Shown here: positions 1 through 64,000 of the stretch, piece after piece
Numbering within the stretch: the stretch's first letter is position 1
Layout: every line of letters begins with the position of its first letter
From: Arthrobacter sp. H20
GTDB lineage: Bacteria; Actinomycetota; Actinomycetes; Actinomycetales; Micrococcaceae
Assembly (NCBI RefSeq): GCF_000520515.1
Contig: NZ_KI914759.1
Coordinates: forward strand, 104,183-168,182
Direction: 5' to 3'
Length of the DNA: 64,000 bases
Translations under genes and position numbers: made by a program
Notes under the pieces: model-generated
The model's input: only the letters and a program-made list of their open reading frames with translations
Told to the model about the DNA's origin: nothing
Databases searched by the model: none

Positions 1-1426
1 CGAAGCCACCCCAGCCACGACCCCTCGCAGCCTTCTGATCGGACTCTTCCTGCAACTGCTCATGCGAGGCATCCAGATCCGACTCTGACTCGGCCTTGGC
101 CCACCGGCGCCTGGAGATGATCCGGCGTCCGATGAATCCGAGCAGCGCCGGGGTCAGGGTGAGCGCCACGAGCACTGCTACGGCGACTGTGCCAGCGGCG
201 GACATGCCGAGCAGGGTAAGGAAGGGCAGCCCGGGCACGGCAAGCGCAGCCAGCGCGATGATCACTGTGATACCGGCAAAGAGGACTGCGTTGCCCGCGG
301 TTCCGGTGGCTCGTGCGATCGATTCCTGGAGGTCCATGCCGCGGAGCAATTGGGTCCGGTGCCGGTTGACGATGAACAGTGAATAGTCGATTCCGACGGC
401 GAGCCCCAGCATCAGGGCGAGCACAGGCGTAATGGAGCTCATCGAGATGACACCGGTCAGCGCGAAGGTCACGCCCACACCAATCCCTACGCCGACAATG
501 GCCATCAGGAGCGGTAAACCCGCTGCGACAAGGGTTCCGAGCATGACGATCAGAACAATTACTGCCACCACCAGGCCCACGACCTCGGCGATACCGAAGA
601 TCTCGGAGATGTCCTGGACGATCTCTTTGCTGTAATACACGTCGACTCCAGCATCGGTCACCACGTCAACAGCATCCTGAACTGCCTCACGGGTTTCAGG
701 CGTCACCGCGTCTACCGCAGTGATGAACTGAACGCTCGCTACTGCCGCGGCGCCGTCGTCGGAAACGAACTGGACTCCCGACGACGCGTCGAGGGTACGT
801 TCCGCAAGATCAATCTCCGCGCGGCCCGCCTCGAGCTGGCTCCGCCCGTCCTCGATCTCTGCACGTGAGGCGTCGAGCTGCGCCTGGCCTTCGTCAAGCT
901 GCGCCTCGATGGGACCCACTTGCTCGGGTGGGAGAAGGTCACGGCTCTGTTCAAACTCGGCCCGGTCCGCGTCGAGCTGGGCCTGGCCTGCGTCGGCCTG
1001 CTGTGCACCCGCCTCGAGGTCGGCGGCACCCTGCTCAAGCTCCGTCCGGCCATCGTCAATCCCTGACCGGCCTTCGTCGAGCTGGCGGGAGACATCGAAG
1101 GGATTGATGACTGACTCGACGCCATCGACCTGCTCAAGGTCGCCCAGAGCATCCTCAACCGCCGCCTGCTGCTCGGTGGTCATCGATCCGTCGGGATTCT
1201 CGAAGACAATTGTCCCCATCCCGCCGATGGCCTCGGGCATGGTCTCCCTCAGCTGGTCGAGGACCCGCTGGGACTCAGTGCCGGGGATGGTGAAGTTGTT
1301 GCTGAGCGTGCCCGAGAACGCTGCAGCTGAACCTCCGACGGCCAGCAGGATGGCTAGCCAAGCGGAAACAATCCACCAGCGCTGTCGTGATGCAAACTTG
1401 CCTAAGCGGTACAGCAGGTGTGCCAT
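1..1426 (-). CDS. MMPL/RND-family membrane transporter (3' end beyond window)
   Basis: Reading leftward from ATG at 1426, about 475 residues are visible before the window edge. An N-terminal membrane segment (about residues 17-36) precedes a large extracytoplasmic loop. That loop carries a repetitive Asp/Glu/Gln/Leu-rich coiled coil (about residues 125-230) built on degenerate LDxGxxQLD-type heptads. A cluster of membrane helices follows, with the family hallmark GLAVGIDYSLFIVNRHR, and then a charged cytoplasmic stretch. MMPL proteins are proton-driven exporters of lipids or drugs; the substrate cannot be told here. It lies 69 bp downstream of a TetR gene on the same strand, which suggests a self-regulated efflux operon. 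The second half of the protein is missing only because of the window edge. Confidence 0.88.
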   Translation of the reverse strand, partial: MAHLLYRLGKFASRQRWWIVSAWLAILLAVGGSAAAFSGTLSNNFTIPGTESQRVLDQLRETMPEAIGGMGTIVFENPDGSMTTEQQAAVEDALGDLEQVDGVESVINPFDVSRQLDEGRSGIDDGRTELEQGAADLEAGAQQADAGQAQLDADRAEFEQSRDLLPPEQVGPIEAQLDEGQAQLDASRAEIEDGRSQLEAGRAEIDLAERTLDASSGVQFVSDDGAAAVASVQFITAVDAVTPETREAVQDAVDVVTDAGVDVYYSKEIVQDISEIFGIAEVVGLVVAVIVLIVMLGTLVAAGLPLLMAIVGVGIGVGVTFALTGVISMSSITPVLALMLGLAVGIDYSLFIVNRHRTQLLRGMDLQESIARATGTAGNAVLFAGITVIIALAALAVPGLPFLTLLGMSAAGTVAVAVLVALTLTPALLGFIGRRIISRRRWAKAESESDLDASHEQLQEESDQKAARGRGWGGF

Positions 1427-1495
1427 GAATTGTTCCTCGGTTCGATCAGTTGATTGATTTAGTAAGTCAGGAAAGCTGTGGCAGTCGCCGGCGGG

Positions 1496-2161
1496 CTAGC
1501 GGGGGTTGTTGAATCCGTCGCGCAGCATCGACAGGGCGCCAACAATCTGGTCTTCCAGTTCGGCTGCTGAACCGTCCTGCGGGTTCTCGGCGGCCGCAGC
1601 CCAGACCTGCATTGCTGCCTTGACGCAGGAGAGTACAGCCCCCACGAGGGCCAGCAGGTAAAGCGGGTTGAGGTTGCCGCCCATGCGTTCGCTGACGGCC
1701 TGGCCGATCCGGGCTTCCGCCCGCTCCCAGGCGTGCAACTGGCTGCGCATCAGTTCAGGGCTTCCCTCGGCCATCCGGAAAAGCTCGCCGCAGACGCTGA
1801 GGTTGTCAGTCTTGGCGATCGCAGCCAGCGCTGCAATCATTGCGTCCAGGAGTGGCTCGTCGGCGGGCCTGGCCATGAATTCGGCGGCCGCCAACTCAAG
1901 CAGCGCATCGGTGGTGGTGGTGAGCGCCTCTTCGGCGCTATGGAAGTAGTTGAAGAAGGTTCGGCGGGACACCCCTGCCTCCGCGGCCACCTGGTCGGCT
2001 GTAAAGTTACCCAGCCCGTGGGCGCGCGCCAGGTCCAGGGCCGACGCCGCAATGGCCCGCCGCGTGTCGAGCTTGTTCTGTTCGCGGCGACCGGGCGCTA
2101 CGACGGTGTCGGTCATCTCAGACGAGGTAGCTGTGCCCGTCACCACTGCGGAATTATTCAC
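1496..2161 (-). CDS. TetR-family transcriptional regulator
   Basis: This is a 221-residue protein. Its N-terminal helix-turn-helix (about residues 33-77) contains FTADQVAAEAGVSRRTFFNYFHS, typical of TetR DNA-binding domains. The remainder is an alpha-helical ligand-binding domain with no recognisable ligand signature. The GTG start at 2161 has no obvious ribosome-binding site; an ATG 15 codons later (2116) is an alternative. The gene is first of a pair with the MMPL transporter, so the likely role is repression of its own operon until a toxic substrate binds. Overlapping inverted repeats just upstream (2176-2197) are candidate operators. Confidence 0.88.
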   Translation of the reverse strand: MNNSAVVTGTATSSEMTDTVVAPGRREQNKLDTRRAIAASALDLARAHGLGNFTADQVAAEAGVSRRTFFNYFHSAEEALTTTTDALLELAAAEFMARPADEPLLDAMIAALAAIAKTDNLSVCGELFRMAEGSPELMRSQLHAWERAEARIGQAVSERMGGNLNPLYLLALVGAVLSCVKAAMQVWAAAAENPQDGSAAELEDQIVGALSMLRDGFNNPR

Positions 2162-2175
2162 ATTCTTACACTAAG

Positions 2176-2197
2176 TGCAAGTTTGCATTCTGTGCAA
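2176..2197. promoter_or_regulatory. Candidate TetR operator (overlapping TGCAA/TTGCA inverted repeats)
   Basis: TGCAA-gt-TTGCA (2176-2187) overlaps TTGCA-N5-TGCAA (2183-2197), giving two overlapping perfect 5-bp inverted repeats 15 bp upstream of the TetR start. The position and symmetry suit an autoregulatory TetR site. The assignment rests on sequence symmetry alone. Confidence 0.45.
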
Positions 2198-2268
2198 CAA
2201 GCTGGGGTGTGTATCTCATCACGTAGGCTCTCGCATGGTTGTCGTTGCTGCAGCAACCGCCTGGCACG

Positions 2269-2320
2269 GCAGAAACCGGCGGACGCCCCCGATAGTTCGG
2301 ATGCGTCCGCCGGTTTCTGC
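2269..2320 (-). terminator. Strong 18-bp inverted repeat, possible terminator
   Basis: A perfect 18-bp inverted repeat (arms 2269-2286 and 2303-2320, each reading GCAGAAACCGGCGGACGC on one strand) encloses a 16-nt loop. It begins 39 nt downstream of the DUF779 stop and is the only strong hairpin in the gap. No T-run follows on the minus strand, so intrinsic termination is uncertain. Part of the right arm recurs nearby: CGGTTTCTGCAGCG at 2311-2324 and CCGTTTCTGCAGCG at 2330-2343. Confidence 0.45.
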
Positions 2321-2358
2321 AGCGCCCGCCCGTTTCTGCAGCGGACGGCGAGGACATG

Positions 2359-2754
2359 CTAGAACATCAGTCTGGACCGGATCAGGAATCTCACCCCTTC
2401 AGGAGCTTCGACAGAGAACCCGCTCCCCCGCCCGGGCACCACATCGACCGTGAGATGGGTGTGCTTCCAGTAGTCAAACTGCTCACGGGACATCCAGAAC
2501 TCAATCGGCTTGGCGGGCCCATCGGTTATGCCAGCTATATCCAGCACCCCGAGCAATACGTCAGCTTCTGCGGTGATGAACTCGCCCGCCGGATAGCACA
2601 TCGGTGATGACCCGTCGCAGCAGCCGCCCGATTGATGGAACATCAGTGGGCCGTGAAGATCCCATAGTTTCCTGAGCAGTTCCACCGCAGGCTCCGTCAG
2701 CGCAACCCGCGAGAAGGTTTCGCCGGGGAGCACAATGGTGGCTTCGAGTGTCAC
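2359..2754 (-). CDS. DUF779 protein (aldehyde dehydrogenase partner)
   Basis: The predicted protein has 131 residues. The GTG start at 2754 is chosen because GGAG lies 5 nt upstream and the gene then begins 8 nt after the aldehyde dehydrogenase stop; longer in-frame reading would run back into that gene. The segment MFHQSGGCCDGSSPMCYP, with a Cys-Cys pair and a third Cys, is the DUF779 hallmark. Members of this family are typically encoded beside acetaldehyde/aldehyde dehydrogenases, but their biochemical role is not established. The context suggests a helper or metal/redox role for the upstream enzyme. Confidence 0.85.
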   Translation of the reverse strand: MTLEATIVLPGETFSRVALTEPAVELLRKLWDLHGPLMFHQSGGCCDGSSPMCYPAGEFITAEADVLLGVLDIAGITDGPAKPIEFWMSREQFDYWKHTHLTVDVVPGRGSGFSVEAPEGVRFLIRSRLMF

Positions 2755-2762
2755 AGCATCTC

Positions 2763-4286
2763 CTAGAAGAAGCCCAGCTTGTTTTCGCTGTAGCTGACAA
2801 GCAGGTTCTTCGTCTGCTGGTAGTGGTCGAGCATCATCGTGTGATTCTCGCGGCCGATCCCCGACGACTTGTACCCGCCGAACGCCGCCCCTGCCGGGTA
2901 GGCGTGATAGTTGTTTACCCATACCCGGCCCGCCTGGATGTCCCGGCCAGCACGGTAGGCAACGTTGCCGTTGCGGGACCAGACCCCGGCACCCAGTCCG
3001 TAGAGGGTGTCGTTGGCGATCTGCAAGGCTTCCGCGTAGTCACTGAAGCGGGTCACCGAGACAACCGGACCAAAGATCTCCTCCTGGAAGACCCGCATGG
3101 TGTTGTTGCCCTCGAAGATCGTCGGCTTCACATAGAAGCCCTCCGAGAGGTCCCCGTCCAGGGTGATTCGCTCACCGCCGGTGAGAATCTTTGCCCCCTC
3201 CTGCTGCCCGATATCGAAATAGGAAAGGATTTTCTCCAACTGGTCATTGGATGCCTGCGCGCCAACCTGCGTGTCAGTGTCCAGGGGATTTCCCTGCACC
3301 ATCTTCTCGGTGCGCGCGATGGCGTCTGCCATGAACGAGTCATACATCGACTCCTGGACCAGTGCCCGGGACGGGCAGGTGCAGACCTCGCCCTGGTTAA
3401 AAGCAAAGAGGGCAAATCCCTCGAGGGCCTTGTCATAGAAGGCGTCATTCTTGTCGGCGACGTCGCCGAAGAAGATGTTGGGGCTCTTCCCGCCGAGTTC
3501 CAGAGTGACCGGGATGAGATTCTGGCTCGCGTACTGACTGATCAACCGGCCAGTGGTTGTTTCACCGGTGAACGCGATCTTACGGATCCGCTTGGATGAC
3601 GCCAGCGGCTTGCCCGCCTCGACGCCGAACCCATTCACCACGTTGAGCACTCCCGGCGGCAGGATGTCGCTGAGCAACTCCATCAGCACCAGAATCGACG
3701 TCGGCGTCTGCTCGGCTGGCTTGAGGACAACTGCGTTGCCAGCGGCGAGCGCTGGGGCTAGCTTCCAGGTGGCCATCAGAATCGGGAAGTTCCAGGGGAT
3801 GATCTGACCCACCACTCCGAGTGGCTCATGGAAATGGTAGGCAGTGGTGTCATCATCCAGCTGGGATAGCGTACCTTCCTGCGCCCGAACCGCACTGGCA
3901 AAGTAGCGGAAGTGATCGGAGGCAAGCGGCAGGTCAGCGGCGAGTACCTCACGGATAGGTTTGCCGTTGTCCCAGGTTTCGGCGACCGCCAGCATCTCGA
4001 GGTTCTCATCGATCCGGTCAGCAACCCGGTTGAGGATCGCTGCACGTTCTGCCGCCGGCATTTTACCCCAGCCAGGAGCAGCCTTGTGGGCGGCGTCGAG
4101 GGCCAGCTCGATGTCTTCGGCCGTGCCCCGCGCAACCTCACAGAAGGCTTTGCCTGTGACAGGTGAGATATTTTCAAAGTACTGGCCCTTGATCGGGGCA
4201 GACCATTCGCCGCCAATCCAGTTTTCGTAGCGCGGCTTGAAGGTGATCTTGGAGCCATCCTGGCCGGGTTGGGCGTAAACAGTCAT
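2763..4286 (-). CDS. NAD-dependent aldehyde dehydrogenase (acetaldehyde/ExaC-like)
   Basis: This 507-residue protein covers the full ALDH superfamily fold. The catalytic asparagine is near residue 165 (IPWNFP), the general-base glutamate near 263 ([10 protein letters not shown]) and the catalytic cysteine near 302, within GEVCTCPSR. The CTCPSR context and the DUF779 gene immediately downstream match the acetaldehyde dehydrogenase group that oxidises short-chain aldehydes to acids in the cytoplasm. A GAF-domain regulator of the AcoR type is encoded upstream on the same strand and probably controls it. The 108-bp leader holds two GTTGCAC direct repeats one helical turn apart. The exact substrate is inferred. 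Confidence 0.92.
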
Positions 4287-4351
4287 TGTCTAACTCCTTG
4301 GGTTCCGAAAGGGACGTCGTCGTCCTGATTTCGAAGTGTAGGCAGCCACCA

Positions 4352-4369
4352 GTTGCACGAGGGTTGCAC
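4352..4369. promoter_or_regulatory. Paired GTTGCAC direct repeats upstream of the aldehyde dehydrogenase
   Basis: GTTGCAC occurs at 4352-4358 and again at 4363-4369, an 11-bp period (one DNA turn), 66-83 bp upstream of the aldehyde dehydrogenase start. This suits an activator binding one face of the helix. The adjacent GAF regulator is the natural candidate. Binding is inferred. Confidence 0.4.
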
Positions 4370-4394
4370 CGCCGCCGGCGCGGATTCCGGCCGG

Positions 4395-5708
4395 TCAGGG
4401 CAGCTCGAGCTCGACCACCAGCCGTTCAACATGAGCGACGACGGCGGCGCGGCGCGGCGACCGTGGCGGAAGCACTCTCAGTGCGGCTGTCCAGGCCTCG
4501 GCGTCGTCGGCGGCTTCAGGTAACTGCAGATACTGCAGCACAGCCTCGGTGGCCCCGTCATTGAGCACTGCTTCGCGGAGCAGTGAGCTCACCTGTGCTC
4601 GGAGCCGAACAATCGCGGGCGCCTCGGAACGGGGCAGGACTGGGCCGTGATACATGTTCAGCGCCATCCGGTGCGCTCCACGGTCCAGGAAGTCCAGGAC
4701 CTGGGAGGCATCGACTACCAACTCACGGGGTAGACGGTAGGGCCGCGAGCGTGGCACCAGCGACGGAACCTGATCGGAGAGGACGCGTCGTAGCCGCAGC
4801 ATTTCGGCCCTGACCGTGATCACCGAAACGTGGTCTGGGTAGGCCATGCTCGCGAGCTGTTCAGCACTGACACCCTCGGGGTGAAGAGCGAGCAGCGTGA
4901 CGAGTTCGGTGTGTCTGGCACTGAGCTCGACCGAACGGCGCCCCAGCGCGATGATCCCGTGGTCTTGTCCCAGGATCTGGAGGCCTTCCCGGTACCCCGG
5001 GGTGGTTTTAGCCGAGGCCAAGTTGCGGGCAGGTTGCTCGACCTGCAGCCGTTGAAGGCTTAGGTGTGCCTCAGCCGCAGCAACAGTTGCCTCAACGAGT
5101 GAGAGCGTATGGACAGCCACGGCGTCGTCGGTGCCGGTGATGTCCACCACTCCCAGCACAGCTCCGGAGTCGGGGTCGTGGACAGGAACGGCTGTGCAGC
5201 TCCACGGATGAACCTGACGGCTGAAATGCTCCGCACCCGCAATCTGAACGCTCCGCCCGAGGGCCAGCGCGGTGCCGGGAGCGCTGGTGCCGACGGCCCG
5301 CTCCGACCAGTCTGACCCGGCAACAAACATCATCCCTTCGGCGCGACGGCGCAACTCCCGGTCTCCGTCGACCCAGAGCAGGCGTCCATTCGCGTCTCCC
5401 ACCGCCACCAGCAGTCCACTGTCGACACTCGGCTGGACCAAGAGCTTCTGGATGATGGGTAGCACAGCCGCGAGCGGGTGGTCCCGGCGGTACGCGTCAA
5501 GCTCGTCCTCCGTGCAGAACAGTGGTGCGTTGACAGCGTCGGGGTTCGGTAAATGCTGGAGGGATCGCAGCCACGATTCTTTCACCAGTGAGCGCACGCC
5601 GGATGCCGGGCCGCTGCCAAGCCGTTCGTGCGCACGATGGGCGCACTGCTGCAGGGTTCTCGATGTGAGTCCCCCCAGAATCGGCAGTTGCTGCTGCGTC
5701 ATCGACAC
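4395..5708 (-). CDS. GAF-domain transcriptional regulator (AcoR-like sensor, winged-helix C-terminus)
   Basis: This 437-residue protein carries an N-terminal GAF sensor (about residues 80-220). Signatures shared with AcoR-type activators are GSDWSERAVGTSAPGTAL and HPWSCTAVPVHDPDSG. There is no sigma-54 AAA+ domain. Instead the C-terminal half has a winged-helix-like segment (about residues 260-325, ARHTELVTLLALHPEGVSAEQLA ... VRAEMLRLRRVL). It therefore probably acts with the housekeeping sigma factor. It is upstream of, and co-oriented with, the aldehyde dehydrogenase and DUF779 genes and likely activates them in response to an alcohol, aldehyde or diol. The inducer is unknown. Confidence 0.82.
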   Translation of the reverse strand: MSMTQQQLPILGGLTSRTLQQCAHRAHERLGSGPASGVRSLVKESWLRSLQHLPNPDAVNAPLFCTEDELDAYRRDHPLAAVLPIIQKLLVQPSVDSGLLVAVGDANGRLLWVDGDRELRRRAEGMMFVAGSDWSERAVGTSAPGTALALGRSVQIAGAEHFSRQVHPWSCTAVPVHDPDSGAVLGVVDITGTDDAVAVHTLSLVEATVAAAEAHLSLQRLQVEQPARNLASAKTTPGYREGLQILGQDHGIIALGRRSVELSARHTELVTLLALHPEGVSAEQLASMAYPDHVSVITVRAEMLRLRRVLSDQVPSLVPRSRPYRLPRELVVDASQVLDFLDRGAHRMALNMYHGPVLPRSEAPAIVRLRAQVSSLLREAVLNDGATEAVLQYLQLPEAADDAEAWTAALRVLPPRSPRRAAVVAHVERLVVELELP

Positions 5709-5853
5709 TCCGCTTCATGGTCTCCCCGCCGGTGGGGTGGGATCAGTCTAGTGCCGTGGGCAACTTTCTGTCGCGGGTGTTTGAGGATTTTCTAGCTAAA
5801 GCTGTGGCGGGGACGCCGGACAGCCTCTCGGGCCGTCTGGGTGTCGCTGGGCC

Positions 5854-7278
5854 CTACTCGTCGCGCGAGATGGCAATCATCTCGTCCCGGGGAACCACCT
5901 TCACTCGTTCCCTGACCAACTCGGCGTTACTGCCGCCGTCGTTCACAAAATTGGCGCCGAGCTTCAGCTCATGAGCATCAAGCTTGAGCCAACCTTCCCA
6001 GGTTGTGAAGCGGACGCCCCGCTCGGCAAGTAGGTCAATGATGGCGCTCTCTGACGGGTCCTGGGCTGGCGGGAGGTTCAGTCGGTCTTCCAAGAGGAAC
6101 CCGATAGTCTCCAGAGCGTCACCCTTGGTGTGGCCGATCAGGCCCACCGGGCCCCGCTTGATCCAGCCCGTGGCGTAGATACCCGGGACGGGCGCGCCGT
6201 CTTGATCGATGACGCGGCCGCCCTCGTTGGGGATTACCCCGCGCTGGCTGTCGAAACCCACCTCGGGCAGCTCGGAGCCGAAGTATCCGATCGCGCGGTA
6301 GACCGCCTGGACTGGGTAGTCGATGAATTCACCGGTGCCACGGACGGAACCCTCCCCGGTGAGCTCGGTGCGCTCGAACCTGACGTTTGCTACCTTGCCT
6401 GGGGTCTGTGGGGAGTCGGAGATTTCGACTGGTGAATGCAGGAAATGCAGGTGGAGCCGACGGGACGCGCCGGTCGGCTCGTCGTCGACCAGCCAGTTGG
6501 TGAGGGTCTTCACCATCGTCTTGGTCTGGTTGTTGCTGGCAATCTGCTGTTCAGAGGCTTCATCGAAATCGAAGTCCTCCGGATAGAGCACAATATCCAC
6601 ATCGCGGGAGTGGGAGAGCTCGCGGAGTTCCAACGGGGTGAACTTCACCTGCGCGGGGCCGCGGCGTCCGAACACGTGAACGTCGGTGACGGGCGAGGCT
6701 TTCAGCCCGGCGTACACGTTGTCGGGGATCTCGGTGGAGAGCAGGTCGTCGGCGTGCTTGGAAAGTACACGGGCGACGTCGAGGGCGACATTACCGTTGC
6801 CGATCACAGCGATTTCTGTCGCGTCCAGCGGCCAGTCCCGTGGCACATCGGGGTGTCCGTCATACCAGGAGACAAACTCAGCGCCGCCAAAGGATCCGTC
6901 GAGATCGATCCCCGGAACGAGCAGGTCTGCGTCCTTGACCGCACCGGTGGAGAAGATGACTGCGTCGTAGGATTTGCGGAAGTCCGACAGGGTGAGGTCA
7001 CGCCCGTAGTTGACGTTCCCCAGGAAGCGGATGTCACCGCGGTCCAGCACCTTATGCAGCGCGTTGACTATGCCTTTGATCCGCGGGTGATCAGGTGCCA
7101 CCCCGTAACGGATCAGCCCATAGGGCGCCGGGTGCTGATCGAAGAGGTCGATGCTGACCGCGAAGTCGCCGCCCTGGACCTCCTGGGACTTTGTCAGGAT
7201 GTCGGCGGCGTACACGCCTGCCGGGCCGGCCCCGATGATCGCGACCCGCAGCGGGCGCCCCGCAGCTGAGGTGGACAC
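5854..7278 (-). CDS. FAD-dependent ferredoxin/adrenodoxin-type NADP+ reductase (FprA-like)
   Basis: The GTG start at 7278 is preferred because GAAGG sits 7 nt upstream; a GTG at 7317 would add 13 residues. The N-terminus has the FAD dinucleotide motif VAIIGAGPAGVYAAD. A central NADP-binding motif (VIGNGNVALDVARVL) follows, and the C-terminal GYFGSELP ... GIYATGWIKRGPVGLIGHTKGDA completes the adrenodoxin reductase-like fold. Such enzymes pass electrons from NADPH to ferredoxins or flavodoxins in the cytoplasm. The gene stands alone, divergent from rarD. No ferredoxin gene is seen in the window, so the redox partner is unknown. Confidence 0.9.
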   Translation of the reverse strand: MSTSAAGRPLRVAIIGAGPAGVYAADILTKSQEVQGGDFAVSIDLFDQHPAPYGLIRYGVAPDHPRIKGIVNALHKVLDRGDIRFLGNVNYGRDLTLSDFRKSYDAVIFSTGAVKDADLLVPGIDLDGSFGGAEFVSWYDGHPDVPRDWPLDATEIAVIGNGNVALDVARVLSKHADDLLSTEIPDNVYAGLKASPVTDVHVFGRRGPAQVKFTPLELRELSHSRDVDIVLYPEDFDFDEASEQQIASNNQTKTMVKTLTNWLVDDEPTGASRRLHLHFLHSPVEISDSPQTPGKVANVRFERTELTGEGSVRGTGEFIDYPVQAVYRAIGYFGSELPEVGFDSQRGVIPNEGGRVIDQDGAPVPGIYATGWIKRGPVGLIGHTKGDALETIGFLLEDRLNLPPAQDPSESAIIDLLAERGVRFTTWEGWLKLDAHELKLGANFVNDGGSNAELVRERVKVVPRDEMIAISRDE

Positions 7279-7443
7279 TGATTGGCCTTCTTCCCTAGTG
7301 GACAAACCGAGACGCACATTAAGCGCATAGTTTCCTATTCTAAATGCCGCGCCGGGGTGCAGTCTAAACCTGTGATGGCCGTCTCGCCGCTTCGGCAGCC
7401 GGACGCGCGGAATAAAACGCCTGATATCACTGTTGGAGCCGAG

Positions 7444-8418
7444 GTGACCCCTACCGAAACTGCGAGCACGCGTCAGCCCCGAAGTGAGAACTCGACGGGC
7501 ATCCTTTATGGAATCGGAGCGTATGGCCTATGGGGTCTACTCCCGCTCTATTTCATCATTCTCCTGCCAGCCACGGCTATCGAGATCGTCGCGAATCGCG
7601 TCCTCTGGTCACTGGTGTTCTGCGCCCTGCTCCTGACCGTCATGAGGTCCTGGCGCACGGTTCGCGCAGCCGCAGCGAACCCACGCATTGTTGCTACGCT
7701 GGCTGTCGCCGCAATGTTGATTGCCGTGAACTGGTTTGTCTACACGTATGGCGTCACGAATGGTCACGCAATAGAGGCGGCGCTGGGTTACTTCATTAAC
7801 CCGATTGTTTCGGTTCTGCTCGGGGTTGTGGTGCTCCATGAGAAGCTGCGCAGGCTTCAGTGGGCGGCCGTCGGAATGGGGGTAGTGGCGGTGGTGGTGC
7901 TTGCTATTGGCTACGGCAACGTGCCATGGATCGCTCTGACGCTGGCCTTCTCCTTCGGCTTCTACGGATTCGTCAAGAAGCGGGTCGGATCCAAGGTCGA
8001 TGCTGTGTCAAGCCTGAGCATCGAAACCGCTGTGCTGACGCCGATCGCCGCAGCAGTCATGATCTGGCTGAGCGTCACTGGTGCTGCGACTGTACTCACC
8101 GAAGGCCCCGGGCACTTCTGGATCATGGCAGCAGCCGGTGTTATTACGGCAGTGCCATTGATCTTCTTCGGCGCCGCCGCGCGGCGTTTGCCGCTGACCA
8201 CCATCGGCCTGCTCCAGTATCTTGCCCCAGTGCTGCAGTTCCTGCTGGCACTCTTCGTGTTCCAGGAGGAAATGCCGCTGGAGCGCTGGGTCGGGTTCGG
8301 GTTGGTCTGGGTTGCCCTGGCGATGCTCACCATCGACATGCTGCGCACCGTCCGCAAGAACTCGCGCCCGCGCCGGCCCAGTGGGGCAACACCGGTCGGG
8401 GAATCCGCGGCCGTCTAG
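7444..8418 (+). CDS. rarD: RarD protein, EamA/DMT-family permease
   Basis: The protein has about ten transmembrane helices in two EamA repeats, beginning ILYGIGAYGLWGLLPLYF, which is characteristic of RarD. The GTG start at 7444 gives 324 residues and has GGAG 5 nt upstream. An ATG at 7375 and the open frame back to 7282 are possible but lack a good ribosome site and would run into the divergent reductase gene. RarD proteins are inner-membrane permeases of unproven substrate, often linked to chloramphenicol tolerance or amino acid export. The C-terminal tail is Arg-rich and cytoplasmic. The gene converges on the universal stress protein gene downstream. Confidence 0.87.
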   Translation: MTPTETASTRQPRSENSTGILYGIGAYGLWGLLPLYFIILLPATAIEIVANRVLWSLVFCALLLTVMRSWRTVRAAAANPRIVATLAVAAMLIAVNWFVYTYGVTNGHAIEAALGYFINPIVSVLLGVVVLHEKLRRLQWAAVGMGVVAVVVLAIGYGNVPWIALTLAFSFGFYGFVKKRVGSKVDAVSSLSIETAVLTPIAAAVMIWLSVTGAATVLTEGPGHFWIMAAAGVITAVPLIFFGAAARRLPLTTIGLLQYLAPVLQFLLALFVFQEEMPLERWVGFGLVWVALAMLTIDMLRTVRKNSRPRRPSGATPVGESAAV

Positions 8419-8470
8419 CCGCAGCCACCTCGGACGCGTCCAGTGCTCTATCCCCGCGCCTTGGGAGTCC

Positions 8471-9313
8471 TTAGGCGGCCGGGAGGTTCCAGTCCCGGGG
8501 TACCACAATCATGGGGATCGGCAGGGCGCGCAGCATCTTGTTGGCGGTTGACCCTAGAAACAGTTGGCTTCGCTTCGCGAGCCGGCTGGAGCCGACGAAA
8601 ACTATCTCTCCCGGATCCCACTCGATGTCATCAATAGCCTGCTCAATGGTCCGACCGTGAGCCACAGTAATCGTGGTTTCGTGGCCTTCCGGAAGCTGAT
8701 CCCCTGCCCGAGCCAGCACCGAGTTGGCGTGCTGATGCGCCAGGTTGATAGCTTCACCGGTATCTGAGGTCTCATTGACGTCCAACGCCACCAGAGAGAT
8801 CAGCCGCAGCGGCATCCCTCTGCGTGCTGCTGAATCGACTGCCACATCCAGGACCGCCTCGGCGCCGGCACGAGTGCCCACGGCACAGGACAACCGGGTC
8901 ATCCGATCGCGGTGCCGGTACCCGCGTGGTGCCAGCCCCACCGGTACTGGAGAGGAATGCAGGACCGCGTTCGCGACACTGCCAACGGTGAACCGCCTCA
9001 GCAAGCCGTTGCTGGCTGCGCCAATGACGATCAGGCCCGCCTCGAGATCTGCTGCGACCTCCAGCAGCCCTTCAGCGAAAGAGTCGGCGAGTTTCACATG
9101 CGGCTCAACCTCGACGCCGCCAGGAATCCCCTCGATGGCTTCCTGCAGAGCAGCCATGGCACGGTTGGTGCCGGTACCAACGCTCCCATCCTGGGGCCGG
9201 TCAAGCACCGTGACCAGGTCAATGCTGGCGCCCTGGGTTCGCGCCAGCGACGTCGCCAGTGCAAGCGCGTCACGTCCGCGGTCATTGTTCGTAAAGCCAA
9301 CTACATAACGCAT
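8471..9313 (-). CDS. Tandem-domain universal stress protein
   Basis: This 280-residue protein carries two Usp domains. The first starts MRYVVGFTNNDRGRDAL and ends at SSPVPVGLAPRGY; the second ends FVGSSRLAKRSQLFLGSTANKMLRALPIPMIVVPRDW. The G-S-x-A-N/K-x-L-R motif corresponds to the ATP-binding signature of Usp domains. Residues from about 75 to the end are closely similar to the Usp encoded at 10965-11933, so the two are probably local paralogues. It lies downstream of the APC permease on the same strand with a 122-bp gap, so it may have its own promoter. A role in stress or nucleotide sensing is inferred. Confidence 0.9.
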   Translation of the reverse strand: MRYVVGFTNNDRGRDALALATSLARTQGASIDLVTVLDRPQDGSVGTGTNRAMAALQEAIEGIPGGVEVEPHVKLADSFAEGLLEVAADLEAGLIVIGAASNGLLRRFTVGSVANAVLHSSPVPVGLAPRGYRHRDRMTRLSCAVGTRAGAEAVLDVAVDSAARRGMPLRLISLVALDVNETSDTGEAINLAHQHANSVLARAGDQLPEGHETTITVAHGRTIEQAIDDIEWDPGEIVFVGSSRLAKRSQLFLGSTANKMLRALPIPMIVVPRDWNLPAA

Positions 9314-9435
9314 ACGGCGTGCCTTCCGGTTCGGATTCTGACCGGCGCCTCGGGATTACCGCCGCAGATCTGCTCTGGCAACCTTATCTCGGTCGGCGGG
9401 CAGTTCGGTGCTAGGACGCTGCCCGCCGGGGTACG

Positions 9436-10965
9436 TCACAGCTCGGTGTGAGCCGGGGCGCTGCCCTTGCGGAGAGTTTCACCGCTGAAGAACGCCGGGT
9501 TGACCCGGTACATGATCAACATCAGCACCGCGCCCAGAAGGATCACTCCGGTGCCAAGGATGAACACCAGCCCTACACCCGCTATAGAGGAGCCTGACCC
9601 GTATTCCGGGTCCATCGAATCGGTGGCTGTCTTCACAAACATGACAAGCAAGATCACTCCGCCCAGAAGCGGCGCGAGGAACTTCAGCAGAAAACTCCGG
9701 GTGCTGCTGAAGGCGACCGTCCTGAAATACCAGACGCAGGCCATGGCAGTGATCCCGTAGTAGAAGCAGATCATCATGCCAAGCGCCGTGATCGTGTCAT
9801 ACAGCGCGTTTTCAGACACTACCCGTGTGACCACGTAGAACCCTGACGCTGCGACGGCGGCAGCGATGGTGGCGTAGCTTGGGGATTTGTAGGTGGGGCT
9901 GATTTTGCCGTAGCTCGCTGGCAGAGCGCGGTAGTGACCCATTGACAGCAGGGTTCGGGCCGGCGACACGAAGGTCGACTGCAGGGATGCCGCTGAGCTG
10001 CTCAGCACCGTTAGGGACATCAGGATGGCAAACGGTCCCATCACCGGTCCGGCAAGCACAGCGAAGATACTTCCCTGGTTATCAACATTTCCTGCACCGA
10101 ATTCCCCATCGCCGACGCCCGCGAAGGAGAGGGTGGCCAGCGCCACCGTCACGTAGATCACGACAATGACCAGGACGGTAAGCGTCGCTGCCCGGCCGGG
10201 TGTCCGCTCGGGATCCTTGGTTTCCTCGTTCATGGTCAGGGTGACATCCCAGCCCCAGTAGACAAAGATCGAGAGCGACACTCCGGCGGCGAAGGCCGAG
10301 AAGGATTCGACAGCAAACGGGTTGAACCAGTCTGGACTAATGGCAGTGGCATCGAAGGCCGTGCCGTTTGCCACGTGCACAAACGCTGCAATGGCAAACC
10401 AGCCCAGGACTATCAGCTGGAAGCCCACCAGCACGTACTGCACTGCCTTTGTCGTTTCCATCCCGCGATAGGAAACCCAACAGGCCAGGGCCACGAAGAT
10501 CAGAGTGGTGACGATGTTCAGCGGCAGGTTCAGGGTCAGGTCGGCCAGTGACTCGTTCCCGGTCAGCTGGGCGAGCATCAGGTAGAAGAAGTCGACAGCA
10601 ACCGCCGCCAGGTTCGAGAGAACAATGACAGTTGCGGCAATGAGCCCCCACCCGCCCATCCAGCCAACCCACGGGCCGAAAGCCCTGGTGGCCCAAGTGA
10701 AGGAGGTACCGGCGTCGGGCATTGAGTTGTTCAGTTCGCGGTAGCCGAGGGCTACCAGCAGCATCGGGATAAACCCGACCAGGAAGATGGCGGGTAGTTG
10801 CACTCCCACCTCCGCCACAGTTGGGCCGAGCGCCGCGGTCAGCGTATAGGCAGGAGCGATACAGGACACGCCGATCACCACAGCGCCCAGCAGACCGACC
10901 GATCCGGAGCTCAAACCCTTCTGGCTCAGTCCGGTGGGGGAATTCTTTGTCGGCATGGTGCTCAC
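9436..10965 (-). CDS. APC-superfamily amino acid/polyamine permease
   Basis: This 509-residue protein has about 12-14 hydrophobic helices and the N-terminal APC motif VVIGVSCIAPAYTLTAALGPTVAEVG. The GTG start at 10965 overlaps the TAG stop of the upstream Usp gene by one base (TAGTG) and has GAGG 7 nt upstream; an ATG three codons later is less well placed. Translational coupling and the order amine oxidase - Usp - permease place it in one transcript. Uptake of the amine substrate, such as putrescine or a related amine or amino acid, is the likely role. The specificity is inferred from context only. Confidence 0.88.
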   Translation of the reverse strand: MSTMPTKNSPTGLSQKGLSSGSVGLLGAVVIGVSCIAPAYTLTAALGPTVAEVGVQLPAIFLVGFIPMLLVALGYRELNNSMPDAGTSFTWATRAFGPWVGWMGGWGLIAATVIVLSNLAAVAVDFFYLMLAQLTGNESLADLTLNLPLNIVTTLIFVALACWVSYRGMETTKAVQYVLVGFQLIVLGWFAIAAFVHVANGTAFDATAISPDWFNPFAVESFSAFAAGVSLSIFVYWGWDVTLTMNEETKDPERTPGRAATLTVLVIVVIYVTVALATLSFAGVGDGEFGAGNVDNQGSIFAVLAGPVMGPFAILMSLTVLSSSAASLQSTFVSPARTLLSMGHYRALPASYGKISPTYKSPSYATIAAAVAASGFYVVTRVVSENALYDTITALGMMICFYYGITAMACVWYFRTVAFSSTRSFLLKFLAPLLGGVILLVMFVKTATDSMDPEYGSGSSIAGVGLVFILGTGVILLGAVLMLIMYRVNPAFFSGETLRKGSAPAHTEL

Positions 10966-11933
10966 TACTTCACCTCAGTGGGTTGTGCGTCCGTGCCTTC
11001 TCCGGCCTCGGAGCGCGTGGCGGTAGACCGCTCCTGATGGCTCGGCTGATCCTCGAAAAATGTGTAGCTGCGCGGCACCACAACCATGGGCACTGTCAAA
11101 GCGCGCAGTATTTTGTTGGCGGTGGCTCCCAGGAACAATCGGCTGTGCTGGGCCAGACGGCTTGACCCGACCAGGAGGATCTCTCCCTCATCCCAGGCCA
11201 GGGCCCCGATCGCTTCCTCAACTGTGGCACCCTCCACCACTTCGACGCTGACCTGTCCACCCGCGGCGAGTGATGCTGCCGCTTCAGCCAACCGCGTGTT
11301 GGCGTGTTCATGGGCTGCCTCGACAGCCGCCGCGTCGGCTCCGCCATCAGTCCCGGTTGCCGGGTCAAGCGCTACCAGGGAGACCAGCCGCAGCGGGAGT
11401 CCGCGTCGGGCGGCCGAATCAACTGCTACGGCAATGACCGCGTCAGCACCGGCCCGGGTTCCCACCGCGCAGGTCAGCCGGGTGATCGGGTCAAGGCGCC
11501 TGTACCCCTGCGGTGCAAGGGCAACCGGCACGGGTGACGCATGCAGGAGCGTCCCGGCGACACTACCGACGTTGAACCGTTTGCGCAGCCCTCTGGAGCT
11601 GGCACCAATAACAATCAGTGAGGCGCCTGAATCGGCTGCTGCATCAATGAGGCCGCCGGCCTGCGAATCGGCACTGATGACGTGCGCCCTGGCCGTGACG
11701 TCGTCGGGAATCAGACCGAGTCCCTCGGCGAGCCACTCCTGGAGTTGGGCTGACAGGATGCTCTCGAACCCCCGCTCAGGAGGGTAGACGGCGTTGAAGG
11801 GCGAGTGCTCCGGCATCACCATCACCAGGTTCAGAGTGGCGCCCTGGCGGCGGGCGAGAGCAACAGCGAGGCTGACGGCGTCGCGCCCGCGATCATCAGC
11901 GGTGTACCCGACGATGTAGTCCACGCGCTTCAT
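10965..11933 (-). CDS. Tandem-domain universal stress protein in the amine oxidase operon
   Basis: The 322-residue protein has two Usp domains: MKRVDYIVGYTADDRGRD to the HASPVPVALAPQGY region, then CAVGTRAGADAVIAVAV to GSSRLAQHSRLFLGATANKILRAL, which includes the nucleotide-binding-like motif. A short acidic, low-complexity tail follows. Its start overlaps the amine oxidase stop by 4 bp (ATGA) and its stop overlaps the permease start, so the three genes are translationally coupled. It resembles the Usp at 8471-9313 over most of its length. Coupling to an oxidase that makes H2O2 suggests a protective or regulatory role, which is inference. Confidence 0.9.
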   Translation of the reverse strand: MKRVDYIVGYTADDRGRDAVSLAVALARRQGATLNLVMVMPEHSPFNAVYPPERGFESILSAQLQEWLAEGLGLIPDDVTARAHVISADSQAGGLIDAAADSGASLIVIGASSRGLRKRFNVGSVAGTLLHASPVPVALAPQGYRRLDPITRLTCAVGTRAGADAVIAVAVDSAARRGLPLRLVSLVALDPATGTDGGADAAAVEAAHEHANTRLAEAAASLAAGGQVSVEVVEGATVEEAIGALAWDEGEILLVGSSRLAQHSRLFLGATANKILRALTVPMVVVPRSYTFFEDQPSHQERSTATRSEAGEGTDAQPTEVK

Positions 11934-13330
11934 GCTCCCTCGGCTGCAGCGTTGCTCAGGGTATCGCTGGTCAGTGTGCTGCTGGTCAGGATGGTTGTGG
12001 CGGTGCGTTGCCCCATGCGGATAGCTCCCTCAACATGCTGATACCCCTCCGCTGCGAGATCGGAGCAGGACCAGTAAATCGGACCGACGGGGGTCAGCTG
12101 GTCGGGGCCGTAACGGTGGAGACCGCCGAGATCGTAGCTGGTGGCGTAGGCGCCCCTGGTCCATTCCTCGGAGCCCCAGTCCGACTCGTAGTAGACCTCA
12201 GGGGTGAGGGCATCAGGCCCGAGGAAGCCGGCGATGGACTCGAGGATTGCCTGCTTGCGTGCGGCCGGGTCCAACCTGAACATCGCGTCGGCCTTTTCGT
12301 CTGACACGAAGCCGACGAGGGTGCCGCGGGAGTCTGCATGGTTAGTGTTGTCGTACACCTCCTGAACGATTGAGGAGGCGCTGAATCCGGTGCCCGACAG
12401 GCCGTCGGCCCGCCAGAAAGGTGTTGGGTACACGGCATGGACCTTGATGACCAGGCCCAGGGACTGGTGCTGGTGCATTTGGTGCTGGCGACGCGGCAGC
12501 GGCGGCTCGTAGGACACCCGCGAGTACAGGTTCGGCGGAACTGCCATCACCGCGTAGCGCGCCCTGACCGTGACAGTGTCCGATACGACTGTGACGCCGT
12601 CATCGTCGGACCACCGGATGGTCCGGACCGGGCTGCCCAGGACGACGTCGTCGCCCAGACGATCCGCGAGACGTTCCGACACCAGCTGCATGCCGCCGAT
12701 CACGCGCTTATCGAGGATGAAATTTTCATCGACAAGGTTCGAAAAGGATCCGGCCGAGGCTGCCATCAGCACCGCCTGCAGAGCGGAGAAGGCATGCGCT
12801 GGCTTGGTGAGCATTCCGCCCGCAATGAAGAGCCCAATGTTGTTGCAGGCTTCCTCGTCGCTGGATTGCTGCCTGAGCCAGTGGTGGAATGAGATGGTGT
12901 CGAGCGACCGAGCCTCGGGGTGTTCCCACGGCGTTTCGGGGCCAGCCTCAACCGCCAGACGGTCCAGGATTTCGATCAGACGGTTCATTTCCCCCTCGGT
13001 CGCCGCTGACACCGGGAACATGTCACCGGTGTAGCGGGTGCGGGTGCCGTCGGCGCCGATGTAGACGGAGTCGCCGGTGCGATACCTGTCGTAGGTGTCC
13101 AGCCCAAGCTCGTCAAGCATTCCCTTGAGGGCTGTCTGGTCCGGAGACACCCACTGTCCTCCGATCTCCAGCATGGCGCCGTCAATGGTGTCGGTCCAGG
13201 TGCGTCCACCGACACGATCCCGCGCCTCAAGGACTGCGACACTCAGCCCCGCCCGGCTCAACTCCCATGCAGCGGTGAGGCCCGAGGGCCCTGCTCCAAC
13301 GATTACGACGTCGCGATCCAAATGCTCCAC
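11930..13330 (-). CDS. Flavin monoamine oxidase (putrescine oxidase-like)
   Basis: This 466-residue FAD enzyme begins at GTG 13330 with GAGAGG 5 nt upstream. It shows the dinucleotide motif VVIVGAGPSGLTAAWELSRAG (about residues 9-29), the GGRTWT motif and the C-terminal GAIRMGQRTA FAD segment typical of flavin amine oxidases. The family oxidises primary amines to aldehydes with release of ammonia and H2O2. Co-transcribed Usp and APC permease genes follow. Nearby aminobutyraldehyde-type dehydrogenase and GABA transaminase genes point to putrescine as substrate, giving 4-aminobutanal. Tyramine or other amines remain possible. A TetR gene is divergent, with a symmetric operator between the two. 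Confidence 0.86.
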   Translation of the reverse strand: MEHLDRDVVIVGAGPSGLTAAWELSRAGLSVAVLEARDRVGGRTWTDTIDGAMLEIGGQWVSPDQTALKGMLDELGLDTYDRYRTGDSVYIGADGTRTRYTGDMFPVSAATEGEMNRLIEILDRLAVEAGPETPWEHPEARSLDTISFHHWLRQQSSDEEACNNIGLFIAGGMLTKPAHAFSALQAVLMAASAGSFSNLVDENFILDKRVIGGMQLVSERLADRLGDDVVLGSPVRTIRWSDDDGVTVVSDTVTVRARYAVMAVPPNLYSRVSYEPPLPRRQHQMHQHQSLGLVIKVHAVYPTPFWRADGLSGTGFSASSIVQEVYDNTNHADSRGTLVGFVSDEKADAMFRLDPAARKQAILESIAGFLGPDALTPEVYYESDWGSEEWTRGAYATSYDLGGLHRYGPDQLTPVGPIYWSCSDLAAEGYQHVEGAIRMGQRTATTILTSSTLTSDTLSNAAAEGA

Positions 13331-13365
13331 AGTTACCTCTCAGGGACGGTATGGCCCAGGCCACA

Positions 13366-13384
13366 AAATGAACGTTATTCATTT
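13366..13384. promoter_or_regulatory. 19-bp palindromic operator between amine oxidase and TetR genes
   Basis: AAATGAA-cgtta-TTCATTT is a perfect 7-bp inverted repeat with a 5-bp spacer, set in the AT-rich 140-bp gap between divergent genes. It is 36 bp from the amine oxidase start and 87 bp from the TetR start. Its form and site fit a TetR operator controlling both directions. Confidence 0.6.
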
Positions 13385-13470
13385 ATTAGAGATACTGTAG
13401 CGACACCGATCAGTTTTGGAAAGGGCACAGTAGAATGGACCCGCAGCAAAGAGACGGTAAAGGGGCGGTC

Positions 13471-14133
13471 ATGGGAACTCTGGGGGTGCCGGCGAGCCGT
13501 CGTCGGGCGGGGCGTCCGCCGCGCGGGCTCCTGTCCCGGAATCTGATCACCGACGCGGCGCTCGGGTTGATTGCCACCCACGGATACGAGGGCCTGACGA
13601 TGTCTGCCCTGGCGCAGCGGCTCCGCGTCGCTCCGTCAGCACTCTACAACCATGCGGAATCCAAGCAGGAAGTGCTGCGCTGGGTCGAGGACCAGGTGAT
13701 GGCGCAGGTGGATTTCAGTGCTTTCGCCTCAGCCTCCTGGGATGAGGCGGTACGCGCCTGGGCATGGTCCTACCGGGGTGTGTTCGCCACCCACGCCCCA
13801 CTCATTTCCGTGATCGCAGTTCTACCCGTCACCGGGGCTCCGGAAACCCTGGCAATGTACGAGGCAGTGACAACTGGGTTCCTCAACGCCGGATGGCAGG
13901 AGGATCGCATCATCCCCGCAATTGTGGCGCTTGAGTCATTTATCTTCGGCTCGGCATTCGACACAGCCGCACCCGAGGACATTTTTGAGTCAGGCAGCCT
14001 TGGCCCCAACTACCCACTGTTCACGGCTGCCGTCCGCCGTCGGGGAGGATCGCAGGCCGATTCGGCGGACGCCGCGTTCACCATCGGCCTCGAAGCGCTC
14101 ATCACCGGGCTGAAGGCGCAGTTGGTAGACTGA
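13471..14133 (+). CDS. TetR-family regulator of the amine oxidase operon
   Basis: The ATG at 13471 is preferred because AAGGGG lies about 5 nt upstream; the open frame reaches 13435. The 220-residue product has an Arg-rich N-terminus (SRRRAGRPPRG), a TetR helix-turn-helix (about residues 19-65, YEGLTMSALAQRLRVAPSALYNHAESKQEVL), and a C-terminal TetR_C-like helical domain. It is divergent from the amine oxidase - Usp - permease operon, with a perfect palindrome between them. The simplest model is an amine- or aldehyde-responsive repressor of that operon and itself. The ligand is unknown. Confidence 0.87.
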   Translation: MGTLGVPASRRRAGRPPRGLLSRNLITDAALGLIATHGYEGLTMSALAQRLRVAPSALYNHAESKQEVLRWVEDQVMAQVDFSAFASASWDEAVRAWAWSYRGVFATHAPLISVIAVLPVTGAPETLAMYEAVTTGFLNAGWQEDRIIPAIVALESFIFGSAFDTAAPEDIFESGSLGPNYPLFTAAVRRRGGSQADSADAAFTIGLEALITGLKAQLVD

Positions 14134-14250
14134 GCTTCCGGCTCGTCTCGCACCGCCTCCGTTCCGGGTAGGCGCCGGCGTCGTTCCCCGCCTGCCGCCG
14201 CGGTAGTTATCCGCGAAACGCACCGAAACCGACCAACGCAGCAGATATAT

Positions 14251-14284
14251 CTGGTGCGCGTGCTGATTTCTGCTGCGCTGGCCG
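14251..14284 (+). repeat. 34-bp direct repeat, copy A
   Basis: Bases 14251-14284 match 14537-14570 at 32 of 34 positions, the last 24 being identical (starting TGCTGATTTCTGCTGCGCTG). Weaker similarity continues another 16 bp (GGATCGAAGGCG versus AACCCGACGGCG). The copies are 286 bp apart in the same orientation. Confidence 0.8.
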
Positions 14285-14343
14285 GGATCGAAGGCGCCTG
14301 CTTGCCATGGGCCTGCAATGTCCCCTCCATCATTCCTCGACTT

Positions 14344-14524
14344 GTGCAGTTGTGGCGGGTGGCAGCAGACAACTGTCCAGCAGTGGCGGGTGCGGTCGCG
14401 TCCAACCCACCATAAGTGCGCACCCATCGTCGACGGCGGTCCTCCCCGCGGTGTCAACCCGCCAGAGCTGCGCGCAACTTCCCGACGGCCGAGCGCCCGA
14501 GGCGACAACCCACCACAGCTGCGC
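14344..14524. repeat. Array of a degenerate 19-bp motif in both orientations
   Basis: The motif, approximately GYGCAGYTNTGGYGGGTKG, is on the plus strand at 14344-14362 and on the minus strand at 14403-14421, 14455-14473 and 14506-14524. A weaker plus copy overlaps GTGGCGGGT at 14383-14391. The minus copies are spaced 52 and 51 bp. Opposed copies could pair as hairpins. Confidence 0.65.
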
Positions 14525-14536
14525 GAGAGTTCGGTC

Positions 14537-14570
14537 CTGGCGCGCATGCTGATTTCTGCTGCGCTGGCCG
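14537..14570 (+). repeat. 34-bp direct repeat, copy B
   Basis: This is the partner of the copy at 14251-14284, with 32 of 34 bases identical. It directly follows the last unit of the 19-bp motif array. Confidence 0.8.
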
Positions 14571-14785
14571 AACCCGACGGCGTCTGGCGGCGTGGACTAC
14601 CCGCAGACTACCCACGGCCTCCCAAAGCCCAATAAACCTCACCGGACCCGCCACGCAGCCCAGCAGCCCAGCAACGACAACACCCCTCCGTCGAAGCGTT
14701 AGATCCGGTGGGTTCGGCGCCAGCCGCCCCACCAGAGCTAACTATTCGGCGAAGGGGTTTGTTGGGTTTTGAAGGGAGCGTGGCG

Positions 14786-16162
14786 CTACTTCGCGGAGCG
14801 GATCGCCGCCTCGAGGACGTCCAGCCCATCGTTGAGGAGGTCGTCGCCAATCACCAGCGGCGGGAGCAGCCGGACCACATTGCCGTACGTGCCACAGGTC
14901 AGGATGATGACGCCCTCCTGCAGACACGCCCCAGCGATAGCCTTGGTGGCCTCCGGGTTGGGAGTCTTGGTCCCGGGCACCACGAATTCAAGAGCCAGCA
15001 TCGCTCCGCGGCCGCGGATTTCGCCAATGATTGACTGCTCCCCCAGATCCTCCTGCAGGGCCCGCAGCCGCGAGGTTGCCAGCTCCTCAATCGCCAGCGC
15101 ACGTGCAGCAAGGTCCTGCTCCTGCATCGTTTCGATCGCTGCGAGCGCCGCAGCACATGCCACCGGGTTGCCACCAAAGGTACCGCCCAGGCCGCCGGGA
15201 TGTACGGCGTCGAGCAGGTCTGCCCGACCAGTGATTGCCGAGAGTGGCATGCCGCCAGCGATCCCCTTGGCCATGGTGATGATGTCGGGCACTACACCCT
15301 CGTGGTCGACGGCGAACCAGGCACCGGTCCGGCAGAAGCCTGACTGGACCTCGTCAGCGATGAGCACCACCCCGTTGGCTTTGGCCCACGCGGCCAACGC
15401 CGGCAGGAATCCGTCGGCGGGCACAATGAAGCCACCCTCCCCCTGGATCGGTTCAATGATGATCGCGGCCAGTGAACTAACGCCAATCTGCTTTTCCATC
15501 ATGGTGATGGCGCGCTGAGCTGCCTCGGCTCCGGTGATTGAGGGGTTTTCCTCGCGGAACGGGTAGCTCATCGGCAGCCGGTAGATCTCAGAGGCGAACG
15601 GGCCGAAGTCGCCAGCCGGACCACCCTTGTAGGGCAACGACTTGGCAGTCAGTGCCATCGTGAGGTTGGTCCTGCCGTGGTAGGCGTGATCGAAGGCAGC
15701 GACAGCTGTGCGCCCGGTCGCCAGACGCGCCACCTTGATCGCGTTCTCGACAGCCTCAGCGCCCGAGTTGAACAGCACTGAGCGCTTCTCGAAGTCGCCA
15801 GGAGTCAGCTCGGCGAGCTTCTCGGCCACTGCAATATAGCCCTCGTAAGGGGTGACCATGAAGCAGGTGTGGGTGAAGTGCTCAACCTGCTCCTTGACGG
15901 CGCCGACAACGGCGGGGTCGGACGCACCCACGCTGGTCACGGCAATGCCTGAGCCGAGATCGATGAACGAGTTGCCGTCGACGTCGTGAATGATGCCGCC
16001 GTCGGCGTCGGCCACATACACCGGCACCCCGGAGGCAACCCCCTTGGCCACTACTGCCGCACGGCGGGCGGCAAGCTCGGTGGACTTCGGGCCGGGGAAG
16101 TCCGCGATGATCTTGCGCTTTTGCTCGAGCCGGAACTGCGGCTGGGTTACCTGGGTGGTCAT
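14786..16162 (-). CDS. gabT: 4-aminobutyrate--2-oxoglutarate transaminase
   Basis: This 458-residue class III aminotransferase has the usual GabT length. Visible elements are the phosphate-cradle NSGAEAVENAIKVAR (about 132-146), the PLP ring-interacting aspartate in LIADEVQSGFCRTG (D270) and the Schiff-base lysine in MAKGIAGGMP (K299). It moves the amino group of GABA to 2-oxoglutarate, giving succinic semialdehyde and glutamate in the cytoplasm. The gene starts 15 bp after the stop of the aminobutyraldehyde-type dehydrogenase, so the two form an operon read away from the PucR regulator. No dedicated succinic semialdehyde dehydrogenase gene is seen beside it. Confidence 0.93.
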   Translation of the reverse strand: MTTQVTQPQFRLEQKRKIIADFPGPKSTELAARRAAVVAKGVASGVPVYVADADGGIIHDVDGNSFIDLGSGIAVTSVGASDPAVVGAVKEQVEHFTHTCFMVTPYEGYIAVAEKLAELTPGDFEKRSVLFNSGAEAVENAIKVARLATGRTAVAAFDHAYHGRTNLTMALTAKSLPYKGGPAGDFGPFASEIYRLPMSYPFREENPSITGAEAAQRAITMMEKQIGVSSLAAIIIEPIQGEGGFIVPADGFLPALAAWAKANGVVLIADEVQSGFCRTGAWFAVDHEGVVPDIITMAKGIAGGMPLSAITGRADLLDAVHPGGLGGTFGGNPVACAAALAAIETMQEQDLAARALAIEELATSRLRALQEDLGEQSIIGEIRGRGAMLALEFVVPGTKTPNPEATKAIAGACLQEGVIILTCGTYGNVVRLLPPLVIGDDLLNDGLDVLEAAIRSAK

Positions 16163-16177
16163 AGTGAAACTGCCTTT

Positions 16178-17617
16178 CTAAACATCCAGCGCGCTCATGA
16201 CGTGCTTGATCCGGGTGTAGTCCTCAACGCCGTACATCGAGAGATCCTTGCCGTAGCCGGAACTTTTGAATCCTCCATGTGGCATCTCGGCGGTGAGAAG
16301 AATGTGGGTATTGATCCAGACGGCCCCGAAGTCGAGGTCGCGGGAGACCCGCATGGCCGTGCCATGATCGGTGGTCCAGATACTTGAGGCCAGCGCGTAC
16401 TCGACGTCGTTGGCCAGTTCCACCGCCTCAGCCTCGGTGGTGAACTTCTGCACAGTTATGACCGGGCCGAAGGTTTCCTTCTGGACAATGTCATCGCTCT
16501 GACGAGCGCCGGTGACAATAGTGGCTTCGTAGAAGTACCCCTTGTCGCCGGAGCGCTTGCCGCCGATCTCCACCGTGCAATGCTCCGGAAGCGCGTCCAT
16601 CACCGCGTTGACTGAGTTGAAGTGGTTGATGTTGTTCAGCGGACCGAAGTAATTTTGGGAATCATCGGCGTTGCCCGTCGTCAACGTTTCGGTGTGGGCC
16701 ACCATGGCGGCCACCAGATCGTCGTGGACGGAGTCCTGCACCAGCACTCGGGTGATCGCCGTGCAGTCCTGGCCCGCGTTGAAGAAGGAGAACTCGGCGA
16801 TTGCTGCGGCGGTCTTCTTGATGTCCGCGTCAGCGAAAACGACAGCTGGCGCCTTACCGCCCAGTTCGAGGTGAGCGCGCTTGAGTGTCTTGGCGGCTCC
16901 GGTGGCGACGGCGATGCCGGCGCGCACCGATCCCGTGATCGAAACCAGCCCGGGGACCGGGTGGTCCACCATGGCCGCGCCAGTCTCGCCGGTCCCGAGC
17001 ACCACGTTCAGCACACCGGGAGGCAGGATCCCCTGGGTGAGCTTCGCCAGCACCAGGGTGGATTCGGGGGTGGTGTCACTAGGCTTGAGGACAACGGTGT
17101 TGCCGGCTGCCAGCGCGGGACCGATCTTCCAGATGGCCATCAGCAACGGATAGTTCCACGGCGCGACCTGGGCAACCACGCCGATCGGCTCGCGGCGGAT
17201 ATAGGAGGTGTGCCCTTCGACGTACTCGCCAGCTGACTTGCCTTCCAGCAGTCGGGCGGCGCCGGCAAAGAAGCGAAGCTGGTCGGCACCTACTGCGACT
17301 TCCTCGGCCGCGATCAGGTCGCGTACCTGACCGGTATTTCGGTGCTGCGCTTCCACCAGCTCGTCGCTGGCCGCCTCAAGCGCGTCGGCCAGCTTCAGCA
17401 GCATGAGCTGGCGCTGACTCGGCGTGACGTGCTTGAACCTGGTGAAAGCCTCGGCGGCCGCCGTCATGGCGACGTCCACATCCGACGTCAGCGAAACGGG
17501 CGCCTTCGCCACAACCTCACCGTTGGTCGGATTGACGATGTCCAGCAGTTCGGTGCCAGCCGGCGTCACGAACTCGCCGTTGATAAAATTCTGGAGGGTG
17601 GTTACCACGGTATTCAT
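16178..17617 (-). CDS. Gamma-aminobutyraldehyde dehydrogenase-like ALDH
   Basis: This 479-residue ALDH superfamily enzyme has catalytic N155 (VAPWNYPLL), E251 (HLELGGKAP) and C285 (NAGQDCTAITR). The short N-terminus, the NAGQDC motif and the C-terminal HGGFKSSGYGKDLSMYGVEDYTRIKHVM fit the aminobutyraldehyde/betaine-aldehyde group. The likely reaction is 4-aminobutanal + NAD+ to GABA, which would join the amine oxidase product to the GabT substrate. It heads a two-gene operon with gabT. A 20-bp palindrome lies 22 bp upstream of its start, and pucR is divergent. A succinic semialdehyde or other aldehyde substrate cannot be excluded. Confidence 0.88.
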   Translation of the reverse strand: MNTVVTTLQNFINGEFVTPAGTELLDIVNPTNGEVVAKAPVSLTSDVDVAMTAAAEAFTRFKHVTPSQRQLMLLKLADALEAASDELVEAQHRNTGQVRDLIAAEEVAVGADQLRFFAGAARLLEGKSAGEYVEGHTSYIRREPIGVVAQVAPWNYPLLMAIWKIGPALAAGNTVVLKPSDTTPESTLVLAKLTQGILPPGVLNVVLGTGETGAAMVDHPVPGLVSITGSVRAGIAVATGAAKTLKRAHLELGGKAPAVVFADADIKKTAAAIAEFSFFNAGQDCTAITRVLVQDSVHDDLVAAMVAHTETLTTGNADDSQNYFGPLNNINHFNSVNAVMDALPEHCTVEIGGKRSGDKGYFYEATIVTGARQSDDIVQKETFGPVITVQKFTTEAEAVELANDVEYALASSIWTTDHGTAMRVSRDLDFGAVWINTHILLTAEMPHGGFKSSGYGKDLSMYGVEDYTRIKHVMSALDV

Positions 17618-17638
17618 CCCTTTTCTGGTGATGGGTCA

Positions 17639-17658
17639 ACGGATCACTGCGGATCCGT
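17639..17658. promoter_or_regulatory. Palindrome ACGGATC-N6-GATCCGT upstream of the GABA operon
   Basis: Perfect 7-bp arms (17639-17645 and 17652-17658) lie in the 162-bp gap between the aldehyde dehydrogenase-gabT operon and the divergent pucR gene. A related half-site, GATCCGC, occurs at 17714-17720. A separate TATAGT hexamer at 17768-17773 could be the pucR -10. PucR binding is inferred. Confidence 0.5.
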
Positions 17659-17779
17659 CGCAGCGTAAATCCACTGCCGACCCTACGCCCCCTGACATTC
17701 CTCGGCCTAGGGTGATCCGCACAACGGTACGAGCCACCTGTGATGCACCCGCACAGTGTCGCCGTCATATAGTTGAGGG

Positions 17780-19189
17780 ATGGCCATCACGCTCCCCGCT
17801 CTCCTTTCGGCCGCTGGCCTCGGCCTCCACCCCGTCGGGTCGACCCACGCCCTGGACACCCCCATCCAATGGGTAGCCGTCACCGAACTCGAGGACCCGC
17901 TGCCCTTCCTCAGCGGCGGAGAAGTGGTCCTGACAACTGGGGTGAGGCAAAAGACGACAGCTGCCCAGCGTGCCTTTGTGCGCCGTGTGCACGAATCCGG
18001 GGCGCTGGGTATCGGATTCGGCACCGGCCTCGGGCATCAACAGGTCCCGCCAGCCCTGATCGGAGAGGCTGACGCCCTGGGGCTTCCTGTGTTCCATGTC
18101 CCCTACGAAACGCCGTTCATTGCGATCGGAAAGATCGTTGCTGATTCACTTTCGGCTGACCACTATTCACGGCTCGAGAGCCTGCTGAAGGGTCACCAGA
18201 TTCTTGCGTCAGCGCTCCTCGGAGAGGGCGGCCTGCCCCAGTTACTCAAGGAACTTGCAGCCATGCTGGGTACCGGCGTCGTCCTCTCGCAGTACGGGGC
18301 GGAGCTGTTCGCTACCGCAGCACGATCGGGCGGTCATTGGCACCGGCTGCCGGTGGCAACTGGTTTGAAGGACCGCTGCACACTGGCCATCGCTGAACCC
18401 TATGACCCCAACGCCATCGTGGCGTATGCGCAGAGCCTCATTAGCGTTGAGTTGAGCAACCAGGCGCGACGACGGGCGAGCGAACGCGCTGTTGCCGGGC
18501 AACTCTTCCAGGACGTGGTGCGGGGGACGCTCGCTGGTCCGGACGCCGTCGCACGCCTCGGCGGGGCAGGAATCGACACCGGGCTGAGGCAGGTGGTACT
18601 GATCGTTGAGGTGGCTTCCGGCCAGCGCCGCGCGCTCCGTACCCTGCCAACACCGGCGGGTTTCGACTCGGGAGTTGAAGCCCTCGTTGACGAGAGGCTG
18701 GTGATCGCCGTGCCCGACGGCGACGGGCCAACCCTTGGCCAGCGGATGAGCGGGTACCTGCACGGGGCCGGGTTGACCGCCAAGGTCGGTTTTGGGGGCG
18801 CCTATGCACAGGCGAGCGGCTTCCGTTGGAGCTACTTCGAGGCGCGCGAATCGCTTACGCGCGGGCTCCCCGTCAACAGCCCGGACCGGCTCAGTCTGAC
18901 GTCGCTGCTGATGGCCAGCGAGGATGTGCCCCTCGCGGACCTCGCTGCCGAAGCGCTGGACCCCGTAGCCGCGTTCGACCAGCGGCACCACGCCGAATTG
19001 CTGCTCACGCTTGAGCGGTACCTGTCGCTGAACGGTTCGGTGGCTGCAGTGGCCGAGGTCCTGCAGCTCCACCGGAATACCGTCCGGTACCGGCTGCAGC
19101 AGATCCAGGACCTCAGCGGTTATGATCCCGGGGTCACAGCTGATCGAGTCCATTTGTATCTGGCCTTGAACGTAAGGGGGCTGCGGTAG
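17780..19189 (+). CDS. PucR-family transcriptional regulator
   Basis: This 469-residue protein has an N-terminal PucR domain (residues 1 to about 125, starting MAITLPALLSAAGLGLHPVG), a central GGDEF-like domain of the family (about 270-370) and a C-terminal helix-turn-helix ending with LNGSVAAVAEVLQLHRNTVRYRLQQIQDLSGYDP (about 420-453), the diagnostic HTH_30 pattern. PucR proteins usually activate nitrogen-compound catabolism and respond to the pathway metabolite. Divergence from the aldehyde dehydrogenase-gabT pair makes those genes the probable targets, with GABA or a precursor as inducer. GAGGG sits just before the ATG. Confidence 0.92.
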   Translation: MAITLPALLSAAGLGLHPVGSTHALDTPIQWVAVTELEDPLPFLSGGEVVLTTGVRQKTTAAQRAFVRRVHESGALGIGFGTGLGHQQVPPALIGEADALGLPVFHVPYETPFIAIGKIVADSLSADHYSRLESLLKGHQILASALLGEGGLPQLLKELAAMLGTGVVLSQYGAELFATAARSGGHWHRLPVATGLKDRCTLAIAEPYDPNAIVAYAQSLISVELSNQARRRASERAVAGQLFQDVVRGTLAGPDAVARLGGAGIDTGLRQVVLIVEVASGQRRALRTLPTPAGFDSGVEALVDERLVIAVPDGDGPTLGQRMSGYLHGAGLTAKVGFGGAYAQASGFRWSYFEARESLTRGLPVNSPDRLSLTSLLMASEDVPLADLAAEALDPVAAFDQRHHAELLLTLERYLSLNGSVAAVAEVLQLHRNTVRYRLQQIQDLSGYDPGVTADRVHLYLALNVRGLR

Positions 19190-19226
19190 CCGGCCTACGG
19201 ATTCCGGCGGCGGCACCGCAATTTTA
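19182..19226 (+). terminator. Candidate terminator after pucR
   Basis: Nested inverted repeats TGCGGT...ACCGCA (19182-19187, 19215-19220) and GCCGG...CCGGC (19189-19193, 19204-19208) span the pucR stop codon. They are followed at once by ATTTTA. The stem is interrupted by an asymmetric bulge, so strength is uncertain. Confidence 0.5.
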
Positions 19227-19358
19227 GAATAAGCTGGTATTCCATGATTCGGCGTGGTCAAATTACCTCAGCCAGACAGCAACCGCTCCCCGCGACGCGC
19301 ATCCGGCGGATGCCGCTCAAGGGGGACTTGAGGGCGCTTCTCACGGAAAGACGCTCTC

Positions 19359-20345
19359 ATGACACACCGTAATCGCCTGTTGGCTTTTGGCGCCTGCGCC
19401 GCACTCGTTGCCGGCTCCACCTTCCTCGCAGCCCCGGCAGTGGCAGCTCCCAACTCTGCAGCATGCATTTCGGCGCAGACGGCACTCGGGTTCTCGCTGG
19501 ACTCCGCGTCAGTTGATATCGGCCTCGCCTACGACCTGAAGGCAGCTATTGCCGCCGTCGAAGCCGCCGGTGTTGCGCTGGAAGAGGCATACCTGAATGC
19601 CGACGTGGCAGAGACCGAGGTGTACGCCGCATACGAGTCAGCATTCGAGGCCTTCGAGGCGGCAATTGTCGCCGTTGACCTAACCCAGGCTGCCCTTGAC
19701 GCGGCGCAGACCGCCAAGATTTTCGCTGATGATCGGGTGGAGGCCGCTGAGCTGGCTCTCGCCGCGGTGGGGGCTGACGACGCCGCAGGCCGTCTTGCCG
19801 CCGAAGCCGAACTGACAGCAGCCCGAGCCGTGCAGACGGAGGCGACCAGTGAGTTGGCGACGAGGCAGGTGGAGCGGGACGCCGCACCTGCCTCACTCGT
19901 GGCCGCTGAAGCTGTCCTGATGGAGGCGCAAACCGCACTGGATAACGCGCTCTATACCGACGACCTAATCGCCGCCGAAGATGCCTACTATGCCGCAGTC
20001 GATGTAATCGAGGGGATCCTGTCCGATCTGGACGGTCCGGGCACCAGTCCTGAAGAGGTACAGGCGCTGGTGAACGCGGCCCTCGCAGCCTGCGCCGCGA
20101 CTGGGAATGGGACAGGCCAGGGCATCGAGGTTCCCGTCATCGCGATAACTCCCGGCCCCCCGTCCAACCCAGGCGTCGTCGCGGCCGGAACCAGTACCGG
20201 AACCGGGAGAGGGCTGAATGTGCAAACCGCTGCCAGCGATTCAGGCGAGCGCGGCAGCGTGCTTGAGCTCACCGGAGCGGCGGGAGCGGCGCTGCTCCTT
20301 CTTTCAGGTGTTGCTCTCTGGTTCCGCCGATCCACCAGGGCCTGA
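19359..20345 (+). CDS. Secreted Ala-rich coiled-coil surface protein, probable sortase substrate
   Basis: This 328-residue protein has a Sec signal peptide (residues 1-29, cleavage likely after APAVA or AVAAP), a long Ala/Glu-rich helical region (about 45-235), a Gly/Thr/Pro-rich linker and a C-terminal sorting-like tail. The tail reads LNVQTA (286-291), a charged spacer, a hydrophobic helix (about 300-321) and RRSTRA. The arrangement equals an LPXTG-type wall-anchor signal but with LNVQTA in place of LPXTG. A class F sortase gene starts 2 bp after its stop, so substrate and enzyme are probably co-translated. It resembles no family I can name. Function is probably structural or adhesive at the surface. 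Confidence 0.8.
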   Translation: MTHRNRLLAFGACAALVAGSTFLAAPAVAAPNSAACISAQTALGFSLDSASVDIGLAYDLKAAIAAVEAAGVALEEAYLNADVAETEVYAAYESAFEAFEAAIVAVDLTQAALDAAQTAKIFADDRVEAAELALAAVGADDAAGRLAAEAELTAARAVQTEATSELATRQVERDAAPASLVAAEAVLMEAQTALDNALYTDDLIAAEDAYYAAVDVIEGILSDLDGPGTSPEEVQALVNAALAACAATGNGTGQGIEVPVIAITPGPPSNPGVVAAGTSTGTGRGLNVQTAASDSGERGSVLELTGAAGAALLLLSGVALWFRRSTRA

Positions 20346-20347
20346 CG

Positions 20348-20998
20348 ATGCCGAGCCGGCGGCATCCTGCCGCCCGCTGGATGGGTCTGGCACTGTCGGC
20401 TGCCCTGATCGTTGCGGCCTCTCCGATGGCTGGGGCGGCACCGACTGCGTCTGAGCCGCCCGGACGCCAGATGCAAGCTGCCGCGTATGTGCCGGAACCT
20501 CCAACGCAGGAACCCGTAGCACCTCGCGCGGCACCCTCCGCGGTCGCTGAACCGGCAGCATCCCCGCCGGGCTGGCTGACGGTGGAGGCAGCCGGTATCG
20601 ACCAGTCGATCCTGCCCCTCACCCCGTCGACCGAAGAGACCGCTACCCAGTCGATCGTGCCCCCGCTGACTCTTGAGGCCTACTGGTTGACTTCCTTCGG
20701 GACGCCTGGTCGCGCCTCGGAGGACACCACCTATATCACCGGCCACAGCTGGGAGGACCGGGACGCACCCTTTAACCGGCTCAGCACCGATGCCGAGGTT
20801 GGCGATGAAATAGTGCTGACCACCGAAACCGGTGTCCTCGACTACGTCATCGATTCGGTCACCACCCATGACAAGAACACCCTGAAAGACAGCGAAATCT
20901 GGGATATTGTGCCTAACCGCCTGGTACTGATCAGCTGCTACACCGAGGACATCTGGGGCAAGAATGTAGTGATCACTGCTACTCCCAGCAGCAGCTGA
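20348..20998 (+). CDS. Class F sortase
   Basis: This 216-residue protein has an N-terminal hydrophobic segment (about 11-31) acting as signal or anchor, a Pro/Ala-rich extracytoplasmic linker and a sortase domain from about residue 76. The catalytic His is H133 in YITGHSW and the catalytic Cys is C197 in LVLISCYTED. Where sortases usually have the third catalytic residue, Arg, shortly after the Cys, this protein reads WGKNVVITA with Lys at 205. It probably joins the LNVQTA-bearing protein encoded 2 bp upstream to the cell wall. The short, compact form without extra domains fits the actinobacterial class F group. Confidence 0.87.
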   Translation: MPSRRHPAARWMGLALSAALIVAASPMAGAAPTASEPPGRQMQAAAYVPEPPTQEPVAPRAAPSAVAEPAASPPGWLTVEAAGIDQSILPLTPSTEETATQSIVPPLTLEAYWLTSFGTPGRASEDTTYITGHSWEDRDAPFNRLSTDAEVGDEIVLTTETGVLDYVIDSVTTHDKNTLKDSEIWDIVPNRLVLISCYTEDIWGKNVVITATPSSS

Positions 20999-21006
20999 TC
21001 AACTCA

Positions 21007-21690
21007 GTGATTGTCCAATACGTAGTGGCTTCCGCATCAGAGGTCGCCTCAGCCCTGGCACCGCTGGGAGGGCTTGACCAGTTCATACCAGAGCCGGTCC
21101 GCAGTGCTGCTGGCCGGCATCAACACGCGCAGGACAGATTATCGTACAGTGCCGCCCATGCTGTTTTCCGCTTGGCGGCGGCGCATCGCATCGGGAGTGC
21201 CCCGTCCGCGAGCGCATCACTGAACGTGACCCGCTCGTGCCGAACTTGCGGCTCCAGCCTGCATGGGAAACCAGCTGTCGCGGGAGTTGAGCTCAGCCTG
21301 TCCCGTTCTGCAGGAATGGTCATGGTTGCCTCGGCTCCGGCGGGGCAGCCCATCGGAGCCGATATCGAGCATATTCCCCCAGCCGTCTTCGATGGATTCG
21401 ACAGCTACGCCCTGTCACCAGCCGAGCGGGCCACCCTGCAGGCCGACGACGCCGGTTCCCGCCTTCGGTTGTGGGTCGCCAAGGAAGCAGTCCTGAAGGC
21501 AGCCGGTCACGGGCTCAGCATCGAACCCCACACCCTGTCCATCAGTGATAGCCGCTGCGCCGGGCTGCCCGATGCAGAAGGAATGGAGCTCTTCTGGCTG
21601 GACGGAATGGCCGGGTTCGCTAGTGCATTGGCCGTACCAGCTGGTGCAGAGATAATCAGGCGTGAGCTGGCCGAGCTACTCACAAGTTAG
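21007..21690 (+). CDS. 4'-phosphopantetheinyl transferase superfamily protein (Sfp-like)
   Basis: The GTG-started 227-residue protein shows both metal/CoA motifs of Sfp-type transferases: PIGADIEHI (about 118-126, first Asp/Glu pair) and RLWVAKEAVLKAAGHGL (about 156-172, the WxxKEA motif). An RSCRTCGSSLHGKP segment (about 79-92) resembles the N-lobe substrate loop. Such enzymes transfer phosphopantetheine from CoA to a carrier-protein serine. No NRPS, PKS or carrier-protein gene is in the window, so the target is unknown and may be encoded elsewhere. It lies 8 bp after the sortase stop but is probably functionally unrelated to it. Confidence 0.87.
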   Translation: MIVQYVVASASEVASALAPLGGLDQFIPEPVRSAAGRHQHAQDRLSYSAAHAVFRLAAAHRIGSAPSASASLNVTRSCRTCGSSLHGKPAVAGVELSLSRSAGMVMVASAPAGQPIGADIEHIPPAVFDGFDSYALSPAERATLQADDAGSRLRLWVAKEAVLKAAGHGLSIEPHTLSISDSRCAGLPDAEGMELFWLDGMAGFASALAVPAGAEIIRRELAELLTS

Positions 21691-21694
21691 CCAC

Positions 21695-22054
21695 TTAGCC
21701 GCCGGTCGAGTGGCCAATGCAATACGGCGTCCACGGTCTAGCTTCCAGCCTGCCTTGGGCAATCGCCTGGCCGCACACGGCGCACACCCCGTACGTTCCG
21801 GCGTCGAGCCTCGCCAGAGCAGCATAAATCTCGTCAACTCTGGACCGCGCATCTGCGGCCAGTGCCGACATCTGCGAGAGTTCAGAGGCGATAGTGGTTC
21901 CCTCCGGGTCATGTTCGTCGTCGACGTTTGAGTTATCTCTCGCAGCACTGACCGAGCGGCCATCAGCGACCAACGCGGCAAGACTCGCCTGAGTGCGGGC
22001 GAGCTCCGAGGTCAGGAGCTGGCGATAGGTCTCGGACCCAGGATCTGCTGCCAT
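21695..22054 (-). CDS. TraR/DksA-family zinc-finger protein
   Basis: This 119-residue protein has a helical N-terminus (about 8-85) with the acidic DDEHDPEG turn, then the zinc-finger VCAVCGQAIAQGRLEARPWTPYCIGH. The ligand set reads Cys91, Cys94, Cys112 and His115, so the usual fourth Cys is a His. The RLEARPW motif is diagnostic of the family. DksA/TraR proteins bind the RNA polymerase secondary channel or act as small cytoplasmic regulators. The short actinobacterial members are of unknown function. The gene converges on the phosphopantetheinyl transferase with only 4 bp between stops. Confidence 0.87.
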   Translation of the reverse strand: MAADPGSETYRQLLTSELARTQASLAALVADGRSVSAARDNSNVDDEHDPEGTTIASELSQMSALAADARSRVDEIYAALARLDAGTYGVCAVCGQAIAQGRLEARPWTPYCIGHSTGG

Positions 22055-22168
22055 TAAGCAATCGTACGGGCAGGTTCGACGTCCGGGAGGGGACGGCAGT
22101 CAAGGCAGTGGACTATCCTAAAAAGCAGGTGTCCCACCCACCGGGTCGCTGCTGGGCTTAGGAACCGC

Positions 22169-22192
22169 TTTGCCATCCGGCCGGGCGGCAAA
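22169..22192 (+). promoter_or_regulatory. Leader hairpin before the GAF-ANTAR genes
   Basis: TTTGCC (22169-22174) and GGCAAA (22187-22192) form a 6-bp stem. The loop holds a CCGGCCGG core. It lies 14 nt before the first GAF-ANTAR start, just ahead of its ribosome-binding region. It could modulate translation or transcription of the pair; ANTAR proteins themselves act on RNA hairpins. Confidence 0.3.
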
Positions 22193-22206
22193 AACGTCAG
22201 GAAATT

Positions 22207-22896
22207 ATGGTTGAGCGGGCTCCGTCAAGCACAGATAGCAACCACTGGGACCTCTGCTACCCGTTCCTGGAGGAGCTACCTGTCACCGGCGCAGCAATCT
22301 CGATTGTTGGCGGATCAATCCAGGAAACTGTCGCCTATAGTGATGAGGTGGCCCGCACTCTTGACGAACTGCAGTTTGAGCTCGGGGAGGGCCCCCGGTG
22401 GGAAGCAATCGCTAGCCGGCTCCCGGTATTGATTCCAGATACGGGTGACGACTGGGATTCACGGTGTCCCATATTTGGCGCCGCGGTCCGTCGCACACCG
22501 GCAAAGGCTATGTTCGTCTTTCCGCTGACCCTGGGCGCCCTCGATATCGGCGTCGTCGAGCTGTACCGTACAAGTCCGGGAAAACTCAGCGGCACCGCCC
22601 AGTCCGTGGCGTCCGCCCTGACTGAGCGGACCTCCTGGACACTGCTCCGACGGATCCTGGCTCAGGACCCCGATCATGAACACTCGCTAGGGGGCGTCGA
22701 AGGCCCCTCCCTGTCAAGGCGGGAGATTCACCAGGCCACTGGCATGGTGCTGGCCCAGGCGAATGTCACTGCCACCAACGCATTGCTTCTGCTGCGGGGG
22801 CACTCCTTTTCTGAGAGCCGCTCCCTCAGGGAGGTGGCGATAGACGTAATTGAACGTCGAGTGAATTTTGCGCCACTTCCGCCACGTGCGGAGTAA
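22207..22896 (+). CDS. GAF and ANTAR domain protein 1
   Basis: This 229-residue protein has a GAF-like sensor (about residues 15-155, with FELGEGPRWEAIASRLPVLIPDTGDDWDSRCPIFGAAV). A C-terminal ANTAR RNA-binding domain (about 167-220, SRREIHQATGMVLAQANVTATNALLLLRGHSF) follows. ANTAR proteins act as antiterminators on paired stem-loops in transcripts. The GAF sensor lacks obvious haem or metal residues, so its signal is unknown. It is followed after 9 bp by a second protein of the same architecture but only distant sequence, suggesting old duplication or a heteromeric pair. Target transcripts are not evident. Confidence 0.88.
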   Translation: MVERAPSSTDSNHWDLCYPFLEELPVTGAAISIVGGSIQETVAYSDEVARTLDELQFELGEGPRWEAIASRLPVLIPDTGDDWDSRCPIFGAAVRRTPAKAMFVFPLTLGALDIGVVELYRTSPGKLSGTAQSVASALTERTSWTLLRRILAQDPDHEHSLGGVEGPSLSRREIHQATGMVLAQANVTATNALLLLRGHSFSESRSLREVAIDVIERRVNFAPLPPRAE

Positions 22897-22905
22897 ACTT
22901 TCTTC

Positions 22906-23619
22906 ATGGTGACTTCGACCCGGGCAGAGCGTGTCAGCGGCGCTTTCGTAAAGATCGCTGGAGCGTTAGTCGATGACTACGATGTCCTCGATCTTCTGCA
23001 TGTCCTCGTTGAGGAGTCGATCGGGATACTCAACGCCTCGGCGGCCGGACTCCTGCTGGTGGACCACCATGGCGAATTACAGGTACTGGCGTCCAGCAGC
23101 GAGGAAAGCCAGTTGGTGGAAGTGCTGCAGCTGGAAGCTGGGGCTGGCCCATGTGTTGAGTGCTTCCGAACGGGGGCGGTTGTCACAGTTGACGATATCT
23201 CAGAGCTCGGTGACCGCTGGCCGGCGTTCAAGCAAGCTGCACTGTCTCAGGGGTTCGTCTCGGTGCACGCCATACCGCTGCGCATCAGGGGCAGGGTCAT
23301 CGGCTCGCTCAATCTTTTTGGTGAAGTTGCCGGCGCACTCCCCCTGGAGGACGCGGCGATCGGCCAGGCGTTAGCCGATGTCGCCACAATCAGCATTCTC
23401 CAGGAGCGAGCTATTCGTGAGGCCGGTGTAGTTAACGATCAGCTTCAGCGCGCCCTAACCAGCCGCATTTTGATTGAGCAAGCCAAGGGTGTGGTAGCGC
23501 AATTGAGTAACGTGGATATGCAGGAGTCGTTTACCCGGATTCGAAACCATGCCCGCCGGAACCATCTCAGCCTGCGTGATACGGCTGCCAAAATCGTCGA
23601 CCGGTCGCTGTCGCTCTGA
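22906..23619 (+). CDS. GAF and ANTAR domain protein 2
   Basis: The 237-residue product begins with a helical segment, then a GAF domain (about 20-165, including ASAAGLLLVDHHGELQVLASSSEES and GPCVECFRTGAVVTVDDI). It ends with an ANTAR domain (about 177-232, RALTSRILIEQAKGVVAQLSNVDMQESFTRIRNHARRNHLSLRDTA). The EQAKG signature is classical for ANTAR. It is co-transcribed with the preceding GAF-ANTAR gene. The last eight codons, including the stop, lie in the first unit of a 24-bp tandem duplication, so the second unit repeats the end of the gene after its stop. Function is post-transcriptional regulation of unidentified genes. Confidence 0.9.
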   Translation: MVTSTRAERVSGAFVKIAGALVDDYDVLDLLHVLVEESIGILNASAAGLLLVDHHGELQVLASSSEESQLVEVLQLEAGAGPCVECFRTGAVVTVDDISELGDRWPAFKQAALSQGFVSVHAIPLRIRGRVIGSLNLFGEVAGALPLEDAAIGQALADVATISILQERAIREAGVVNDQLQRALTSRILIEQAKGVVAQLSNVDMQESFTRIRNHARRNHLSLRDTAAKIVDRSLSL

Positions 23620-23643
23620 GTCGACCGGTCGCTGTCGCGCTGA
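23596..23643 (+). repeat. 24-bp tandem duplication across a stop codon
   Basis: Bases 23596-23619 and 23620-23643 match at 23 of 24 positions (units begin GTCGACCGGTCGCTGTCGC). Each unit encodes VDRSLS(L/R) plus a TGA stop in the same frame. It is a direct duplication of the 3' end of the second GAF-ANTAR gene. Confidence 0.85.
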
Positions 23644-24078
23644 AAGCGTGGCCAGTCGGCCCGGTGGCTGGGGGGAATACCGGTCCGACTGGCAACGCAC
23701 GTTGTCAGGTTGCGTTCAGCCAGCCGATGTACCTAATCGACTAACTGACAGCGGTTCAACTGTCATATGATTCTCCATCTAAGTGTCGTTTGACTGTCTC
23801 AGAACTCATTCCTCATATACCTCCCCGAATACCGACGAATTTCAGGATTGGCTGGTCTGCCCCAGTTTGTGAGCTGGAACCGCCCGGGTACAAAACTTTC
23901 CGAAAGGAAGGAAGTATCGATGGAGCGAGAGCTATCGCAATGATTACCCCGTCCGAGTACTACCGCGGAATGTTTTCAACTCAACACGGTGCCGGGGTCT
24001 GGGGCAGTACATCAATCGTAGCCGATGGTTCTGACACCGTCTATGGTTTGTGTGATCCATCTCACCAGGCGTTGAAAC
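23644..24078. other. 435-bp intergenic region with inverted repeat and mini-ORF pair
   Basis: This gap holds no confident gene and is less G+C-rich than its surroundings. TGACAG-N8-CTGTCA at 23746-23765 is a perfect inverted repeat that could be an operator. Further right, AAGGAAGG (23904-23911) is a strong ribosome-binding site ahead of a seven-codon frame. A possible 54-codon frame overlaps that and runs into the end of the hydrolase gene on the opposite strand. Confidence 0.5.
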
Positions 24079-24104
24079 TTACGCTACCCGGCGAACATTC
24101 TTGA
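23940..24104 (+). CDS. Possible small ORF coupled to a seven-codon leader
   Basis: ATG at 23920, 8 nt after AAGGAAGG, opens MERELSQ and stops at 23943. That stop overlaps a second ATG at 23940 (ATGA), which opens a 54-residue frame starting MITPSEYYRGMFSTQHGAG. The product matches nothing I recognise. It has no signal peptide or membrane helix, and its third-codon G+C is lower than in neighbouring genes. Its last 26 bp overlap the hydrolase gene tail to tail. It may be a genuine coupled micro-protein, an eroded gene end or chance; the ribosome-binding site is the main support. Confidence 0.25.
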   Translation: MITPSEYYRGMFSTQHGAGVWGSTSIVADGSDTVYGLCDPSHQALKLTLPGEHS

Positions 24105-25011
24105 ATACCGCGCGGGATTCGGGCAGCCACGGTAGCCCAACGAAGACGTGGAAGGCTCCCGGGTATTGGTGGAACTCGACGCCGTGTCCGACGTCGAGCA
24201 GCAACTTCTCGAACGCGATTGCATCCGCCATACAGATATCCGCGCTCCCCTGGTAGATGGAGACCGGTGGAAGCTTTGCCAAGGCTGCCGGGGTTGCAAA
24301 GACTGGGCTCAGGAGCTGGTGTTGAGGATCCTCTCGGCCGGCCCACCATTTCCCTGCCTCGACAGCACCCGGGACCGCCAGCATCGGATCGGCACGATCG
24401 TACTGTGGGATGTTGGGGTTGGTGCCGGTGATGTCCAGCCAGGGGGAGAACAGGATCAGCCGTCCTGGCCGCGGCAGGCCAAGCCCAGCGAGGTGCAGCG
24501 CCTGCCCCACCGCCAACCCGCCACCCGCCGAATCGCCGGCCAGCACGACGTCGTCGGCCCTGGTGGTGCGGAGTACCAGCTGATACACCGAAGCAAGATA
24601 GTCGTAGGCCTCCCGGAACGTGTGCTCGGGTGCCAGCCGATAGAGCGGCACGGTCACCGTGGCACCAGTTGCTTTGATGAGTGCGGCAATGATCCACCAG
24701 TGCGGTGAAACCAACTCATTGATGTAGGTGCCCCCATGGGTGTAGATGATGTGGCGGGTGGAAGCGCCTGACCGTGGACGCAAGGTCAGGGTGCGGACGC
24801 CGTCGACCTCGTAATCCTCAACAGTGCAGCGTCGCCGGAGCACACGGGTCAGAGCCGCCGGGGTGGGGTAGACGCGCTGTAGATACTGGCTCCGCATCCA
24901 CTCAAGCGAGGTGTAGTGCCGTTTGGTTGGCGTCAGGCGCAGGGCGGCGCTGACGAATCGCATGGGAATACTTGCTCGGCGTTCGGCGGCGGGGCGGAGA
25001 GTCGCAGTCAT
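24079..25011 (-). CDS. Alpha/beta hydrolase, hormone-sensitive lipase family
   Basis: The ATG at 25011 is preferred (310 residues) since the frame upstream to 25140 would overlap the divergent gene at 25065. The protein has the HSL oxyanion motif IIYTHGGTYINE (about 92-103), the nucleophile elbow VVLAGDSAGGGLAVG (Ser in GDSAG), and late Asp and His residues in QGSADICMADAI and YPGAFHVF. These proteins hydrolyse short acyl esters in the cytoplasm. The natural substrate is unknown. No Shine-Dalgarno is apparent before the ATG, so a leaderless transcript is possible. Confidence 0.87.
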   Translation of the reverse strand: MTATLRPAAERRASIPMRFVSAALRLTPTKRHYTSLEWMRSQYLQRVYPTPAALTRVLRRRCTVEDYEVDGVRTLTLRPRSGASTRHIIYTHGGTYINELVSPHWWIIAALIKATGATVTVPLYRLAPEHTFREAYDYLASVYQLVLRTTRADDVVLAGDSAGGGLAVGQALHLAGLGLPRPGRLILFSPWLDITGTNPNIPQYDRADPMLAVPGAVEAGKWWAGREDPQHQLLSPVFATPAALAKLPPVSIYQGSADICMADAIAFEKLLLDVGHGVEFHQYPGAFHVFVGLPWLPESRAVFKNVRRVA

Positions 25012-25064
25012 GGGATTAACAGTAGGGTCTGGCGGAGGCCTACTGTGCTCCCTAGGGTGAGAGG

Positions 25065-25697
25065 ATGGCAAACCCTCCTCACACCAGCCTCCAGCACAGC
25101 TGGCAGGGTGACGACGACCCCGATCGGCTCGACACCGCAACCATCAACCTTGAAACCGGCCGCCTCACCGCCCACGGCACCTCGAGGACCGCCGACTATG
25201 CGGTTAGTTGGGCTCTCGCGACGAAGCCGGGCTGGGTGACCCAACGGCTCACCGTAACGGTCCACGGGCAAGGGTGGAGCCGTCATCTGGAGCTGGTGAG
25301 ATCGGACGACGGCACCTGGTCCAGTGCTACGCATAGCTCAGGTGACACTCGTCTTCCCGCTCCGGGAATCACCGATCCCGACGGGCTTGCGGGTGCGCTG
25401 GACTGCGACCTGGGGCTGTGCCCGGTCACCAACACCATGCCTATTCTCCGGCTGAATCTGGTCTCCGGTGCCGCGGCTCCCGTGGATGAGACGGCACTGA
25501 CCATGGCCTGGGTTGAGGTACCGAGCCTCCGGGTAGTCCCCATCACGCAGGTCTATAGCCATGTGCGCGCCGCCCGCGGGGATAGTCCCGCCATGGTGCT
25601 GTACAGCTCGGGGAACGGCGGGTTCACTGCCGAACTCACAGTTGACGACGATGGAGTGGTGATTGACTATCCCGGGCTGGCGAAACGCATCCGATAG
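25065..25697 (+). CDS. Putative glycolipid-binding domain protein
   Basis: This 210-residue protein resembles the putative glycolipid-binding family (PF06475 type). Visible shared elements are Y-x-V-x-W near residue 46, the GWVTQRLTVTV strand, the DCDLGLCPVTNTMPILRLNL core (about 112-131), and the C-terminal FTAELTVDDDGVVIDYPGLAKR. The fold is a beta-rich barrel with no signal peptide or membrane helix, so it is probably cytoplasmic. Its ligand and pathway are not established. It is divergent from the hydrolase gene and shows no operon partner. Confidence 0.75.
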   Translation: MANPPHTSLQHSWQGDDDPDRLDTATINLETGRLTAHGTSRTADYAVSWALATKPGWVTQRLTVTVHGQGWSRHLELVRSDDGTWSSATHSSGDTRLPAPGITDPDGLAGALDCDLGLCPVTNTMPILRLNLVSGAAAPVDETALTMAWVEVPSLRVVPITQVYSHVRAARGDSPAMVLYSSGNGGFTAELTVDDDGVVIDYPGLAKRIR

Positions 25698-25802
25698 GCT
25701 CTGGCTACCTGGCCCACCCCCGGCAGGCGGTACTGGGTAAACTCGTTCTGGCCGGAAATGCATCTGGCGCAGACCACTCAGCACCCAGGACGCGAGGAGC
25801 CA

Positions 25803-26444
25803 ATGAACAACGAGTTCGACGTTGCCCTGATGATCGATCTGCTCGGGGTCTTCTTCTTCGCAGTCTCAGGATCGTTGCTGGCTGCACGCAAGGGTTTTGA
25901 CCTGGTGGGTTCGCTGCTGCTGGCATCGCTGGCTGGGCTGGGCGGGGGTGTGGCGCGGGACCTGATCATCGACACAGTTCCGGCAGCGTTCTCCAATCCT
26001 GGCTACCTGATCCCGCCGGTCCTCGCCACTGGCCTGGTCTATTTCCTGTTCTCCGGTGTGGAGCGGGTCAGTAAACTACTAGTGGTCTTCGACGCCGGAG
26101 GCCTGGGCCTGTTCTGCATCACGGGAACGGTGAAGGCGTTGGAATTCGGGCTTCACCCGGTGGCGGGCATCCTCCTGGGGGTAACCACGGCGGTAGGCGG
26201 CGGGCTCCTGCGCGATGTGGTGGCCAACGAGGTGCCCCAACTGTTCGATCCCCGGGACATCTATGCCCTTCCCGCGATGCTCGGGGCGGTGCTGACCACC
26301 CTCCTCGTCACTAACGGCTGGTTCAATGTGGTCACCGGAGCCGTCATCGCCACCCTCGTCTTTACCCTGCGTGTTCTCGCCTGGCGGTACAGCTGGCGTG
26401 CGCCCTTGGCGGTCCTGGGATGGAAGCGCTCGGGCACTGCATAG
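25803..26444 (+). CDS. TRIC-like cation channel family protein (UPF0126)
   Basis: The 213-residue protein starts at ATG 25803 with GAGGAG 3-4 nt before the start region; an in-frame ATG at 25758 lacks this. Seven hydrophobic helices are arranged as two three-helix repeats plus one. Each repeat carries the family's GGG-x-x-RD motif: GLGGGVARDLII (about 39-50) and AVGGGLLRDVVANEVP (about 123-138). Bacterial homologues form trimeric membrane channels for monovalent cations. The physiological role here is unknown. It is transcribed ahead of the SUKH-like gene, with a small GC-rich hairpin near 26449-26463 between them. Confidence 0.87.
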   Translation: MNNEFDVALMIDLLGVFFFAVSGSLLAARKGFDLVGSLLLASLAGLGGGVARDLIIDTVPAAFSNPGYLIPPVLATGLVYFLFSGVERVSKLLVVFDAGGLGLFCITGTVKALEFGLHPVAGILLGVTTAVGGGLLRDVVANEVPQLFDPRDIYALPAMLGAVLTTLLVTNGWFNVVTGAVIATLVFTLRVLAWRYSWRAPLAVLGWKRSGTA

Positions 26445-26504
26445 TCCACCCCACGGTGGGGGCTAGGATGGAAGTATTCCCCAACCCCACCCCTGGAGTT
26501 CCAA

Positions 26505-26933
26505 GTGACTGAGCTATTCCTGGACAAATTCCGTGCCCTGGTTCCGGCCTACTTCGATGACCAGTGGTCGGCGGAGGATGGCCTGTCTAAAGAAGAACTC
26601 CAGGACCTCATGGAGGGCCAGAACTTTGACCTTCCACTTGCCCTGCGCGATTTCTATCTCGCTGTCGGAGCCGTCGAAGACATCATGGAGGCCTACCATT
26701 TCTTTTGGGACCCCGACGAGCTGACCATCGAGGATGGACACCTCCTCTTCCTCGAAGACGAAGAGGAAAAGTACACCTGGGGAATCCGCATGGATCAGCT
26801 GGATGTCCCGGATCCCATCATCTGGCGTCGCAACAATGCCCGAGGCACCTGGAAAAGCGAAGAGGGCACGTTCAGCGAATACGTTCTCGACATGTTCGAG
26901 TGGGTGTTCGAGGAAGACGCGGACGAGGAGTGA
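26505..26933 (+). CDS. SMI1/KNR4 (SUKH)-like small acidic protein
   Basis: This is a GTG-started, 142-residue, strongly acidic protein. The motif LPLALRDFYLAVG (about 43-55), followed by an aromatic-rich beta segment (FFWDPDELTIEDGHLLFLEDEEEKYTWGI) and a C-terminal helix (FSEYVLDMFEWVFEED), fits the SUKH fold. SUKH proteins often serve as immunity proteins against contact-dependent toxins, but stand-alone members of other function exist. No toxin or polymorphic-toxin locus is nearby. The end of the gene overlaps the HIT gene start by 4 bp (GTGA), so the two are translationally coupled. Confidence 0.65.
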   Translation: MTELFLDKFRALVPAYFDDQWSAEDGLSKEELQDLMEGQNFDLPLALRDFYLAVGAVEDIMEAYHFFWDPDELTIEDGHLLFLEDEEEKYTWGIRMDQLDVPDPIIWRRNNARGTWKSEEGTFSEYVLDMFEWVFEEDADEE

Positions 26934-27400
26934 CCGAGTGGGTGCGGCACGCGCCTGACGATTACCGGTGCCCCTTCTGCGACCTCGCCGCCGGGGAGTT
27001 CCTGGATCCAAAAAATCTGTGCGAGCCCGGCGATTTGATTTACTCAGACGACTTGGTGTTGGCGTTTATCGCCTCTCACGGCTTCGACCCGCACCCCGGC
27101 CACGTGTTAGTGACCCCCCGGGCCCACTTCGAGTTGCTCTACGAGCTGCCCGACGACGTCGCCGCCCGGATCATGACCGTCACCCGCGATATGGCGGTCG
27201 CCATCAAGCGGGCCTGGTCTCCTGACGGCATCTCCACCCGCCAGCACAATGAGCCTGCTGGCAGCCAACATGTCTGGCACTACCACCAGCATGTCCTCCC
27301 CCGCTGGCACGACGACGGCTTCTACTTCACCCCGAAGCGGCCCGTCGTTGATCCTGCGGTGCGGGCCAGAAAGGCAGCCGAGCTGCGTGCCTACCTGTAG
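26930..27400 (+). CDS. HIT-family nucleotide-binding/hydrolase protein
   Basis: The product has 156 residues from GTG 26930, which overlaps the upstream TGA stop. The catalytic histidine triad is HVWHYHQHV (H117, H119, H121). An N-terminal CPFC motif (C14, C17) with H50 suggests a structural zinc site as in other HIT proteins. HIT enzymes hydrolyse dinucleotide or nucleotide-adduct phosphates in the cytoplasm. Coupling to a SUKH-like gene is unusual but gives no clear functional clue. The first copy of the ~100-bp palindromic repeat begins 22 bp after the stop. Confidence 0.9.
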   Translation: MTEWVRHAPDDYRCPFCDLAAGEFLDPKNLCEPGDLIYSDDLVLAFIASHGFDPHPGHVLVTPRAHFELLYELPDDVAARIMTVTRDMAVAIKRAWSPDGISTRQHNEPAGSQHVWHYHQHVLPRWHDDGFYFTPKRPVVDPAVRARKAAELRAYL

Positions 27401-27421
27401 CGTGCACATCCTGTCCTTGCA

Positions 27422-27524
27422 GCGTGTAGGTTTCCCCGGGTTGTGGGGCCAGTTCAGCGCGTTTAGCCCCGACACGCCAATCAATCGCCTGTTCCGGGAC
27501 CAGAATCTGGGGAAACCTGCACGC
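27422..27524 (+). repeat. ~100-bp palindromic repeat, copy 1
   Basis: The outer arms GCGTGTAGGTTTCCCC (27422-27437) and GGGGAAACCTGCACGC (27509-27524) are complementary at 15 of 16 positions. A weaker inner pair is GCGCGTT/ACACGC. The loop aligns with copies at 38148 and 39192 in the same orientation. It separates the HIT gene from the sugar-acid cluster. Confidence 0.85.
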
Positions 27525-27584
27525 CCGCCAGCGGACTGACGTGCCGGATTGCGTCGCTCCCCGGCAGTCATCATCCAAAGACAA

Positions 27585-27647
27585 GGTTTTGAAAACCCAT
27601 TGTGATTTGACACAATCGTGATATAGGATTTCATCAATTCCTATATT
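27585..27647. promoter_or_regulatory. Cluster promoter/operator region with three stacked palindromes
   Basis: Within 63 bp lie GGTTTT-g-AAAACC (27585-27597), ATTGTG-N6-CACAAT (27599-27616) and ATATAGGA-N10-TCCTATAT (27621-27628, 27639-27646). A consensus -35 hexamer TTGACA (27607-27612) overlaps the middle palindrome. They precede the first gene of the sugar-acid cluster and are the likely site for its GntR/FadR-type regulator. Promoter -10 placement is uncertain. Confidence 0.6.
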
Positions 27648-27662
27648 GAAGGGTATTCAACG

Positions 27663-28706
27663 TTGCAGACCCGTCCGACCTTCTCTGTTCCAGATCTTCG
27701 CCAGCTTGCGGCCGTAGCTCTCGAGTGCTGTAACGTCCCACGGACCGACGCCAAACTGACTGCTCGCTCGTTGGTCCAGGCGGACCAGCGCGGCATTCAC
27801 TCCCACGGTTTACTCCGCCTCCCCCTTTATGTCGAGGCCCTTCGGCTCGGCGGGATCAACCCGCGGCCAAACCTGTCGTACTCATCCAAGGCGGATTCAG
27901 TGGCCATCCTCGACGCTGACGCTGCGCTCGGCCAGGTTGCTATGCAGTCGGCAGTTGACAAAGTCATCGAGATCGGTCAAATCCATGGGATCTCTGCGGT
28001 CGCCGTTCAGAACAGCAGTCATTACGGAGCTGGAGCGTTCTGGAGCGATCAGCTAGCGGCGGCCGGGTTCCTTTCCTTCATCACGTCCTCCACCGGACCG
28101 GTGGTCGCGCCTCATGGAGGAACGACGAAGGTTTTGGGAACGAATCCGCTGACGCTTGGGGCACCTGGCTCGTCGGGCTGGCCACTCACGGCTGACCTCG
28201 CTACCAGCAATGGGGCTTACGGCAAGGTGATCGCAGCGCGAAATGAAGGTCAACAACTTCCCGAAGGCTGGGCTGTCGACACCGACGGCAACCCCACCAC
28301 TGATCCAGAAGCAGCCGCAGCAGGCTCCATGATCCCGTTCGGCGACCACAAAGGTTCGGCTGTCTCGGTCCTTCTGGAGGCATTCGCCTCGTCTCTGACC
28401 GATGCTACCTACGCATACGAAACCATCGATATCTGGTCCAACCCAGCATCCCTAATGAACAACGGCCACCTCGTCATCGGGATAAACACCGACGCATTCG
28501 CCGGACGTTCCCACACCGAAGCCCGGGTTGCTGATCTGCAAAAGCGGGTCCGAGACTCCGGTCCGGCCGAGCGCACAGTGCAGGCCCCCGGCGACCCCGA
28601 ACATGCACTGGAAATGGGTGCCACCTCGTCCGTGCACCTGCCCAACTCCACGGCAGACCAGCTGCGTCAGCTCGCACATGAACTTTCTATCCCAACCAAT
28701 TTGTGA
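27663..28706 (+). CDS. Ldh-family NAD(P)-dependent oxidoreductase
   Basis: This 347-residue malate/L-lactate dehydrogenase-type protein (YiaK/YlbC family) has a TTG start at 27663 with GAAGGG about 9 nt upstream. Family features include RGIHSHGLLRLPLYVEALRLGG (about 43-64, containing the catalytic His of SHG), VQNSSHYGAGAFW and GDHKGSAVSVLLEAFAS. Enzymes of this fold reduce or oxidise 2-oxo/2-hydroxy acids such as ureidoglycolate, diketogulonate or lactate. It is first in the cluster, before the TRAP transporter, as yiaK is in other sugar-acid operons. Its likely substrate is an intermediate or product (lactate) of the pathway; this is inferred. Confidence 0.87.
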   Translation: MQTRPTFSVPDLRQLAAVALECCNVPRTDAKLTARSLVQADQRGIHSHGLLRLPLYVEALRLGGINPRPNLSYSSKADSVAILDADAALGQVAMQSAVDKVIEIGQIHGISAVAVQNSSHYGAGAFWSDQLAAAGFLSFITSSTGPVVAPHGGTTKVLGTNPLTLGAPGSSGWPLTADLATSNGAYGKVIAARNEGQQLPEGWAVDTDGNPTTDPEAAAAGSMIPFGDHKGSAVSVLLEAFASSLTDATYAYETIDIWSNPASLMNNGHLVIGINTDAFAGRSHTEARVADLQKRVRDSGPAERTVQAPGDPEHALEMGATSSVHLPNSTADQLRQLAHELSIPTNL

Positions 28707-28769
28707 ACATTCACCCTTCGACAGCACCTATCCCTAACAACTGAAACACTCCCGGAAGGAACTCCAGCA

Positions 28770-29807
28770 ATGAAGCTCGAAAACTCCACCACGTCCAGCC
28801 GTCGTCGTTCCACCACCGCGATCGGTCTCGCCGCCAGCGCAGCTCTCCTGTTGTCAGGCTGCAACGTCGGCACACCCGTGGACCGCGATGAGGTGGGCCA
28901 GGCCGACACCGATGCCAAAACCCTGCGTCTCGCCCATGTCTACGAGGCCGGGCATCCAGTAGAAGAGTGTGGCGTCGCAACCCTCAAGGAGGAACTCGAG
29001 GGTAGCGGACTTCAGATCGAAAGCTTCCCAGCCGCGCAGCTCGGCAACGAATCCGAGTCCCTCGAGCAGGTGGCCTCAGGCGCACTGGATATGGCAATCG
29101 CCGGCCCATCGTTCCTAGGCGTGTGGGAAGAGGACGCGGCCGTACTTGACGGGGCCTACCTGTTTGAGGACGTCGACCACTTCGAGGAAACCGTTGAGGG
29201 GGAGGCCATGGCGACCGTCTTCGACGGCCTCTACGAAAGCTCCGATATTCGTGTCCTCTCAAGCTGGTACTACGGCACACGCCACGTCACCGCCAACAAG
29301 AAGATCAGCACGTCTGCCGACTTCGATGGTCTGAAGATCCGCACTCCTAACGCGCCGCTCTACCTCGAGAACGTCGCAGCTATGGGCGGTACCGCCACGC
29401 CAATGGCCCTGGATGAGGTTTACCTTGCCCTGCAACAGGGGGTTATCGACGCCCAGGAAAACCCAATTCCCACCATCTCTACAGCCAAGTTCAACGAGGT
29501 TCAGGACTACATCAACCTCACCGGACACATGGTTCAGGGAGTCATGATTACAACCGGCCGCACCGTTTATGAGGGATTGACCGATGAGGAGCGTGAAGCG
29601 CTCGACAGCGCGATGGCTGTCGCCGCAGATGACACCCGGGTGTGCATCGAGGAGCAGGAAGAAGGCATTCTCGACGAGTGGCGTGCGGGCGACGGCATCC
29701 AGGTGAACGACGACGTCGACCGGCAGTCTTTTGCTGCCGCTGCCGAGGAAGCAATGCTGCAACAGCCTTGGGGTGAGCTGTACCGGGAAATCAAGGGTGC
29801 CCGGTGA
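28770..29807 (+). CDS. TRAP transporter substrate-binding lipoprotein (DctP family)
   Basis: This 345-residue protein has a lipoprotein signal whose lipobox LLSGC places the lipidated cysteine at 31. A DctP solute-binding domain covers the remainder (LRLAHVYEAGHPVEECGVATLKEELE ... GLKIRTPNAPLYLENVAAMGGTATPMALDEVYLALQQGVIDAQENPIPTI). The conserved Arg in KIRTP (about residue 192) is the carboxylate anchor in this family, so the ligand should be an organic or sugar acid. It stands first in a coupled P-Q-M gene order and delivers substrate to the DctQM membrane unit. Confidence 0.93.
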   Translation: MKLENSTTSSRRRSTTAIGLAASAALLLSGCNVGTPVDRDEVGQADTDAKTLRLAHVYEAGHPVEECGVATLKEELEGSGLQIESFPAAQLGNESESLEQVASGALDMAIAGPSFLGVWEEDAAVLDGAYLFEDVDHFEETVEGEAMATVFDGLYESSDIRVLSSWYYGTRHVTANKKISTSADFDGLKIRTPNAPLYLENVAAMGGTATPMALDEVYLALQQGVIDAQENPIPTISTAKFNEVQDYINLTGHMVQGVMITTGRTVYEGLTDEEREALDSAMAVAADDTRVCIEEQEEGILDEWRAGDGIQVNDDVDRQSFAAAAEEAMLQQPWGELYREIKGAR

Positions 29808-30415
29808 GTTCAGACTCATCGAGGGCCGACGCCAGCAACGAAAACAACATTGCCACGGGCGCCCACGTTCCACACGAACCGGATCTACCGGACTTCGCTG
29901 AACAACGCAGCCGACTCTACCGGGGGCTCGTCAATGTTGAAAGGATCGCATGTTGCACGCTTCTTGTGTCATTGCTCGGGTTGATCATGCTGCAGGTGGT
30001 CAGCCGTTATGTCTTCAATACACCGTTCAGCTGGACTGAAGAACTGGCTCGGTTCATGCTGCTCTGGTTCACGTTCGTTTCCGCCGGTTTTGTCATGGCA
30101 CGGCGTATTCATATCGCCGTCGACCTCCTGGCTAGCAAGCTGGGTCGGAAAGCGACCATCGTGTTGGATACGTTCGCCCTCATAGTGGTCCTTGCCACCG
30201 CGGGAGTACTGGCCGTAGCGGGAGCCGAGTTTGCTGCTGGCGCCAATCGGCTTCTCGCTCCCGCAACGGGTCTGCCGATGAGTGTGGTCTACTTTGCCGC
30301 CGTCACCGGATTTGCGCTCATCTTCATGCACGCTGCCCTGCACATCTTCCTCAACATCCGCTACCCAGAGGTTGTCCCTGATGCAATGGAAAATCTCGAA
30401 CGGGAAGCGGTCTAG
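29804..30415 (+). CDS. TRAP transporter small membrane subunit (DctQ)
   Basis: This 203-residue protein starts at GTG 29804, overlapping the DctP stop by 4 bp. After a cytoplasmic, acidic N-terminal extension of about 45 residues come four membrane helices with the DctQ signature VVSRYVFNTPFSWTEELARFMLLWFTFVSAGFVMARRIHIAVD. DctQ forms the membrane complex with DctM and helps dock the binding protein. The N-terminal extension is longer than in many DctQ proteins. Sodium-coupled import is typical of TRAP systems. Confidence 0.9.
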   Translation: MSSDSSRADASNENNIATGAHVPHEPDLPDFAEQRSRLYRGLVNVERIACCTLLVSLLGLIMLQVVSRYVFNTPFSWTEELARFMLLWFTFVSAGFVMARRIHIAVDLLASKLGRKATIVLDTFALIVVLATAGVLAVAGAEFAAGANRLLAPATGLPMSVVYFAAVTGFALIFMHAALHIFLNIRYPEVVPDAMENLEREAV

Positions 30416-30423
30416 GACACAAT

Positions 30424-31704
30424 ATGACCCTTCTCATCATGATCATCGCGTTGCTGGCGCTACTCGCTCTCCGCGTGCCAGTCTCCTTTGCCTTGCTCAT
30501 CCCCTCAGTCGCCTACGTCATCATGGACCCGACTGCGCGGATCGGCACGGCGGTCCAGCAGACCGTTTCCGGGGTCGACAGCTTTGCCATCCTCGCCGTT
30601 CCCATGTTCATCCTGCTAGGAAACCTCGCCAACGTATCCGGAGTGACTGACAAGCTCTATGACGCCGCCGTGGCCGGTATCGGTCACCTCCGCGGCAGCC
30701 TCGGCTACGTCAACGTGGCCACCAGCTTCGGCTTCTCCTGGATGAGTGGTGCCGCTATAGCCGATGCCGCTGCCATGGGGCGGGTACAAGTCCCGGCAAT
30801 GGTCCAGCGAGGCTACTCCCGTGAATTTGCCTTGGGCGTGACCGGCGCCTCGAGCCTCATAGCGCCCATGATCCCGCCCAGTATCCCGGCTGTCATCTAC
30901 GCAGTCACCGCCGGAGTTTCAGTAGGTGCCCTATTTATGGCTGGGATCCTGCCCGCATTGGTGCTGGTGACGGCCCTATGCCTCACGGTCTGGATTCTCA
31001 TGAGGAAGCAGAACCATCTGCGGTTCCCGAAATCGACCTGGAAAGTGCGGGGCCGCACCACCCTGGCGGCGCTTCCCGCGATGGGGTCAGCGGTTGTCAT
31101 CCTGGGTGGAATCCTCAGCGGTGTCTTCACGCCCACAGAGGCGAGCGGGATTGGCGTCGTCTATATCCTTATCCTTGCCATCGTGTACCGCGCACTAACC
31201 TGGCGGAAAATGTACCGCACCCTGTTGACGACTGTTGAAACCTCCGGCTCAGTGCTATTGATCGTAGCTGCCGCTGCACTGTTCGGGTGGGTTCTTGCCC
31301 GTGAACAGGCGCCGCAGGTTGCAGCAAACCTGATTCTGCAGATCACCGACCAGCCAATCGTGTTCCTGATTCTGGTCAACATCCTGCTCCTGATTGTGGG
31401 CTGCGTCCTGGAACCCACAGCGGCGATCCTGATCCTCGTGCCAGTGTTGCTGCCAGTCGCCGAGACCTTCGGTATCGACCCAGTTCATCTCGGCATCATG
31501 GTGATCTTCAACCTTCTCATCGGATTGATCACACCCCCTGTTGGGCTCGTGCTCTTCGTTCTATCGAGCGTGACCCGAACGCCCGTGCCATCGGTCATCA
31601 AAGGCATCCTCCCGTTCTTCGTCCCGATGGTCGCCACCCTGTTGGTCATCACCTTCGTACCGGCCCTCACAGTCGGCTTACCCACACTATTGGGCTTCCT
31701 CTAG
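30424..31704 (+). CDS. TRAP transporter large permease subunit (DctM)
   Basis: This 426-residue membrane protein has about 12 helices and the standard TRAP large-subunit motifs: FAILAVPMFILLGNLANVSGVTDKLYD, SGAAIADAAAMGRVQVPAM and GASSLIAPMIPPSIPAVIYAV, followed by the second repeat ending NLLIGLITPPVGLVLFVLSSVT. Length is normal for DctM. It begins 8 bp after the DctQ stop. Together with DctP and DctQ it forms a complete high-affinity organic/sugar-acid importer for the adjacent catabolic genes. Presence of an acid importer and absence of a sugar dehydrogenase or lactonase suggests the cell takes up the acid itself. Confidence 0.93.
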   Translation: MTLLIMIIALLALLALRVPVSFALLIPSVAYVIMDPTARIGTAVQQTVSGVDSFAILAVPMFILLGNLANVSGVTDKLYDAAVAGIGHLRGSLGYVNVATSFGFSWMSGAAIADAAAMGRVQVPAMVQRGYSREFALGVTGASSLIAPMIPPSIPAVIYAVTAGVSVGALFMAGILPALVLVTALCLTVWILMRKQNHLRFPKSTWKVRGRTTLAALPAMGSAVVILGGILSGVFTPTEASGIGVVYILILAIVYRALTWRKMYRTLLTTVETSGSVLLIVAAAALFGWVLAREQAPQVAANLILQITDQPIVFLILVNILLLIVGCVLEPTAAILILVPVLLPVAETFGIDPVHLGIMVIFNLLIGLITPPVGLVLFVLSSVTRTPVPSVIKGILPFFVPMVATLLVITFVPALTVGLPTLLGFL

Positions 31705-31737
31705 CCCCCTCCCCCACCTGAATTTCTAGGAGTTCCA

Positions 31738-33042
31738 ATGTCCCGCATCACCTCAGTGCGCACTTCCGATGTGCGTTTCCCAACTTCCTTGGATCTGTCC
31801 GGGTCCGATGCCGTCAACGTCGATCCTGATTATTCGGCCGCCTATGTAGAAATCGCCACTGATGACGGTGAGCGCGGCTACGGTCTGGTCTTCACCTGTG
31901 GGCGGGGAAACGAGATCATTACCGCCGCCATGGACAGCTATGGGGCCCTGCTCATCGGGCAGAACACCGACGACTTGGTCAATAATCTCGGCGACGCTTC
32001 AAGACGTCTAATCCATGACTCGCAGATGCGCTGGCTTGGACCCGAAAAGGGCGTATCCCATATGGCGTGCGGCGGTCTGATCAACGCACTATGGGACATC
32101 CGGGCTCGACGGGAAAATAAGCCCCTGTGGCTCCTTCTGAGCGAGATGCCGGTCGATGAACTGGTCAGCGCAGTCGATTTCACCCATATTTCCAACGCCC
32201 TCACCCCGCAGGATGCCACCGACATCCTGCGGGGTGGGCAGGCCGGCAAAAAGGACCGGATTGCTGAGTTGAAGCAGAACGGATACCCCGCTTACACGAC
32301 CACTCCAGGATGGTTGGGTTACAGCGACGAGAAGCTTGTACGGTTGTCGAAGGAAGCAGTGGCCGATGGTTTCGGCATGATCAAGCTCAAGGTCGCCGGG
32401 AGTATTGCCGATGACCGGCGCCGTCTGTCGCTGGCGCGCGAGGCTGTCGGGCCCAACATTCGGATTGCCATCGATGCCAACCAGCGCTGGGAAGAGCAAG
32501 ACGCCATCGACTGGGTCAACCAACTGCAGGACTTCAACCCCTACTGGATCGAAGAACCGACCAGCACCGACGACATCCTGGCTCACGCTGCGATCCGCAA
32601 AGCGGTTCATCCGGTCAAGGTTGCCACCGGTGAAGCGGTCCAGAGCCGGATCATTTTCAAGCAGCTTCTGCAGGCCGGTTCAATCGACATCATGCAGATT
32701 GACTCGACCCGTGTGGCAGGTGTCAACGAGAACATCGCCAATCTCCTCCTCGCCGCAAAATTCGATACCCCCGTGTGTCCGCACGCGGGCGGCGTCGGCC
32801 TTTGCGAACTGGTGCAGCACTTCTCCTTCTTTGACTACGCGGCGATCACCGGTTCGATGGAGGACAGGGTCATCGAATTCGTTGATCATCTCCACGAGCA
32901 TTTTGCTGAGCCGGTCATTGTCACCGGTGGACGCTACCAGGCACCCAAACGCCCAGGAGTCGGAGCCGAGATGCTTGAAACCTCGACTGCACGGTGGAAC
33001 TTCCCGGGGGGCGCCGGCTGGCAGGACCTTAACGCCAGCTGA
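31738..33042 (+). CDS. L-fuconate dehydratase-like enolase-superfamily enzyme
   Basis: This 434-residue member of the mandelate racemase-like enolase superfamily resembles L-fuconate dehydratase (FucD/ENOSF1) along its length. Catalytic elements are the K-x-K pair in MIKLKVAG (K216, K218), metal ligands D247 in IDANQRW, E272 in YWIEEP and E299 in TGE, and the acid/base H349 in CPHAGGVGLCE. The reaction is loss of water from a sugar acid to give a 2-keto-3-deoxy acid, with L-fuconate the best-known substrate. FucD-type enzymes can also accept related acids such as D-arabinonate. AGGAG precedes the ATG. It is the committed step of the cluster. Confidence 0.88.
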   Translation: MSRITSVRTSDVRFPTSLDLSGSDAVNVDPDYSAAYVEIATDDGERGYGLVFTCGRGNEIITAAMDSYGALLIGQNTDDLVNNLGDASRRLIHDSQMRWLGPEKGVSHMACGGLINALWDIRARRENKPLWLLLSEMPVDELVSAVDFTHISNALTPQDATDILRGGQAGKKDRIAELKQNGYPAYTTTPGWLGYSDEKLVRLSKEAVADGFGMIKLKVAGSIADDRRRLSLAREAVGPNIRIAIDANQRWEEQDAIDWVNQLQDFNPYWIEEPTSTDDILAHAAIRKAVHPVKVATGEAVQSRIIFKQLLQAGSIDIMQIDSTRVAGVNENIANLLLAAKFDTPVCPHAGGVGLCELVQHFSFFDYAAITGSMEDRVIEFVDHLHEHFAEPVIVTGGRYQAPKRPGVGAEMLETSTARWNFPGGAGWQDLNAS

Positions 33043-33069
33043 TCCGCCGTCCAACCAGAAAGGATTAAC

Positions 33070-34569
33070 ATGACCCCCAGTACATTTACCCTCGCCACCA
33101 CAGCCGAGGAAGTAGCTGTAGCAGCGCAAACCGCACACCGTGCTTTCCTAGAGATTGCTGCCGAACCTCCTGCGGTGCGATCGAGCAGGCTGAACGTCAT
33201 CGCGGCAGCCCTGCGCGCTCACGCACCCGAACTCATCGCGCTTGGGCATGCAGACACTCATCTGGCCGAGGCACGTCTGCAGGGCGAGCTCAACCGGACA
33301 GCGTTCCAGCTCGACCTTTTCGCGAACGAGGTCCTCGCAGGAATTCCTCTGGACGCCACCGTTGATCACGCCGATCCTAGCTGGGGCATGGGGCCGCGAC
33401 CCGACATCAGGCGGGTCAACATTCCGCTGGGGGTCGTAGGCGTCTTCGGTGCTTCCAATTTCCCTTTCGCGTTCAGCGTGATGGGCGGGGACTCCGCCGC
33501 GGCACTCGCAGCAGGGTGCGCCGTCCTTCACAAGATTCACAGCGGTCACCGCAAGCTTGCCCTGCGTACGGCAGAGATTGTCGCTGAAGCCCTTGGCGAG
33601 GCCGGTAGCCCCGATGGCTTATTTGCAGTCGTTGACGGCCGGGCTGCTGCTGAAGCCCTGGTGGACCATCCGTTCGTGAAGGCAATTGGCTTCACCGGAT
33701 CAACTGCCGGTGGACGGGCACTGTTCAACCGCGCCAGTGCCCGACCCGAACCAATACCGTTCTACGGTGAGCTCGGAAGCATCAACCCGGTCTTCGTGCT
33801 CCCCAGCGCGTGGGAAAGCCGCTCGGAATCAATTCTCTCCGGATACGCTGCATCGTTTACTGCTGGCATGGGCCAATTCTGCACCAAGCCCGGTGTCCTC
33901 TTTGTGCCGGATTCCCTTGTGGGTGATCAAATTCGCGGGGTGCTTGAACCGATTCTGGAGCAAGCTTCACTGGCTGAGCTACTGACCCCCGGTCTCCGAG
34001 AATCCTTCGGCACCGCCCGGGACGATGTAGCCGCTATGGAGGGCGTCGACGCTCTGGTCTCCGGGTCCGACGATCAGGTGCCCGCTCCAACGGTGCTGAT
34101 CACCGATGCCGCAGCGGTCACACGGAATCCCGAAGTCCTCCGCCACGAAATGTTCGGACCGGCCTCGCTGGTGGTCCGATACCGCAGGGCTGAAGACCTC
34201 CCCGGCCTTGCGTCACTGATGGAAGGCCAACTGACCGCTTCTATCCACGCAGACGAGGCAGACGACGCTTCACTTCTCCTCGACACCTTGACAGGCATCG
34301 CTGGCAGGGTGCTGTGGAACGGCTGGCCGACAGGAGTTACCGTCTCCTACGCGCAGCAGCACGGTGGTCCCTACCCTGCCACAACCTCGAATACCACCTC
34401 GGTGGGGACTGCGGCGATCGGGCGCTTCACCCGCCCGGTGGCATACCAGGATGTTCCTGACCCGCAGCTTCCGGCGTCCCTTCAGGACGCGAACCCCTAT
34501 CGCATCAGTCGCCGCGTCGACGGGGTCTTCGAGGCTGCGGAATTCGGTACGAGAGAGGTCATAGGATGA
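33070..34569 (+). CDS. NADP-type aldehyde dehydrogenase, 2-oxoglutarate semialdehyde dehydrogenase-like
   Basis: This 499-residue ALDH belongs to the group annotated as aldehyde dehydrogenase (NADP+) / 2,5-dioxovalerate dehydrogenase. N130 (GASNFPFAFSVMGGD), E234 (FYGELGSINPVF) and C271 (GMGQFCTKPGVL) are the catalytic residues, and the VLHKIHSGH segment replaces the usual KPS loop. In Weimberg-type pentose pathways this enzyme oxidises 2-oxoglutarate semialdehyde to 2-oxoglutarate. Its stop overlaps the next gene by 4 bp, coupling it to a FAH-fold protein of the kind that makes that semialdehyde. This is good evidence for a 2-oxoglutarate-forming branch in the cluster. Confidence 0.88.
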   Translation: MTPSTFTLATTAEEVAVAAQTAHRAFLEIAAEPPAVRSSRLNVIAAALRAHAPELIALGHADTHLAEARLQGELNRTAFQLDLFANEVLAGIPLDATVDHADPSWGMGPRPDIRRVNIPLGVVGVFGASNFPFAFSVMGGDSAAALAAGCAVLHKIHSGHRKLALRTAEIVAEALGEAGSPDGLFAVVDGRAAAEALVDHPFVKAIGFTGSTAGGRALFNRASARPEPIPFYGELGSINPVFVLPSAWESRSESILSGYAASFTAGMGQFCTKPGVLFVPDSLVGDQIRGVLEPILEQASLAELLTPGLRESFGTARDDVAAMEGVDALVSGSDDQVPAPTVLITDAAAVTRNPEVLRHEMFGPASLVVRYRRAEDLPGLASLMEGQLTASIHADEADDASLLLDTLTGIAGRVLWNGWPTGVTVSYAQQHGGPYPATTSNTTSVGTAAIGRFTRPVAYQDVPDPQLPASLQDANPYRISRRVDGVFEAAEFGTREVIG

Positions 34570-35759
34570 GCCATCTGCTCCCGGAGGACGCTGTTGGTGC
34601 GGTGTTGGTCGGACGGATCTGGGACCCCGCGACAGCGGGGCCTCGACCCGTCCTGGTCGACGGCGATACGTTGATTGACTTGTTCGACCAGTTTGCCACT
34701 ATGTCGGAGCTGCTCAACACCGAAAACCACGTTGTGCTGCTCGACCAGCTCCGCGCCACAACTGCCCGCCGATGGGACCTCGATGAAATTGCCGGTGGCA
34801 CCTTCAGGGTCGATGACGCTCCCGCCATCGACCGCGATGCTCCGCATCTGCTCCCGCCGGTGGACCTGCAGGCGTTGAAAGCGTGCGGTGTCACCTTCGT
34901 TGACAGCCTGATCGAGCGGGTCATTGAGGAACGCTGTGCCGGCGACTTCACCCTCGCCGAGCAGACCCGTTCCCAGGTGCTTGACGCTCTTGGCGGCAGC
35001 CTTACCGGGGTCCGTCCCGGTTCCGACGAAGCTGCCCGCGTCAAAGAGGTACTTGTGCGTGAAGGTTTCTGGTCACAATACCTTGAGGTCGGAATTGGAC
35101 CGGATCCGGAGGTCTTCACCAAAGGGCCGGTCCTATCCGCAGTCGGCACAGGTTCACGCATCGGCATTCCGCCGTTCTCATCATGGAATAATCCGGAGCC
35201 GGAGCTGGTGCTGGTGGTGGACAATCGAGGCCGCATCAAGGGCTGCACGCTGGGCAACGATGTCAATCTTCGTGATGTCGAAGGCCGCAGCGCGCTGCTC
35301 CTGGGGATGGCTAAGGACAACAACGGGTCAACTGCACTTGGACCCTTCATCAGGTTATTCAACGATTCCTACACGATTGATCATGCTCGCCAGGAGACAA
35401 TTCGTCTCACCGTCCGGGGGGCTGATGGGTTCGTGTTGAATGGCACTAACAGCGTCCAGCGGTTAAGCCGTTCCTTTGAAGAACTTGTTGGAGCTGCGTA
35501 CGGTCGTCACCACCAATACCCGGATGGTTTCATCCTTTTCACGGGAACGCTTTTCGCCCCGAACCAGGACCGCGACGCGCCGGGCATGGGATTCACCCAC
35601 AAGACCGGGGATGTAGTGGAGATCGGTAGTGCTCGGCTGGGTACACTGACCAACATGGTGGTACCTACAGAAGATCTTGAACCCTGGGAGTTCGGCATTG
35701 GCGCCCATATGCGCTACCTCCTTGACCAGCGGCAGCCTGTGCTGGACGGTCGACAATGA
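34566..35759 (+). CDS. FAH-family protein, 2-keto-3-deoxy-pentonate dehydratase-like (XylX/KdaD type)
   Basis: This 397-residue protein is longer than hydrolytic FAH enzymes and matches the group that includes Caulobacter XylX and archaeal KdaD. After an N-terminal domain, the FAH core shows VTFVDSLIERV, the metal-binding PEPELVLVVD (E-x-E) and LGNDVNLRDVEGRSALLLGMAKDNNGSTALGPF. These enzymes dehydrate 2-keto-3-deoxy-pentonates to 2-oxoglutarate semialdehyde. It is translationally coupled on both sides (ATGA overlaps) with the semialdehyde dehydrogenase upstream and the GntR regulator downstream. Assignment within FAH is from length, motifs and neighbours. Confidence 0.78.
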   Translation: MSHLLPEDAVGAVLVGRIWDPATAGPRPVLVDGDTLIDLFDQFATMSELLNTENHVVLLDQLRATTARRWDLDEIAGGTFRVDDAPAIDRDAPHLLPPVDLQALKACGVTFVDSLIERVIEERCAGDFTLAEQTRSQVLDALGGSLTGVRPGSDEAARVKEVLVREGFWSQYLEVGIGPDPEVFTKGPVLSAVGTGSRIGIPPFSSWNNPEPELVLVVDNRGRIKGCTLGNDVNLRDVEGRSALLLGMAKDNNGSTALGPFIRLFNDSYTIDHARQETIRLTVRGADGFVLNGTNSVQRLSRSFEELVGAAYGRHHQYPDGFILFTGTLFAPNQDRDAPGMGFTHKTGDVVEIGSARLGTLTNMVVPTEDLEPWEFGIGAHMRYLLDQRQPVLDGRQ

Positions 35760-36469
35760 CTGAAACGTTAGCGCGCGACTTCGAGCACCGGGGCAGGTCC
35801 GGCGCTGAGGTCTATTGGACACTGCGTGCAAAGATTCTTGATTTGCAGCTGCCCCCGGACGCGAAAGTCAATATCGATGCTTTGGTTCGTGAACTTGGCG
35901 TTTCGCAGACACCAATCCGCGAGGCGCTAAGCCAGCTCGAAGGGGACCGGCTAATTGTCAAGACTCCAGGCAAGGGGTACCGGACCACGGCGCTTCTGGG
36001 CACGACTGAACTGCGTGAGCTATTCGAATTCCGTCTTCTCATCGAACCGTGGGCAGCGCGGGCGGCAGCAGTGAACCGACTCAGTAATCCTTCCCGGTTT
36101 CTCACTGCTTCGCTTGATGACTTCGAGTCGGGCACAGCCGAGCACACTGCCGTCCGACATCAGCTAGTAGCCCACGACACTGTTTTTCATGACCGGATCC
36201 TATCGGCCAGCAGCAACGAGTTTGCTCTGCACGCGTACCGGGCAACGCACTGCCACCTTCACCTTTTCCGGCTGCATCCCGCCGATTATCAGGGGACCAG
36301 CACCGTCGAGGAGCACCGTCGGATTGTCGACGCTATCGCCGCGTGTGACCCAGATGCTGCTGAGGAAGCGATGCATCGACATCTCATTGACGCCTACCAC
36401 CGCTTTGCCGAGGCATTCACCCAGGAGGAATCGGGATTGCGGCTGCCGCACCCAGCCAATCTCTGCTGA
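35756..36469 (+). CDS. GntR-family regulator, FadR/FCD subgroup
   Basis: This 237-residue protein has an N-terminal winged helix (about 20-85, VNIDALVRELGVSQTPIREALSQLEGDRLIVKTPGKGY) and a C-terminal all-helical FCD domain (about 95-225). Asp/His residues in HQLVAHDTVFHDRILSASSNEF, and later in EEHRRIVDAI and HRHLIDAYHRF, probably bind a metal and a carboxylate ligand. Overlap with the FAH-family gene puts it inside the operon. It is the likely pathway-specific repressor, relieved by a sugar acid or 2-keto-3-deoxy acid. Candidate targets are the stacked palindromes at 27585-27647. Confidence 0.9.
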   Translation: MTETLARDFEHRGRSGAEVYWTLRAKILDLQLPPDAKVNIDALVRELGVSQTPIREALSQLEGDRLIVKTPGKGYRTTALLGTTELRELFEFRLLIEPWAARAAAVNRLSNPSRFLTASLDDFESGTAEHTAVRHQLVAHDTVFHDRILSASSNEFALHAYRATHCHLHLFRLHPADYQGTSTVEEHRRIVDAIAACDPDAAEEAMHRHLIDAYHRFAEAFTQEESGLRLPHPANLC

Positions 36470-36497
36470 AGCTCTCCGCTAACGAACAAGGACTAAA

Positions 36498-37253
36498 ATG
36501 ACAGATTCTTTTGAGGGCATCCGCGCCCTGGTCACCGGCGGCGCTTCTGGGATTGGCGCTGCAGTGACTGCTGCGTTGACCGCGCGCGGAGCACACGTGG
36601 CGGTGCTTGATATCCGGCCCGATGGTCTACCGCCTGGTGTTGTCGGCTACACCTGTGACATCGGCAATAGTCAGTCTGTTGATGAAGCAGTCGCTGCTGC
36701 AGCGCTGGAATTGGGGGGGATCGACGTCGTTATCAACAATGCAGGAGTTGGAGCGGCCGGGAGCGTGGCAGATAACGACGACGACGAATGGCTCAGGGTG
36801 CTCAACATCAACGTGGTCGGAATTGCAAGGGTGTCGAGGGCAGCTCTGCCCCACCTGCGAGAATCCCGTTGCCCAGCGATCGTGAACACCTCGTCTGTCG
36901 CAGCCACCCATGGTCTTCCACAGCGTGCCCTGTACTCGGCAAGCAAGGGTGCTGTGTCAGCGCTGACCCGCGCCATGGCAGCCGACCATATGCGGGAGCG
37001 CATACGCGTGAACTGCGTCAATCCCGGTACGGCTGACACGCCGTGGGTCGCCAGGCTCCTCGACGCCGCAGATGATCCGTCGGCCGAGCGCCAGGCGCTG
37101 GAGGCTCGCCAACCCCACGGTCGGCTGGTATCTGCTGGCGAAGTAGCCCAATCGGTTTTGTTCCTGGCGGATCCCGCCAATGGATCGACCACTGGCACCT
37201 CTCTGGCAGTTGATGGCGGTATGCATAGCCTGCTGCTGCGGCCTGACGCTTAA
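36498..37253 (+). CDS. SDR dehydrogenase, 2-keto-3-deoxy-L-fuconate dehydrogenase-like
   Basis: This 251-residue classical short-chain dehydrogenase has the cofactor motif VTGGASGIGAAV (about 12-23), NNAGVGAAG, the catalytic Ser in NTSSVAATHG and Tyr/Lys in YSASKGAV (about 154-161), plus the C-terminal GTSLAVDGGM. Between a FucD-like dehydratase and a diketo-acid-type FAH hydrolase, the natural role is NAD-dependent oxidation of 2-keto-3-deoxy-L-fuconate to the 2,4-diketo acid. AAGGA sits 5 nt before the ATG. Substrate assignment is by context; SDR sequence alone does not define it. Confidence 0.82.
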   Translation: MTDSFEGIRALVTGGASGIGAAVTAALTARGAHVAVLDIRPDGLPPGVVGYTCDIGNSQSVDEAVAAAALELGGIDVVINNAGVGAAGSVADNDDDEWLRVLNINVVGIARVSRAALPHLRESRCPAIVNTSSVAATHGLPQRALYSASKGAVSALTRAMAADHMRERIRVNCVNPGTADTPWVARLLDAADDPSAERQALEARQPHGRLVSAGEVAQSVLFLADPANGSTTGTSLAVDGGMHSLLLRPDA

Positions 37254-37290
37254 AAATTCGTTGACGACTAAAACTAGAAGGAGTCCCAAG

Positions 37291-38142
37291 ATGGAACTGA
37301 TGCGACTAGGCGAGCCCGGACGGGAAATCCCGGCGGTGCGCCAGGACGGGGAAACCTATGACCTCCGCGGACTTACCGCCGACATTACCGGCGTGTTCCT
37401 CGGGAAGGAGGGCATCGGCCAGGTGCGTAGCGCATTGGCTGCCGGCACTCTTCCCACACTGGAGCGTGCCGCAACCATGCGGGTCGGAGCTCCGCTGACG
37501 GATATCGGTGCCGTCGTCTGCGTGGGCCAGAACTATGCGGCGCACGCTGCCGAGACCGGCGACCAGCCGCCCAAGGCCCCAATCATCTTCTTCAAACATC
37601 CCAATACGGTCGTCGGGCCGAACGACGACGTCGTCATCCCGCCGGGCGCGCAGAAGGTTGATTGGGAGGTGGAGCTTGCCGTGGTCATCGGCAAGCGGGC
37701 GTCCTATCTTTCGGGCGTCGACGAGGCCCTCGACTGCATCGCCGGGTTCACGATCAGCAATGATGTCTCGGAACGCGACTACCAGATCGGGCATTCGGGC
37801 GGTCAGTGGTCCAAGGGCAAGTGCGCGCCGACCTTCAACCCGATCGGACCAGCCTTGGTGCCGGCCTCTGACGTGTCAGATCCGCAGACACTCCGGCTCT
37901 ATTCAACGGTCAACGGCGACTCCAGACAGGATTCCACGACAGCTGACATGGTGTTCAGCGTCGCCGAGATCATTCACAACCTCTCCCAGTACATGGCTCT
38001 CGATCCCGGAGACGTGGTGAACACCGGCACTCCCGAGGGTGTTGCCCTGTCCGGCCGTTTCCCCTATCTGGCTTCCGGAGACATCATGACGATCGGCATT
38101 GAGGGTCTGGGGGAGCAGCGCCAACGCGTCGTCGGGTCCTGA
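37291..38142 (+). CDS. FAH-family hydrolase, 2,4-diketo-3-deoxy-L-fuconate hydrolase-like
   Basis: This protein has 283 residues from ATG 37291, chosen because AGAAGGAG is 7 nt upstream; the frame is open back into the SDR gene but without such a site. FAH core motifs are VGQNYAAHAAETG (about 72-84), the metal ligands in VDWEVELAVVIGK (E-x-E, about 124-136), NDVSERDYQ, and GDVVNTGTPEGV. Short FAH enzymes of this kind cleave acyl-pyruvates. In the non-phosphorylating L-fucose route the product pair is pyruvate and L-lactate. It is the last gene of the cluster, 5 bp before the second palindromic repeat. Confidence 0.85.
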   Translation: MELMRLGEPGREIPAVRQDGETYDLRGLTADITGVFLGKEGIGQVRSALAAGTLPTLERAATMRVGAPLTDIGAVVCVGQNYAAHAAETGDQPPKAPIIFFKHPNTVVGPNDDVVIPPGAQKVDWEVELAVVIGKRASYLSGVDEALDCIAGFTISNDVSERDYQIGHSGGQWSKGKCAPTFNPIGPALVPASDVSDPQTLRLYSTVNGDSRQDSTTADMVFSVAEIIHNLSQYMALDPGDVVNTGTPEGVALSGRFPYLASGDIMTIGIEGLGEQRQRVVGS

Positions 38143-38147
38143 CCGGA

Positions 38148-38247
38148 GCAGGTTTCCCCAGGTTCTGGGACTCATTTGGCGTGTTAGGGCCCAACACGCC
38201 GTTAATCTGACCGATTCTGGCTCAGTACCTGGGGAAACCTGCACGCC
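38148..38247 (+). repeat. ~100-bp palindromic repeat, copy 2
   Basis: Perfect 16-bp outer arms GCAGGTTTCCCCAGGT (38148-38163) and ACCTGGGGAAACCTGC (38227-38242) surround an inner near-perfect palindrome GGCGTGTT-a-GGGCCC-AACACGCC (38178-38200). It fills the gap between the FAH hydrolase stop and the converging DUF559 gene. The same CACGCC tail and an AGCGGA motif follow here and after copy 1. Confidence 0.9.
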
Positions 38248-38248
38248 G

Positions 38249-39073
38249 TCAGCGGATCGCCCGGCCGGAGAGGACCTGACGGACCTCCCGGAGGACCTCG
38301 GCCGGGTGGAACATGATGTCCTCGTAGCTGTAGCGCAGGACCAGATATCCGCCCGCGATGGTCGAGTTGTTCCGTCGGAGGTCCCGCCGGAGTGCTCGCC
38401 GGTCTGAATGGTAGGCAGCGCCGTCCACCTCAATGACCAGGAAGCCCTCCAGGAGAAAATCCACCCTGCCGACGCCGGCCAGCTGGACCTGAGTTTCGAC
38501 GTGAAATCCGGCGCCCCGGAACAAGACCCGTGCCACGACTTCGAGGGGAGACTCGGCGGAACATGTCACTAGGCCCAGCGCCGCGCGGGCCGGGGCGTTG
38601 CGGTCGCCGGGTAGTCGATCCAGGAGAAAGCTGCGGATCGTGTCGCCCCGACGAAGTGAACTTTCGACCATGACTGCTGCCTCCAGCGGCGGAAGGCAGC
38701 GCAGGGCATGAATCAGGACATCCACCACGCCCACCAGCGGCGCCCGCGGATGGACCGGGACGGTGCGCTCACGGTGATTGGTGAAACCCGTACCGTGCCC
38801 ATGGTTGCAGCTCAGGTGTAGTCTGCTCGCTGGGTAGAGAGACCACAGGCCGTAGACCTTCGCGGCCGATAGGCAAGTGAGAAGTCCGTTGTTGAGGATC
38901 GCGGCAACGTAGTCCGGCGGCGCGTCAGGCAGTGCAACAACTCCCGTGCGGAGTCTGACCATCTCGCCCAGCGCTAGATGGCGGTTGAGCTGTCGTCGAC
39001 TTACCCCGCACTGCAGTACCTCCCGGGTGCGCGCTACCGATCCCAGCCCCCGCAGGGTGTTGACTGCATCCAT
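38249..39073 (-). CDS. AbiEi-like N-terminus fused to DUF559 (Vsr-like nuclease fold) protein
   Basis: This 274-residue protein has an N-terminal winged-helix/AbiEi-like part (TREVLQCGVSRRQLNRHLALGEMVRLRTGVVALPD, about 16-50). A C-terminal DUF559 domain (about 175-270) carries the PD-(D/E)XK-type core VDFLLEGFLVIEVDG (D205, E215, D217) and later YHSD and LRYSYEDI, as in very-short-patch-repair-like nucleases. Stand-alone members are common in actinobacteria and their role is not known. Here the gene is bracketed by two copies of the palindromic repeat, 1 bp past its stop and about 119 bp before its start. No cognate AbiEii-type toxin gene is adjacent. Confidence 0.8.
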   Translation of the reverse strand: MDAVNTLRGLGSVARTREVLQCGVSRRQLNRHLALGEMVRLRTGVVALPDAPPDYVAAILNNGLLTCLSAAKVYGLWSLYPASRLHLSCNHGHGTGFTNHRERTVPVHPRAPLVGVVDVLIHALRCLPPLEAAVMVESSLRRGDTIRSFLLDRLPGDRNAPARAALGLVTCSAESPLEVVARVLFRGAGFHVETQVQLAGVGRVDFLLEGFLVIEVDGAAYHSDRRALRRDLRRNNSTIAGGYLVLRYSYEDIMFHPAEVLREVRQVLSGRAIR

Positions 39074-39191
39074 GAAGCCAGTGCAACTGATCCAGGCTGC
39101 AGGTGAGCGCCGGTACTACCGGTTTGTGGGCAACCGCAGCGGTCGATGGCCTGTGGAGGGAAGGGGGGAGGGTGCATTCACAGCCGAGGGT

Positions 39192-39293
39192 GTGCAGGTT
39201 TCCCCAGGTTCTAGCCGACCCGGCGCGTGTCGGTGGGCAACACGCCGTCGAACTGGGCCTTTGGGGCGGAGAACCTGGGGAGACTTGCACGCC
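39192..39293 (+). repeat. ~100-bp palindromic repeat, copy 3
   Basis: Outer arms start GTGCAGGTTTCCCCAGGTTC (39192 on) and end at GGGGAGACTTGCAC (to 39290); the 21-nt arms pair at 19 positions. The inner pair is GCGTGT (39225-39230) and ACACGC (39240-39245). Orientation and the central ACACGCC match copies 1 and 2. It lies between the divergent-side end of the DUF559 gene and the polyprenyl synthase stop. Confidence 0.87.
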
Positions 39294-39338
39294 GAACTGA
39301 ACCGAACAGGGCTGAACAGGGCTGAAGCGGGGAAGGGC

Positions 39339-40442
39339 CTAGACGTCCCGGGTGACCACGGCCTGAGCAAAGGCCGCCAGCGCCTGCTTGACCGTGCTGT
39401 CCGGCAGCGGCTCGAGGGCGGCGACGGCGTCGTCAGCCCACTGCTGAGCCACTTCCCAGGCCGCCTGGGTCGATGAGTGAGCACTCACTGCTGCGACTGC
39501 TGTAGCCAGCGCCTCGTCAGAGGTGAGATCCCCGTCCACCAGGTCCAGGACGGCGACTGCTGAGTCATCCCCTGCTGCTGCGGCCTGCCGGACCAGGAGT
39601 ATCGGCAGGGTAGGGACACCTTCACGGAGGTCGGTCCCCGGCGACTTCCCGGAGATGACCTTGACGCCTGTGACGTCGATGACGTCGTCGGCAAGCTGGA
39701 ATGCCACTCCAACCCTTTCCCCATACGAGAGCATCACATCGATAACTGACTGCGGGGCCTGGCCGAACAGCGCGCCGAGCTGGCCGGAAGCCGCGACCAG
39801 CGACCCTGTCTTGTCGGCGATGACCGACAGGTAGTGCTCCACCGGATCTTCGTCCTCGCGGGGCCCGACCGTCTCATGGAGCTGTCCCAGGCAAAGCCGT
39901 TCAAAGGTCCGCGCCTGGATGCCCAGGGCCTGCCCACCGAGCTCGGACACCAGAATTGACGCCCGGGCGAAGATCAGGTCCCCGGTCAGGATGGCTACCG
40001 AGTTACCCCACACCTCGTGCGCCGTCGGGGCGCCGCGGCGGTAGGGCGCCGAGTCCATGACGTCGTCGTGATAGAGCGTGGCGAGGTGTGTCAGTTCGAC
40101 GACGACGGCGGCCTGCACCACCTCGGGCCGGCTGGAATCGCCGAGGTGCGACGCAAGAATGGTCAGCAGCGGGCGGATCCTCTTCCCGCCGGCTTCAACT
40201 AGGTGACGACTGGTGGCGTCGGCAAGTGGATCGGAGCTGGCGATGGCTTCACGCAGCTGCTTCTCCACCTTCGCGAGGCAGGTTGAGACGGCCGGCCCCA
40301 GCACAGGATCGTCTGCTATCAGAGCGAACCCCGGCGGCAGCCGAAGCCCGGTGGCGATTGCACCGGTGGCAGTGTCGACATCGACGCCGTCGGAGCGCGG
40401 GTGCCCAGCGCTGGTCCAGCCGGGGGTAGCAGATTCTCTCAC
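39339..40442 (-). CDS. Polyprenyl diphosphate synthase (menaquinone side chain)
   Basis: The 367-residue trans-prenyltransferase has the first Asp-rich motif in LATLYHDDVMDSA (about 120-132, DDxxD) and the second in FQLADDVIDVTG (about 250-261). GGKRIRPLLTILA and the KTGSLVAASGQLGA lysine loop are also present. It extends isopentenyl units to a long all-trans chain, probably the menaquinone tail. The GTG start at 40442 lies 9 bp after the reductase stop with no clear ribosome site; a shorter N-terminus is possible. It is third in the menG - reductase - synthase operon, which supports quinone rather than carotenoid synthesis. Confidence 0.9.
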   Translation of the reverse strand: MRESATPGWTSAGHPRSDGVDVDTATGAIATGLRLPPGFALIADDPVLGPAVSTCLAKVEKQLREAIASSDPLADATSRHLVEAGGKRIRPLLTILASHLGDSSRPEVVQAAVVVELTHLATLYHDDVMDSAPYRRGAPTAHEVWGNSVAILTGDLIFARASILVSELGGQALGIQARTFERLCLGQLHETVGPREDEDPVEHYLSVIADKTGSLVAASGQLGALFGQAPQSVIDVMLSYGERVGVAFQLADDVIDVTGVKVISGKSPGTDLREGVPTLPILLVRQAAAAGDDSAVAVLDLVDGDLTSDEALATAVAAVSAHSSTQAAWEVAQQWADDAVAALEPLPDSTVKQALAAFAQAVVTRDV

Positions 40443-40451
40443 TGTCTAAGA

Positions 40452-41768
40452 CTAACCAGTAGAGCGCGCGGAGCTGACATGCGTCCGCGTGCCTGGCTGG
40501 GACTGGTTGCTGACGGCTGGCACCAATTGCTCCAGCAGGTGGATGACGCGGTCCTCGAAACCTTTGCCATTCGTGTCGGTCAGGTTCGCGAGCATCCGCA
40601 CCACAAAGCGCATCAGCACCGGGATGGGCATGCCGGTCCTCAGCGCCAGTCGCAGGATCGCCGGTTTACCGATGAGCTGCGCAAAAATGGTTCCGAGGGT
40701 GAAGTGACTACCCCAGAGTCCTCGGATATGGGGTGCGTACCCCGCCAGCACCTGGTCGCGGCCGAGCACTGAGCTGACCTGTTCGGCATTGATGATGAAT
40801 TCGGCGGCATAGCGGGCTGACTCCATGGCATACGAGATGCCTTCCCCGTTGAACGGTGAGACCATTCCACCGGCGTCACCGAGCAGCAACACTCCCGGGC
40901 TGTAGTGGGGGGTCCTGTTAAAGCCCATGGGGAGGGCCGCACCGCGAATCTCACCCACCTGCTGCTCGGGGACAAAACCCCATTCAGCGGGCATCCCGGC
41001 CGTCCAATCCCGCAGGACCTGCTTGTAGTCAAGCTTGCCGAACTCGGCCGACGAATTCAGGATGCCCAGACCGACGTTGGAGGTGCCATCGCCTACTCCA
41101 AAGACCCAGCCGTACCCTGGCAGTGGGCGCCCTGATGCGTCGGGAAGCTCAAGCCACCCCTCCATCCACGGATCCTCATGGCGCGGGCTGGTGAAGTAGG
41201 TACGCACTGCCACACCCAGGGGGCGATCATCCCGTTTGGCTAACCCGAGGCTGACGGCGGTGCGGGTTGAGTTGCCGTCCGCCGCAAGGACCGTGTCGGC
41301 ATGAAACTGCCTGGTCTCCCCCGTTTTGCGCCCCGATGGATCAAGGATATTGACGACGACGCCGGTCACGCGCCCGGCGTCGTTGCGAATGGCTGAGGTG
41401 ACCGAGTGACCTTCAAGAATGACGGCACCCGCTGCACGGGCGTGCTCGGCGAGTTCCGCATCGAATCCCAGGCGGGTGCGGACCAGCCCGTAGTCGGGGA
41501 AGTCGGTCAGCTCTGGCCAAGGCACCTCGACAGTGCGTCCGCCGGCTTTCAGCCGCAGACCCACGTTGCGTCGCCAGCCGGCCGACTCTTCGTGAGGTAA
41601 CCCGAGCAGCTGGATCTCGCGGACAGCGCGTGGGGTGAATCCGTCGCCGCAGACCTTTTCCCGCGGGAAGACCGACTTTTCGACGACAGTGACTTCCACG
41701 CCAGCACGAGCGAGGTAGTAGGCAGCAGTTGATCCGGCGGGGCCAGCCCCGACTATCAGCACCGACAT
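40452..41768 (-). CDS. Geranylgeranyl reductase-family flavoprotein (menaquinone reductase, MenJ-like)
   Basis: This 438-residue FAD protein has an N-terminal VLIVGAGPAGSTAAYYLARAGVEVTVVEKS (about 3-32), the PREKVCGDGFTPRA motif, AADGNSTRTAVSLGL and the C-terminal LLGDAGGMVSPFNGEGISYAMESAR, all diagnostic of the geranylgeranyl reductase family. In mycobacteria the relative MenJ saturates one isoprene unit of menaquinone. Its ATG directly abuts the menG stop (TAA-ATG), and the polyprenyl synthase follows, so the operon predicts a partially saturated menaquinone such as MK-n(H2). Archaeal-lipid or chlorophyll functions are ruled out by context. Confidence 0.87.
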   Translation of the reverse strand: MSVLIVGAGPAGSTAAYYLARAGVEVTVVEKSVFPREKVCGDGFTPRAVREIQLLGLPHEESAGWRRNVGLRLKAGGRTVEVPWPELTDFPDYGLVRTRLGFDAELAEHARAAGAVILEGHSVTSAIRNDAGRVTGVVVNILDPSGRKTGETRQFHADTVLAADGNSTRTAVSLGLAKRDDRPLGVAVRTYFTSPRHEDPWMEGWLELPDASGRPLPGYGWVFGVGDGTSNVGLGILNSSAEFGKLDYKQVLRDWTAGMPAEWGFVPEQQVGEIRGAALPMGFNRTPHYSPGVLLLGDAGGMVSPFNGEGISYAMESARYAAEFIINAEQVSSVLGRDQVLAGYAPHIRGLWGSHFTLGTIFAQLIGKPAILRLALRTGMPIPVLMRFVVRMLANLTDTNGKGFEDRVIHLLEQLVPAVSNQSQPGTRTHVSSARSTG

Positions 41769-42527
41769 TTAGTTTGCGGACCGCGTGCTGCGGCGGCGTA
41801 GACGCGCCTGAGCGGGCGCTGGTGCGGTTGGGCCCAGTGGTTTGGTGGCGCGGTGGACCGCGACAATTCCCCCGTTGAGATTGCGGTAGGCGACATTTTC
41901 CCAGCCAGCCTCCGTGAGCCAGCTGGCCAGTGAGTCCTGGTCCGGCCACGCCCTGATGGACTCGGCCAGGTAGACGTAGGCGGTCGGGTTGGAGCTGACC
42001 TTCGTGGCGATGGCCGGAAGCGCCCGCATCAGGTACTCCGTGTACATGGTGCGCCACAGCTGAACTGTAGGCTGCGAGAACTCGGCGATCACCAGTTTGC
42101 CGCCGGGCTTTGTCACCCGAAGCATTTCCGCGAGTGCCAGTTGCGGACGGTGGACGTTGCGCAAACCAAAGGAAATGGTCGTCGCGTCGAACGAATCGTC
42201 GGCGAACGGCAGATCGGTGGCGTCCCCGGCAATGAAATCGATGTCCGGCCGACGGCGCTTCCCAACCCGCAGCATGCCAAGGGAGAAATCGCAGGCGACT
42301 ACGTACACGCCGTTGTCAGCGTAGGGCTCGCTGGACGTGCCGGTGCCAGCGGCCAGGTCGAGGACCTTCTGACCTTTCACGGCACCCACTGCATCGACCA
42401 CAATGCGGCGCCAGCGGTGGGTCTGTCCGAGGGACAGGACGTCGTTGACCACGTCGTATTTGGGAGCCACGTCATCAAACATGGCTGCTACTTCTTCGGG
42501 ACGCTTTTCCAGTGATGCACGGTTCAC
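41769..42527 (-). CDS. menG: Demethylmenaquinone methyltransferase
   Basis: This 252-residue SAM-dependent methyltransferase of the UbiE/MenG family opens [37 protein letters not shown], followed by motif [17 protein letters not shown] (about 55-70). The family motifs [33 protein letters not shown] and [16 protein letters not shown] also occur. It methylates demethylmenaquinone in the last step of menaquinone synthesis. The GTG at 42527 gives a conserved N-terminus even though the spacing to a ribosome site is poor. It is divergent from menF, with an inverted repeat ATTGT-N5-ACAAT at 42534-42548 between them. Confidence 0.93.
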
Positions 42528-42645
42528 CCTTATATTGTCTCAAACAATTGCCAGGTCCCTAATCGGTGTCCGATCCGAGGACTGTTTACGCGACGCCGTC
42601 CCCTCCCGTCGGACCCGCTCCCGGGCAAGAGTAGGCTTGGAAATC

Positions 42646-43986
42646 ATGAGCATCCCGTCCCCCACCGCGGTCGCGCCCCCGCTGACACCCGTGCGTGGCC
42701 TCCGCAGCATCACCATCCCCCGGGGACAGCTCGACGACAGCACCGGCCTGCTCGACTATGTGGCACGAAACGACATTCATACCTGGGTCCGGCGCGGGGA
42801 TGGCCTAGTCGCCTTCGGCGAAAGCGCCCGCTTCACCGCTTCTGGCCCCAACCGGTTCGCCGCCGCACAGGAATGGTGGCGTACCCAGCTCAACGACGCA
42901 GACACCGTCAATCCGCTGGCAGTTCCGGGCTCCGGACCGGTGGCCTTCGGCTCGTTTGCGTTCTCCAAGACCTCCCAGCATCTCTCCCGCCTGATTGTGC
43001 CGCGCATTGTGGTCGGCTGCCGCGACGGCCATAGTTGGCTCACCTTCATTACCGCTGATGCCGACGCCGAGGTAAGCGCCGACGCCGCCGAGGCAGCGCT
43101 CGCTGAGTACCTCGACGAGACCGCCGTCGAGCGCGGACCCGACCCTGCTGATCGGCTCACTGAGGGAATCCTGTCTGAGGAGCAGTGGATGACAGCCGTG
43201 GAGCAGGGGGTTGAGCACATTCGGGCCGGAGAACTGAGCAAACTGGTTCTTGCCCGCGATGTGGTTGCCGAGCTCGGTTCCCCGGTGGCGACCGCCCAGG
43301 TGCTGCGCGAGCTGGCGGTCAGATACTCGGACTGCTGGACCTACTCGGTAGACGGGCTGATTGGTTCGACACCGGAAATGCTTATCAAGGTGGAAAACTC
43401 GACGGCTCAGGCCAGGGTTCTCGCTGGCACACTGGACCGTAACAACGCTCCAGCCGATGACCCCTCCTATGCGCAGCGGGTACTCGCCGGCTCCGTCAAA
43501 CAACTGCACGAGCACCAGATCGCCATCGACTCGCTGACACAGCAATTGGAACCGTTCACCAGCACGATGACTTCCCACAGCGAACCGTTCGTCCTCGAGT
43601 TGCCCAACGTCTGGCATTTAGCCTCGGACGTCACCGCGCAGCTGGAAACCGGTGCCGACGGAAGCGTGCCGACGTCGTTGGCGCTGGTTGGCGCGCTGCA
43701 TCCGACCGCGGCTGTCTGCGGCACACCTACCACAGTCGCCGGCGCCCTGATCCGGGAACTCGAGCATCTGGAGCGAGGGCCCTATGCGGGTCCGGTCGGC
43801 TGGATGGACGCCCGCGGCAACGGCGAGTGGGGCATCGCGCTGCGCGGTGCGGTGATTGAAAGCCCCACCCGGGTGCGGATGTACGCGGGGTGCGGGATCG
43901 TCGCCGCATCGAATGCTTCCGCCGAGCTGGCGGAATCGTGGAGCAAGTTCAGGCCGATGATCGAAGCCCTGGGCATCCGCCGCTAG
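42646..43986 (+). CDS. menF: Isochorismate synthase MenF/EntC type
   Basis: The product has 446 residues from ATG 42646; the open frame upstream to 42403 lies over the opposite-strand menG gene and is not used. The C-terminal chorismate-binding domain shows VLAGTLDRNNAPADDPSYAQRVLAGSVKQLHEHQIAIDSL, ALHPTAAVCGTP, and the LERGPYAGPVGWMDARGNGEWGIALRGAVI and YAGCGIVAASNASAELAESWSKFRPM blocks. It converts chorismate to isochorismate, the first committed step of menaquinone synthesis. Divergent menG and the menD and menC genes nearby support menaquinone rather than siderophore function. Confidence 0.92.
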   Translation: MSIPSPTAVAPPLTPVRGLRSITIPRGQLDDSTGLLDYVARNDIHTWVRRGDGLVAFGESARFTASGPNRFAAAQEWWRTQLNDADTVNPLAVPGSGPVAFGSFAFSKTSQHLSRLIVPRIVVGCRDGHSWLTFITADADAEVSADAAEAALAEYLDETAVERGPDPADRLTEGILSEEQWMTAVEQGVEHIRAGELSKLVLARDVVAELGSPVATAQVLRELAVRYSDCWTYSVDGLIGSTPEMLIKVENSTAQARVLAGTLDRNNAPADDPSYAQRVLAGSVKQLHEHQIAIDSLTQQLEPFTSTMTSHSEPFVLELPNVWHLASDVTAQLETGADGSVPTSLALVGALHPTAAVCGTPTTVAGALIRELEHLERGPYAGPVGWMDARGNGEWGIALRGAVIESPTRVRMYAGCGIVAASNASAELAESWSKFRPMIEALGIRR

Positions 43987-44118
43987 CATCCTGTTTGTCA
44001 GTGCTGGTGATTGAAACCCGATGGTTACCAGTACGCAATGCCTGTAGCCTGTGACGCACATCTCGATGCGACTAGGATGTGAAACGAAGTTTTCCCCGTC
44101 CACAAATGAGGTATTCGT

Positions 44119-44913
44119 ATGTTTGCCAAGCGCTCGACAGTTCCCAAGACCCTCGCCATCGCGGCCATCGGTGCACTCGCACTCAGCGCCTGCGGCGGTT
44201 CCGACGAGCCAGCCGCAGAAGAATCGGGCCTTGGCCTGATTGCCGAAGGCGCCCTGACAGTGTGCTCAGACATCCCGTTCGAACCCTTCGAATATGAAGA
44301 AGACGGCGAATACGTTGGCTTCGACATGGACCTCATGCGCGCCATCGCGACAGGCATGGACCTTGAGCTTGAGGTTGTCGACGTCGGCTTTGACGGCCTC
44401 GCCAGCGGAGCGGTCCTTGCCGCGGGCCAGTGCGATGTCGGCGCCAGCGCCATGACTATCACCGAGGAGCGCGCAGAAAACCTCGCGTTCTCCGAGCCGT
44501 ATTACGACTCACTCCAGTCGCTGCTAGTCCCGGTCGACTCTGATGTTGCCTCAATTGACGATCTCGCCGGCATGTCAGTAGGTGTCCAGGCCGGAACCAC
44601 CGGTGAAACGTACACCCGCGAGAACGTGCCTGCCGATACCGAAGTTGTCGCCTTCCCGAGTGACGCCGAACTGTACTCGGCGCTTCAGGCGGGCAACGTC
44701 GCGGGCATCCTGCAGGACCTGCCGGTAAACCTTAGCCACACCGAGGACGGCACGTACACGATCGCTGCAGAGTTCGAGACCGATGAGCAGTACGGCTTCG
44801 CAATGACCAAGGAAGGCAGCGAGGACCTCCTGTCCGCCGTCAACGAGCAGCTCGCCGAGCTGCGGGACAACGGCGAGTACGACGAGATCTACAACACCTA
44901 CTTCTCGGAGTAG
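44119..44913 (+). CDS. Polar amino acid ABC transporter substrate-binding lipoprotein
   Basis: This 264-residue family 3 solute-binding protein has a lipoprotein signal (lipobox ALSAC, Cys25) and an acidic linker. The ligand domain runs from about 40 (LTVCSDIPFEPFEYEEDGEYVGFDMDLMRAIA) through GASAMTITEERAENLAFSEPYYDSLQSLL to the C-terminal EQLAELRDNGEYDEIYNTYF. GAGG is 7 nt before the ATG. The Arg in ITEER matches the residue that holds the ligand carboxylate. It is followed by a strong hairpin, then the permease and ATPase genes. Ligand class (polar amino acid, perhaps glutamine/glutamate or Arg/His) cannot be fixed. Confidence 0.92.
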   Translation: MFAKRSTVPKTLAIAAIGALALSACGGSDEPAAEESGLGLIAEGALTVCSDIPFEPFEYEEDGEYVGFDMDLMRAIATGMDLELEVVDVGFDGLASGAVLAAGQCDVGASAMTITEERAENLAFSEPYYDSLQSLLVPVDSDVASIDDLAGMSVGVQAGTTGETYTRENVPADTEVVAFPSDAELYSALQAGNVAGILQDLPVNLSHTEDGTYTIAAEFETDEQYGFAMTKEGSEDLLSAVNEQLAELRDNGEYDEIYNTYFSE

Positions 44914-44921
44914 CGGCTACT

Positions 44922-44957
44922 GGCCCGGAACCCGCTTGGGTTCCGGGCCTTCTGTCT
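44922..44957 (+). terminator. Intra-operon hairpin between binding-protein and permease genes
   Basis: GGCCCGGAACCC (44922-44933), a gctt loop and GGGTTCCGGGCC (44938-44949) form a perfect 12-bp stem followed by TTCTGTCT. It starts 8 nt after the binding-protein stop. Partial termination or 3'-end protection would raise binding-protein levels over the membrane components. Confidence 0.8.
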
Positions 44958-44969
44958 CCCCGGAAAAGA

Positions 44970-45767
44970 TTGGCTCCCCCTTTGAAACGCTCAACCCGTA
45001 GGCGCCTGACCCGCGGCGCCCTGTACGTACTCTTCATCCTCGCCGTAGCCGTAGTCGTTTGGCTCGCTGACTGGGAGGCGATCCGGAGCAACTTCTTTGA
45101 TCTGGACGTTGCAGTCGAGGCATTCCCCGAAATCCTGACCGTGGCGGCGAAGAACACTGTCCTGTACACAGCTATCGCGTTCGTCGGCGGGCTGCTCCTG
45201 GGCCTGATTCTTGCTCTGATGAAGCTCTCCCCGATCCTGCCATATCGCTGGGCGGCAACCGCTTACATCGAGCTGTTTCGCGGCCTCCCGGCCCTGCTGG
45301 TGATCTTCGGCTTTGCGTTCGCCGTGCCGATTGCATTTGGCTGGCGTCCACCGGGGGGAAGCGCAGGTGCGGGCCTGATCGCTCTGATCATCGTGTCCTC
45401 CGCCTATATTGCCGAAACCATCCGTGCCGGGATTGAAGCGGTTCCACCGGGCCAGGTGGAGGCCGCCAGATCTTTGGGGATGCGACCATCCTGGACCATG
45501 ATCTCTGTAGTCCTTCCGCAGGCGTTCAGGATCGTCACCCCGCCGCTGACCAACGAGCTGGTCATCCTGATCAAGGACACGTCACTGCTGTTTATTGCCG
45601 GGATGGCTTTGGGAGACCGTGAATTGACCACCTTTGCCCGCGACATGGTGTCCTCATCCGCCAACGCGACTCCGTTGGTACTCGCTGCACTGTTGTATCT
45701 GATCATCACCCTGCCGCTGACCCAGCTGGTGGCCAAGCTTGAGAAACACAACAAGAGAGGACGGTGA
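44970..45767 (+). CDS. Amino acid ABC transporter permease
   Basis: This 265-residue protein probably starts at TTG 44970 (GGA 5 nt upstream). An Arg-rich N-terminus precedes about five to six membrane helices. The polar amino acid permease signature is [20 protein letters not shown], and the EAA loop is [59 protein letters not shown]. It forms the membrane channel for the adjacent ATPase and the upstream binding protein. The stop overlaps the ATPase start by 4 bp (GTGA). Confidence 0.9.
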
Positions 45768-46528
45768 GCGCGATGAGTGAAGCAGCGCCCCGCACTGATG
45801 TGCCGGCCATCGAGGTCCGCAACCTGCACAAGAGCTTTGGTGACAATGAAGTCCTCAAAGGCATCGATTTTCATGTGGACCAGGGTGAAGTGGTGTGCGT
45901 GATCGGTCCGTCCGGTTCCGGTAAATCCACCCTCCTGCGCTGCGTCAACCGCCTGGAGGAGCCCACCAGCGGCACCATCATGGTGGAGGGCGTCGACATT
46001 ACCGATGACGAGATGGACCTCGATAAGGTGCGTACCAGGATCGGGATGGTGTTCCAACAGTTCAACCTGTTCCCGCACCTCAACGTGACCCGCAACCTCA
46101 CCCTGGCCCAGATCCGGGCGAAGAAGCGCAAGAAGGCCGACGCCGAGGAGATCGCCGCCCGCAACCTCGCCAAGGTGGGTCTAGAAGACAAGGCGACGGC
46201 GTTTCCCACGCAGCTCTCCGGCGGGCAGCAGCAGCGTGTGGCGATTGCCCGCGCGCTATCGATGGACCCTGACATGATGCTGTTCGACGAGCCCACCAGC
46301 GCGCTCGACCCCGAACTGGTCGGGGATGTGCTGGATGTCATGAAACAACTGGCCAAGGACGGGATGACCATGATGGTGGTCACCCACGAGATGGGCTTCG
46401 CCCGTGAAGTCGGAGACCGGGTGGTGTTCATGGACGGCGGAGTGGTGGTCGAGCAGGGCAAACCGGAGGATGTCCTCGGCAACCCGCAGCATGAACGCAC
46501 CAAAGAGTTCCTCTCCAAGGTGCTCTAG
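45764..46528 (+). CDS. Amino acid ABC transporter ATP-binding protein
   Basis: This 254-residue ATPase carries Walker [10 protein letters not shown] (about 47-55), Q-loop [12 protein letters not shown], signature [15 protein letters not shown] (about 149-163), Walker [14 protein letters not shown] and H-loop VVTHEMGFA. This is the full set for a polar amino acid importer ATPase of the GlnQ type. GTG 45764 overlaps the permease stop; ATG 45773, three codons on, is an alternative start. It completes a typical binding protein - permease - ATPase operon. Confidence 0.93.
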
Positions 46529-46589
46529 CCGCCGTCCAGACCACATGGGACGATAAGTCCACCAGAACGACCTACCCGCGGGAATCCTC

Positions 46590-48002
46590 ATGCCAACACC
46601 CCTCCGGCCCGCACGGCTTCGCGCAAGACTGATCAGCGTCGTCGTGCTCTGCTGCGCGCTCCTGGGTGGGTTGCTGACCGCCCAGCCCGCGGCAGCGGCC
46701 ATTCCGGTGGGCAACCCGGACAGCTATCACGTGCTGGTCACCAAGTCCCGGCCGCTGAATCCGCTGAACTACATAGCGCCGGATCTGGTCTACTTCCCGG
46801 GTACCAACTATGTGCTGCGTCGAGCCGTCTCAGCGAACCTGCAGAACCTCTTTGGTGGTGCCCGTAGCGCTGGTGCCCCGCTCAGTGTGGTGAGCGCCTA
46901 CCGCTCCTATAGTGAGCAGGCGTCCCTCTACAACAACTACGTGGCGATGTACGGGCAGGCAACTGCTGACACCCTTTCGGCTCGGCCGGGGCACAGCGAG
47001 CATCAGACGGGGCTCGCCGTCGACGTCGGCAACGCCAACGGCTCGTGTGGTCTGGGTTCCTGCTTCGGCAACACCCCGGGAGGCAAGTGGGTGGCGGCCA
47101 ACGCATGGCGGTACGGCTTCATTGTTCGTTACCCGGACGGCTATCAATCCACCACCGGGTACACCTACGAGCCGTGGCACCTGAGGTACGTAGGGAAGCC
47201 CCTTGCCACCGAAATGAAAACCCGCGGCATCCCCACCCTCGAGCACTACTTCAATGGATCCAACCCGACCATCAAAAGCGCAACAGACCTCACGGCTGTC
47301 GACTCTTCGGGCGTGCTGTGGAACTACCCTCCCACATTCTCCGGCGGCCTCCTCCAGCGCACCCGCGTGGGCGGCGGGTGGGGTGGGCTGAAGGCCGGGT
47401 TCGCCACCGACTGGAACGCCGACGGTGTGCAGGACATCCTCGCCCAGTGGCAGGACGGCAGGCTGACTCTCTACCGAGGACTCCGCGGCGGCGGCTTCCA
47501 GTCCCCTATCCGCGTGGGGGGCGGGTGGGGCGTCCACGAGATCACCGTTGGCACCTGGTGGCGCGGGAGCCGTTACCCGTCGGTGGTGGCCAGAGATGGC
47601 GCCGGGCGACTGTGGCACTACGCCAATAACACCGGAGGCGCGCTGTCCTCGCAGGCTCGGGCGCAGTTCGGATCAGGGTGGAAAACCTCGCGGATCACGC
47701 TGGCGGACTTCGACCGGGATGGTAACCAGGATGTTTTGGCAACCCGCACCACCGGTGAAATGGTGCTCTACCGATCCAATGGCAAGGCCCGTTTCGTTGA
47801 CGAAGGCCGGAGGACTATCGGCTCCGGCTGGCAGTCGATTGACAGTGCCCACGCCGTCTCCGGCTTCCAGGGCCCTGCCTCCTATGGGCTGACCGTGCGG
47901 ACCGGTTCAGGCGCCCTCAGGCATTACCCGATCACTAAGGGCGGTTGGGGCGGCGCCTTCACCATCGGCGACGGATGGCAGAACTCGCTGATCTTCCGGT
48001 AG
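46590..48002 (+). CDS. Secreted VanY-type D,D-carboxypeptidase with C-terminal FG-GAP/VCBS-like repeats
   Basis: This 470-residue protein has a Sec signal peptide (residues 1 to about 37, ending AQPAAAA). A M15B carboxypeptidase domain follows (about 50-210), with YRSYSEQASLYNNYV, PGHSEHQTGLAVDVG (zinc His and Asp) and YEPWHLRYVG (zinc His). The second half (about 225-470) holds repeats with D-x-N/D-x-D-G loops such as DWNADGVQDILAQWQDGRLTLYRG and DFDRDGNQDVLATRTTGEMVLYRS, typical of calcium-binding beta-propeller blades. It probably trims peptidoglycan stem peptides outside the cell, with the propeller anchoring or recognising wall polymers. Confidence 0.9.
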   Translation: MPTPLRPARLRARLISVVVLCCALLGGLLTAQPAAAAIPVGNPDSYHVLVTKSRPLNPLNYIAPDLVYFPGTNYVLRRAVSANLQNLFGGARSAGAPLSVVSAYRSYSEQASLYNNYVAMYGQATADTLSARPGHSEHQTGLAVDVGNANGSCGLGSCFGNTPGGKWVAANAWRYGFIVRYPDGYQSTTGYTYEPWHLRYVGKPLATEMKTRGIPTLEHYFNGSNPTIKSATDLTAVDSSGVLWNYPPTFSGGLLQRTRVGGGWGGLKAGFATDWNADGVQDILAQWQDGRLTLYRGLRGGGFQSPIRVGGGWGVHEITVGTWWRGSRYPSVVARDGAGRLWHYANNTGGALSSQARAQFGSGWKTSRITLADFDRDGNQDVLATRTTGEMVLYRSNGKARFVDEGRRTIGSGWQSIDSAHAVSGFQGPASYGLTVRTGSGALRHYPITKGGWGGAFTIGDGWQNSLIFR

Positions 48003-48007
48003 GGGGC

Positions 48008-49669
48008 TTAGACCACGCGCCCGATACTCGCCCTGATCGATGCGTGCAGCCCGCGAAGCCCTGACCGATCAGCCTGGACTTCGATGACTGAGCGGCCCTG
48101 GATGGGCGGCGCCAGTTCTGCATCGAGGTCAGCCGCCGAGGCGACGAGTGAATGCCTGACGCCGTAGCCCAGCGCCAGCGCCCCAAGATCCGCCGTGTGC
48201 GGGGTGCCGAACAATCGTTCAACTGCTTTGCGGTGCCGCTCCAGGTTTCCGTCCTCCCCATGTTCCAGCAGGCCGAAGATACCTCCCCCTGCGTCGTTGA
48301 GCACCACCACCTGCAGATCGGCTTCGTCTTCGCCTGGCCCCAGAAGCAGTCCACCGGCGTCGTGCAGGAAGGTCAGATCGCCAACCAGCAGACGGGTGGG
48401 AATGCCGGTCGCCAGAGCCACCCCGGTGGCTGTGGAGATGGTGCCGTCGATTCCCGCCAGCCCCCGGTTGGCGTAGACCTCCAGCGGGTGCCACCCCGGA
48501 GACGCGATCAGATCGGCGTCGCGAATCGGATTGGAGGACCCCAGCATCAGGTTGCCGTCGGTGTTCTCCCAGACGGCGTCGGCTACGTGGAGTCCATTCA
48601 GTGCAGTGCTCTCGGCGAGCACTGACCGCAAGGCCGCGTCGGAGCGCGATCCGGCCTCCTGCCACCGCTCCAGCCACCCTGGCTCGCCCTGCCCCGCGAA
48701 CTGCAACAGCTCATCGAGGCTGGTGATGATCAGTTCCTGCCGCCGGCCCTCCTCGAACCATGCCACCGGCCCCGGGACATAGAGGGCCCGCTGTATGTCT
48801 GAGCGGGACAACAGTGCGGCCACCGGGCGTGAGAGCGTGGGCCGCCCAAAGACGACCACCCGCTCGACGTCGGCCCCCAAATGCTCCAGCAGCAGCCGGT
48901 ATTGCGCAACGGCATTCGGGCCGAAGCGGGAGTTGGACGAGGGTTCGGCGAGCAGCGGAAGCATCAGGTGCTGAGCGAAGACTGCTGCCAGCTCGCCGGC
49001 CCCGTGGCCCGCAACGACCACTGTCCGGGCGGTCGAGGCTGGCCGGGCTCCAGTGCTTCGGCGTCGGGGGGTTAGCGCCGGCACCGGGTCGCTGGGCGGA
49101 GAGGCAACCGGCTCGAACACTGTGGCGGCGTCGTCGGGAATCAGCGGGTCGCGGAACGCAAGGTTCAGCTGCACCGGGCCGCGGGCGCCTGAGGCGCCCA
49201 GCGCTTCAGCGAGCGCCTTGGCCACGAACGCTGTGGGATCGGCACCAGCTGGAACGTCGATCCCACACCTGACGTGGGAGCCGTAGAGGTCCACCTGGTC
49301 GGTGGTCTGGTTGGCGCCGCTCCCCCGCCGCTCCTCTGGCCGGTCGGCGGACAACACCACCAACGGCACCGCGGCGTGATTGGCCTCCATCACCGCGGGC
49401 ATCAGTTCGCCGACGGCGGTGCCCGACGTCGTCAGGATCGCAGCGGGTCCCTGGACTCCCTGCGCCAGGCCGAGCGCGGTGAACCCGCCGACCCGCTCGT
49501 CGATGCGCACATGCAACCGAACCGCGCCAACGGCCTCAGCTTCGGCGAGGGCGTACGCCATGGGGGCGCTGCGGGACCCCGGGGCGACGACTATATGGTG
49601 CACCCCTGCTGCGGTCAGCGCGGCGACGGCCCGCCGGGCGGCGTCGATGGAGTTCAGCTGCTCGTTCAC
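48008..49669 (-). CDS. menD: 2-succinyl-5-enolpyruvyl-6-hydroxy-3-cyclohexene-1-carboxylate synthase
   Basis: The GTG at 49669 is preferred because GAGG lies 8 nt upstream; an ATG at 49687 would add six residues without a good site. The 553-residue ThDP enzyme opens NSIDAARRAVAALTAAGVHHIVVAPGSRSAPMAYALAE, as is usual for MenD, with the catalytic Glu in the RIDERVGGFTALGLA region. The ThDP/Mg motif is seen as GDLTFLHDAGGLLLG ... VVLNDAGGGIFGLLEHG. It joins isochorismate and 2-oxoglutarate-derived succinic semialdehyde to give SEPHCHC. It converges on the carboxypeptidase gene with 5 bp between stops. Confidence 0.93.
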   Translation of the reverse strand: MNEQLNSIDAARRAVAALTAAGVHHIVVAPGSRSAPMAYALAEAEAVGAVRLHVRIDERVGGFTALGLAQGVQGPAAILTTSGTAVGELMPAVMEANHAAVPLVVLSADRPEERRGSGANQTTDQVDLYGSHVRCGIDVPAGADPTAFVAKALAEALGASGARGPVQLNLAFRDPLIPDDAATVFEPVASPPSDPVPALTPRRRSTGARPASTARTVVVAGHGAGELAAVFAQHLMLPLLAEPSSNSRFGPNAVAQYRLLLEHLGADVERVVVFGRPTLSRPVAALLSRSDIQRALYVPGPVAWFEEGRRQELIITSLDELLQFAGQGEPGWLERWQEAGSRSDAALRSVLAESTALNGLHVADAVWENTDGNLMLGSSNPIRDADLIASPGWHPLEVYANRGLAGIDGTISTATGVALATGIPTRLLVGDLTFLHDAGGLLLGPGEDEADLQVVVLNDAGGGIFGLLEHGEDGNLERHRKAVERLFGTPHTADLGALALGYGVRHSLVASAADLDAELAPPIQGRSVIEVQADRSGLRGLHASIRASIGRVV

Positions 49670-49744
49670 GCCTCCATCCTCACACATCCCGGCCGGGCCC
49701 CCACGCGCCCGATCCGAGCCCGGCCAGGCATCGGGTTCCGCCCT

Positions 49745-51916
49745 CTACGAGCGGCCCTGCGCCTTCGCGTCCTTGCCACCCCGGGTGTCGTCGTGCGGTG
49801 GCTTGCCCTTACCCGGGCCTCGGCCTCGACGTTTGTCGTTGCCCGGGAACACCTGAACTACTGACGGCCGAGGCACTGCCGCATCGCCTCGGCGTGGGTG
49901 GTCACCGTCTGCCACATAGTCCGGGAAGCGGGAGGTCTGGTTCCCCCAGACGCCGTTCTCGCCTGGGTGCTGGACCGCAACGAAGACGTGGCGGTCCTGG
50001 TCCCTGATGATCGGACCACACGTCTCGCTGTCCCGCGGGACCGCCAGGAACTGCTCCACGTTGCCGCGTTCCTCACCTTCAAGCGTGACCTGGAACAGCC
50101 CGTCGCAGTACCCGATGGTGCCGGGCTGCCCATCGGTGGAGATCCACAGGTTGCCCACCGAGTCGAACGCAAGGTTATCCGGGCAGGAGATCGGCGAAAC
50201 CTTCTCGGCCGGGAAGCCGCTGAAGTACACGGTGGGGTCGTTGGCCGGGTCTCCGCAGACCATCAGGAGGTTCCAGGTAAACCGGGCTGACGTCTGGTCC
50301 CCGCCGTTCTCGGTAATCTCCACCACGTGGCCGGACCGGTTGGCGGTGCGCGGGTTCGCCTCGTCGGCGGGTGAGTTGGCGCCGACGCCGCGGTTGGTGT
50401 TGTTGGTGCAGGCCACGTAGACCTTGCCGGTGCGAGGGTTTGGTTCCACGTCCTCGCACCTGTCCATCTTGGTGGGCCCCACCCTGTCAGCTGCCAGCCG
50501 GGTGTAGACAGCCACCTCGGCAACGCTCATCCCAGATACAACCGACTCGTTGTTGACGATTAGTGGCAGCCACTCTCCGACGCCGTCAAACGACCCGTCA
50601 GCTGGCACACCTCCGGACCCATCAATCTCGGGGGCCGAGTTGCCCTGGAACCGGGCCACGTAGAGCGACCCTTCGGACAGCAGCATCATGTTCTTCCGCC
50701 GGGCCGCGGGGGTACCAGCGGTATCCATCCGGTTCTTGGAAACGAACTTGTAGAGGTAGTCGAACCGCTCATCGTCGCCGGAATAGGCCACCACCCTGCC
50801 GTCGCCGGCCACGATCACATTGGCGCCCTCATGCTTGAAGCGGCCCAGCATCGAGTGCTTCTTCGGCGTCGAGGTCCTGTCGAAGGGGTCCACCTCGACG
50901 ATGTACCCGAAACGGTTCGTTTCGTTCTGGTAACCCTTGTTCCGGGTATCCAGCCGGGGTTCGTCGTTTTCCCAGCCACGGGCCGTCGGAGCCGCCGTCA
51001 GTCCGTAACGACGGTCCGAGGCACTCGTTCCCGGGCTGACGAAGTAGCCGTTGAAGTTCTCCTCCCCGGACAAGATCGTTCCCCACGGGGTGGTGCCGCC
51101 AGCGCAGTTGCCGAGGGTTCCGAGAATAGTTCGGCCACCGGGATCGTCAATGGTCTTGACCAGGTCGGATCCGGCGGCGGGACCCGTCAGCTCATAGGGG
51201 GTGTCCAGCAGGAAGCGACGGTTCAACGGGGCGCCTTGGACGTACTTCCAGGGCTTCGAAGCATTCTGACGCTCCAACTCGACTACCGTCAGGCCGTGCG
51301 CGGCGCGGCCGATGCCCCGGATCTCCGCAGCGGGCATGGCGGGTGGCACCATGATCGGCTCATTGGTGTACTCGTGGTTGACGAACATGATTGCGCGTTT
51401 GCCCTTGCTGCCGGGCAGGTCAAGGATGTCGGTGTAGTCGCAGTTGTAGCCGAACTGCAGTTCCTGCGCGGCCTCAGACTGGTTGAAGACGTCGAATACC
51501 GGTGAGTTACGGAAAAGCGGGTCACCCCAGCGGATAATCGGCTGCCAGGTGAAACCTTTGGGCACAGTGAAGTCATCGACCAGCGCGTCCACCGGACGGA
51601 TCGGTGTGAACTTGAGGTTACTGCGGGGCCCACGTTTCTGGAGTGCGACGGCGGGAGCCAGCTGCGGGCCGGCGGGCTGCAGCTGGGTGCCAGCCTGCCC
51701 ACCAACAATCATTGCGAGTGCACCAACAGCGCCGACGCCCAGTACGTTCCGTCGGGAAAACTCGGCTGAGACGACGTCCCGGAAATAGCCGTTATCGGTG
51801 GTGTTGCAGACTGCCGAAGCGCACGCGTTGTCGCATTTCAACGCGCAAGTTACGGCGCTGCGCTTCCCGTTGGTGTGGCCAAGCATTGGCAGGAAACGTT
51901 TCTTCGTGTCACTCAT
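49745..51916 (-). CDS. PhoX-family (DUF839) alkaline phosphatase, Tat-exported
   Basis: This 723-residue protein has a long N-terminal region with a Cys-containing segment (CALKCDNACASAVCN) and then the twin-arginine signal SRRNVLGVGAVGALAMIVGG (about 54-73). The mature part follows DUF839/PhoX: FGYNCDYTDILDLPGSKGKRAIMFVNHEYTNE, LGNCAGGTTPWGTILSGEENFNGYFV, YIVEVDPFDRTSTPKKHSMLGRFKHEGANV and MDRCEDVEPNPRTGKVYVACTNN. PhoX enzymes are calcium/iron phosphatases that release phosphate from esters outside the cell, usually under phosphate starvation. The C-terminus is Gly/Lys/Arg-rich. It sits between menD and menC but has no evident link to quinone synthesis. Confidence 0.92.
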   Translation of the reverse strand: MSDTKKRFLPMLGHTNGKRSAVTCALKCDNACASAVCNTTDNGYFRDVVSAEFSRRNVLGVGAVGALAMIVGGQAGTQLQPAGPQLAPAVALQKRGPRSNLKFTPIRPVDALVDDFTVPKGFTWQPIIRWGDPLFRNSPVFDVFNQSEAAQELQFGYNCDYTDILDLPGSKGKRAIMFVNHEYTNEPIMVPPAMPAAEIRGIGRAAHGLTVVELERQNASKPWKYVQGAPLNRRFLLDTPYELTGPAAGSDLVKTIDDPGGRTILGTLGNCAGGTTPWGTILSGEENFNGYFVSPGTSASDRRYGLTAAPTARGWENDEPRLDTRNKGYQNETNRFGYIVEVDPFDRTSTPKKHSMLGRFKHEGANVIVAGDGRVVAYSGDDERFDYLYKFVSKNRMDTAGTPAARRKNMMLLSEGSLYVARFQGNSAPEIDGSGGVPADGSFDGVGEWLPLIVNNESVVSGMSVAEVAVYTRLAADRVGPTKMDRCEDVEPNPRTGKVYVACTNNTNRGVGANSPADEANPRTANRSGHVVEITENGGDQTSARFTWNLLMVCGDPANDPTVYFSGFPAEKVSPISCPDNLAFDSVGNLWISTDGQPGTIGYCDGLFQVTLEGEERGNVEQFLAVPRDSETCGPIIRDQDRHVFVAVQHPGENGVWGNQTSRFPDYVADGDHPRRGDAAVPRPSVVQVFPGNDKRRGRGPGKGKPPHDDTRGGKDAKAQGRS

Positions 51917-52013
51917 GTGGGTGCCTTCCAGCAGTGGGCAGGGTGCGCAGGCTCCACACTGGCAAGCCCGGGCTAACTCAGCGGGCTTTCAAGGTAACGA
52001 GAGGGTGAATTCG

Positions 52014-53006
52014 CTACGCTGCGCCGAGCCGGGTGCTTACCCGTTCCAGACGCTCCAGCCACCAGGTGGTGCGGTGGGGGTCAGCAGCGTAGGCCTTCAG
52101 GAGGTCATCGGACACCTGTACCGGCCCTGTAGTCAACCAGCCGCCGTCGGGCACCAGTGGATGCTCGGTGACGTCGCCCTGCATCAGGGATACCGTCCCC
52201 AACCCGCAGGCGTAGGGCAACTCGGGGAGAGCCGCCGCGAGCGCCACACCAGCGCTGATTCCCACTGACGTATCGAGTGCTGAACTGACGACTGCGGGGA
52301 GTCCTGCCTGCGCCACAATCTCGAGCGCCCGGCGGACGCCGCCCAGGGGCGCGGCTTTGATGACCAGGAGGTCGGCTGCGTCTTCCCTTGCGACGCGTAG
52401 CGGGTCGGTTTCCTTACGGACCGATTCATCGGCGGCGATGAGCAAGTCGATTCCCCTGCGGCGTAGTTCAAGCCGGACGGCACGCAGCCCATCAATGGCC
52501 ATCACTGGCTGCTCAGCATACTCGAGGGTGTGCTCTGCGAACGCGGTGAGCGCTGTGATGGCCTCGGCGACCGTCCAACCGCCGTTTGCATCGACCCGTA
52601 GTCCGGCCGCCGGCAGGAGTCTTCGGACTTCGGCCACGCGGGCCAGGTCGTCGGCGGTGGTTTGGCCCAGCTCCGCAACCTTGACCTTGACGGCGACGAC
52701 GGGCCCGAACCGGGCGAGAATTGGCTCGACCTCGGCAGCGGGAACAGCCGGGACAGTTGCGTTGACTGCGACCCGTTTCCGCACTGCGGGAGGAAAGCCC
52801 TGCCAGCCGGCTTCGATGGCGCTGCGGAGCCAGGGCTCAGCCTCGGCGTCGTCGTACTCGGGGAAGGGACAGAACTCGCCCCAACCGGCGGGGCCCTCAA
52901 CCAGGAGAGCCTCGCGATGCAGAATGCCACGAAACTTGATCCGCATGGGAATCGACACCACGCGGGCAGCTGATAGGAGCTCGGCAGTTGAGGGGAGAGT
53001 GCTCAC
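52014..53006 (-). CDS. menC: o-Succinylbenzoate synthase
   Basis: This 330-residue enolase-superfamily enzyme has the catalytic K-x-K in VVAVKVKVAELG (about 108-119), the metal-binding Asp in LRVDANGGW, Glu in LEYAEQPV and Asp in LLIAADESVR, and the second lysine in LLVIKAAPLGGVRRAL. This is the full o-succinylbenzoate synthase set. It dehydrates SHCHC in menaquinone synthesis. The GTG start at 53006 fits the conserved N-terminus. The length is typical of actinobacterial MenC. It is co-oriented with menD, separated from it by the phoX-like gene. Confidence 0.92.
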   Translation of the reverse strand: MSTLPSTAELLSAARVVSIPMRIKFRGILHREALLVEGPAGWGEFCPFPEYDDAEAEPWLRSAIEAGWQGFPPAVRKRVAVNATVPAVPAAEVEPILARFGPVVAVKVKVAELGQTTADDLARVAEVRRLLPAAGLRVDANGGWTVAEAITALTAFAEHTLEYAEQPVMAIDGLRAVRLELRRRGIDLLIAADESVRKETDPLRVAREDAADLLVIKAAPLGGVRRALEIVAQAGLPAVVSSALDTSVGISAGVALAAALPELPYACGLGTVSLMQGDVTEHPLVPDGGWLTTGPVQVSDDLLKAYAADPHRTTWWLERLERVSTRLGAA

Positions 53007-53068
53007 GCGTTCAGGCTACGCGACTGGCGGGCCGGAACCCCTCTGGCCTGATTGACTCACTTGTCGGG

Positions 53069-53758
53069 TCAGCTCACGGGCCGCAACGCCGACTGGACGG
53101 CCACCAGCGTCGGTCCGAACTCTTCGTCATAGCGTTCCTGAACGGTTCCGTCGTCGTACACAACTGTGACAAAGAGGTACCCATTGGTCACCGTGGAACT
53201 CAGCACCAGCGGATCCGGCGTCTCAAACAGCTCCAGCTGGAGCTGCTCGAGGTCAGCCTGATCGCCTGATCCGGGATTCGCCGGGTCGAGGCGGGGATCC
53301 ACGTCGGCTATCGGATCGTAGAGTGAGAGTGGGATTGGCTCGCCCGTCCGCGTGAATGCGGTGCCGTCCCAGGTTCCCTGCACCGCGTAGGTGCCCCAGG
53401 TCACTCCGGAGGCGGTTTCGGACTGCTCCACCCCGTCCCAGTTCCAATTGAGCAGGTCGGGCCCTGAACACTGCGGCGGATAGGACTCGGCAACCCCGCC
53501 AAGGCACAGCTGCGGCAGCGACTCGCCCTGCTGTAGGACTGTCCCCTGGGCGATGAGTGCCCCGGGGGCGGCGGGGGCCGCTGAGGGGAGAAGGGAAGGC
53601 GATGAAACGGGTGGCGATGCAGGCGCCGATGATGACCCCACCGGCGCGTCGTCCCCTGCCGCGGAACCACCCCCCGGTGTCACGACGGCGCCGCAGCCGG
53701 CAACGGCAAGCATGGCGACCCCCAGGATCGTCGATTGGAGAACACGGTGCCGTCTCAT
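53069..53758 (-). CDS. Lipoprotein of unknown function
   Basis: The ATG at 53758 is preferred since it places a normal signal (MRRHRVLQSTILGVAMLAVAGC) at the N-terminus with lipobox AVAGC and lipidated Cys near residue 22. The open frame extends nine codons upstream. A Ser/Pro/Ala-rich linker (about 35-70) is followed by a globular domain with three Cys residues (LCLGG, PPQCSG) and a Trp-rich strand (LNWNWDGVEQSETASGVTWGTYAVQGTWDG). I do not recognise the family. It is divergent from the PAP2 phosphatase and 62 bp upstream of menC on the same strand. Confidence 0.72.
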   Translation of the reverse strand: MRRHRVLQSTILGVAMLAVAGCGAVVTPGGGSAAGDDAPVGSSSAPASPPVSSPSLLPSAAPAAPGALIAQGTVLQQGESLPQLCLGGVAESYPPQCSGPDLLNWNWDGVEQSETASGVTWGTYAVQGTWDGTAFTRTGEPIPLSLYDPIADVDPRLDPANPGSGDQADLEQLQLELFETPDPLVLSSTVTNGYLFVTVVYDDGTVQERYDEEFGPTLVAVQSALRPVS

Positions 53759-53851
53759 GACCCCATTGTCCCGGGCCGTCGTCACCCTCAGACCGGTGAA
53801 AGATCACGATTGGATTACATATCTATGCCAGCGGTGTGGAAGTCTTGCAAG

Positions 53852-54763
53852 GTGACCTCACAGAAATCAGCGAACTCAACGGGGCGGCGACTTCCTGCAG
53901 CACGCAACCCATCCTTGTTCCTGATGGGTGCGGTGGTGTGTGCCCTGGCGCTGTGGGTCACCTACTGGGTTTTCGTGCGGACGAGCACTGGACAGTTCGC
54001 TGACGAATCGGCGTGGCGTGAAGCCGGATTCGCCGCACCCGACACCCAGCGGCCCTTCCTGCAGTTTCTGGATAACCTGCCCTATATCTCGGTTCTGATC
54101 GCGTCGGCGGTGATCCTGTTCGTGACGCTACGCAGACAACGCTGGTCAGCAGCGGTGATCGCGCTGGGAACGATCGCCGGGGCGAATCTGACTACCCAGA
54201 TCCTCAAAAACCTGCTGTTTGACCGCCCCGACCGGGGCGTCCCGACGCTCGATTTCAACTCGCTCCCGTCCGGCCACACCACCCTCGCAGCGTCGGCTGC
54301 GGCGGCGATCTTCCTGGTAGTCACGCCCCGGTGGCGGCCCCTGGCGGCCGCAGCCGGTGGCGCCTATTCGGTAGCGGCAGGCGCCGCCACTTTCCTCAAC
54401 CTGTGGCATCGCCCAGCCGACGTCATTGCCGCCTTCCTGGTGGTGGGTGCCTGGACCTTGCTGGGCGGATTGCTGATCATGCGTTTCGGTAGCGCCTGGA
54501 ATGTGTGGAACGGGTATGGCGAGCACTGGGCCGCCTCAAGGCTGTGGCTGACCTTCTGCTGGGCGGCGGGCATCGGGGGACTCGCCTTGGGAACCATCCT
54601 TTACCTGTATGTCCAACTCATCGGGCCAGCACCGGTGCCGGGAACCGCTCAGATTCCCCTGTTCTTCTGGTCCGGACTGTCAATGATTGTCGGGGTGGGA
54701 TTCACACTCAGTGCCCTCGCGGGGTGCTTGTTCGGGCACCAGGCACGACGCCGCGAGGCCTAG
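53852..54763 (+). CDS. PAP2-family membrane phosphatase
   Basis: GTG 53852 is preferred (GGAAG 9 nt upstream) and gives 303 residues; ATG 53825 would add nine. A positively charged N-terminus precedes about six to seven helices. The PAP2 motifs are KNLLFDRPDRG (motif 1, about 128-138), LPSGHTTLA (motif 2, with catalytic His) and NLWHRPADVIAAF (motif 3, H-x3-D). These enzymes dephosphorylate lipid phosphates such as undecaprenyl diphosphate or phosphatidic acid at the outer face of the membrane. The stop overlaps the convergent MFS gene by 4 bp. Motif 1 is slightly degenerate in spacing but complete. Confidence 0.88.
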   Translation: MTSQKSANSTGRRLPAARNPSLFLMGAVVCALALWVTYWVFVRTSTGQFADESAWREAGFAAPDTQRPFLQFLDNLPYISVLIASAVILFVTLRRQRWSAAVIALGTIAGANLTTQILKNLLFDRPDRGVPTLDFNSLPSGHTTLAASAAAAIFLVVTPRWRPLAAAAGGAYSVAAGAATFLNLWHRPADVIAAFLVVGAWTLLGGLLIMRFGSAWNVWNGYGEHWAASRLWLTFCWAAGIGGLALGTILYLYVQLIGPAPVPGTAQIPLFFWSGLSMIVGVGFTLSALAGCLFGHQARRREA

Positions 54764-56034
54764 GTCCGAGCGATCGACGTCGCCCTGTGCGGCGGAATCC
54801 AGAACCAGAGGACCGCTGCCGCCACCAGGCCAAGCCCACCGGTGGCCCATATTCCCGCCGATAGCGTGGCGATCGCGGTGACCGCTGCGAGTAGGCCAGG
54901 ACCGGTCATGGTGCCGATATCACTGAGCAGCCGCCAGATGCCCAGAAACTGGGGCCGGCCGGGTGACGGAGAGAAATCGGCGCCAAGGGTCATCACGATC
55001 CCCGACCCAATGCCGTTGCCAAAGCCGATCAGCAACGCGACTAACAACAACCCCACGGCGTCGGCGGTGAACGGCAGCACAATCAGTGCAACACCCATGA
55101 TCAGCATGCAGGGCACTGCAATCCACCGCCGCCCCCAAAAGTCCATCAATCTTCCGGCAGGGTAAAAGATCAGCATGTCGATAGCACCGGACAGGCCGTA
55201 AATCAGGGCGGTGGTGGTAACATCAAGGCCAATATCCTGGGCCCAGAGCGGCAACACTGCCTGTCTGGAGGACCGGATTGCGGCAATCAGCAGCACTCCG
55301 ACCCCCACTGTGGCGAAGACCCGTCGGTGGGACCGCAGGATCGACCGGACGGTGGGAGCTGGCGGTGGCGGGGCCATCGCCCCGTCGATCCCCAGGGGAC
55401 CGGTCATGGCCAGTCGCCTGGAGGCGCCGAGTTCGGGAACCCTGCTGCTCAACGCAGCGGCGGCGAGGGATGCTCCAGCACCCACCCAATACGCACCCGC
55501 CAACCCGGCGACGCTCATGGCGAGGGCTGCGGCAAAGGGACCCAGGAACACCCCGATCCGGGTCACACCGCCAAGTGTAGAGAGGGCACGGGCCCGGAAG
55601 TGGACAGGAACCGCCTCGGTGAGGTAACTCTGACGGGCCAAACCGAAGACGGCACCTGCCATACCGACCATGAATATGGCAGCAGCAAAGACCGTGAGAT
55701 TCGGCGCTATCAACCCCAACACCATGGCGGTTGAACACCACAGGGACGCTCCCACCAGGGCCCGGCGTTCACCGAACCTGGTGGCAATGAGCGTTGCGGG
55801 TACATTGGCGATCAACGAGCCGAACCCGGTCAGGGTAATGACGAGGGCTGCCGTCGCGAGGTCTGCTCCGAGGCTGCGGGCCGAGAGCGCTATGACCGGA
55901 AGGATTGCTCCAGTCGCAATCCCATAGAGCAGCGACGGACCATATGCGCCGACAGCGATTGACTTGAGGTTGAACGATTCGCCCGGCACGCTTCTACTGT
56001 AGTCACCGCCCGATCGCGCAGCAGGGCCAGCCAT
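54760..56034 (-). CDS. Major facilitator superfamily transporter
   Basis: This 424-residue protein has 12 hydrophobic helices. The cytoplasmic loop between helices 2 and 3 reads ATRFGERRALVGASLWCS, close to MFS motif A, and the central loop carries RSILRSHRRVF. The ATG at 56034 lies in the loop of a hairpin (56020-56050). A GTG at 55989 (VPGESFNLKS) is an alternative if that hairpin terminates the upstream gene. The start is thus uncertain by 15 codons. Substrate is unknown. It converges on the PAP2 gene and is co-oriented with the cupredoxin pair upstream. Confidence 0.87.
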   Translation of the reverse strand: MAGPAARSGGDYSRSVPGESFNLKSIAVGAYGPSLLYGIATGAILPVIALSARSLGADLATAALVITLTGFGSLIANVPATLIATRFGERRALVGASLWCSTAMVLGLIAPNLTVFAAAIFMVGMAGAVFGLARQSYLTEAVPVHFRARALSTLGGVTRIGVFLGPFAAALAMSVAGLAGAYWVGAGASLAAAALSSRVPELGASRRLAMTGPLGIDGAMAPPPPAPTVRSILRSHRRVFATVGVGVLLIAAIRSSRQAVLPLWAQDIGLDVTTTALIYGLSGAIDMLIFYPAGRLMDFWGRRWIAVPCMLIMGVALIVLPFTADAVGLLLVALLIGFGNGIGSGIVMTLGADFSPSPGRPQFLGIWRLLSDIGTMTGPGLLAAVTAIATLSAGIWATGGLGLVAAAVLWFWIPPHRATSIART

Positions 56035-56050
56035 GGCGGCCGGCCCTGCT
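56020..56050 (-). terminator. GC-rich hairpin around the MFS start codon
   Basis: AGCAGGGCC (56020-56028) and GGCCCTGCT (56042-56050) form a perfect 9-bp stem with a 13-nt loop that holds the MFS ATG. It is 31 bp past the stop of the four-helix protein gene on the same strand. It may end that operon or hold the MFS start codon in structure. Confidence 0.45.
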
Positions 56051-56080
56051 GGGGCTGTGGCTGTGGCTGTGGAAGGACCG

Positions 56081-56524
56081 TCAGCTTTCCCGAGTGCGGC
56101 GTCCCAGCAGGATCAGTCCAGCGATCGCGAGGACACCGGCCAGACCTTCAGCAACCGCGCTGAGCGTTTTCTCGAAGAACCAGATTGGCTCATACATGGC
56201 TGGGATCGGTCCTATCGCAGGAAGCTGGACGTACACAGACAGCACTACTGCGGCAAATGCTGAGAGCGCCACCACAGCAGCGATGAGGTAGGAGAGCCGG
56301 CTGCCACGGACCAGCACGTGCAGGGCGGCCAGGATCGCTACCACGGCCTGGATGCGGAACAGGTTACCGCCACCGATGCCGCCGGGAAAGGCCAGCTGAT
56401 AGTTGGCAGCGAGCTGGAAATGTACGAACGCGTCGATGGCCAGCCCGATGGCGATGGCAACCCTGAGGCCGATCATCACCGGCCCGTTGCGGGCGCGGAC
56501 GATTGCTGGGGCGGGGCTACTCAT
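56081..56524 (-). CDS. Four-helix integral membrane protein, cupredoxin partner
   Basis: This 147-residue protein has four predicted membrane helices (about 16-35, 55-72, 80-103 and 118-140). A conserved-looking IDAFVHFQLAANYQLAFPGGIGGGNLFRIQA lies in and after helix 1, and includes a His that could bind a metal. The family is not one I can name with confidence; similar small membrane proteins occur beside cupredoxins in actinobacteria. Its ATG overlaps the stop of the cupredoxin gene by 4 bp, so the two are translationally coupled and likely work together in copper or electron handling at the membrane. Confidence 0.72.
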   Translation of the reverse strand: MSSPAPAIVRARNGPVMIGLRVAIAIGLAIDAFVHFQLAANYQLAFPGGIGGGNLFRIQAVVAILAALHVLVRGSRLSYLIAAVVALSAFAAVVLSVYVQLPAIGPIPAMYEPIWFFEKTLSAVAEGLAGVLAIAGLILLGRRTRES

Positions 56525-56979
56525 CCCTCGACGACCAGCGTGCCGACCATCGCGGGGTGGTAGGTGCAGATGAACGAATAATCGCCGGGCTCTTCAGGAG
56601 CGGTGAAGGTCACCGTCTCATTGGGTCCGAAGACCGAGTCGAACATTCCCTCTTCGTCCGAGGTCACTGTGTGAGCGGCCGAGTCGTTGTTGATGACTGT
56701 CACCTCAGCGCCGGGGGCGACTGGACCGGAAATTTCGTACTCGAAGTCAGTCACAGTGATTGTGACCTCCTCCACGGCCTCGTCGGGATCCTCGGAGGCG
56801 CTTTCCTCCTCGGTCGCTTCGGCAGGGGCCTCTGTGGTTTCCTCTGCTTCCTCTACTGGGCTGGTGGTGGTCTCAGCCTCGGCCGCCGGGGTACCGGAAT
56901 CCTCCGACGCACCACATCCGGCCACGCCCACCAGTGCTCCGGCCAGAAGTATTCCTAAAATGCTCTTGCGGATTTCCAT
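56521..56979 (-). CDS. Cupredoxin-domain lipoprotein
   Basis: The product has 152 residues from ATG 56979, chosen because AAGG is 5 nt upstream and a lipoprotein signal then starts at once (MEIRKSILGILLAGALVGVAGC, Cys22). A strongly acidic Glu/Thr/Ala linker (about 25-70) is followed by a cupredoxin domain with the type 1 copper ligands H103 (AAHTV), C138, H141 and M144 (ICTYHPAM). The protein is anchored to the outer face of the membrane and probably carries one electron or binds copper. It is coupled to a four-helix membrane protein. The redox partner is unknown. Confidence 0.9.
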   Translation of the reverse strand: MEIRKSILGILLAGALVGVAGCGASEDSGTPAAEAETTTSPVEEAEETTEAPAEATEEESASEDPDEAVEEVTITVTDFEYEISGPVAPGAEVTVINNDSAAHTVTSDEEGMFDSVFGPNETVTFTAPEEPGDYSFICTYHPAMVGTLVVEG

Positions 56980-57102
56980 GACTACCTTTCCAACAGGATC
57001 CCGATCGGAGCGATTCTCGGAAGGCTCCGGGCACTGACAGCGCCATGGATCCTCTTTCATTTGATCTTCGTCACCGAGGGGTTCATGGATTGCCCGGAGC
57101 CG

Positions 57103-57981
57103 TCAGACGGCACCGGACTGATGCCACTTCCAGCGTGCCAGGGTCCGCAACCGGATCAGCAAAGCACGCGACTGTTCCGGGCCGTACGGGAGGATCGGGA
57201 TGGCCTTGGTCATGTCAACCGACGCTTCGTCCATCGCCACCTTGGTGACCCGCACCGCCGTCCGCATCTTATACAGCTGGGCTGTGACAAACTCGACCCC
57301 GACGGGATTTCCGTGACCAGGGACAAACACGTCGTACAGGTCATCCAGGGCCGCAATCTTGCCCAGGGTGCGAATCCAGTCCGCCGGGTAGGAGTCCTCG
57401 AATCCGGGGTCGCCGCCCTCTTCGACCAGATCCCCAGTGAAGAGCACATTGCCAGCTCCGATCAGTAGGTCGTTGTCAGTATGACCTCGCCCCAGGTGGA
57501 ACAGGGTCACCGAGATTTCCCCCAGATCCAGATCGACTGGGCTGTCTTCCACCACGCGGTTTGCTGGGTGGATGGACGTGTTGGGTCCGGCGTCGTCGGC
57601 CATGCCCGGTTCGAGTTCCGCCACGAGGGTGCGTTGCTGCTCACCGGTCTGTGCGAGGTCCTCGGCGCAGCGTGCAGTTGCCCAGATGTCATCAACGCCG
57701 TGGGCGGCGAGATAGGCGTTGCCGAACGTGTGGTCGAAGTGGGAGTGGGTGTTGACAACCGTTATCGGCAGGGCTGTCACTTCCCGGACGGCTTCGAGGA
57801 TCATGGCCGCCTGCACTGGCCCGACGCCCGTATCGATCACCAGGGCACGCTCAGTTCCCACTACCAGACCGACGTTGATGCCATATCCTGCCCCACGCAG
57901 GATCCACGTCCGCGGCCCCACTTCCCGCCAACGGGCTTCGGCGTCTTTCGACTCGGAGTCTACTGCTGACGTGTCGGACAT
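57103..57981 (-). CDS. Metallo-beta-lactamase-fold hydrolase
   Basis: This 292-residue protein has the metal site HSHFDHTFGN (about 80-89, H-x-H-x-D-H), a further metal residue in GRGHTDNDLLIGAGNVLFTGDLVEEGG, and a late His in DVFVPGHGNPVG. It is a one-domain MBL hydrolase without a rhodanese or RNase extension. No signal peptide is present, so it is cytoplasmic and unlikely to be a true beta-lactamase. Thioester or lactone hydrolysis is possible, but no specific substrate can be inferred. It stands alone between the cupredoxin gene and the EEP gene. Confidence 0.87.
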   Translation of the reverse strand: MSDTSAVDSESKDAEARWREVGPRTWILRGAGYGINVGLVVGTERALVIDTGVGPVQAAMILEAVREVTALPITVVNTHSHFDHTFGNAYLAAHGVDDIWATARCAEDLAQTGEQQRTLVAELEPGMADDAGPNTSIHPANRVVEDSPVDLDLGEISVTLFHLGRGHTDNDLLIGAGNVLFTGDLVEEGGDPGFEDSYPADWIRTLGKIAALDDLYDVFVPGHGNPVGVEFVTAQLYKMRTAVRVTKVAMDEASVDMTKAIPILPYGPEQSRALLIRLRTLARWKWHQSGAV

Positions 57982-58016
57982 GGATTCCTCTCAATGACTG
58001 TGGATTTGTGCACCGC

Positions 58017-58850
58017 TCACGCGCCGGCACCCACACCCAGCGTCATAACTGCCTGCACCGGGGCGTGATCAGACGGCCACGAACCACCGTACCGGGTGAC
58101 GTTGATTCCCGCCCGCAGCACACTGAAGTGCGGGCTGGTGAGGATCCAGTCGATGCGCTTGGCTCCCCACTGCGGCCTGCGGTAGTGGGGGAAGGTGCCC
58201 CACTGCTCGGTAAGCTGGCGATTAGCCGCAGTCCAGCTGTCGCGAAGCGCCCCTGACCCGGTCAGGATGTCGTACGGGCCGGAGGGTGCATCGATGTTGA
58301 AGTCGCCCATCACGACCGCGGGGAACTGCGAGTCCCGTACGCAGTTGCGCAGGAAGTCAGCCGAATAGAGGCGCGACCGGCGGGACAGATGATCGAGGTG
58401 GGTGTTAATCACCACGAACTCCTTCCCGGTGGTGAGATCGCTAAACAGGGCACGGACTGCAATCCGTGGGATCCGGTTGCCCCACGACGTCGAGCCCGGG
58501 ACGGCTGGGGTGCCTGAGAGGGCCAGCTGCGCCCATTCGATCAGCACCAGCCGCCGCCGATCGTAGAACAGGGGGCACTGCTCCCCTAAACCGTCAGCGT
58601 TGCGCCCCCGGCCGATGCCAGCGTAGTCGCTGCCGAGCCCGGCTCCCACGGCGTTCAACTGACCCGGCAGCGCCTCCTGTACACCGAGCAGGGTGGGCTG
58701 CTCATCGCCGAGGAGTCGAGTCACCAAGGGGGCACGAACTGCCCAGGAATCCCGGTTGCCGGGAAGCAAATGGGGCATTGACCGTCGGATATTGAAGGTC
58801 ATGATGTGCTGCTCAGGGGCTGCTACCGGGCCAATGAGCGGTGGGGACAC
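58017..58850 (-). CDS. Endonuclease/exonuclease/phosphatase (EEP) family protein
   Basis: The GTG at 58850 gives 277 residues and starts 16 bp after the E2 stop; the open frame upstream to 58937 would overlap E2. The EEP fold is shown by IMTFNIRRSMPHL, TLLGVQEAL (catalytic Glu), VVINTHLDHLSRRSR, VVMGDFNIDAPSGPYD and the C-terminal KRIDWILTS and WPSDHAPVQAVM (catalytic Asp-His). These metal-dependent enzymes cleave phosphodiesters in nucleic acids, sphingomyelin or inositol phosphates; the target here is unknown. It is the last gene in the direction of the 2-oxoacid dehydrogenase operon and may be read through from it. Confidence 0.85.
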   Translation of the reverse strand: MSPPLIGPVAAPEQHIMTFNIRRSMPHLLPGNRDSWAVRAPLVTRLLGDEQPTLLGVQEALPGQLNAVGAGLGSDYAGIGRGRNADGLGEQCPLFYDRRRLVLIEWAQLALSGTPAVPGSTSWGNRIPRIAVRALFSDLTTGKEFVVINTHLDHLSRRSRLYSADFLRNCVRDSQFPAVVMGDFNIDAPSGPYDILTGSGALRDSWTAANRQLTEQWGTFPHYRRPQWGAKRIDWILTSPHFSVLRAGINVTRYGGSWPSDHAPVQAVMTLGVGAGA

Positions 58851-58866
58851 CGCCGGACCACTTTCT

Positions 58867-60387
58867 TCAAAGGTCTGCAAGCACGCTGCCCGGATTCTCG
58901 ATCGCGTCCGCAACATACCGCAGGAATCCGCCGGCAACGCCGCCGTCGCACACGCGATGGTCGAACGTCAGGGTGAGCTCGGTGATCTTCCGAACGGCCA
59001 GGGCACCGTCCACCACCCACGGCCGGTCGATAATCCGGCCGATGCCCAGGATTGCTGCCTCGGGGTGATTGATGATCGCAGCACTGCCATCAACGCCAAA
59101 CACGCCGTAATTGTTCAGGGTAAATGTCCCTGAGGTCAGCTCCGCCGGAGTCGCCTTGCCGTCGCGGACGACGGCGGTCAGTCGCCGGATCTCTGCATCC
59201 ATAGCGCGAGCGCTCAGGCTGTCCGCGCGGTGAACACAAGGGACCATCAGTCCGCGATCAGTCTGGGCGGCGATCCCCAGGTTCACCCCATCAAACCCGA
59301 GGATTTCCTGTCGGCCCTCCTCATCGGTGACGATCCGGGTGTTCAGCTCCGGATACTTTGCGAGGCCCGCGGTGACAAACCGGGCCACGAAGGCCAATAG
59401 GCCGGGCGTGCTGTCAGGGCGTGAGCGCTTGAGCGACGCCCGAAGGTCCATCAGCGCTGTGGCGTCTACATCCACCCACACGGTTGCCTCGGGGATCTCC
59501 CGGCGGCTGCGCGCCATGTTGTCGGCAACCGTCTTCCGCACGCCCTTGACCGGGGTGCGGGTGGTGATCGCCAGCCCTGACTTGCGGTCGGTTCCGGGGC
59601 TCTCCGAGGAAGAGATTCCGGTGTCGGCGCCTGCCCCGGTTAGCGATGCGGCTGGCGGGCGGCCGTCGGTGATCCGCCTGATGGCCTCCTCAACGTCACG
59701 TCGCAGCACCAGGCCGTCGGTGCCTGACCCGGTGAAGCCAGCGGAGGTAAGGCCTGCATCCCGGGCAAGTTTGCGCACCAGCGGTGAGATGAACTGCTTG
59801 GCGCCGCCGGACCAAACCGGGGCAGCGCCAGCGGCTGGCAATTCAACGACCGGGGTGGGGGCTTCGGAGCTAGCGGGTAGCTGGTGCTTTGGGCGTCGTC
59901 GCCGACCGGAGGTGAGCCCCCCGGGTGTGCCGTAGCCAATCAGGACGTTTCCGGAACCCTCATCGGGAGCAGGCGTCGCAACTGGCGCTGAAGTGTCCGG
60001 TAGGGTAATTCCTGCCCGTTCCTCCTCGCGGTAGGTTTCTTCTGCAGCGGTCGGCTGGACATCCCCTGTTAGCTCGGTTCCGCCGGCGGGCTGGCTGCGA
60101 CCGGGCGACCCGGCCTTGCGGACAGAGATGAGCGGCTTGCCGACGTCGATTGTCTCCCCGGCGCGGCCGTGGAGCTTCTCGACGACGCCGGCAAACGGTG
60201 ACGGCACCTCCACCACTGATTTGGCGGTCTCTACCTCAGCGATCGCCTGGTCCACCACGACGACGTCGCCCTCGGCAACCAGCCAGTTCACCAACTCCGC
60301 CTCGGTAAGACCCTCGCCAAGATCAGGGAGGTTGAACAACTGGAGCGCAGCGGTCGGCGCTGGTGCGCTGGTCGTCGTGGCACTCAC
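58867..60387 (-). CDS. Branched-chain 2-oxoacid dehydrogenase E2 (dihydrolipoyl acyltransferase)
   Basis: GTG 60387 overlaps the E1-beta stop (GTGA) and has GGAGG 7 nt upstream; the longer frame to 60402 is not needed. The 506-residue protein has one lipoyl domain (about 15-90) with the lipoylated lysine in VETAKSVVEV. A Pro/Thr/Ser-rich linker, a peripheral subunit-binding domain (about 190-230, ISPLVRKLARDAGL) and a catalytic domain ending FDHRVCDGGVAGGFL, with the active-site His/Asp, follow. It carries acyl groups from E1 to CoA. E3 is not encoded here. Confidence 0.9.
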   Translation of the reverse strand: MSATTTSAPAPTAALQLFNLPDLGEGLTEAELVNWLVAEGDVVVVDQAIAEVETAKSVVEVPSPFAGVVEKLHGRAGETIDVGKPLISVRKAGSPGRSQPAGGTELTGDVQPTAAEETYREEERAGITLPDTSAPVATPAPDEGSGNVLIGYGTPGGLTSGRRRRPKHQLPASSEAPTPVVELPAAGAAPVWSGGAKQFISPLVRKLARDAGLTSAGFTGSGTDGLVLRRDVEEAIRRITDGRPPAASLTGAGADTGISSSESPGTDRKSGLAITTRTPVKGVRKTVADNMARSRREIPEATVWVDVDATALMDLRASLKRSRPDSTPGLLAFVARFVTAGLAKYPELNTRIVTDEEGRQEILGFDGVNLGIAAQTDRGLMVPCVHRADSLSARAMDAEIRRLTAVVRDGKATPAELTSGTFTLNNYGVFGVDGSAAIINHPEAAILGIGRIIDRPWVVDGALAVRKITELTLTFDHRVCDGGVAGGFLRYVADAIENPGSVLADL

Positions 60388-61460
60388 GCCTGATCCTCCC
60401 ACTGCAGTTCGTCAACGGTGTCCAGAATACGGTCAACACTCGGTAGGAAGAAGTGTTCCAGCTTCGGGGACGGGTACGGCACATCAAACCCTGTGACACG
60501 CCGCACCGGTGCGGCAAGAGAGTGGAAACAGCGTTCCTGGATCCGGGCGACAATTTCTGACGCCACTGAAGCGAACCCCGGCGCTTCCGCAATAACCACC
60601 GCCCGGCCGGTCTTGCGCACACTGGCGCACACGGTGTCATCGTCGAACGGAACAATGGAGCGTACATCGATGACCTCGAGTGAGCGTCCCTCCTCAGCTG
60701 CGGCAGCAGCAGCAGCCATGGCGGTTGGCACGGACGGGCCGTAGGCCACCAGAGTCGCGTCCGTGCCTGCACGGGCAACCACTGCTCGGCCGATGGAAGG
60801 CGCGGCCGTGCTGGCTTCGAATGTTTCCCGGAGTTCCGCAAGGTCCAGCACTTCCTTGGACCAGTAGAGCTTTTTCGGCTCGAGGAATACCACTGGGTCC
60901 GGGTAACGGATTGCCTCACGCAGCATGGTGTAGGCGTCCCGAACCGTCGCCGGTGCCAAGACTGTTAACCCAGGGGTATGGGCGTAGTAGGACTCGGAGG
61001 AGTCGCAGTGGTGCTCCACCCCGCCGATACCGCCGGCGTACGGGATGCGAATGACGATGGGCAGTTTGACCTTGCCCTTCGTCCGGTTGGGCATCTTGGC
61101 TACGTGGCTGACCACCTGCTCGAATGCCGGGTAGGCGAAGGCGTCGAACTGCATCTCGACCACTGGTCGCATCCCGTTCATTGCCATGCCGACGGCCATC
61201 CCCATGATTCCTGCCTCGGCCAGCGGGGTGTCGAAGCAGCGATCGGTCCCGAAGCGCGCGGTGAGCCCGTCGGTGATCCTGAAGACCCCACCCAGGGCAC
61301 CGACATCCTCACCGAACATCACCACTGATGTATCAGCTTCCATGGCATCGGCGAGCGCTGCGTTGAGGGCTTTGGCGAAGGTGACGGGTTGGGCAGTAAG
61401 GGTCTGCGGCTGCGCGCTTGCCGGCGCGTTGTCAAGCACTCGTTCAGTGGTGTCGGTCAT
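60384..61460 (-). CDS. Branched-chain 2-oxoacid dehydrogenase E1 beta subunit
   Basis: This 358-residue transketolase-like subunit has the family blocks VVMFGEDVGALGGVFRITDGL, FDTPLAEAGIMGMAVGMAMNGMRPVVEMQFDAFAYPAFEQVVSHVAKM, HCDSSESYYAHTPGLTVLAPA and the C-terminal VIAEAPGFASVASEIVARIQERCFHSLAAPVRRVTGFDVPYP. It pairs with E1 alpha to form the ThDP-dependent decarboxylase. It overlaps E1 alpha by 4 bp and E2 by 4 bp, so the three subunits are tightly coupled. Preference for branched-chain over pyruvate substrates follows from the separate alpha/beta organisation and the Lrp neighbour. Confidence 0.92.
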   Translation of the reverse strand: MTDTTERVLDNAPASAQPQTLTAQPVTFAKALNAALADAMEADTSVVMFGEDVGALGGVFRITDGLTARFGTDRCFDTPLAEAGIMGMAVGMAMNGMRPVVEMQFDAFAYPAFEQVVSHVAKMPNRTKGKVKLPIVIRIPYAGGIGGVEHHCDSSESYYAHTPGLTVLAPATVRDAYTMLREAIRYPDPVVFLEPKKLYWSKEVLDLAELRETFEASTAAPSIGRAVVARAGTDATLVAYGPSVPTAMAAAAAAAEEGRSLEVIDVRSIVPFDDDTVCASVRKTGRAVVIAEAPGFASVASEIVARIQERCFHSLAAPVRRVTGFDVPYPSPKLEHFFLPSVDRILDTVDELQWEDQA

Positions 61461-62614
61461 GGGGTCACGTCCTCGGAGGGCTGTTCGCGGCTGAGTTCCC
61501 CACGCAACAGGTCGGCCTGTTCGCGTAGCTGACTGGTCTTTTCGGTGAAAACGTAGTTGAACAGGTCCTCGGGATCGACCACCGGATCCGTGTTGAGTCC
61601 GTCCCTGAGGGTTGCCGCCATCTCCTCTGCCTCCGCCGCTATGCGGGTTTCGCCGTCGTCGTCGAGTAGTTTCACCTCACGCAGATAGATGCGCATGCGG
61701 CTGAGTGGGTCCTTCGGTATCCACTTCTCCACATCATCCGGGGAGCGGTAGCGGGAAGGATCGTCGGCATTGGTATGGGCCTGCATCCGGTAGGTGTGGG
61801 CTTCCACCAGGGACGGTCCACCGCCCTCGCGGGCCCGTTCGACAGCCACACCGAGCACCGAGAGGAGAGCGGCGAGGTCGTTGCCGTCCACCCGTTCGCC
61901 CGGCATTCCGTACCCGATCGCCTTGTGAGCCAGCGATGGCGCAACTGTCTGCGACGACAGGGGCACCGAGATCGCGTACTCGTTGTTCTGAATAAGGAAG
62001 ACCACTGGCACATGGAACACTGCAGCAAAATTCAGCGCCTCATGGAAGTCGCCCTCACTCGTGGCACCATCACCACACAGTGCCAGCACCACCGTGTCCT
62101 CACCCTTCAGCTTGGCGGCGTGTGCCACTCCAACGGCATGAAGCAGCTGAGTTGCCAGGGGTGTGGCCTGGGTGGCGACCCTGTGTTCCAGGGGGTCGTA
62201 CCCTGAATGCCAGTCACCGCGCAGCAAGGTGAGGACCTCAAGCGGGTCTACACCGCGGGTGATCACTGCGACCGTGTCACGGTACGTGGGGAACAGCCAG
62301 TCCTGGCGGTCGATGACAACTGCGGCAGCGACCTGACACGCCTCCTGACCGTGGGAGGAGGGGTAAACGGCCATCCGCCCCTGCCGCACCAGTGCATTGG
62401 CCTGGTCGTTAATCCGACGGCCAATGACCAGCTTGCGGTAGGCGTCCAAGAGACCGTCACCGGCCGGCAGCTGATAGGTGTCGTGAGGAGTGTGGGCTCC
62501 AGCCGGATCAACCAGCTGAACTGGTACAGCGGAGGGAAGCATCTCCGCTTCAATGAGATCCGGTCGGGGGGAGGTAGCTCCGTGTGCCATGGTGTTGCCG
62601 ATTGAGATAATCAT
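61457..62614 (-). CDS. Branched-chain 2-oxoacid dehydrogenase E1 alpha subunit
   Basis: ATG 62614 is favoured since GGAGG lies 5 nt upstream; ATG 62629 would add five residues. The protein (385 residues) has the E1 alpha blocks VIGRRINDQANALVRQGRMAVYPSSHGQEACQVAA, the ThDP-binding LALCGDGATSEGDFHEALNFAAVFHVPVVFLIQNNEYAIS and the phosphorylation-loop-like HTYRMQAHTNADDPSRYR. It decarboxylates 2-oxoacids from Val, Leu or Ile and begins the E1a-E1b-E2 operon that feeds branched-chain acyl-CoA to fatty acid synthesis. An Lrp-family regulator is divergent. Confidence 0.92.
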   Translation of the reverse strand: MIISIGNTMAHGATSPRPDLIEAEMLPSAVPVQLVDPAGAHTPHDTYQLPAGDGLLDAYRKLVIGRRINDQANALVRQGRMAVYPSSHGQEACQVAAAVVIDRQDWLFPTYRDTVAVITRGVDPLEVLTLLRGDWHSGYDPLEHRVATQATPLATQLLHAVGVAHAAKLKGEDTVVLALCGDGATSEGDFHEALNFAAVFHVPVVFLIQNNEYAISVPLSSQTVAPSLAHKAIGYGMPGERVDGNDLAALLSVLGVAVERAREGGGPSLVEAHTYRMQAHTNADDPSRYRSPDDVEKWIPKDPLSRMRIYLREVKLLDDDGETRIAAEAEEMAATLRDGLNTDPVVDPEDLFNYVFTEKTSQLREQADLLRGELSREQPSEDVTP

Positions 62615-62710
62615 GTCCGCCTCCGTCATACCGCCCTGCTGGGGCGGCGATTAGCCTGATCCTCCGCACTCAAACGATCATGGGTGCTAGATGCTGTGTC
62701 ATCCAATTAT

Positions 62711-62751
62711 GGGCTGCAGCAACTTTTCGTATCTACTTACAGCCCAAGTTG
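62711..62751. promoter_or_regulatory. Interleaved inverted repeats between bkd-type operon and Lrp gene
   Basis: GGGCTG (62711-62716) pairs with CAGCCC (62740-62745), and CAACTT (62720-62725) pairs with AAGTTG (62746-62751). The repeats are interleaved, not nested. They lie in the 219-bp AT-richer gap between the divergent genes, 97-137 bp from the E1 alpha start. They are candidate Lrp sites; Lrp proteins bind spaced, imperfect palindromes. Confidence 0.4.
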
Positions 62752-62833
62752 TAGACTTCAGGAAAGATAGAGCAGCTTTGTGTAGACGAACTGCAAGTGT
62801 GAGCTGCGTTACGTAGGAAGGTATGGACAAATA

Positions 62834-63274
62834 GTGGATCAACCATTGGACGAAGTGGACCGGCGGATTCTTTCCGAACTTACCCAGGACGGCCGCCTAT
62901 CGGTGACGGCCGTTGCTGAGAACGTCCACATCTCACGCGCTCATGCCTACTCACGCATCGCGCGCCTCACCGAATCGGGGGTTCTCACCAAATTCACTGC
63001 CCTGATCGATCCGATCAAAGCAGGGTTGCGATCGTCCGCTTACGTCACCCTCAAAGTGCAGCAGCACGCGTGGCGGGAACTACGGGAGCGGCTTCGGGAT
63101 GTTCCCGAAATCCACCACATTGCGCTGGTGGGTGGGGACTTTGACGTCATTCTGCTGGTGCGTGCCGAGGATAACGTGGGGCTTCGCCGGGTCATTTTCG
63201 ACCAACTGCAGTCGATGCCGGGTGTCATGGACACCCAGACCTTCCTGGTCTTCGAGGACATTGACACTCGCTGA
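62834..63274 (+). CDS. Lrp/AsnC-family regulator
   Basis: This 146-residue protein has an N-terminal helix-turn-helix (about 5-55, LDEVDRRILSELTQDGRLSVTAVAENVHISRAHAYSRIARLTESGVL) and a C-terminal RAM ligand domain (about 66-140, LRSSAYVTLKVQQHAWRELRERLRDVPEIHHIALVGGDFDVILLVRAEDN). The GTG start at 62834 is used. It is divergent from the branched-chain 2-oxoacid dehydrogenase operon and probably activates or represses it in response to a branched-chain amino acid, as BkdR does in other bacteria. This is inferred from family and place. Confidence 0.92.
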   Translation: MDQPLDEVDRRILSELTQDGRLSVTAVAENVHISRAHAYSRIARLTESGVLTKFTALIDPIKAGLRSSAYVTLKVQQHAWRELRERLRDVPEIHHIALVGGDFDVILLVRAEDNVGLRRVIFDQLQSMPGVMDTQTFLVFEDIDTR

Positions 63275-63620
63275 GGCTGCCCGGGGGACAGTTGCCTATG
63301 GGACCTGGTGCGGCCAAGGAGCAGCCCCTGACTGGTGGTGACATCCCGTTCTGAATGTCGCCCTCCCCCATGAGACGCTGCGAGACCGCCCCCCGGCCAC
63401 AACACCAGTAAAAGTCATTGCCTGGGGAAAATACTTTGAAAGTACCCTTTCACCACAAAAAGTCTCCTAAAAGTTATAAATTCCTGCATCCAACGACACC
63501 TGATGACCCCAGCAATTCGTCTGGTCAAGGCGCTGCACCACCCTATGATGTAATAGCGTCACCGGCCAGCATAAAAAAGCCCACGGGTGCCGTGATCGGC
63601 TTGGCTTTAAAGGGGAAAGC
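63275..63620. promoter_or_regulatory. 346-bp intergenic region before the PAS gene
   Basis: No credible gene is seen. The region is AT-richer than its surroundings. TGAAAG-tacc-CTTTCA (63437-63452) is a perfect 6-bp inverted repeat, possibly an operator or small hairpin. TATGAT (63544-63549) is a good -10 hexamer about 72 bp before the PAS start, but the -35 at the right distance is poor. AGGGGA precedes the ATG of the PAS gene. Confidence 0.45.
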
Positions 63621-64000
63621 ATGATTGACAACGCTGTGCCGGATACTGAACCGCGCAGGTTCGCCGTAATTCCGGATGCAAAGACTGCAGCCCTGTTCGA
63701 ATCCATAGTGGTCAATGCAAACGATGTGGTGCTCGTCACGCGAGCCGAACCTGTCGACCTCCCCTCCGGCGGGCCGGAGGTTATCTACGTCAACCCGGCA
63801 TTCACTCGGATGACTGGGTACGAACCTCACGAAATTGTCGGAAAAACCCCGCGGGTTCTGCAGTCCCCAAAGACGGACCGGAGGGAATTGGACCGGCTGC
63901 GTGCAGCGCTCAAAGCCTGGGAACCGGTCGAAGTTGAGCTGCTCAACGTCCACAAAAATGGGCAGGAATTCTGGGTCCAGATCAATATCACTCCCGTAGC
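63621..64000 (+). CDS. PAS-domain signalling protein (3' end beyond window)
   Basis: ATG 63621, 4 nt after AGGGGA, opens a frame that runs past the window end with 126 codons visible. A PAS domain spans about residues 25-126: SIVVNANDVVLVTRAEP, VIYVNPAFTRMTGYEPHEIVGKTPRVLQSPKTD and FWVQINITPV. The layout is very like LOV domains, but the GxNCRFLQ flavin-cysteine motif reads GKTPRVLQ, so the photoactive Cys is absent. The output domain is beyond the edge. Proteins of this type often end in GGDEF/EAL, kinase or anti-sigma modules, which cannot be told here. Confidence 0.85.
   Translation, partial: MIDNAVPDTEPRRFAVIPDAKTAALFESIVVNANDVVLVTRAEPVDLPSGGPEVIYVNPAFTRMTGYEPHEIVGKTPRVLQSPKTDRRELDRLRAALKAWEPVEVELLNVHKNGQEFWVQINITPV

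Follow-up and report, generated by a model that had tools for sequence, protein, structure and literature searches.

Palindromic repeats around a sugar-acid operon of Arthrobacter sp. H20 appear to be tied to a neighbouring DUF559-type nuclease gene

The window, i.e. the whole stretch of 64,000 nucleotides analysed here from Arthrobacter sp. H20 (contig NZ_KI914759.1), harbours a sugar-acid operon on the plus strand whose ten predicted genes all proved real. They encode an Ldh_2 family dehydrogenase (27663..28706; assigned by Pfam), the TRAP solute-binding protein DctP (28770..29807), the small and large TRAP permeases DctQ (29804..30415) and DctM (30424..31704), a mandelate racemase/muconate lactonizing enzyme (MR_MLE; sugar-acid dehydratase-like; 31738..33042), an aldehyde dehydrogenase (33070..34569), a first FAA-hydrolase fold protein (34566..35759), a GntR/FCD regulator (35756..36469), an SDR dehydrogenase (36498..37253) and a second FAA-hydrolase fold protein (37288..38142). 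The slot which contains the operon has a HIT-family gene (26924..27400, plus strand) as its left and a polyprenyl synthetase gene (39339..40442, minus strand) as its right neighbour, the latter being present at 14 of 14 genus loci picked by their HIT gene. To the right of the operon lies a minus-strand gene (38249..39073; 274 aa) for a nuclease-like protein of AbiEi-like plus Vsr/MTES_1575 (DUF559) type. The original prediction had named SUKH/HIT and DUF559 genes as flanks; HIT and DUF559/MTES_1575 are confirmed, whereas the “SUKH” reading frame matches no Pfam family at E 0.001. Ahead of the operon, an inverted repeat noticed by eye, ATATAGGA-n10-TCCTATAT (27621..27646), is a candidate GntR operator, and a similar TATAGGAT...CCTATAT element is visible by eye upstream of the operon in other carriers.

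Two imperfect palindromes of about 100 bp enclose the ten genes in the same orientation, as predicted: R1 (27422..27525, minus strand), the outer copy left of the operon, and R2 (38148..38247, minus strand), located downstream of the nuclease gene. The repeat search pairs 27428-27525 with 38150-38247 at 71% identity over 98 nt; including their outer arm bases, the palindromes extend over 27422-27524 and 38148-38242. Both copies share the expected CACGCC trailer and R2 starts, again as described, about 5 bp past the last stop codon (38142). R1 does adjoin the first gene, but the gap to the start codon at 27663 amounts to 137 bp, not 139 bp. At the repeat-search setting used, R1 and R2 are listed as a two-copy family, and the original prediction mentions no further copy. 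A third copy, R3 (39192..39290, minus strand), with the orientation of R1 and R2, is however found upstream of the nuclease gene, which is bracketed by R2 and R3, and further copies occur elsewhere in the genome. Within the window the arm word GCAGGTTTCCC is present eight times at up to one mismatch versus 1.39 times expected, a number reached in none of 100 shuffles. Rfam, searched over positions 20000-45000 of the window at E up to 1, returned no relevant family. Directly beside R1, a possible remnant of the 3' end of a DUF559 gene (27526..27548, minus strand) carries CAGCGGA at offset 3, compared to offset 2 beside R2. The case for this remnant is weak and suggestive only: a score as high arises in 195 of 5000 shuffles for G000 and in 14 of 5000 for its counterpart in G005.

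According to the original prediction, R1 and R2 are the boundaries of a mobile catabolic module which homologous recombination between them could excise or bring in. The distance between operon and repeat edges is indeed no more than 5 bp on the right side and 137 bp on the left. The anticipated empty site is present as well: in G008 (Arthrobacter sp. 260) and G010, one palindrome separates HIT from DUF559, and the ten genes are missing. From these two sites it follows that the operon sits where relatives already carry a repeat, which supports the proposed pre-existing repeat at the insertion place. Yet, of the eight genomes in which the operon was found, six (G001, G017, G018, G019, G029 and G031) carry it away from HIT and none of these six has an R core within 400 bp of it, which is precisely the situation named beforehand as speaking against such a module. 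Repeats travelling with the ten genes were thus not encountered in any carrier elsewhere, and G005 has kept only a degenerate R1 at the operon. In G018, a short hairpin unrelated to R is located near the operon. Moreover, with 71% identity and no exact match longer than 19 bp, R1 and R2 are judged a poor substrate for homologous excision, and in most of the genus sample the nuclease gene stands between R copies of this kind. The comparison therefore does not support an operon that is bounded by the repeats and can be excised; R1 and R2 probably do not represent the termini of a mobile operon, and the reading of the ten genes as a module bounded by them is very unlikely to be correct. The DUF559 gene, in turn, had been regarded as an unrelated bystander. 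It is to this gene that the repeats appear to belong.

The nuclease-like protein consists of an N-terminal AbiEi-like domain joined to a C-terminal nuclease domain of the Vsr/I-Bth0305I type. Pfam recognises MTES_1575/DUF559 and AbiEi domains only, the latter (PF13338) scoring below cut-off in the window protein and above it in the homologue L070. Foldseek matches of the structure predicted from a 37-row alignment comprise AbiEi (6y8q), the homing endonuclease I-Bth0305I (3r3p) and Vsr (1cw0), and the nuclease domain matches 3r3p at a profile E of 0.015 and a fold E of 6.4e-4. In two alignments, Glu178, Asp205, Glu215, Asp217 and His222 are invariant (30 of 30 and 37 of 37 sequences); we take the catalytic residues of the active site to be among these five. 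No Y1 transposase family of Pfam matches the protein. An origin of the gene from phages or plasmids was rejected, as homologues at E 1e-5 were present in 2 of 50,697 phage and 3 of 72,556 plasmid records. PADLOC models match weakly (AbiEi, 2.6e-6; the end of Hhe, 9.4e-5), and these matches, together with a slot that swaps its contents between species, would suit a stand-alone defence or toxin-antitoxin-like gene whose bracketing repeats are scars left by the repeated coming and going of genes in a defence hot spot. We consider this improbable: Pfam sees no AbiEii or nucleotidyltransferase toxin as a partner among the annotated neighbours (HIT, operon, polyprenyl synthetase), profile and fold alike also link the nuclease domain to a homing endonuclease, and solo repeats (see below) would call for another explanation.

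Bracketing by R is not confined to the window. In a gapped flank-to-flank test, introduced after a strict ungapped hairpin finder, matching direct repeats are present on both sides of 30 of 38 Arthrobacter DUF559 homologues versus 2 of 128 control windows (pass at 0.01; 30 of 33 in the main test plus 0 of 5 in a later one). These 38 belong to 39 group-A places (at least 49% identity; two pieces each in G033 and G028 counted once), the 52-aa piece of G020 having been left out. In the main test the full-length L116 (p 0.060) and L055 (p 0.013) fail, as does the truncated L072. The full-length L073 of G023 fails as well (p 0.076), yet AATCCTGCA arms are visible on both of its sides; the partial L076 of G015 has a p of 0.013, and decayed genes account for three of the eight failures (L123, L124 and L125; p 0.037, 0.28 and 0.39). 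The strict finder detects palindromes on both sides of only 10 of 33 cassettes (upstream at 20, downstream at 15; controls 32 of 660 and 15 of 660 windows, respectively). Beyond the genus sample, 53 of 80 homologue loci were entered and eight dropped as truncated; 19 of the remaining 45 are bracketed at p<0.01 versus 11 of 90 control windows. Among the homologues of Microbacterium and Demequina, many are similarly bracketed but by other arms, and none of five homologues at 44-45% identity (Arthrobacter sp. SO5, A. liuii, Paenarthrobacter and Pseudarthrobacter) is bracketed.

The two R copies of each cassette display lineage-specific arms around a constant core. Among the 18 cassettes whose core is recognised on both sides, arm similarity within a cassette is 34.1 versus 16.5 (0 of 20000 permutations), and across 45 copies the arms pair with each other at a score of 13.3, compared to 8.0 with arms of other genomes and 6.8 for shuffles. 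The similarity of R parallels the relatedness of the nucleases (Mantel r 0.65, 0 of 5000 permutations; 31 cassettes, L072 and L074 left out). Nucleases of different genomes which are at least 65% identical are accompanied by R copies with a mean score of 126 (80 pairs), those less than 60% identical by copies with a mean score of 52 (275 pairs). Two cassettes within one genome, their nucleases being 51-66% identical, reach R scores of only 28-53 (6 pairs); hence, a shared genome does not make R alike. The window nuclease clusters with locus-II nucleases (96/94), apart from most other locus-I ones, and the nucleases found between HIT and polyprenyl synthetase do not form one clade. Repeated entry into this slot is not proven by this pattern because the label changes on the tree may reflect one gain followed by losses.

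Within the genus the nuclease gene occupies about six places (loci grouped by blastn, tblastx being uninformative in GC-rich DNA). Slots may contain the nuclease, one R, neither, or another nuclease with other palindromes. At locus II, for instance, R-nuclease-R is present in five genomes, a single R in G022 and, in G025, another nuclease accompanied by other palindromes; inspection of the empty sites of locus V in eight genomes by eye revealed no R. R is retained on both sides of the cassettes and is also found on its own, at several sites inspected by eye in intergenic position. For 49 such solo copies from 48 chosen loci, a selection of all solos, the cassette of the own genome ranks top in 18 cases (1.8 expected) with a median rank of 2 among 27 genomes, and it ranks below fifth in seven. 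In Microbacterium, the eight genomes with arms of this type at their nuclease gene are rich in the arm word, which in six other genomes does not rise above the control level. Core counts are 5.4 in 28 genomes with an intact nuclease versus 2.4 in ten without (p 0.018); we give this little weight because the counts include the cassettes' own copies and symmetric sites are counted twice.

The palindromes might instead be bidirectional terminators or autoregulatory operators carried by the nuclease gene, which would move by ordinary recombination, its protein not mobilising R. The genes on either side of R converge at locus I and, by eye, at locus II, and at one solo site some relatives possess ordinary terminator-like hairpins in its place, so that R may persist as a terminator. 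AbiEi-type domains attach to inverted repeats in the promoters of their own genes, and the upstream R might accordingly serve as an operator; AbiEi is described to bind inverted repeats and thereby autoregulate (PMC7319586). By itself, however, this leaves unexplained the scattered solo copies whose arms are the same, the match of the downstream to the upstream R and the differing arms of two cassettes in one genome; we rate it as rather unlikely, though deserving serious attention. Hardly credible is the view that HIT-R-operon-R-nuclease-R represents an integron-like array with R as attC sites. Imperfect hairpins of about 100 nt, in the same orientation at the 3' ends of genes, do look similar. 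The attC ends, however, are RYYYAAC/GTTRRRY and constant around a variable core, while R shows the reverse, a constant core with variable ends, and as 0 of 45 R copies have such ends, this identity was rejected.

We therefore lean, with some reservation, towards R being a palindromic element tied to the DUF559-type nuclease, a REP/RAYT-like unit consisting of R-nuclease-R plus solo copies and presumably mobile. From the bracketing, the shared arms, the joint relatedness of R and nuclease and the varied slots, all of which emerge from sequence comparison, we infer that the nuclease may move the repeats. Its AbiEi-like domain would bind R and its Vsr/homing-type domain nick or cut DNA there; repair or transfer could then copy R, or R together with the nuclease gene, into new intergenic places, and recombination between two R copies would delete the gene, leaving a solo R. 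In the window, R2-nuclease-R3 would be the resident cassette, R1 with the possible second nuclease remnant may mark a former tandem cassette, and the sugar-acid operon, which occurs at several places in the genus, would have come to lie between R1 and R2 before the divergence of G000 and G005.

REP/RAYT systems, in which REP/REPIN sequences accompany RAYT (TnpAREP) transposases, are characterised by an enzyme gene present in few copies with palindromes on its flanks, by further palindromes scattered elsewhere, by an enzyme-specific repeat type and by apparent co-evolution (PMC3116915); their REPs measure about 20 to 60 bp and number hundreds per genome. Likewise, R flanks an enzyme gene and recurs with matching sequence at scattered extragenic sites. 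In contrast, the enzyme is, by Pfam and Foldseek, of an AbiEi-Vsr nuclease-like type instead of an HUH/Y1 (IS200-like) transposase, and R in Arthrobacter is about 100 bp long, occurs in few copies and flanks the gene as direct repeats; Microbacterium contains some tens of arm words. IS608 of the IS200/IS605 family likewise has imperfect palindromes at both ends (PMC3116915), but here no Y1 transposase-type family is matched. With EDxHD/Vsr-like homing endonucleases such as I-Bth0305I the protein shares the Vsr-type catalytic fold and conserved acidic and His residues; it differs in being encoded, at the loci read, by a free-standing chromosomal gene outside any intron or intein, in its AbiEi-like N-terminal domain and in the bracketing palindromes. 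Genes of this class interrupt their own recognition site, so that an occupied site is immune; the cassettes described here have R on both sides. Its N-terminal domain resembles AbiEi antitoxins of the type IV toxin-antitoxin system AbiE (PF13338, PADLOC, fold 6y8q), from which the C-terminal nuclease domain sets it apart, and no bicistronic abiEi-abiEii operon was seen by Pfam among the annotated neighbours. Most likely, then, the genomic habits resemble those of the REP/RAYT partnership by analogy, the enzyme being unrelated. In the open-access literature, judged mostly from abstracts, we found no report of a palindrome-nuclease link of this kind.

REP-like palindromes are common in bacteria, and to our knowledge the enzymes so far linked to their spread are of one class. 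Tentatively, and with somewhat less conviction than for the element itself, we propose a new mobile palindrome system of Actinomycetota, in which a nuclease of the AbiEi-Vsr type, akin to homing endonucleases but not to HUH transposases, would recognise lineage-specific hairpins of about 100 nt, spread them along with its own bracketed gene into intergenic places and leave solos behind. Such a system would have arisen as a counterpart of REP/RAYT by convergence, and no fewer than three sequence classes of it are seen here: group A, whose core is GGCGTGTC; group B, with palindromes centred on TCTAGA; and the class present at locus II of G025. Matching repeats around an operon, as the present case cautions, may not be the operon's own ends. 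If the proposal is true, another enzyme, unrelated to the first yet alike in its genomic behaviour, would make the spread and persistence of such repeats testable by comparison, and a function would be suggested for actinobacterial genes labelled DUF559 or AbiEi-domain proteins.

In the window (G000:C88:104183-168182, G000 denoting the genome of Arthrobacter strain H20 itself), ten genes at 27663-38142 form an operon of the sugar-acid type which encodes an Ldh_2 dehydrogenase, a TRAP transporter, an MR_MLE dehydratase, an aldehyde dehydrogenase, two FAA-hydrolase proteins, a GntR/FCD regulator and an SDR. Its substrate is not settled by NCBIfam as no equivalog cut-off is reached. Each side of the operon is adjoined by an imperfect palindrome of about 100 bp, R1 (27422-27525) and R2 (38148-38247), which are equally oriented and share a longest identical run of 19 bases. 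A third palindrome, R3 (39192-39290), follows 0.9 kb past R2 on the opposite side of a DUF559 gene (38249-39073, minus strand, 274 aa), referred to below as the nuclease gene. The arm word GCAGGTTTCCC occurs in the window more often than expected by chance, and further copies of it or of the repeat (R) are present in G000 on contigs C9, C11, C57 and C78. The copy at G000:C11:58202-58395 (L001/L007) is interrupted by a run of N, perhaps because the hairpin may halt assembly. Ahead of the operon, the inverted repeat ATATAGGA-n10-TCCTATAT (27621-27646), which has a similar counterpart in other operon carriers, is a candidate GntR operator. At G000:C1:169709-170557 the genome has a paralogue, 80% identical in DNA, of the gene that closes the operon. 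The window also harbours, at 2247-2342, a long hairpin which is not of the R type and separates a TetR-like ORF from the following one; its 46-nt arms are 83% complementary and enclose a 4-nt loop. A 110-nt direct repeat (3718-3827 and 17082-17191, 76% identity) has its first copy inside an aldehyde dehydrogenase-like ORF and therefore probably reflects paralogous genes.

The original prediction regarded the operon as an island bounded by R1 and R2, which homologous recombination between them might excise or duplicate and which might have arrived by insertion at an existing repeat, and expected an empty site in relatives. Such a site does exist, as G008 and G010 possess the HIT-family gene, one palindrome and the DUF559 gene without the operon. 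Among the 14 genus genomes in which this HIT slot was first read, nine contain the nuclease gene there (G000, G006, G008, G009, G010, G018, G019, G032 and G034) and the remaining five lack it (G004, G005, G021, G024 and G029); by eye, a lone palindrome is left at the slot in G024 and G029 and a degenerate one in G021. Of 57 genomes searched, 35 belonging to the genus with G000 included, eight contain the operon, all of them members of the genus. G005 carries it at the same slot as G000, with R1 degenerate and DUF559, R2 and R3 gone; only six bases resembling the start of R2 (GCAGGT) follow the operon before the polyprenyl synthetase flank. The six other carriers contain it elsewhere, the match spanning approximately the start of the first gene to the end of the last, and in all six the R core is absent within 400 bp of the operon. 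The repeats are thus probably not the operon's own ends: the operon occupies several places and lies between two recognisable R copies in G000 only. Comparison of the flanks of these six carriers by blastn disclosed common downstream DNA in G029 and G031 and no common flanks in any other pair; by eye, G001 and G017 are alike just downstream of the operon. An unrelated hairpin with 11-bp arms is located beside the operon of G018. In G029 (L043, 14600-16630) the last FAA-hydrolase gene apparently forms a tandem pair, next to which the assembly has a gap.

The palindromes belong to the nuclease gene. Homologues at least 49% identical to the window nuclease (group A; 49-81% identity) occupy about six places in the genus. 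When the DNA before each gene was compared with the DNA after it, a same-strand repeat being counted at p<0.01, 30 of 33 group-A genes passed this flank test versus 2 of 128 equally spaced control windows; five additional genes, three of them decayed, fail (30/38 overall). The aligned downstream repeat begins within 20 bp of the stop codon in 26/33. R copies obtained by core search consist of a core of about 21 nt, GGCGTGTC...GACACG, and lineage-specific arms, the exact core being matched in 34 of 38 genus genomes (reversed control: 1-2 matches in 5/38). Within a cassette, as an R-nuclease-R unit is called here, the arms of one R copy match those of the other far better than they match arms around other genes (18 cassettes; 0/20000 permutations). 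Each left arm pairs better with the right arm of its own copy than with right arms from other genomes, so pairing is maintained while the sequence changes. In G019 (L058) R is present three times in tandem, at a spacing of about 118 bp, upstream of the nuclease gene. A more distant G000 nuclease (group B, 36% identity; L079, G000:C20, 1442-2257) is bracketed by direct repeats of about 67 bp that contain a palindrome centred on TCTAGA and are unlike R; two of four group-B loci pass the flank test.

The repeat sequence follows the nuclease lineage. Cassettes with more similar proteins have more similar R (r 0.65, 0/5000 permutations): the mean R score amounts to 126 where nucleases from different genomes reach 65% identity or more (80 pairs) and to 52 where identity is below 60% (275 pairs). 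For pairs of cassettes from a single genome the score is only 28-53 (six pairs, nucleases 51-66% identical) and, therefore, a common genome contributes nothing to R similarity. Solo copies, i.e. those away from a nuclease gene, most resemble their own genome's cassette for 18 of the 49 examined, against 1.8 expected; for 42/49 it is among the five best of 27 genomes, and for 7/49 it is not. By eye, the nine solos examined in G022 read as versions of the arm sequences of the locus-IV cassette in that genome; the ranking places G022 first for six of the nine.

The nuclease tree requires six place changes for six loci, the minimum possible being five; the gene has thus moved. The window nuclease clusters with the locus-II nucleases (96/94), apart from most other HIT-slot nucleases. 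Three changes of the HIT-slot label follow from the starred branches; as these may represent one gain and two losses, repeated entry into this single slot is not proven. Locus II displays R-nuclease-R in five genomes, one R in G022 and another palindrome in G029. In G025 it houses a different nuclease-like gene (L134, G025:C2, 1300-2430, 313 aa; weak MTES_1575 match, AbiEi-like by PADLOC) between two near-perfect palindromes of other sequence, GTTGAGTTGGCAGGACAC... and GTTGATTTGGCAGGACAC.... Inspection by eye located one G000 solo R in G005, G008 and G010 and found it absent in G018, G022 and G059; at one G022 solo site relatives exhibit R-like or plain terminator hairpins, and no R is visible at the empty locus-V sites of eight genomes. 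In the window, a few bases next to R1 are similar to the end of the nuclease coding sequence (3' side; 195/5000 shuffles score as high, and 14/5000 for the G005 counterpart). This hints at, without proving, an earlier tandem cassette at the present site of the operon.

Outside the genus, homologues from Demequina, Microbacterium and a few others are often flanked on both sides by palindromes, with matching arms at several loci (e.g. L181, L184, L188, L192, L197 and L208). There, 19 of 45 loci pass the flank test versus 11 of 90 controls; at 44-45% identity none of five does. Eight Microbacterium genomes in which GCACAACTCCTGCA-like arms adjoin the nuclease gene on at least one side contain this arm word (≤1 mismatch) 10-29 times in forward and 13-36 times in reverse orientation. 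In six genomes (four Microbacterium, two Demequina) with an other-armed nuclease gene the counts are 0-3 and 0-4, and for the reversed control word they are 0-5 throughout the 14 genomes. By eye, two of these genomes, G063 and G066, differ in R copy number, and one palindrome kind replaces another at the same place. At L277 (G066:C11, 16279-16731) three near-identical Microbacterium R copies stand in tandem where G063 has one, an array expansion.

The residues E178, D205, E215, D217 and H222 are invariant in 30/30 group-A members and 37/37 proteins of a wider set. The predicted structure (pLDDT 92.6) matches an AbiEi antitoxin, the catalytic domain of the homing endonuclease I-Bth0305I and Vsr; a profile search concurs for the nuclease part, and PMC3710099 classes the MTES_1575 domain as a Vsr-type REase. 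Searches of open-access literature, judged mostly from listings, turned up no report linking palindromes with DUF559, MTES_1575 or AbiEi-nuclease genes. The arrangement resembles that of RAYTs and REPINs as outlined in PMC3116915, namely few-copy enzyme genes, each adjoined by its own palindrome type, plus dispersed solos, although the present enzyme is not an HUH transposase. Because AbiEi binds inverted repeats (PMC7319586), the AbiEi-like part would by analogy bind the palindrome, and the nuclease part would act at it and might cut there.
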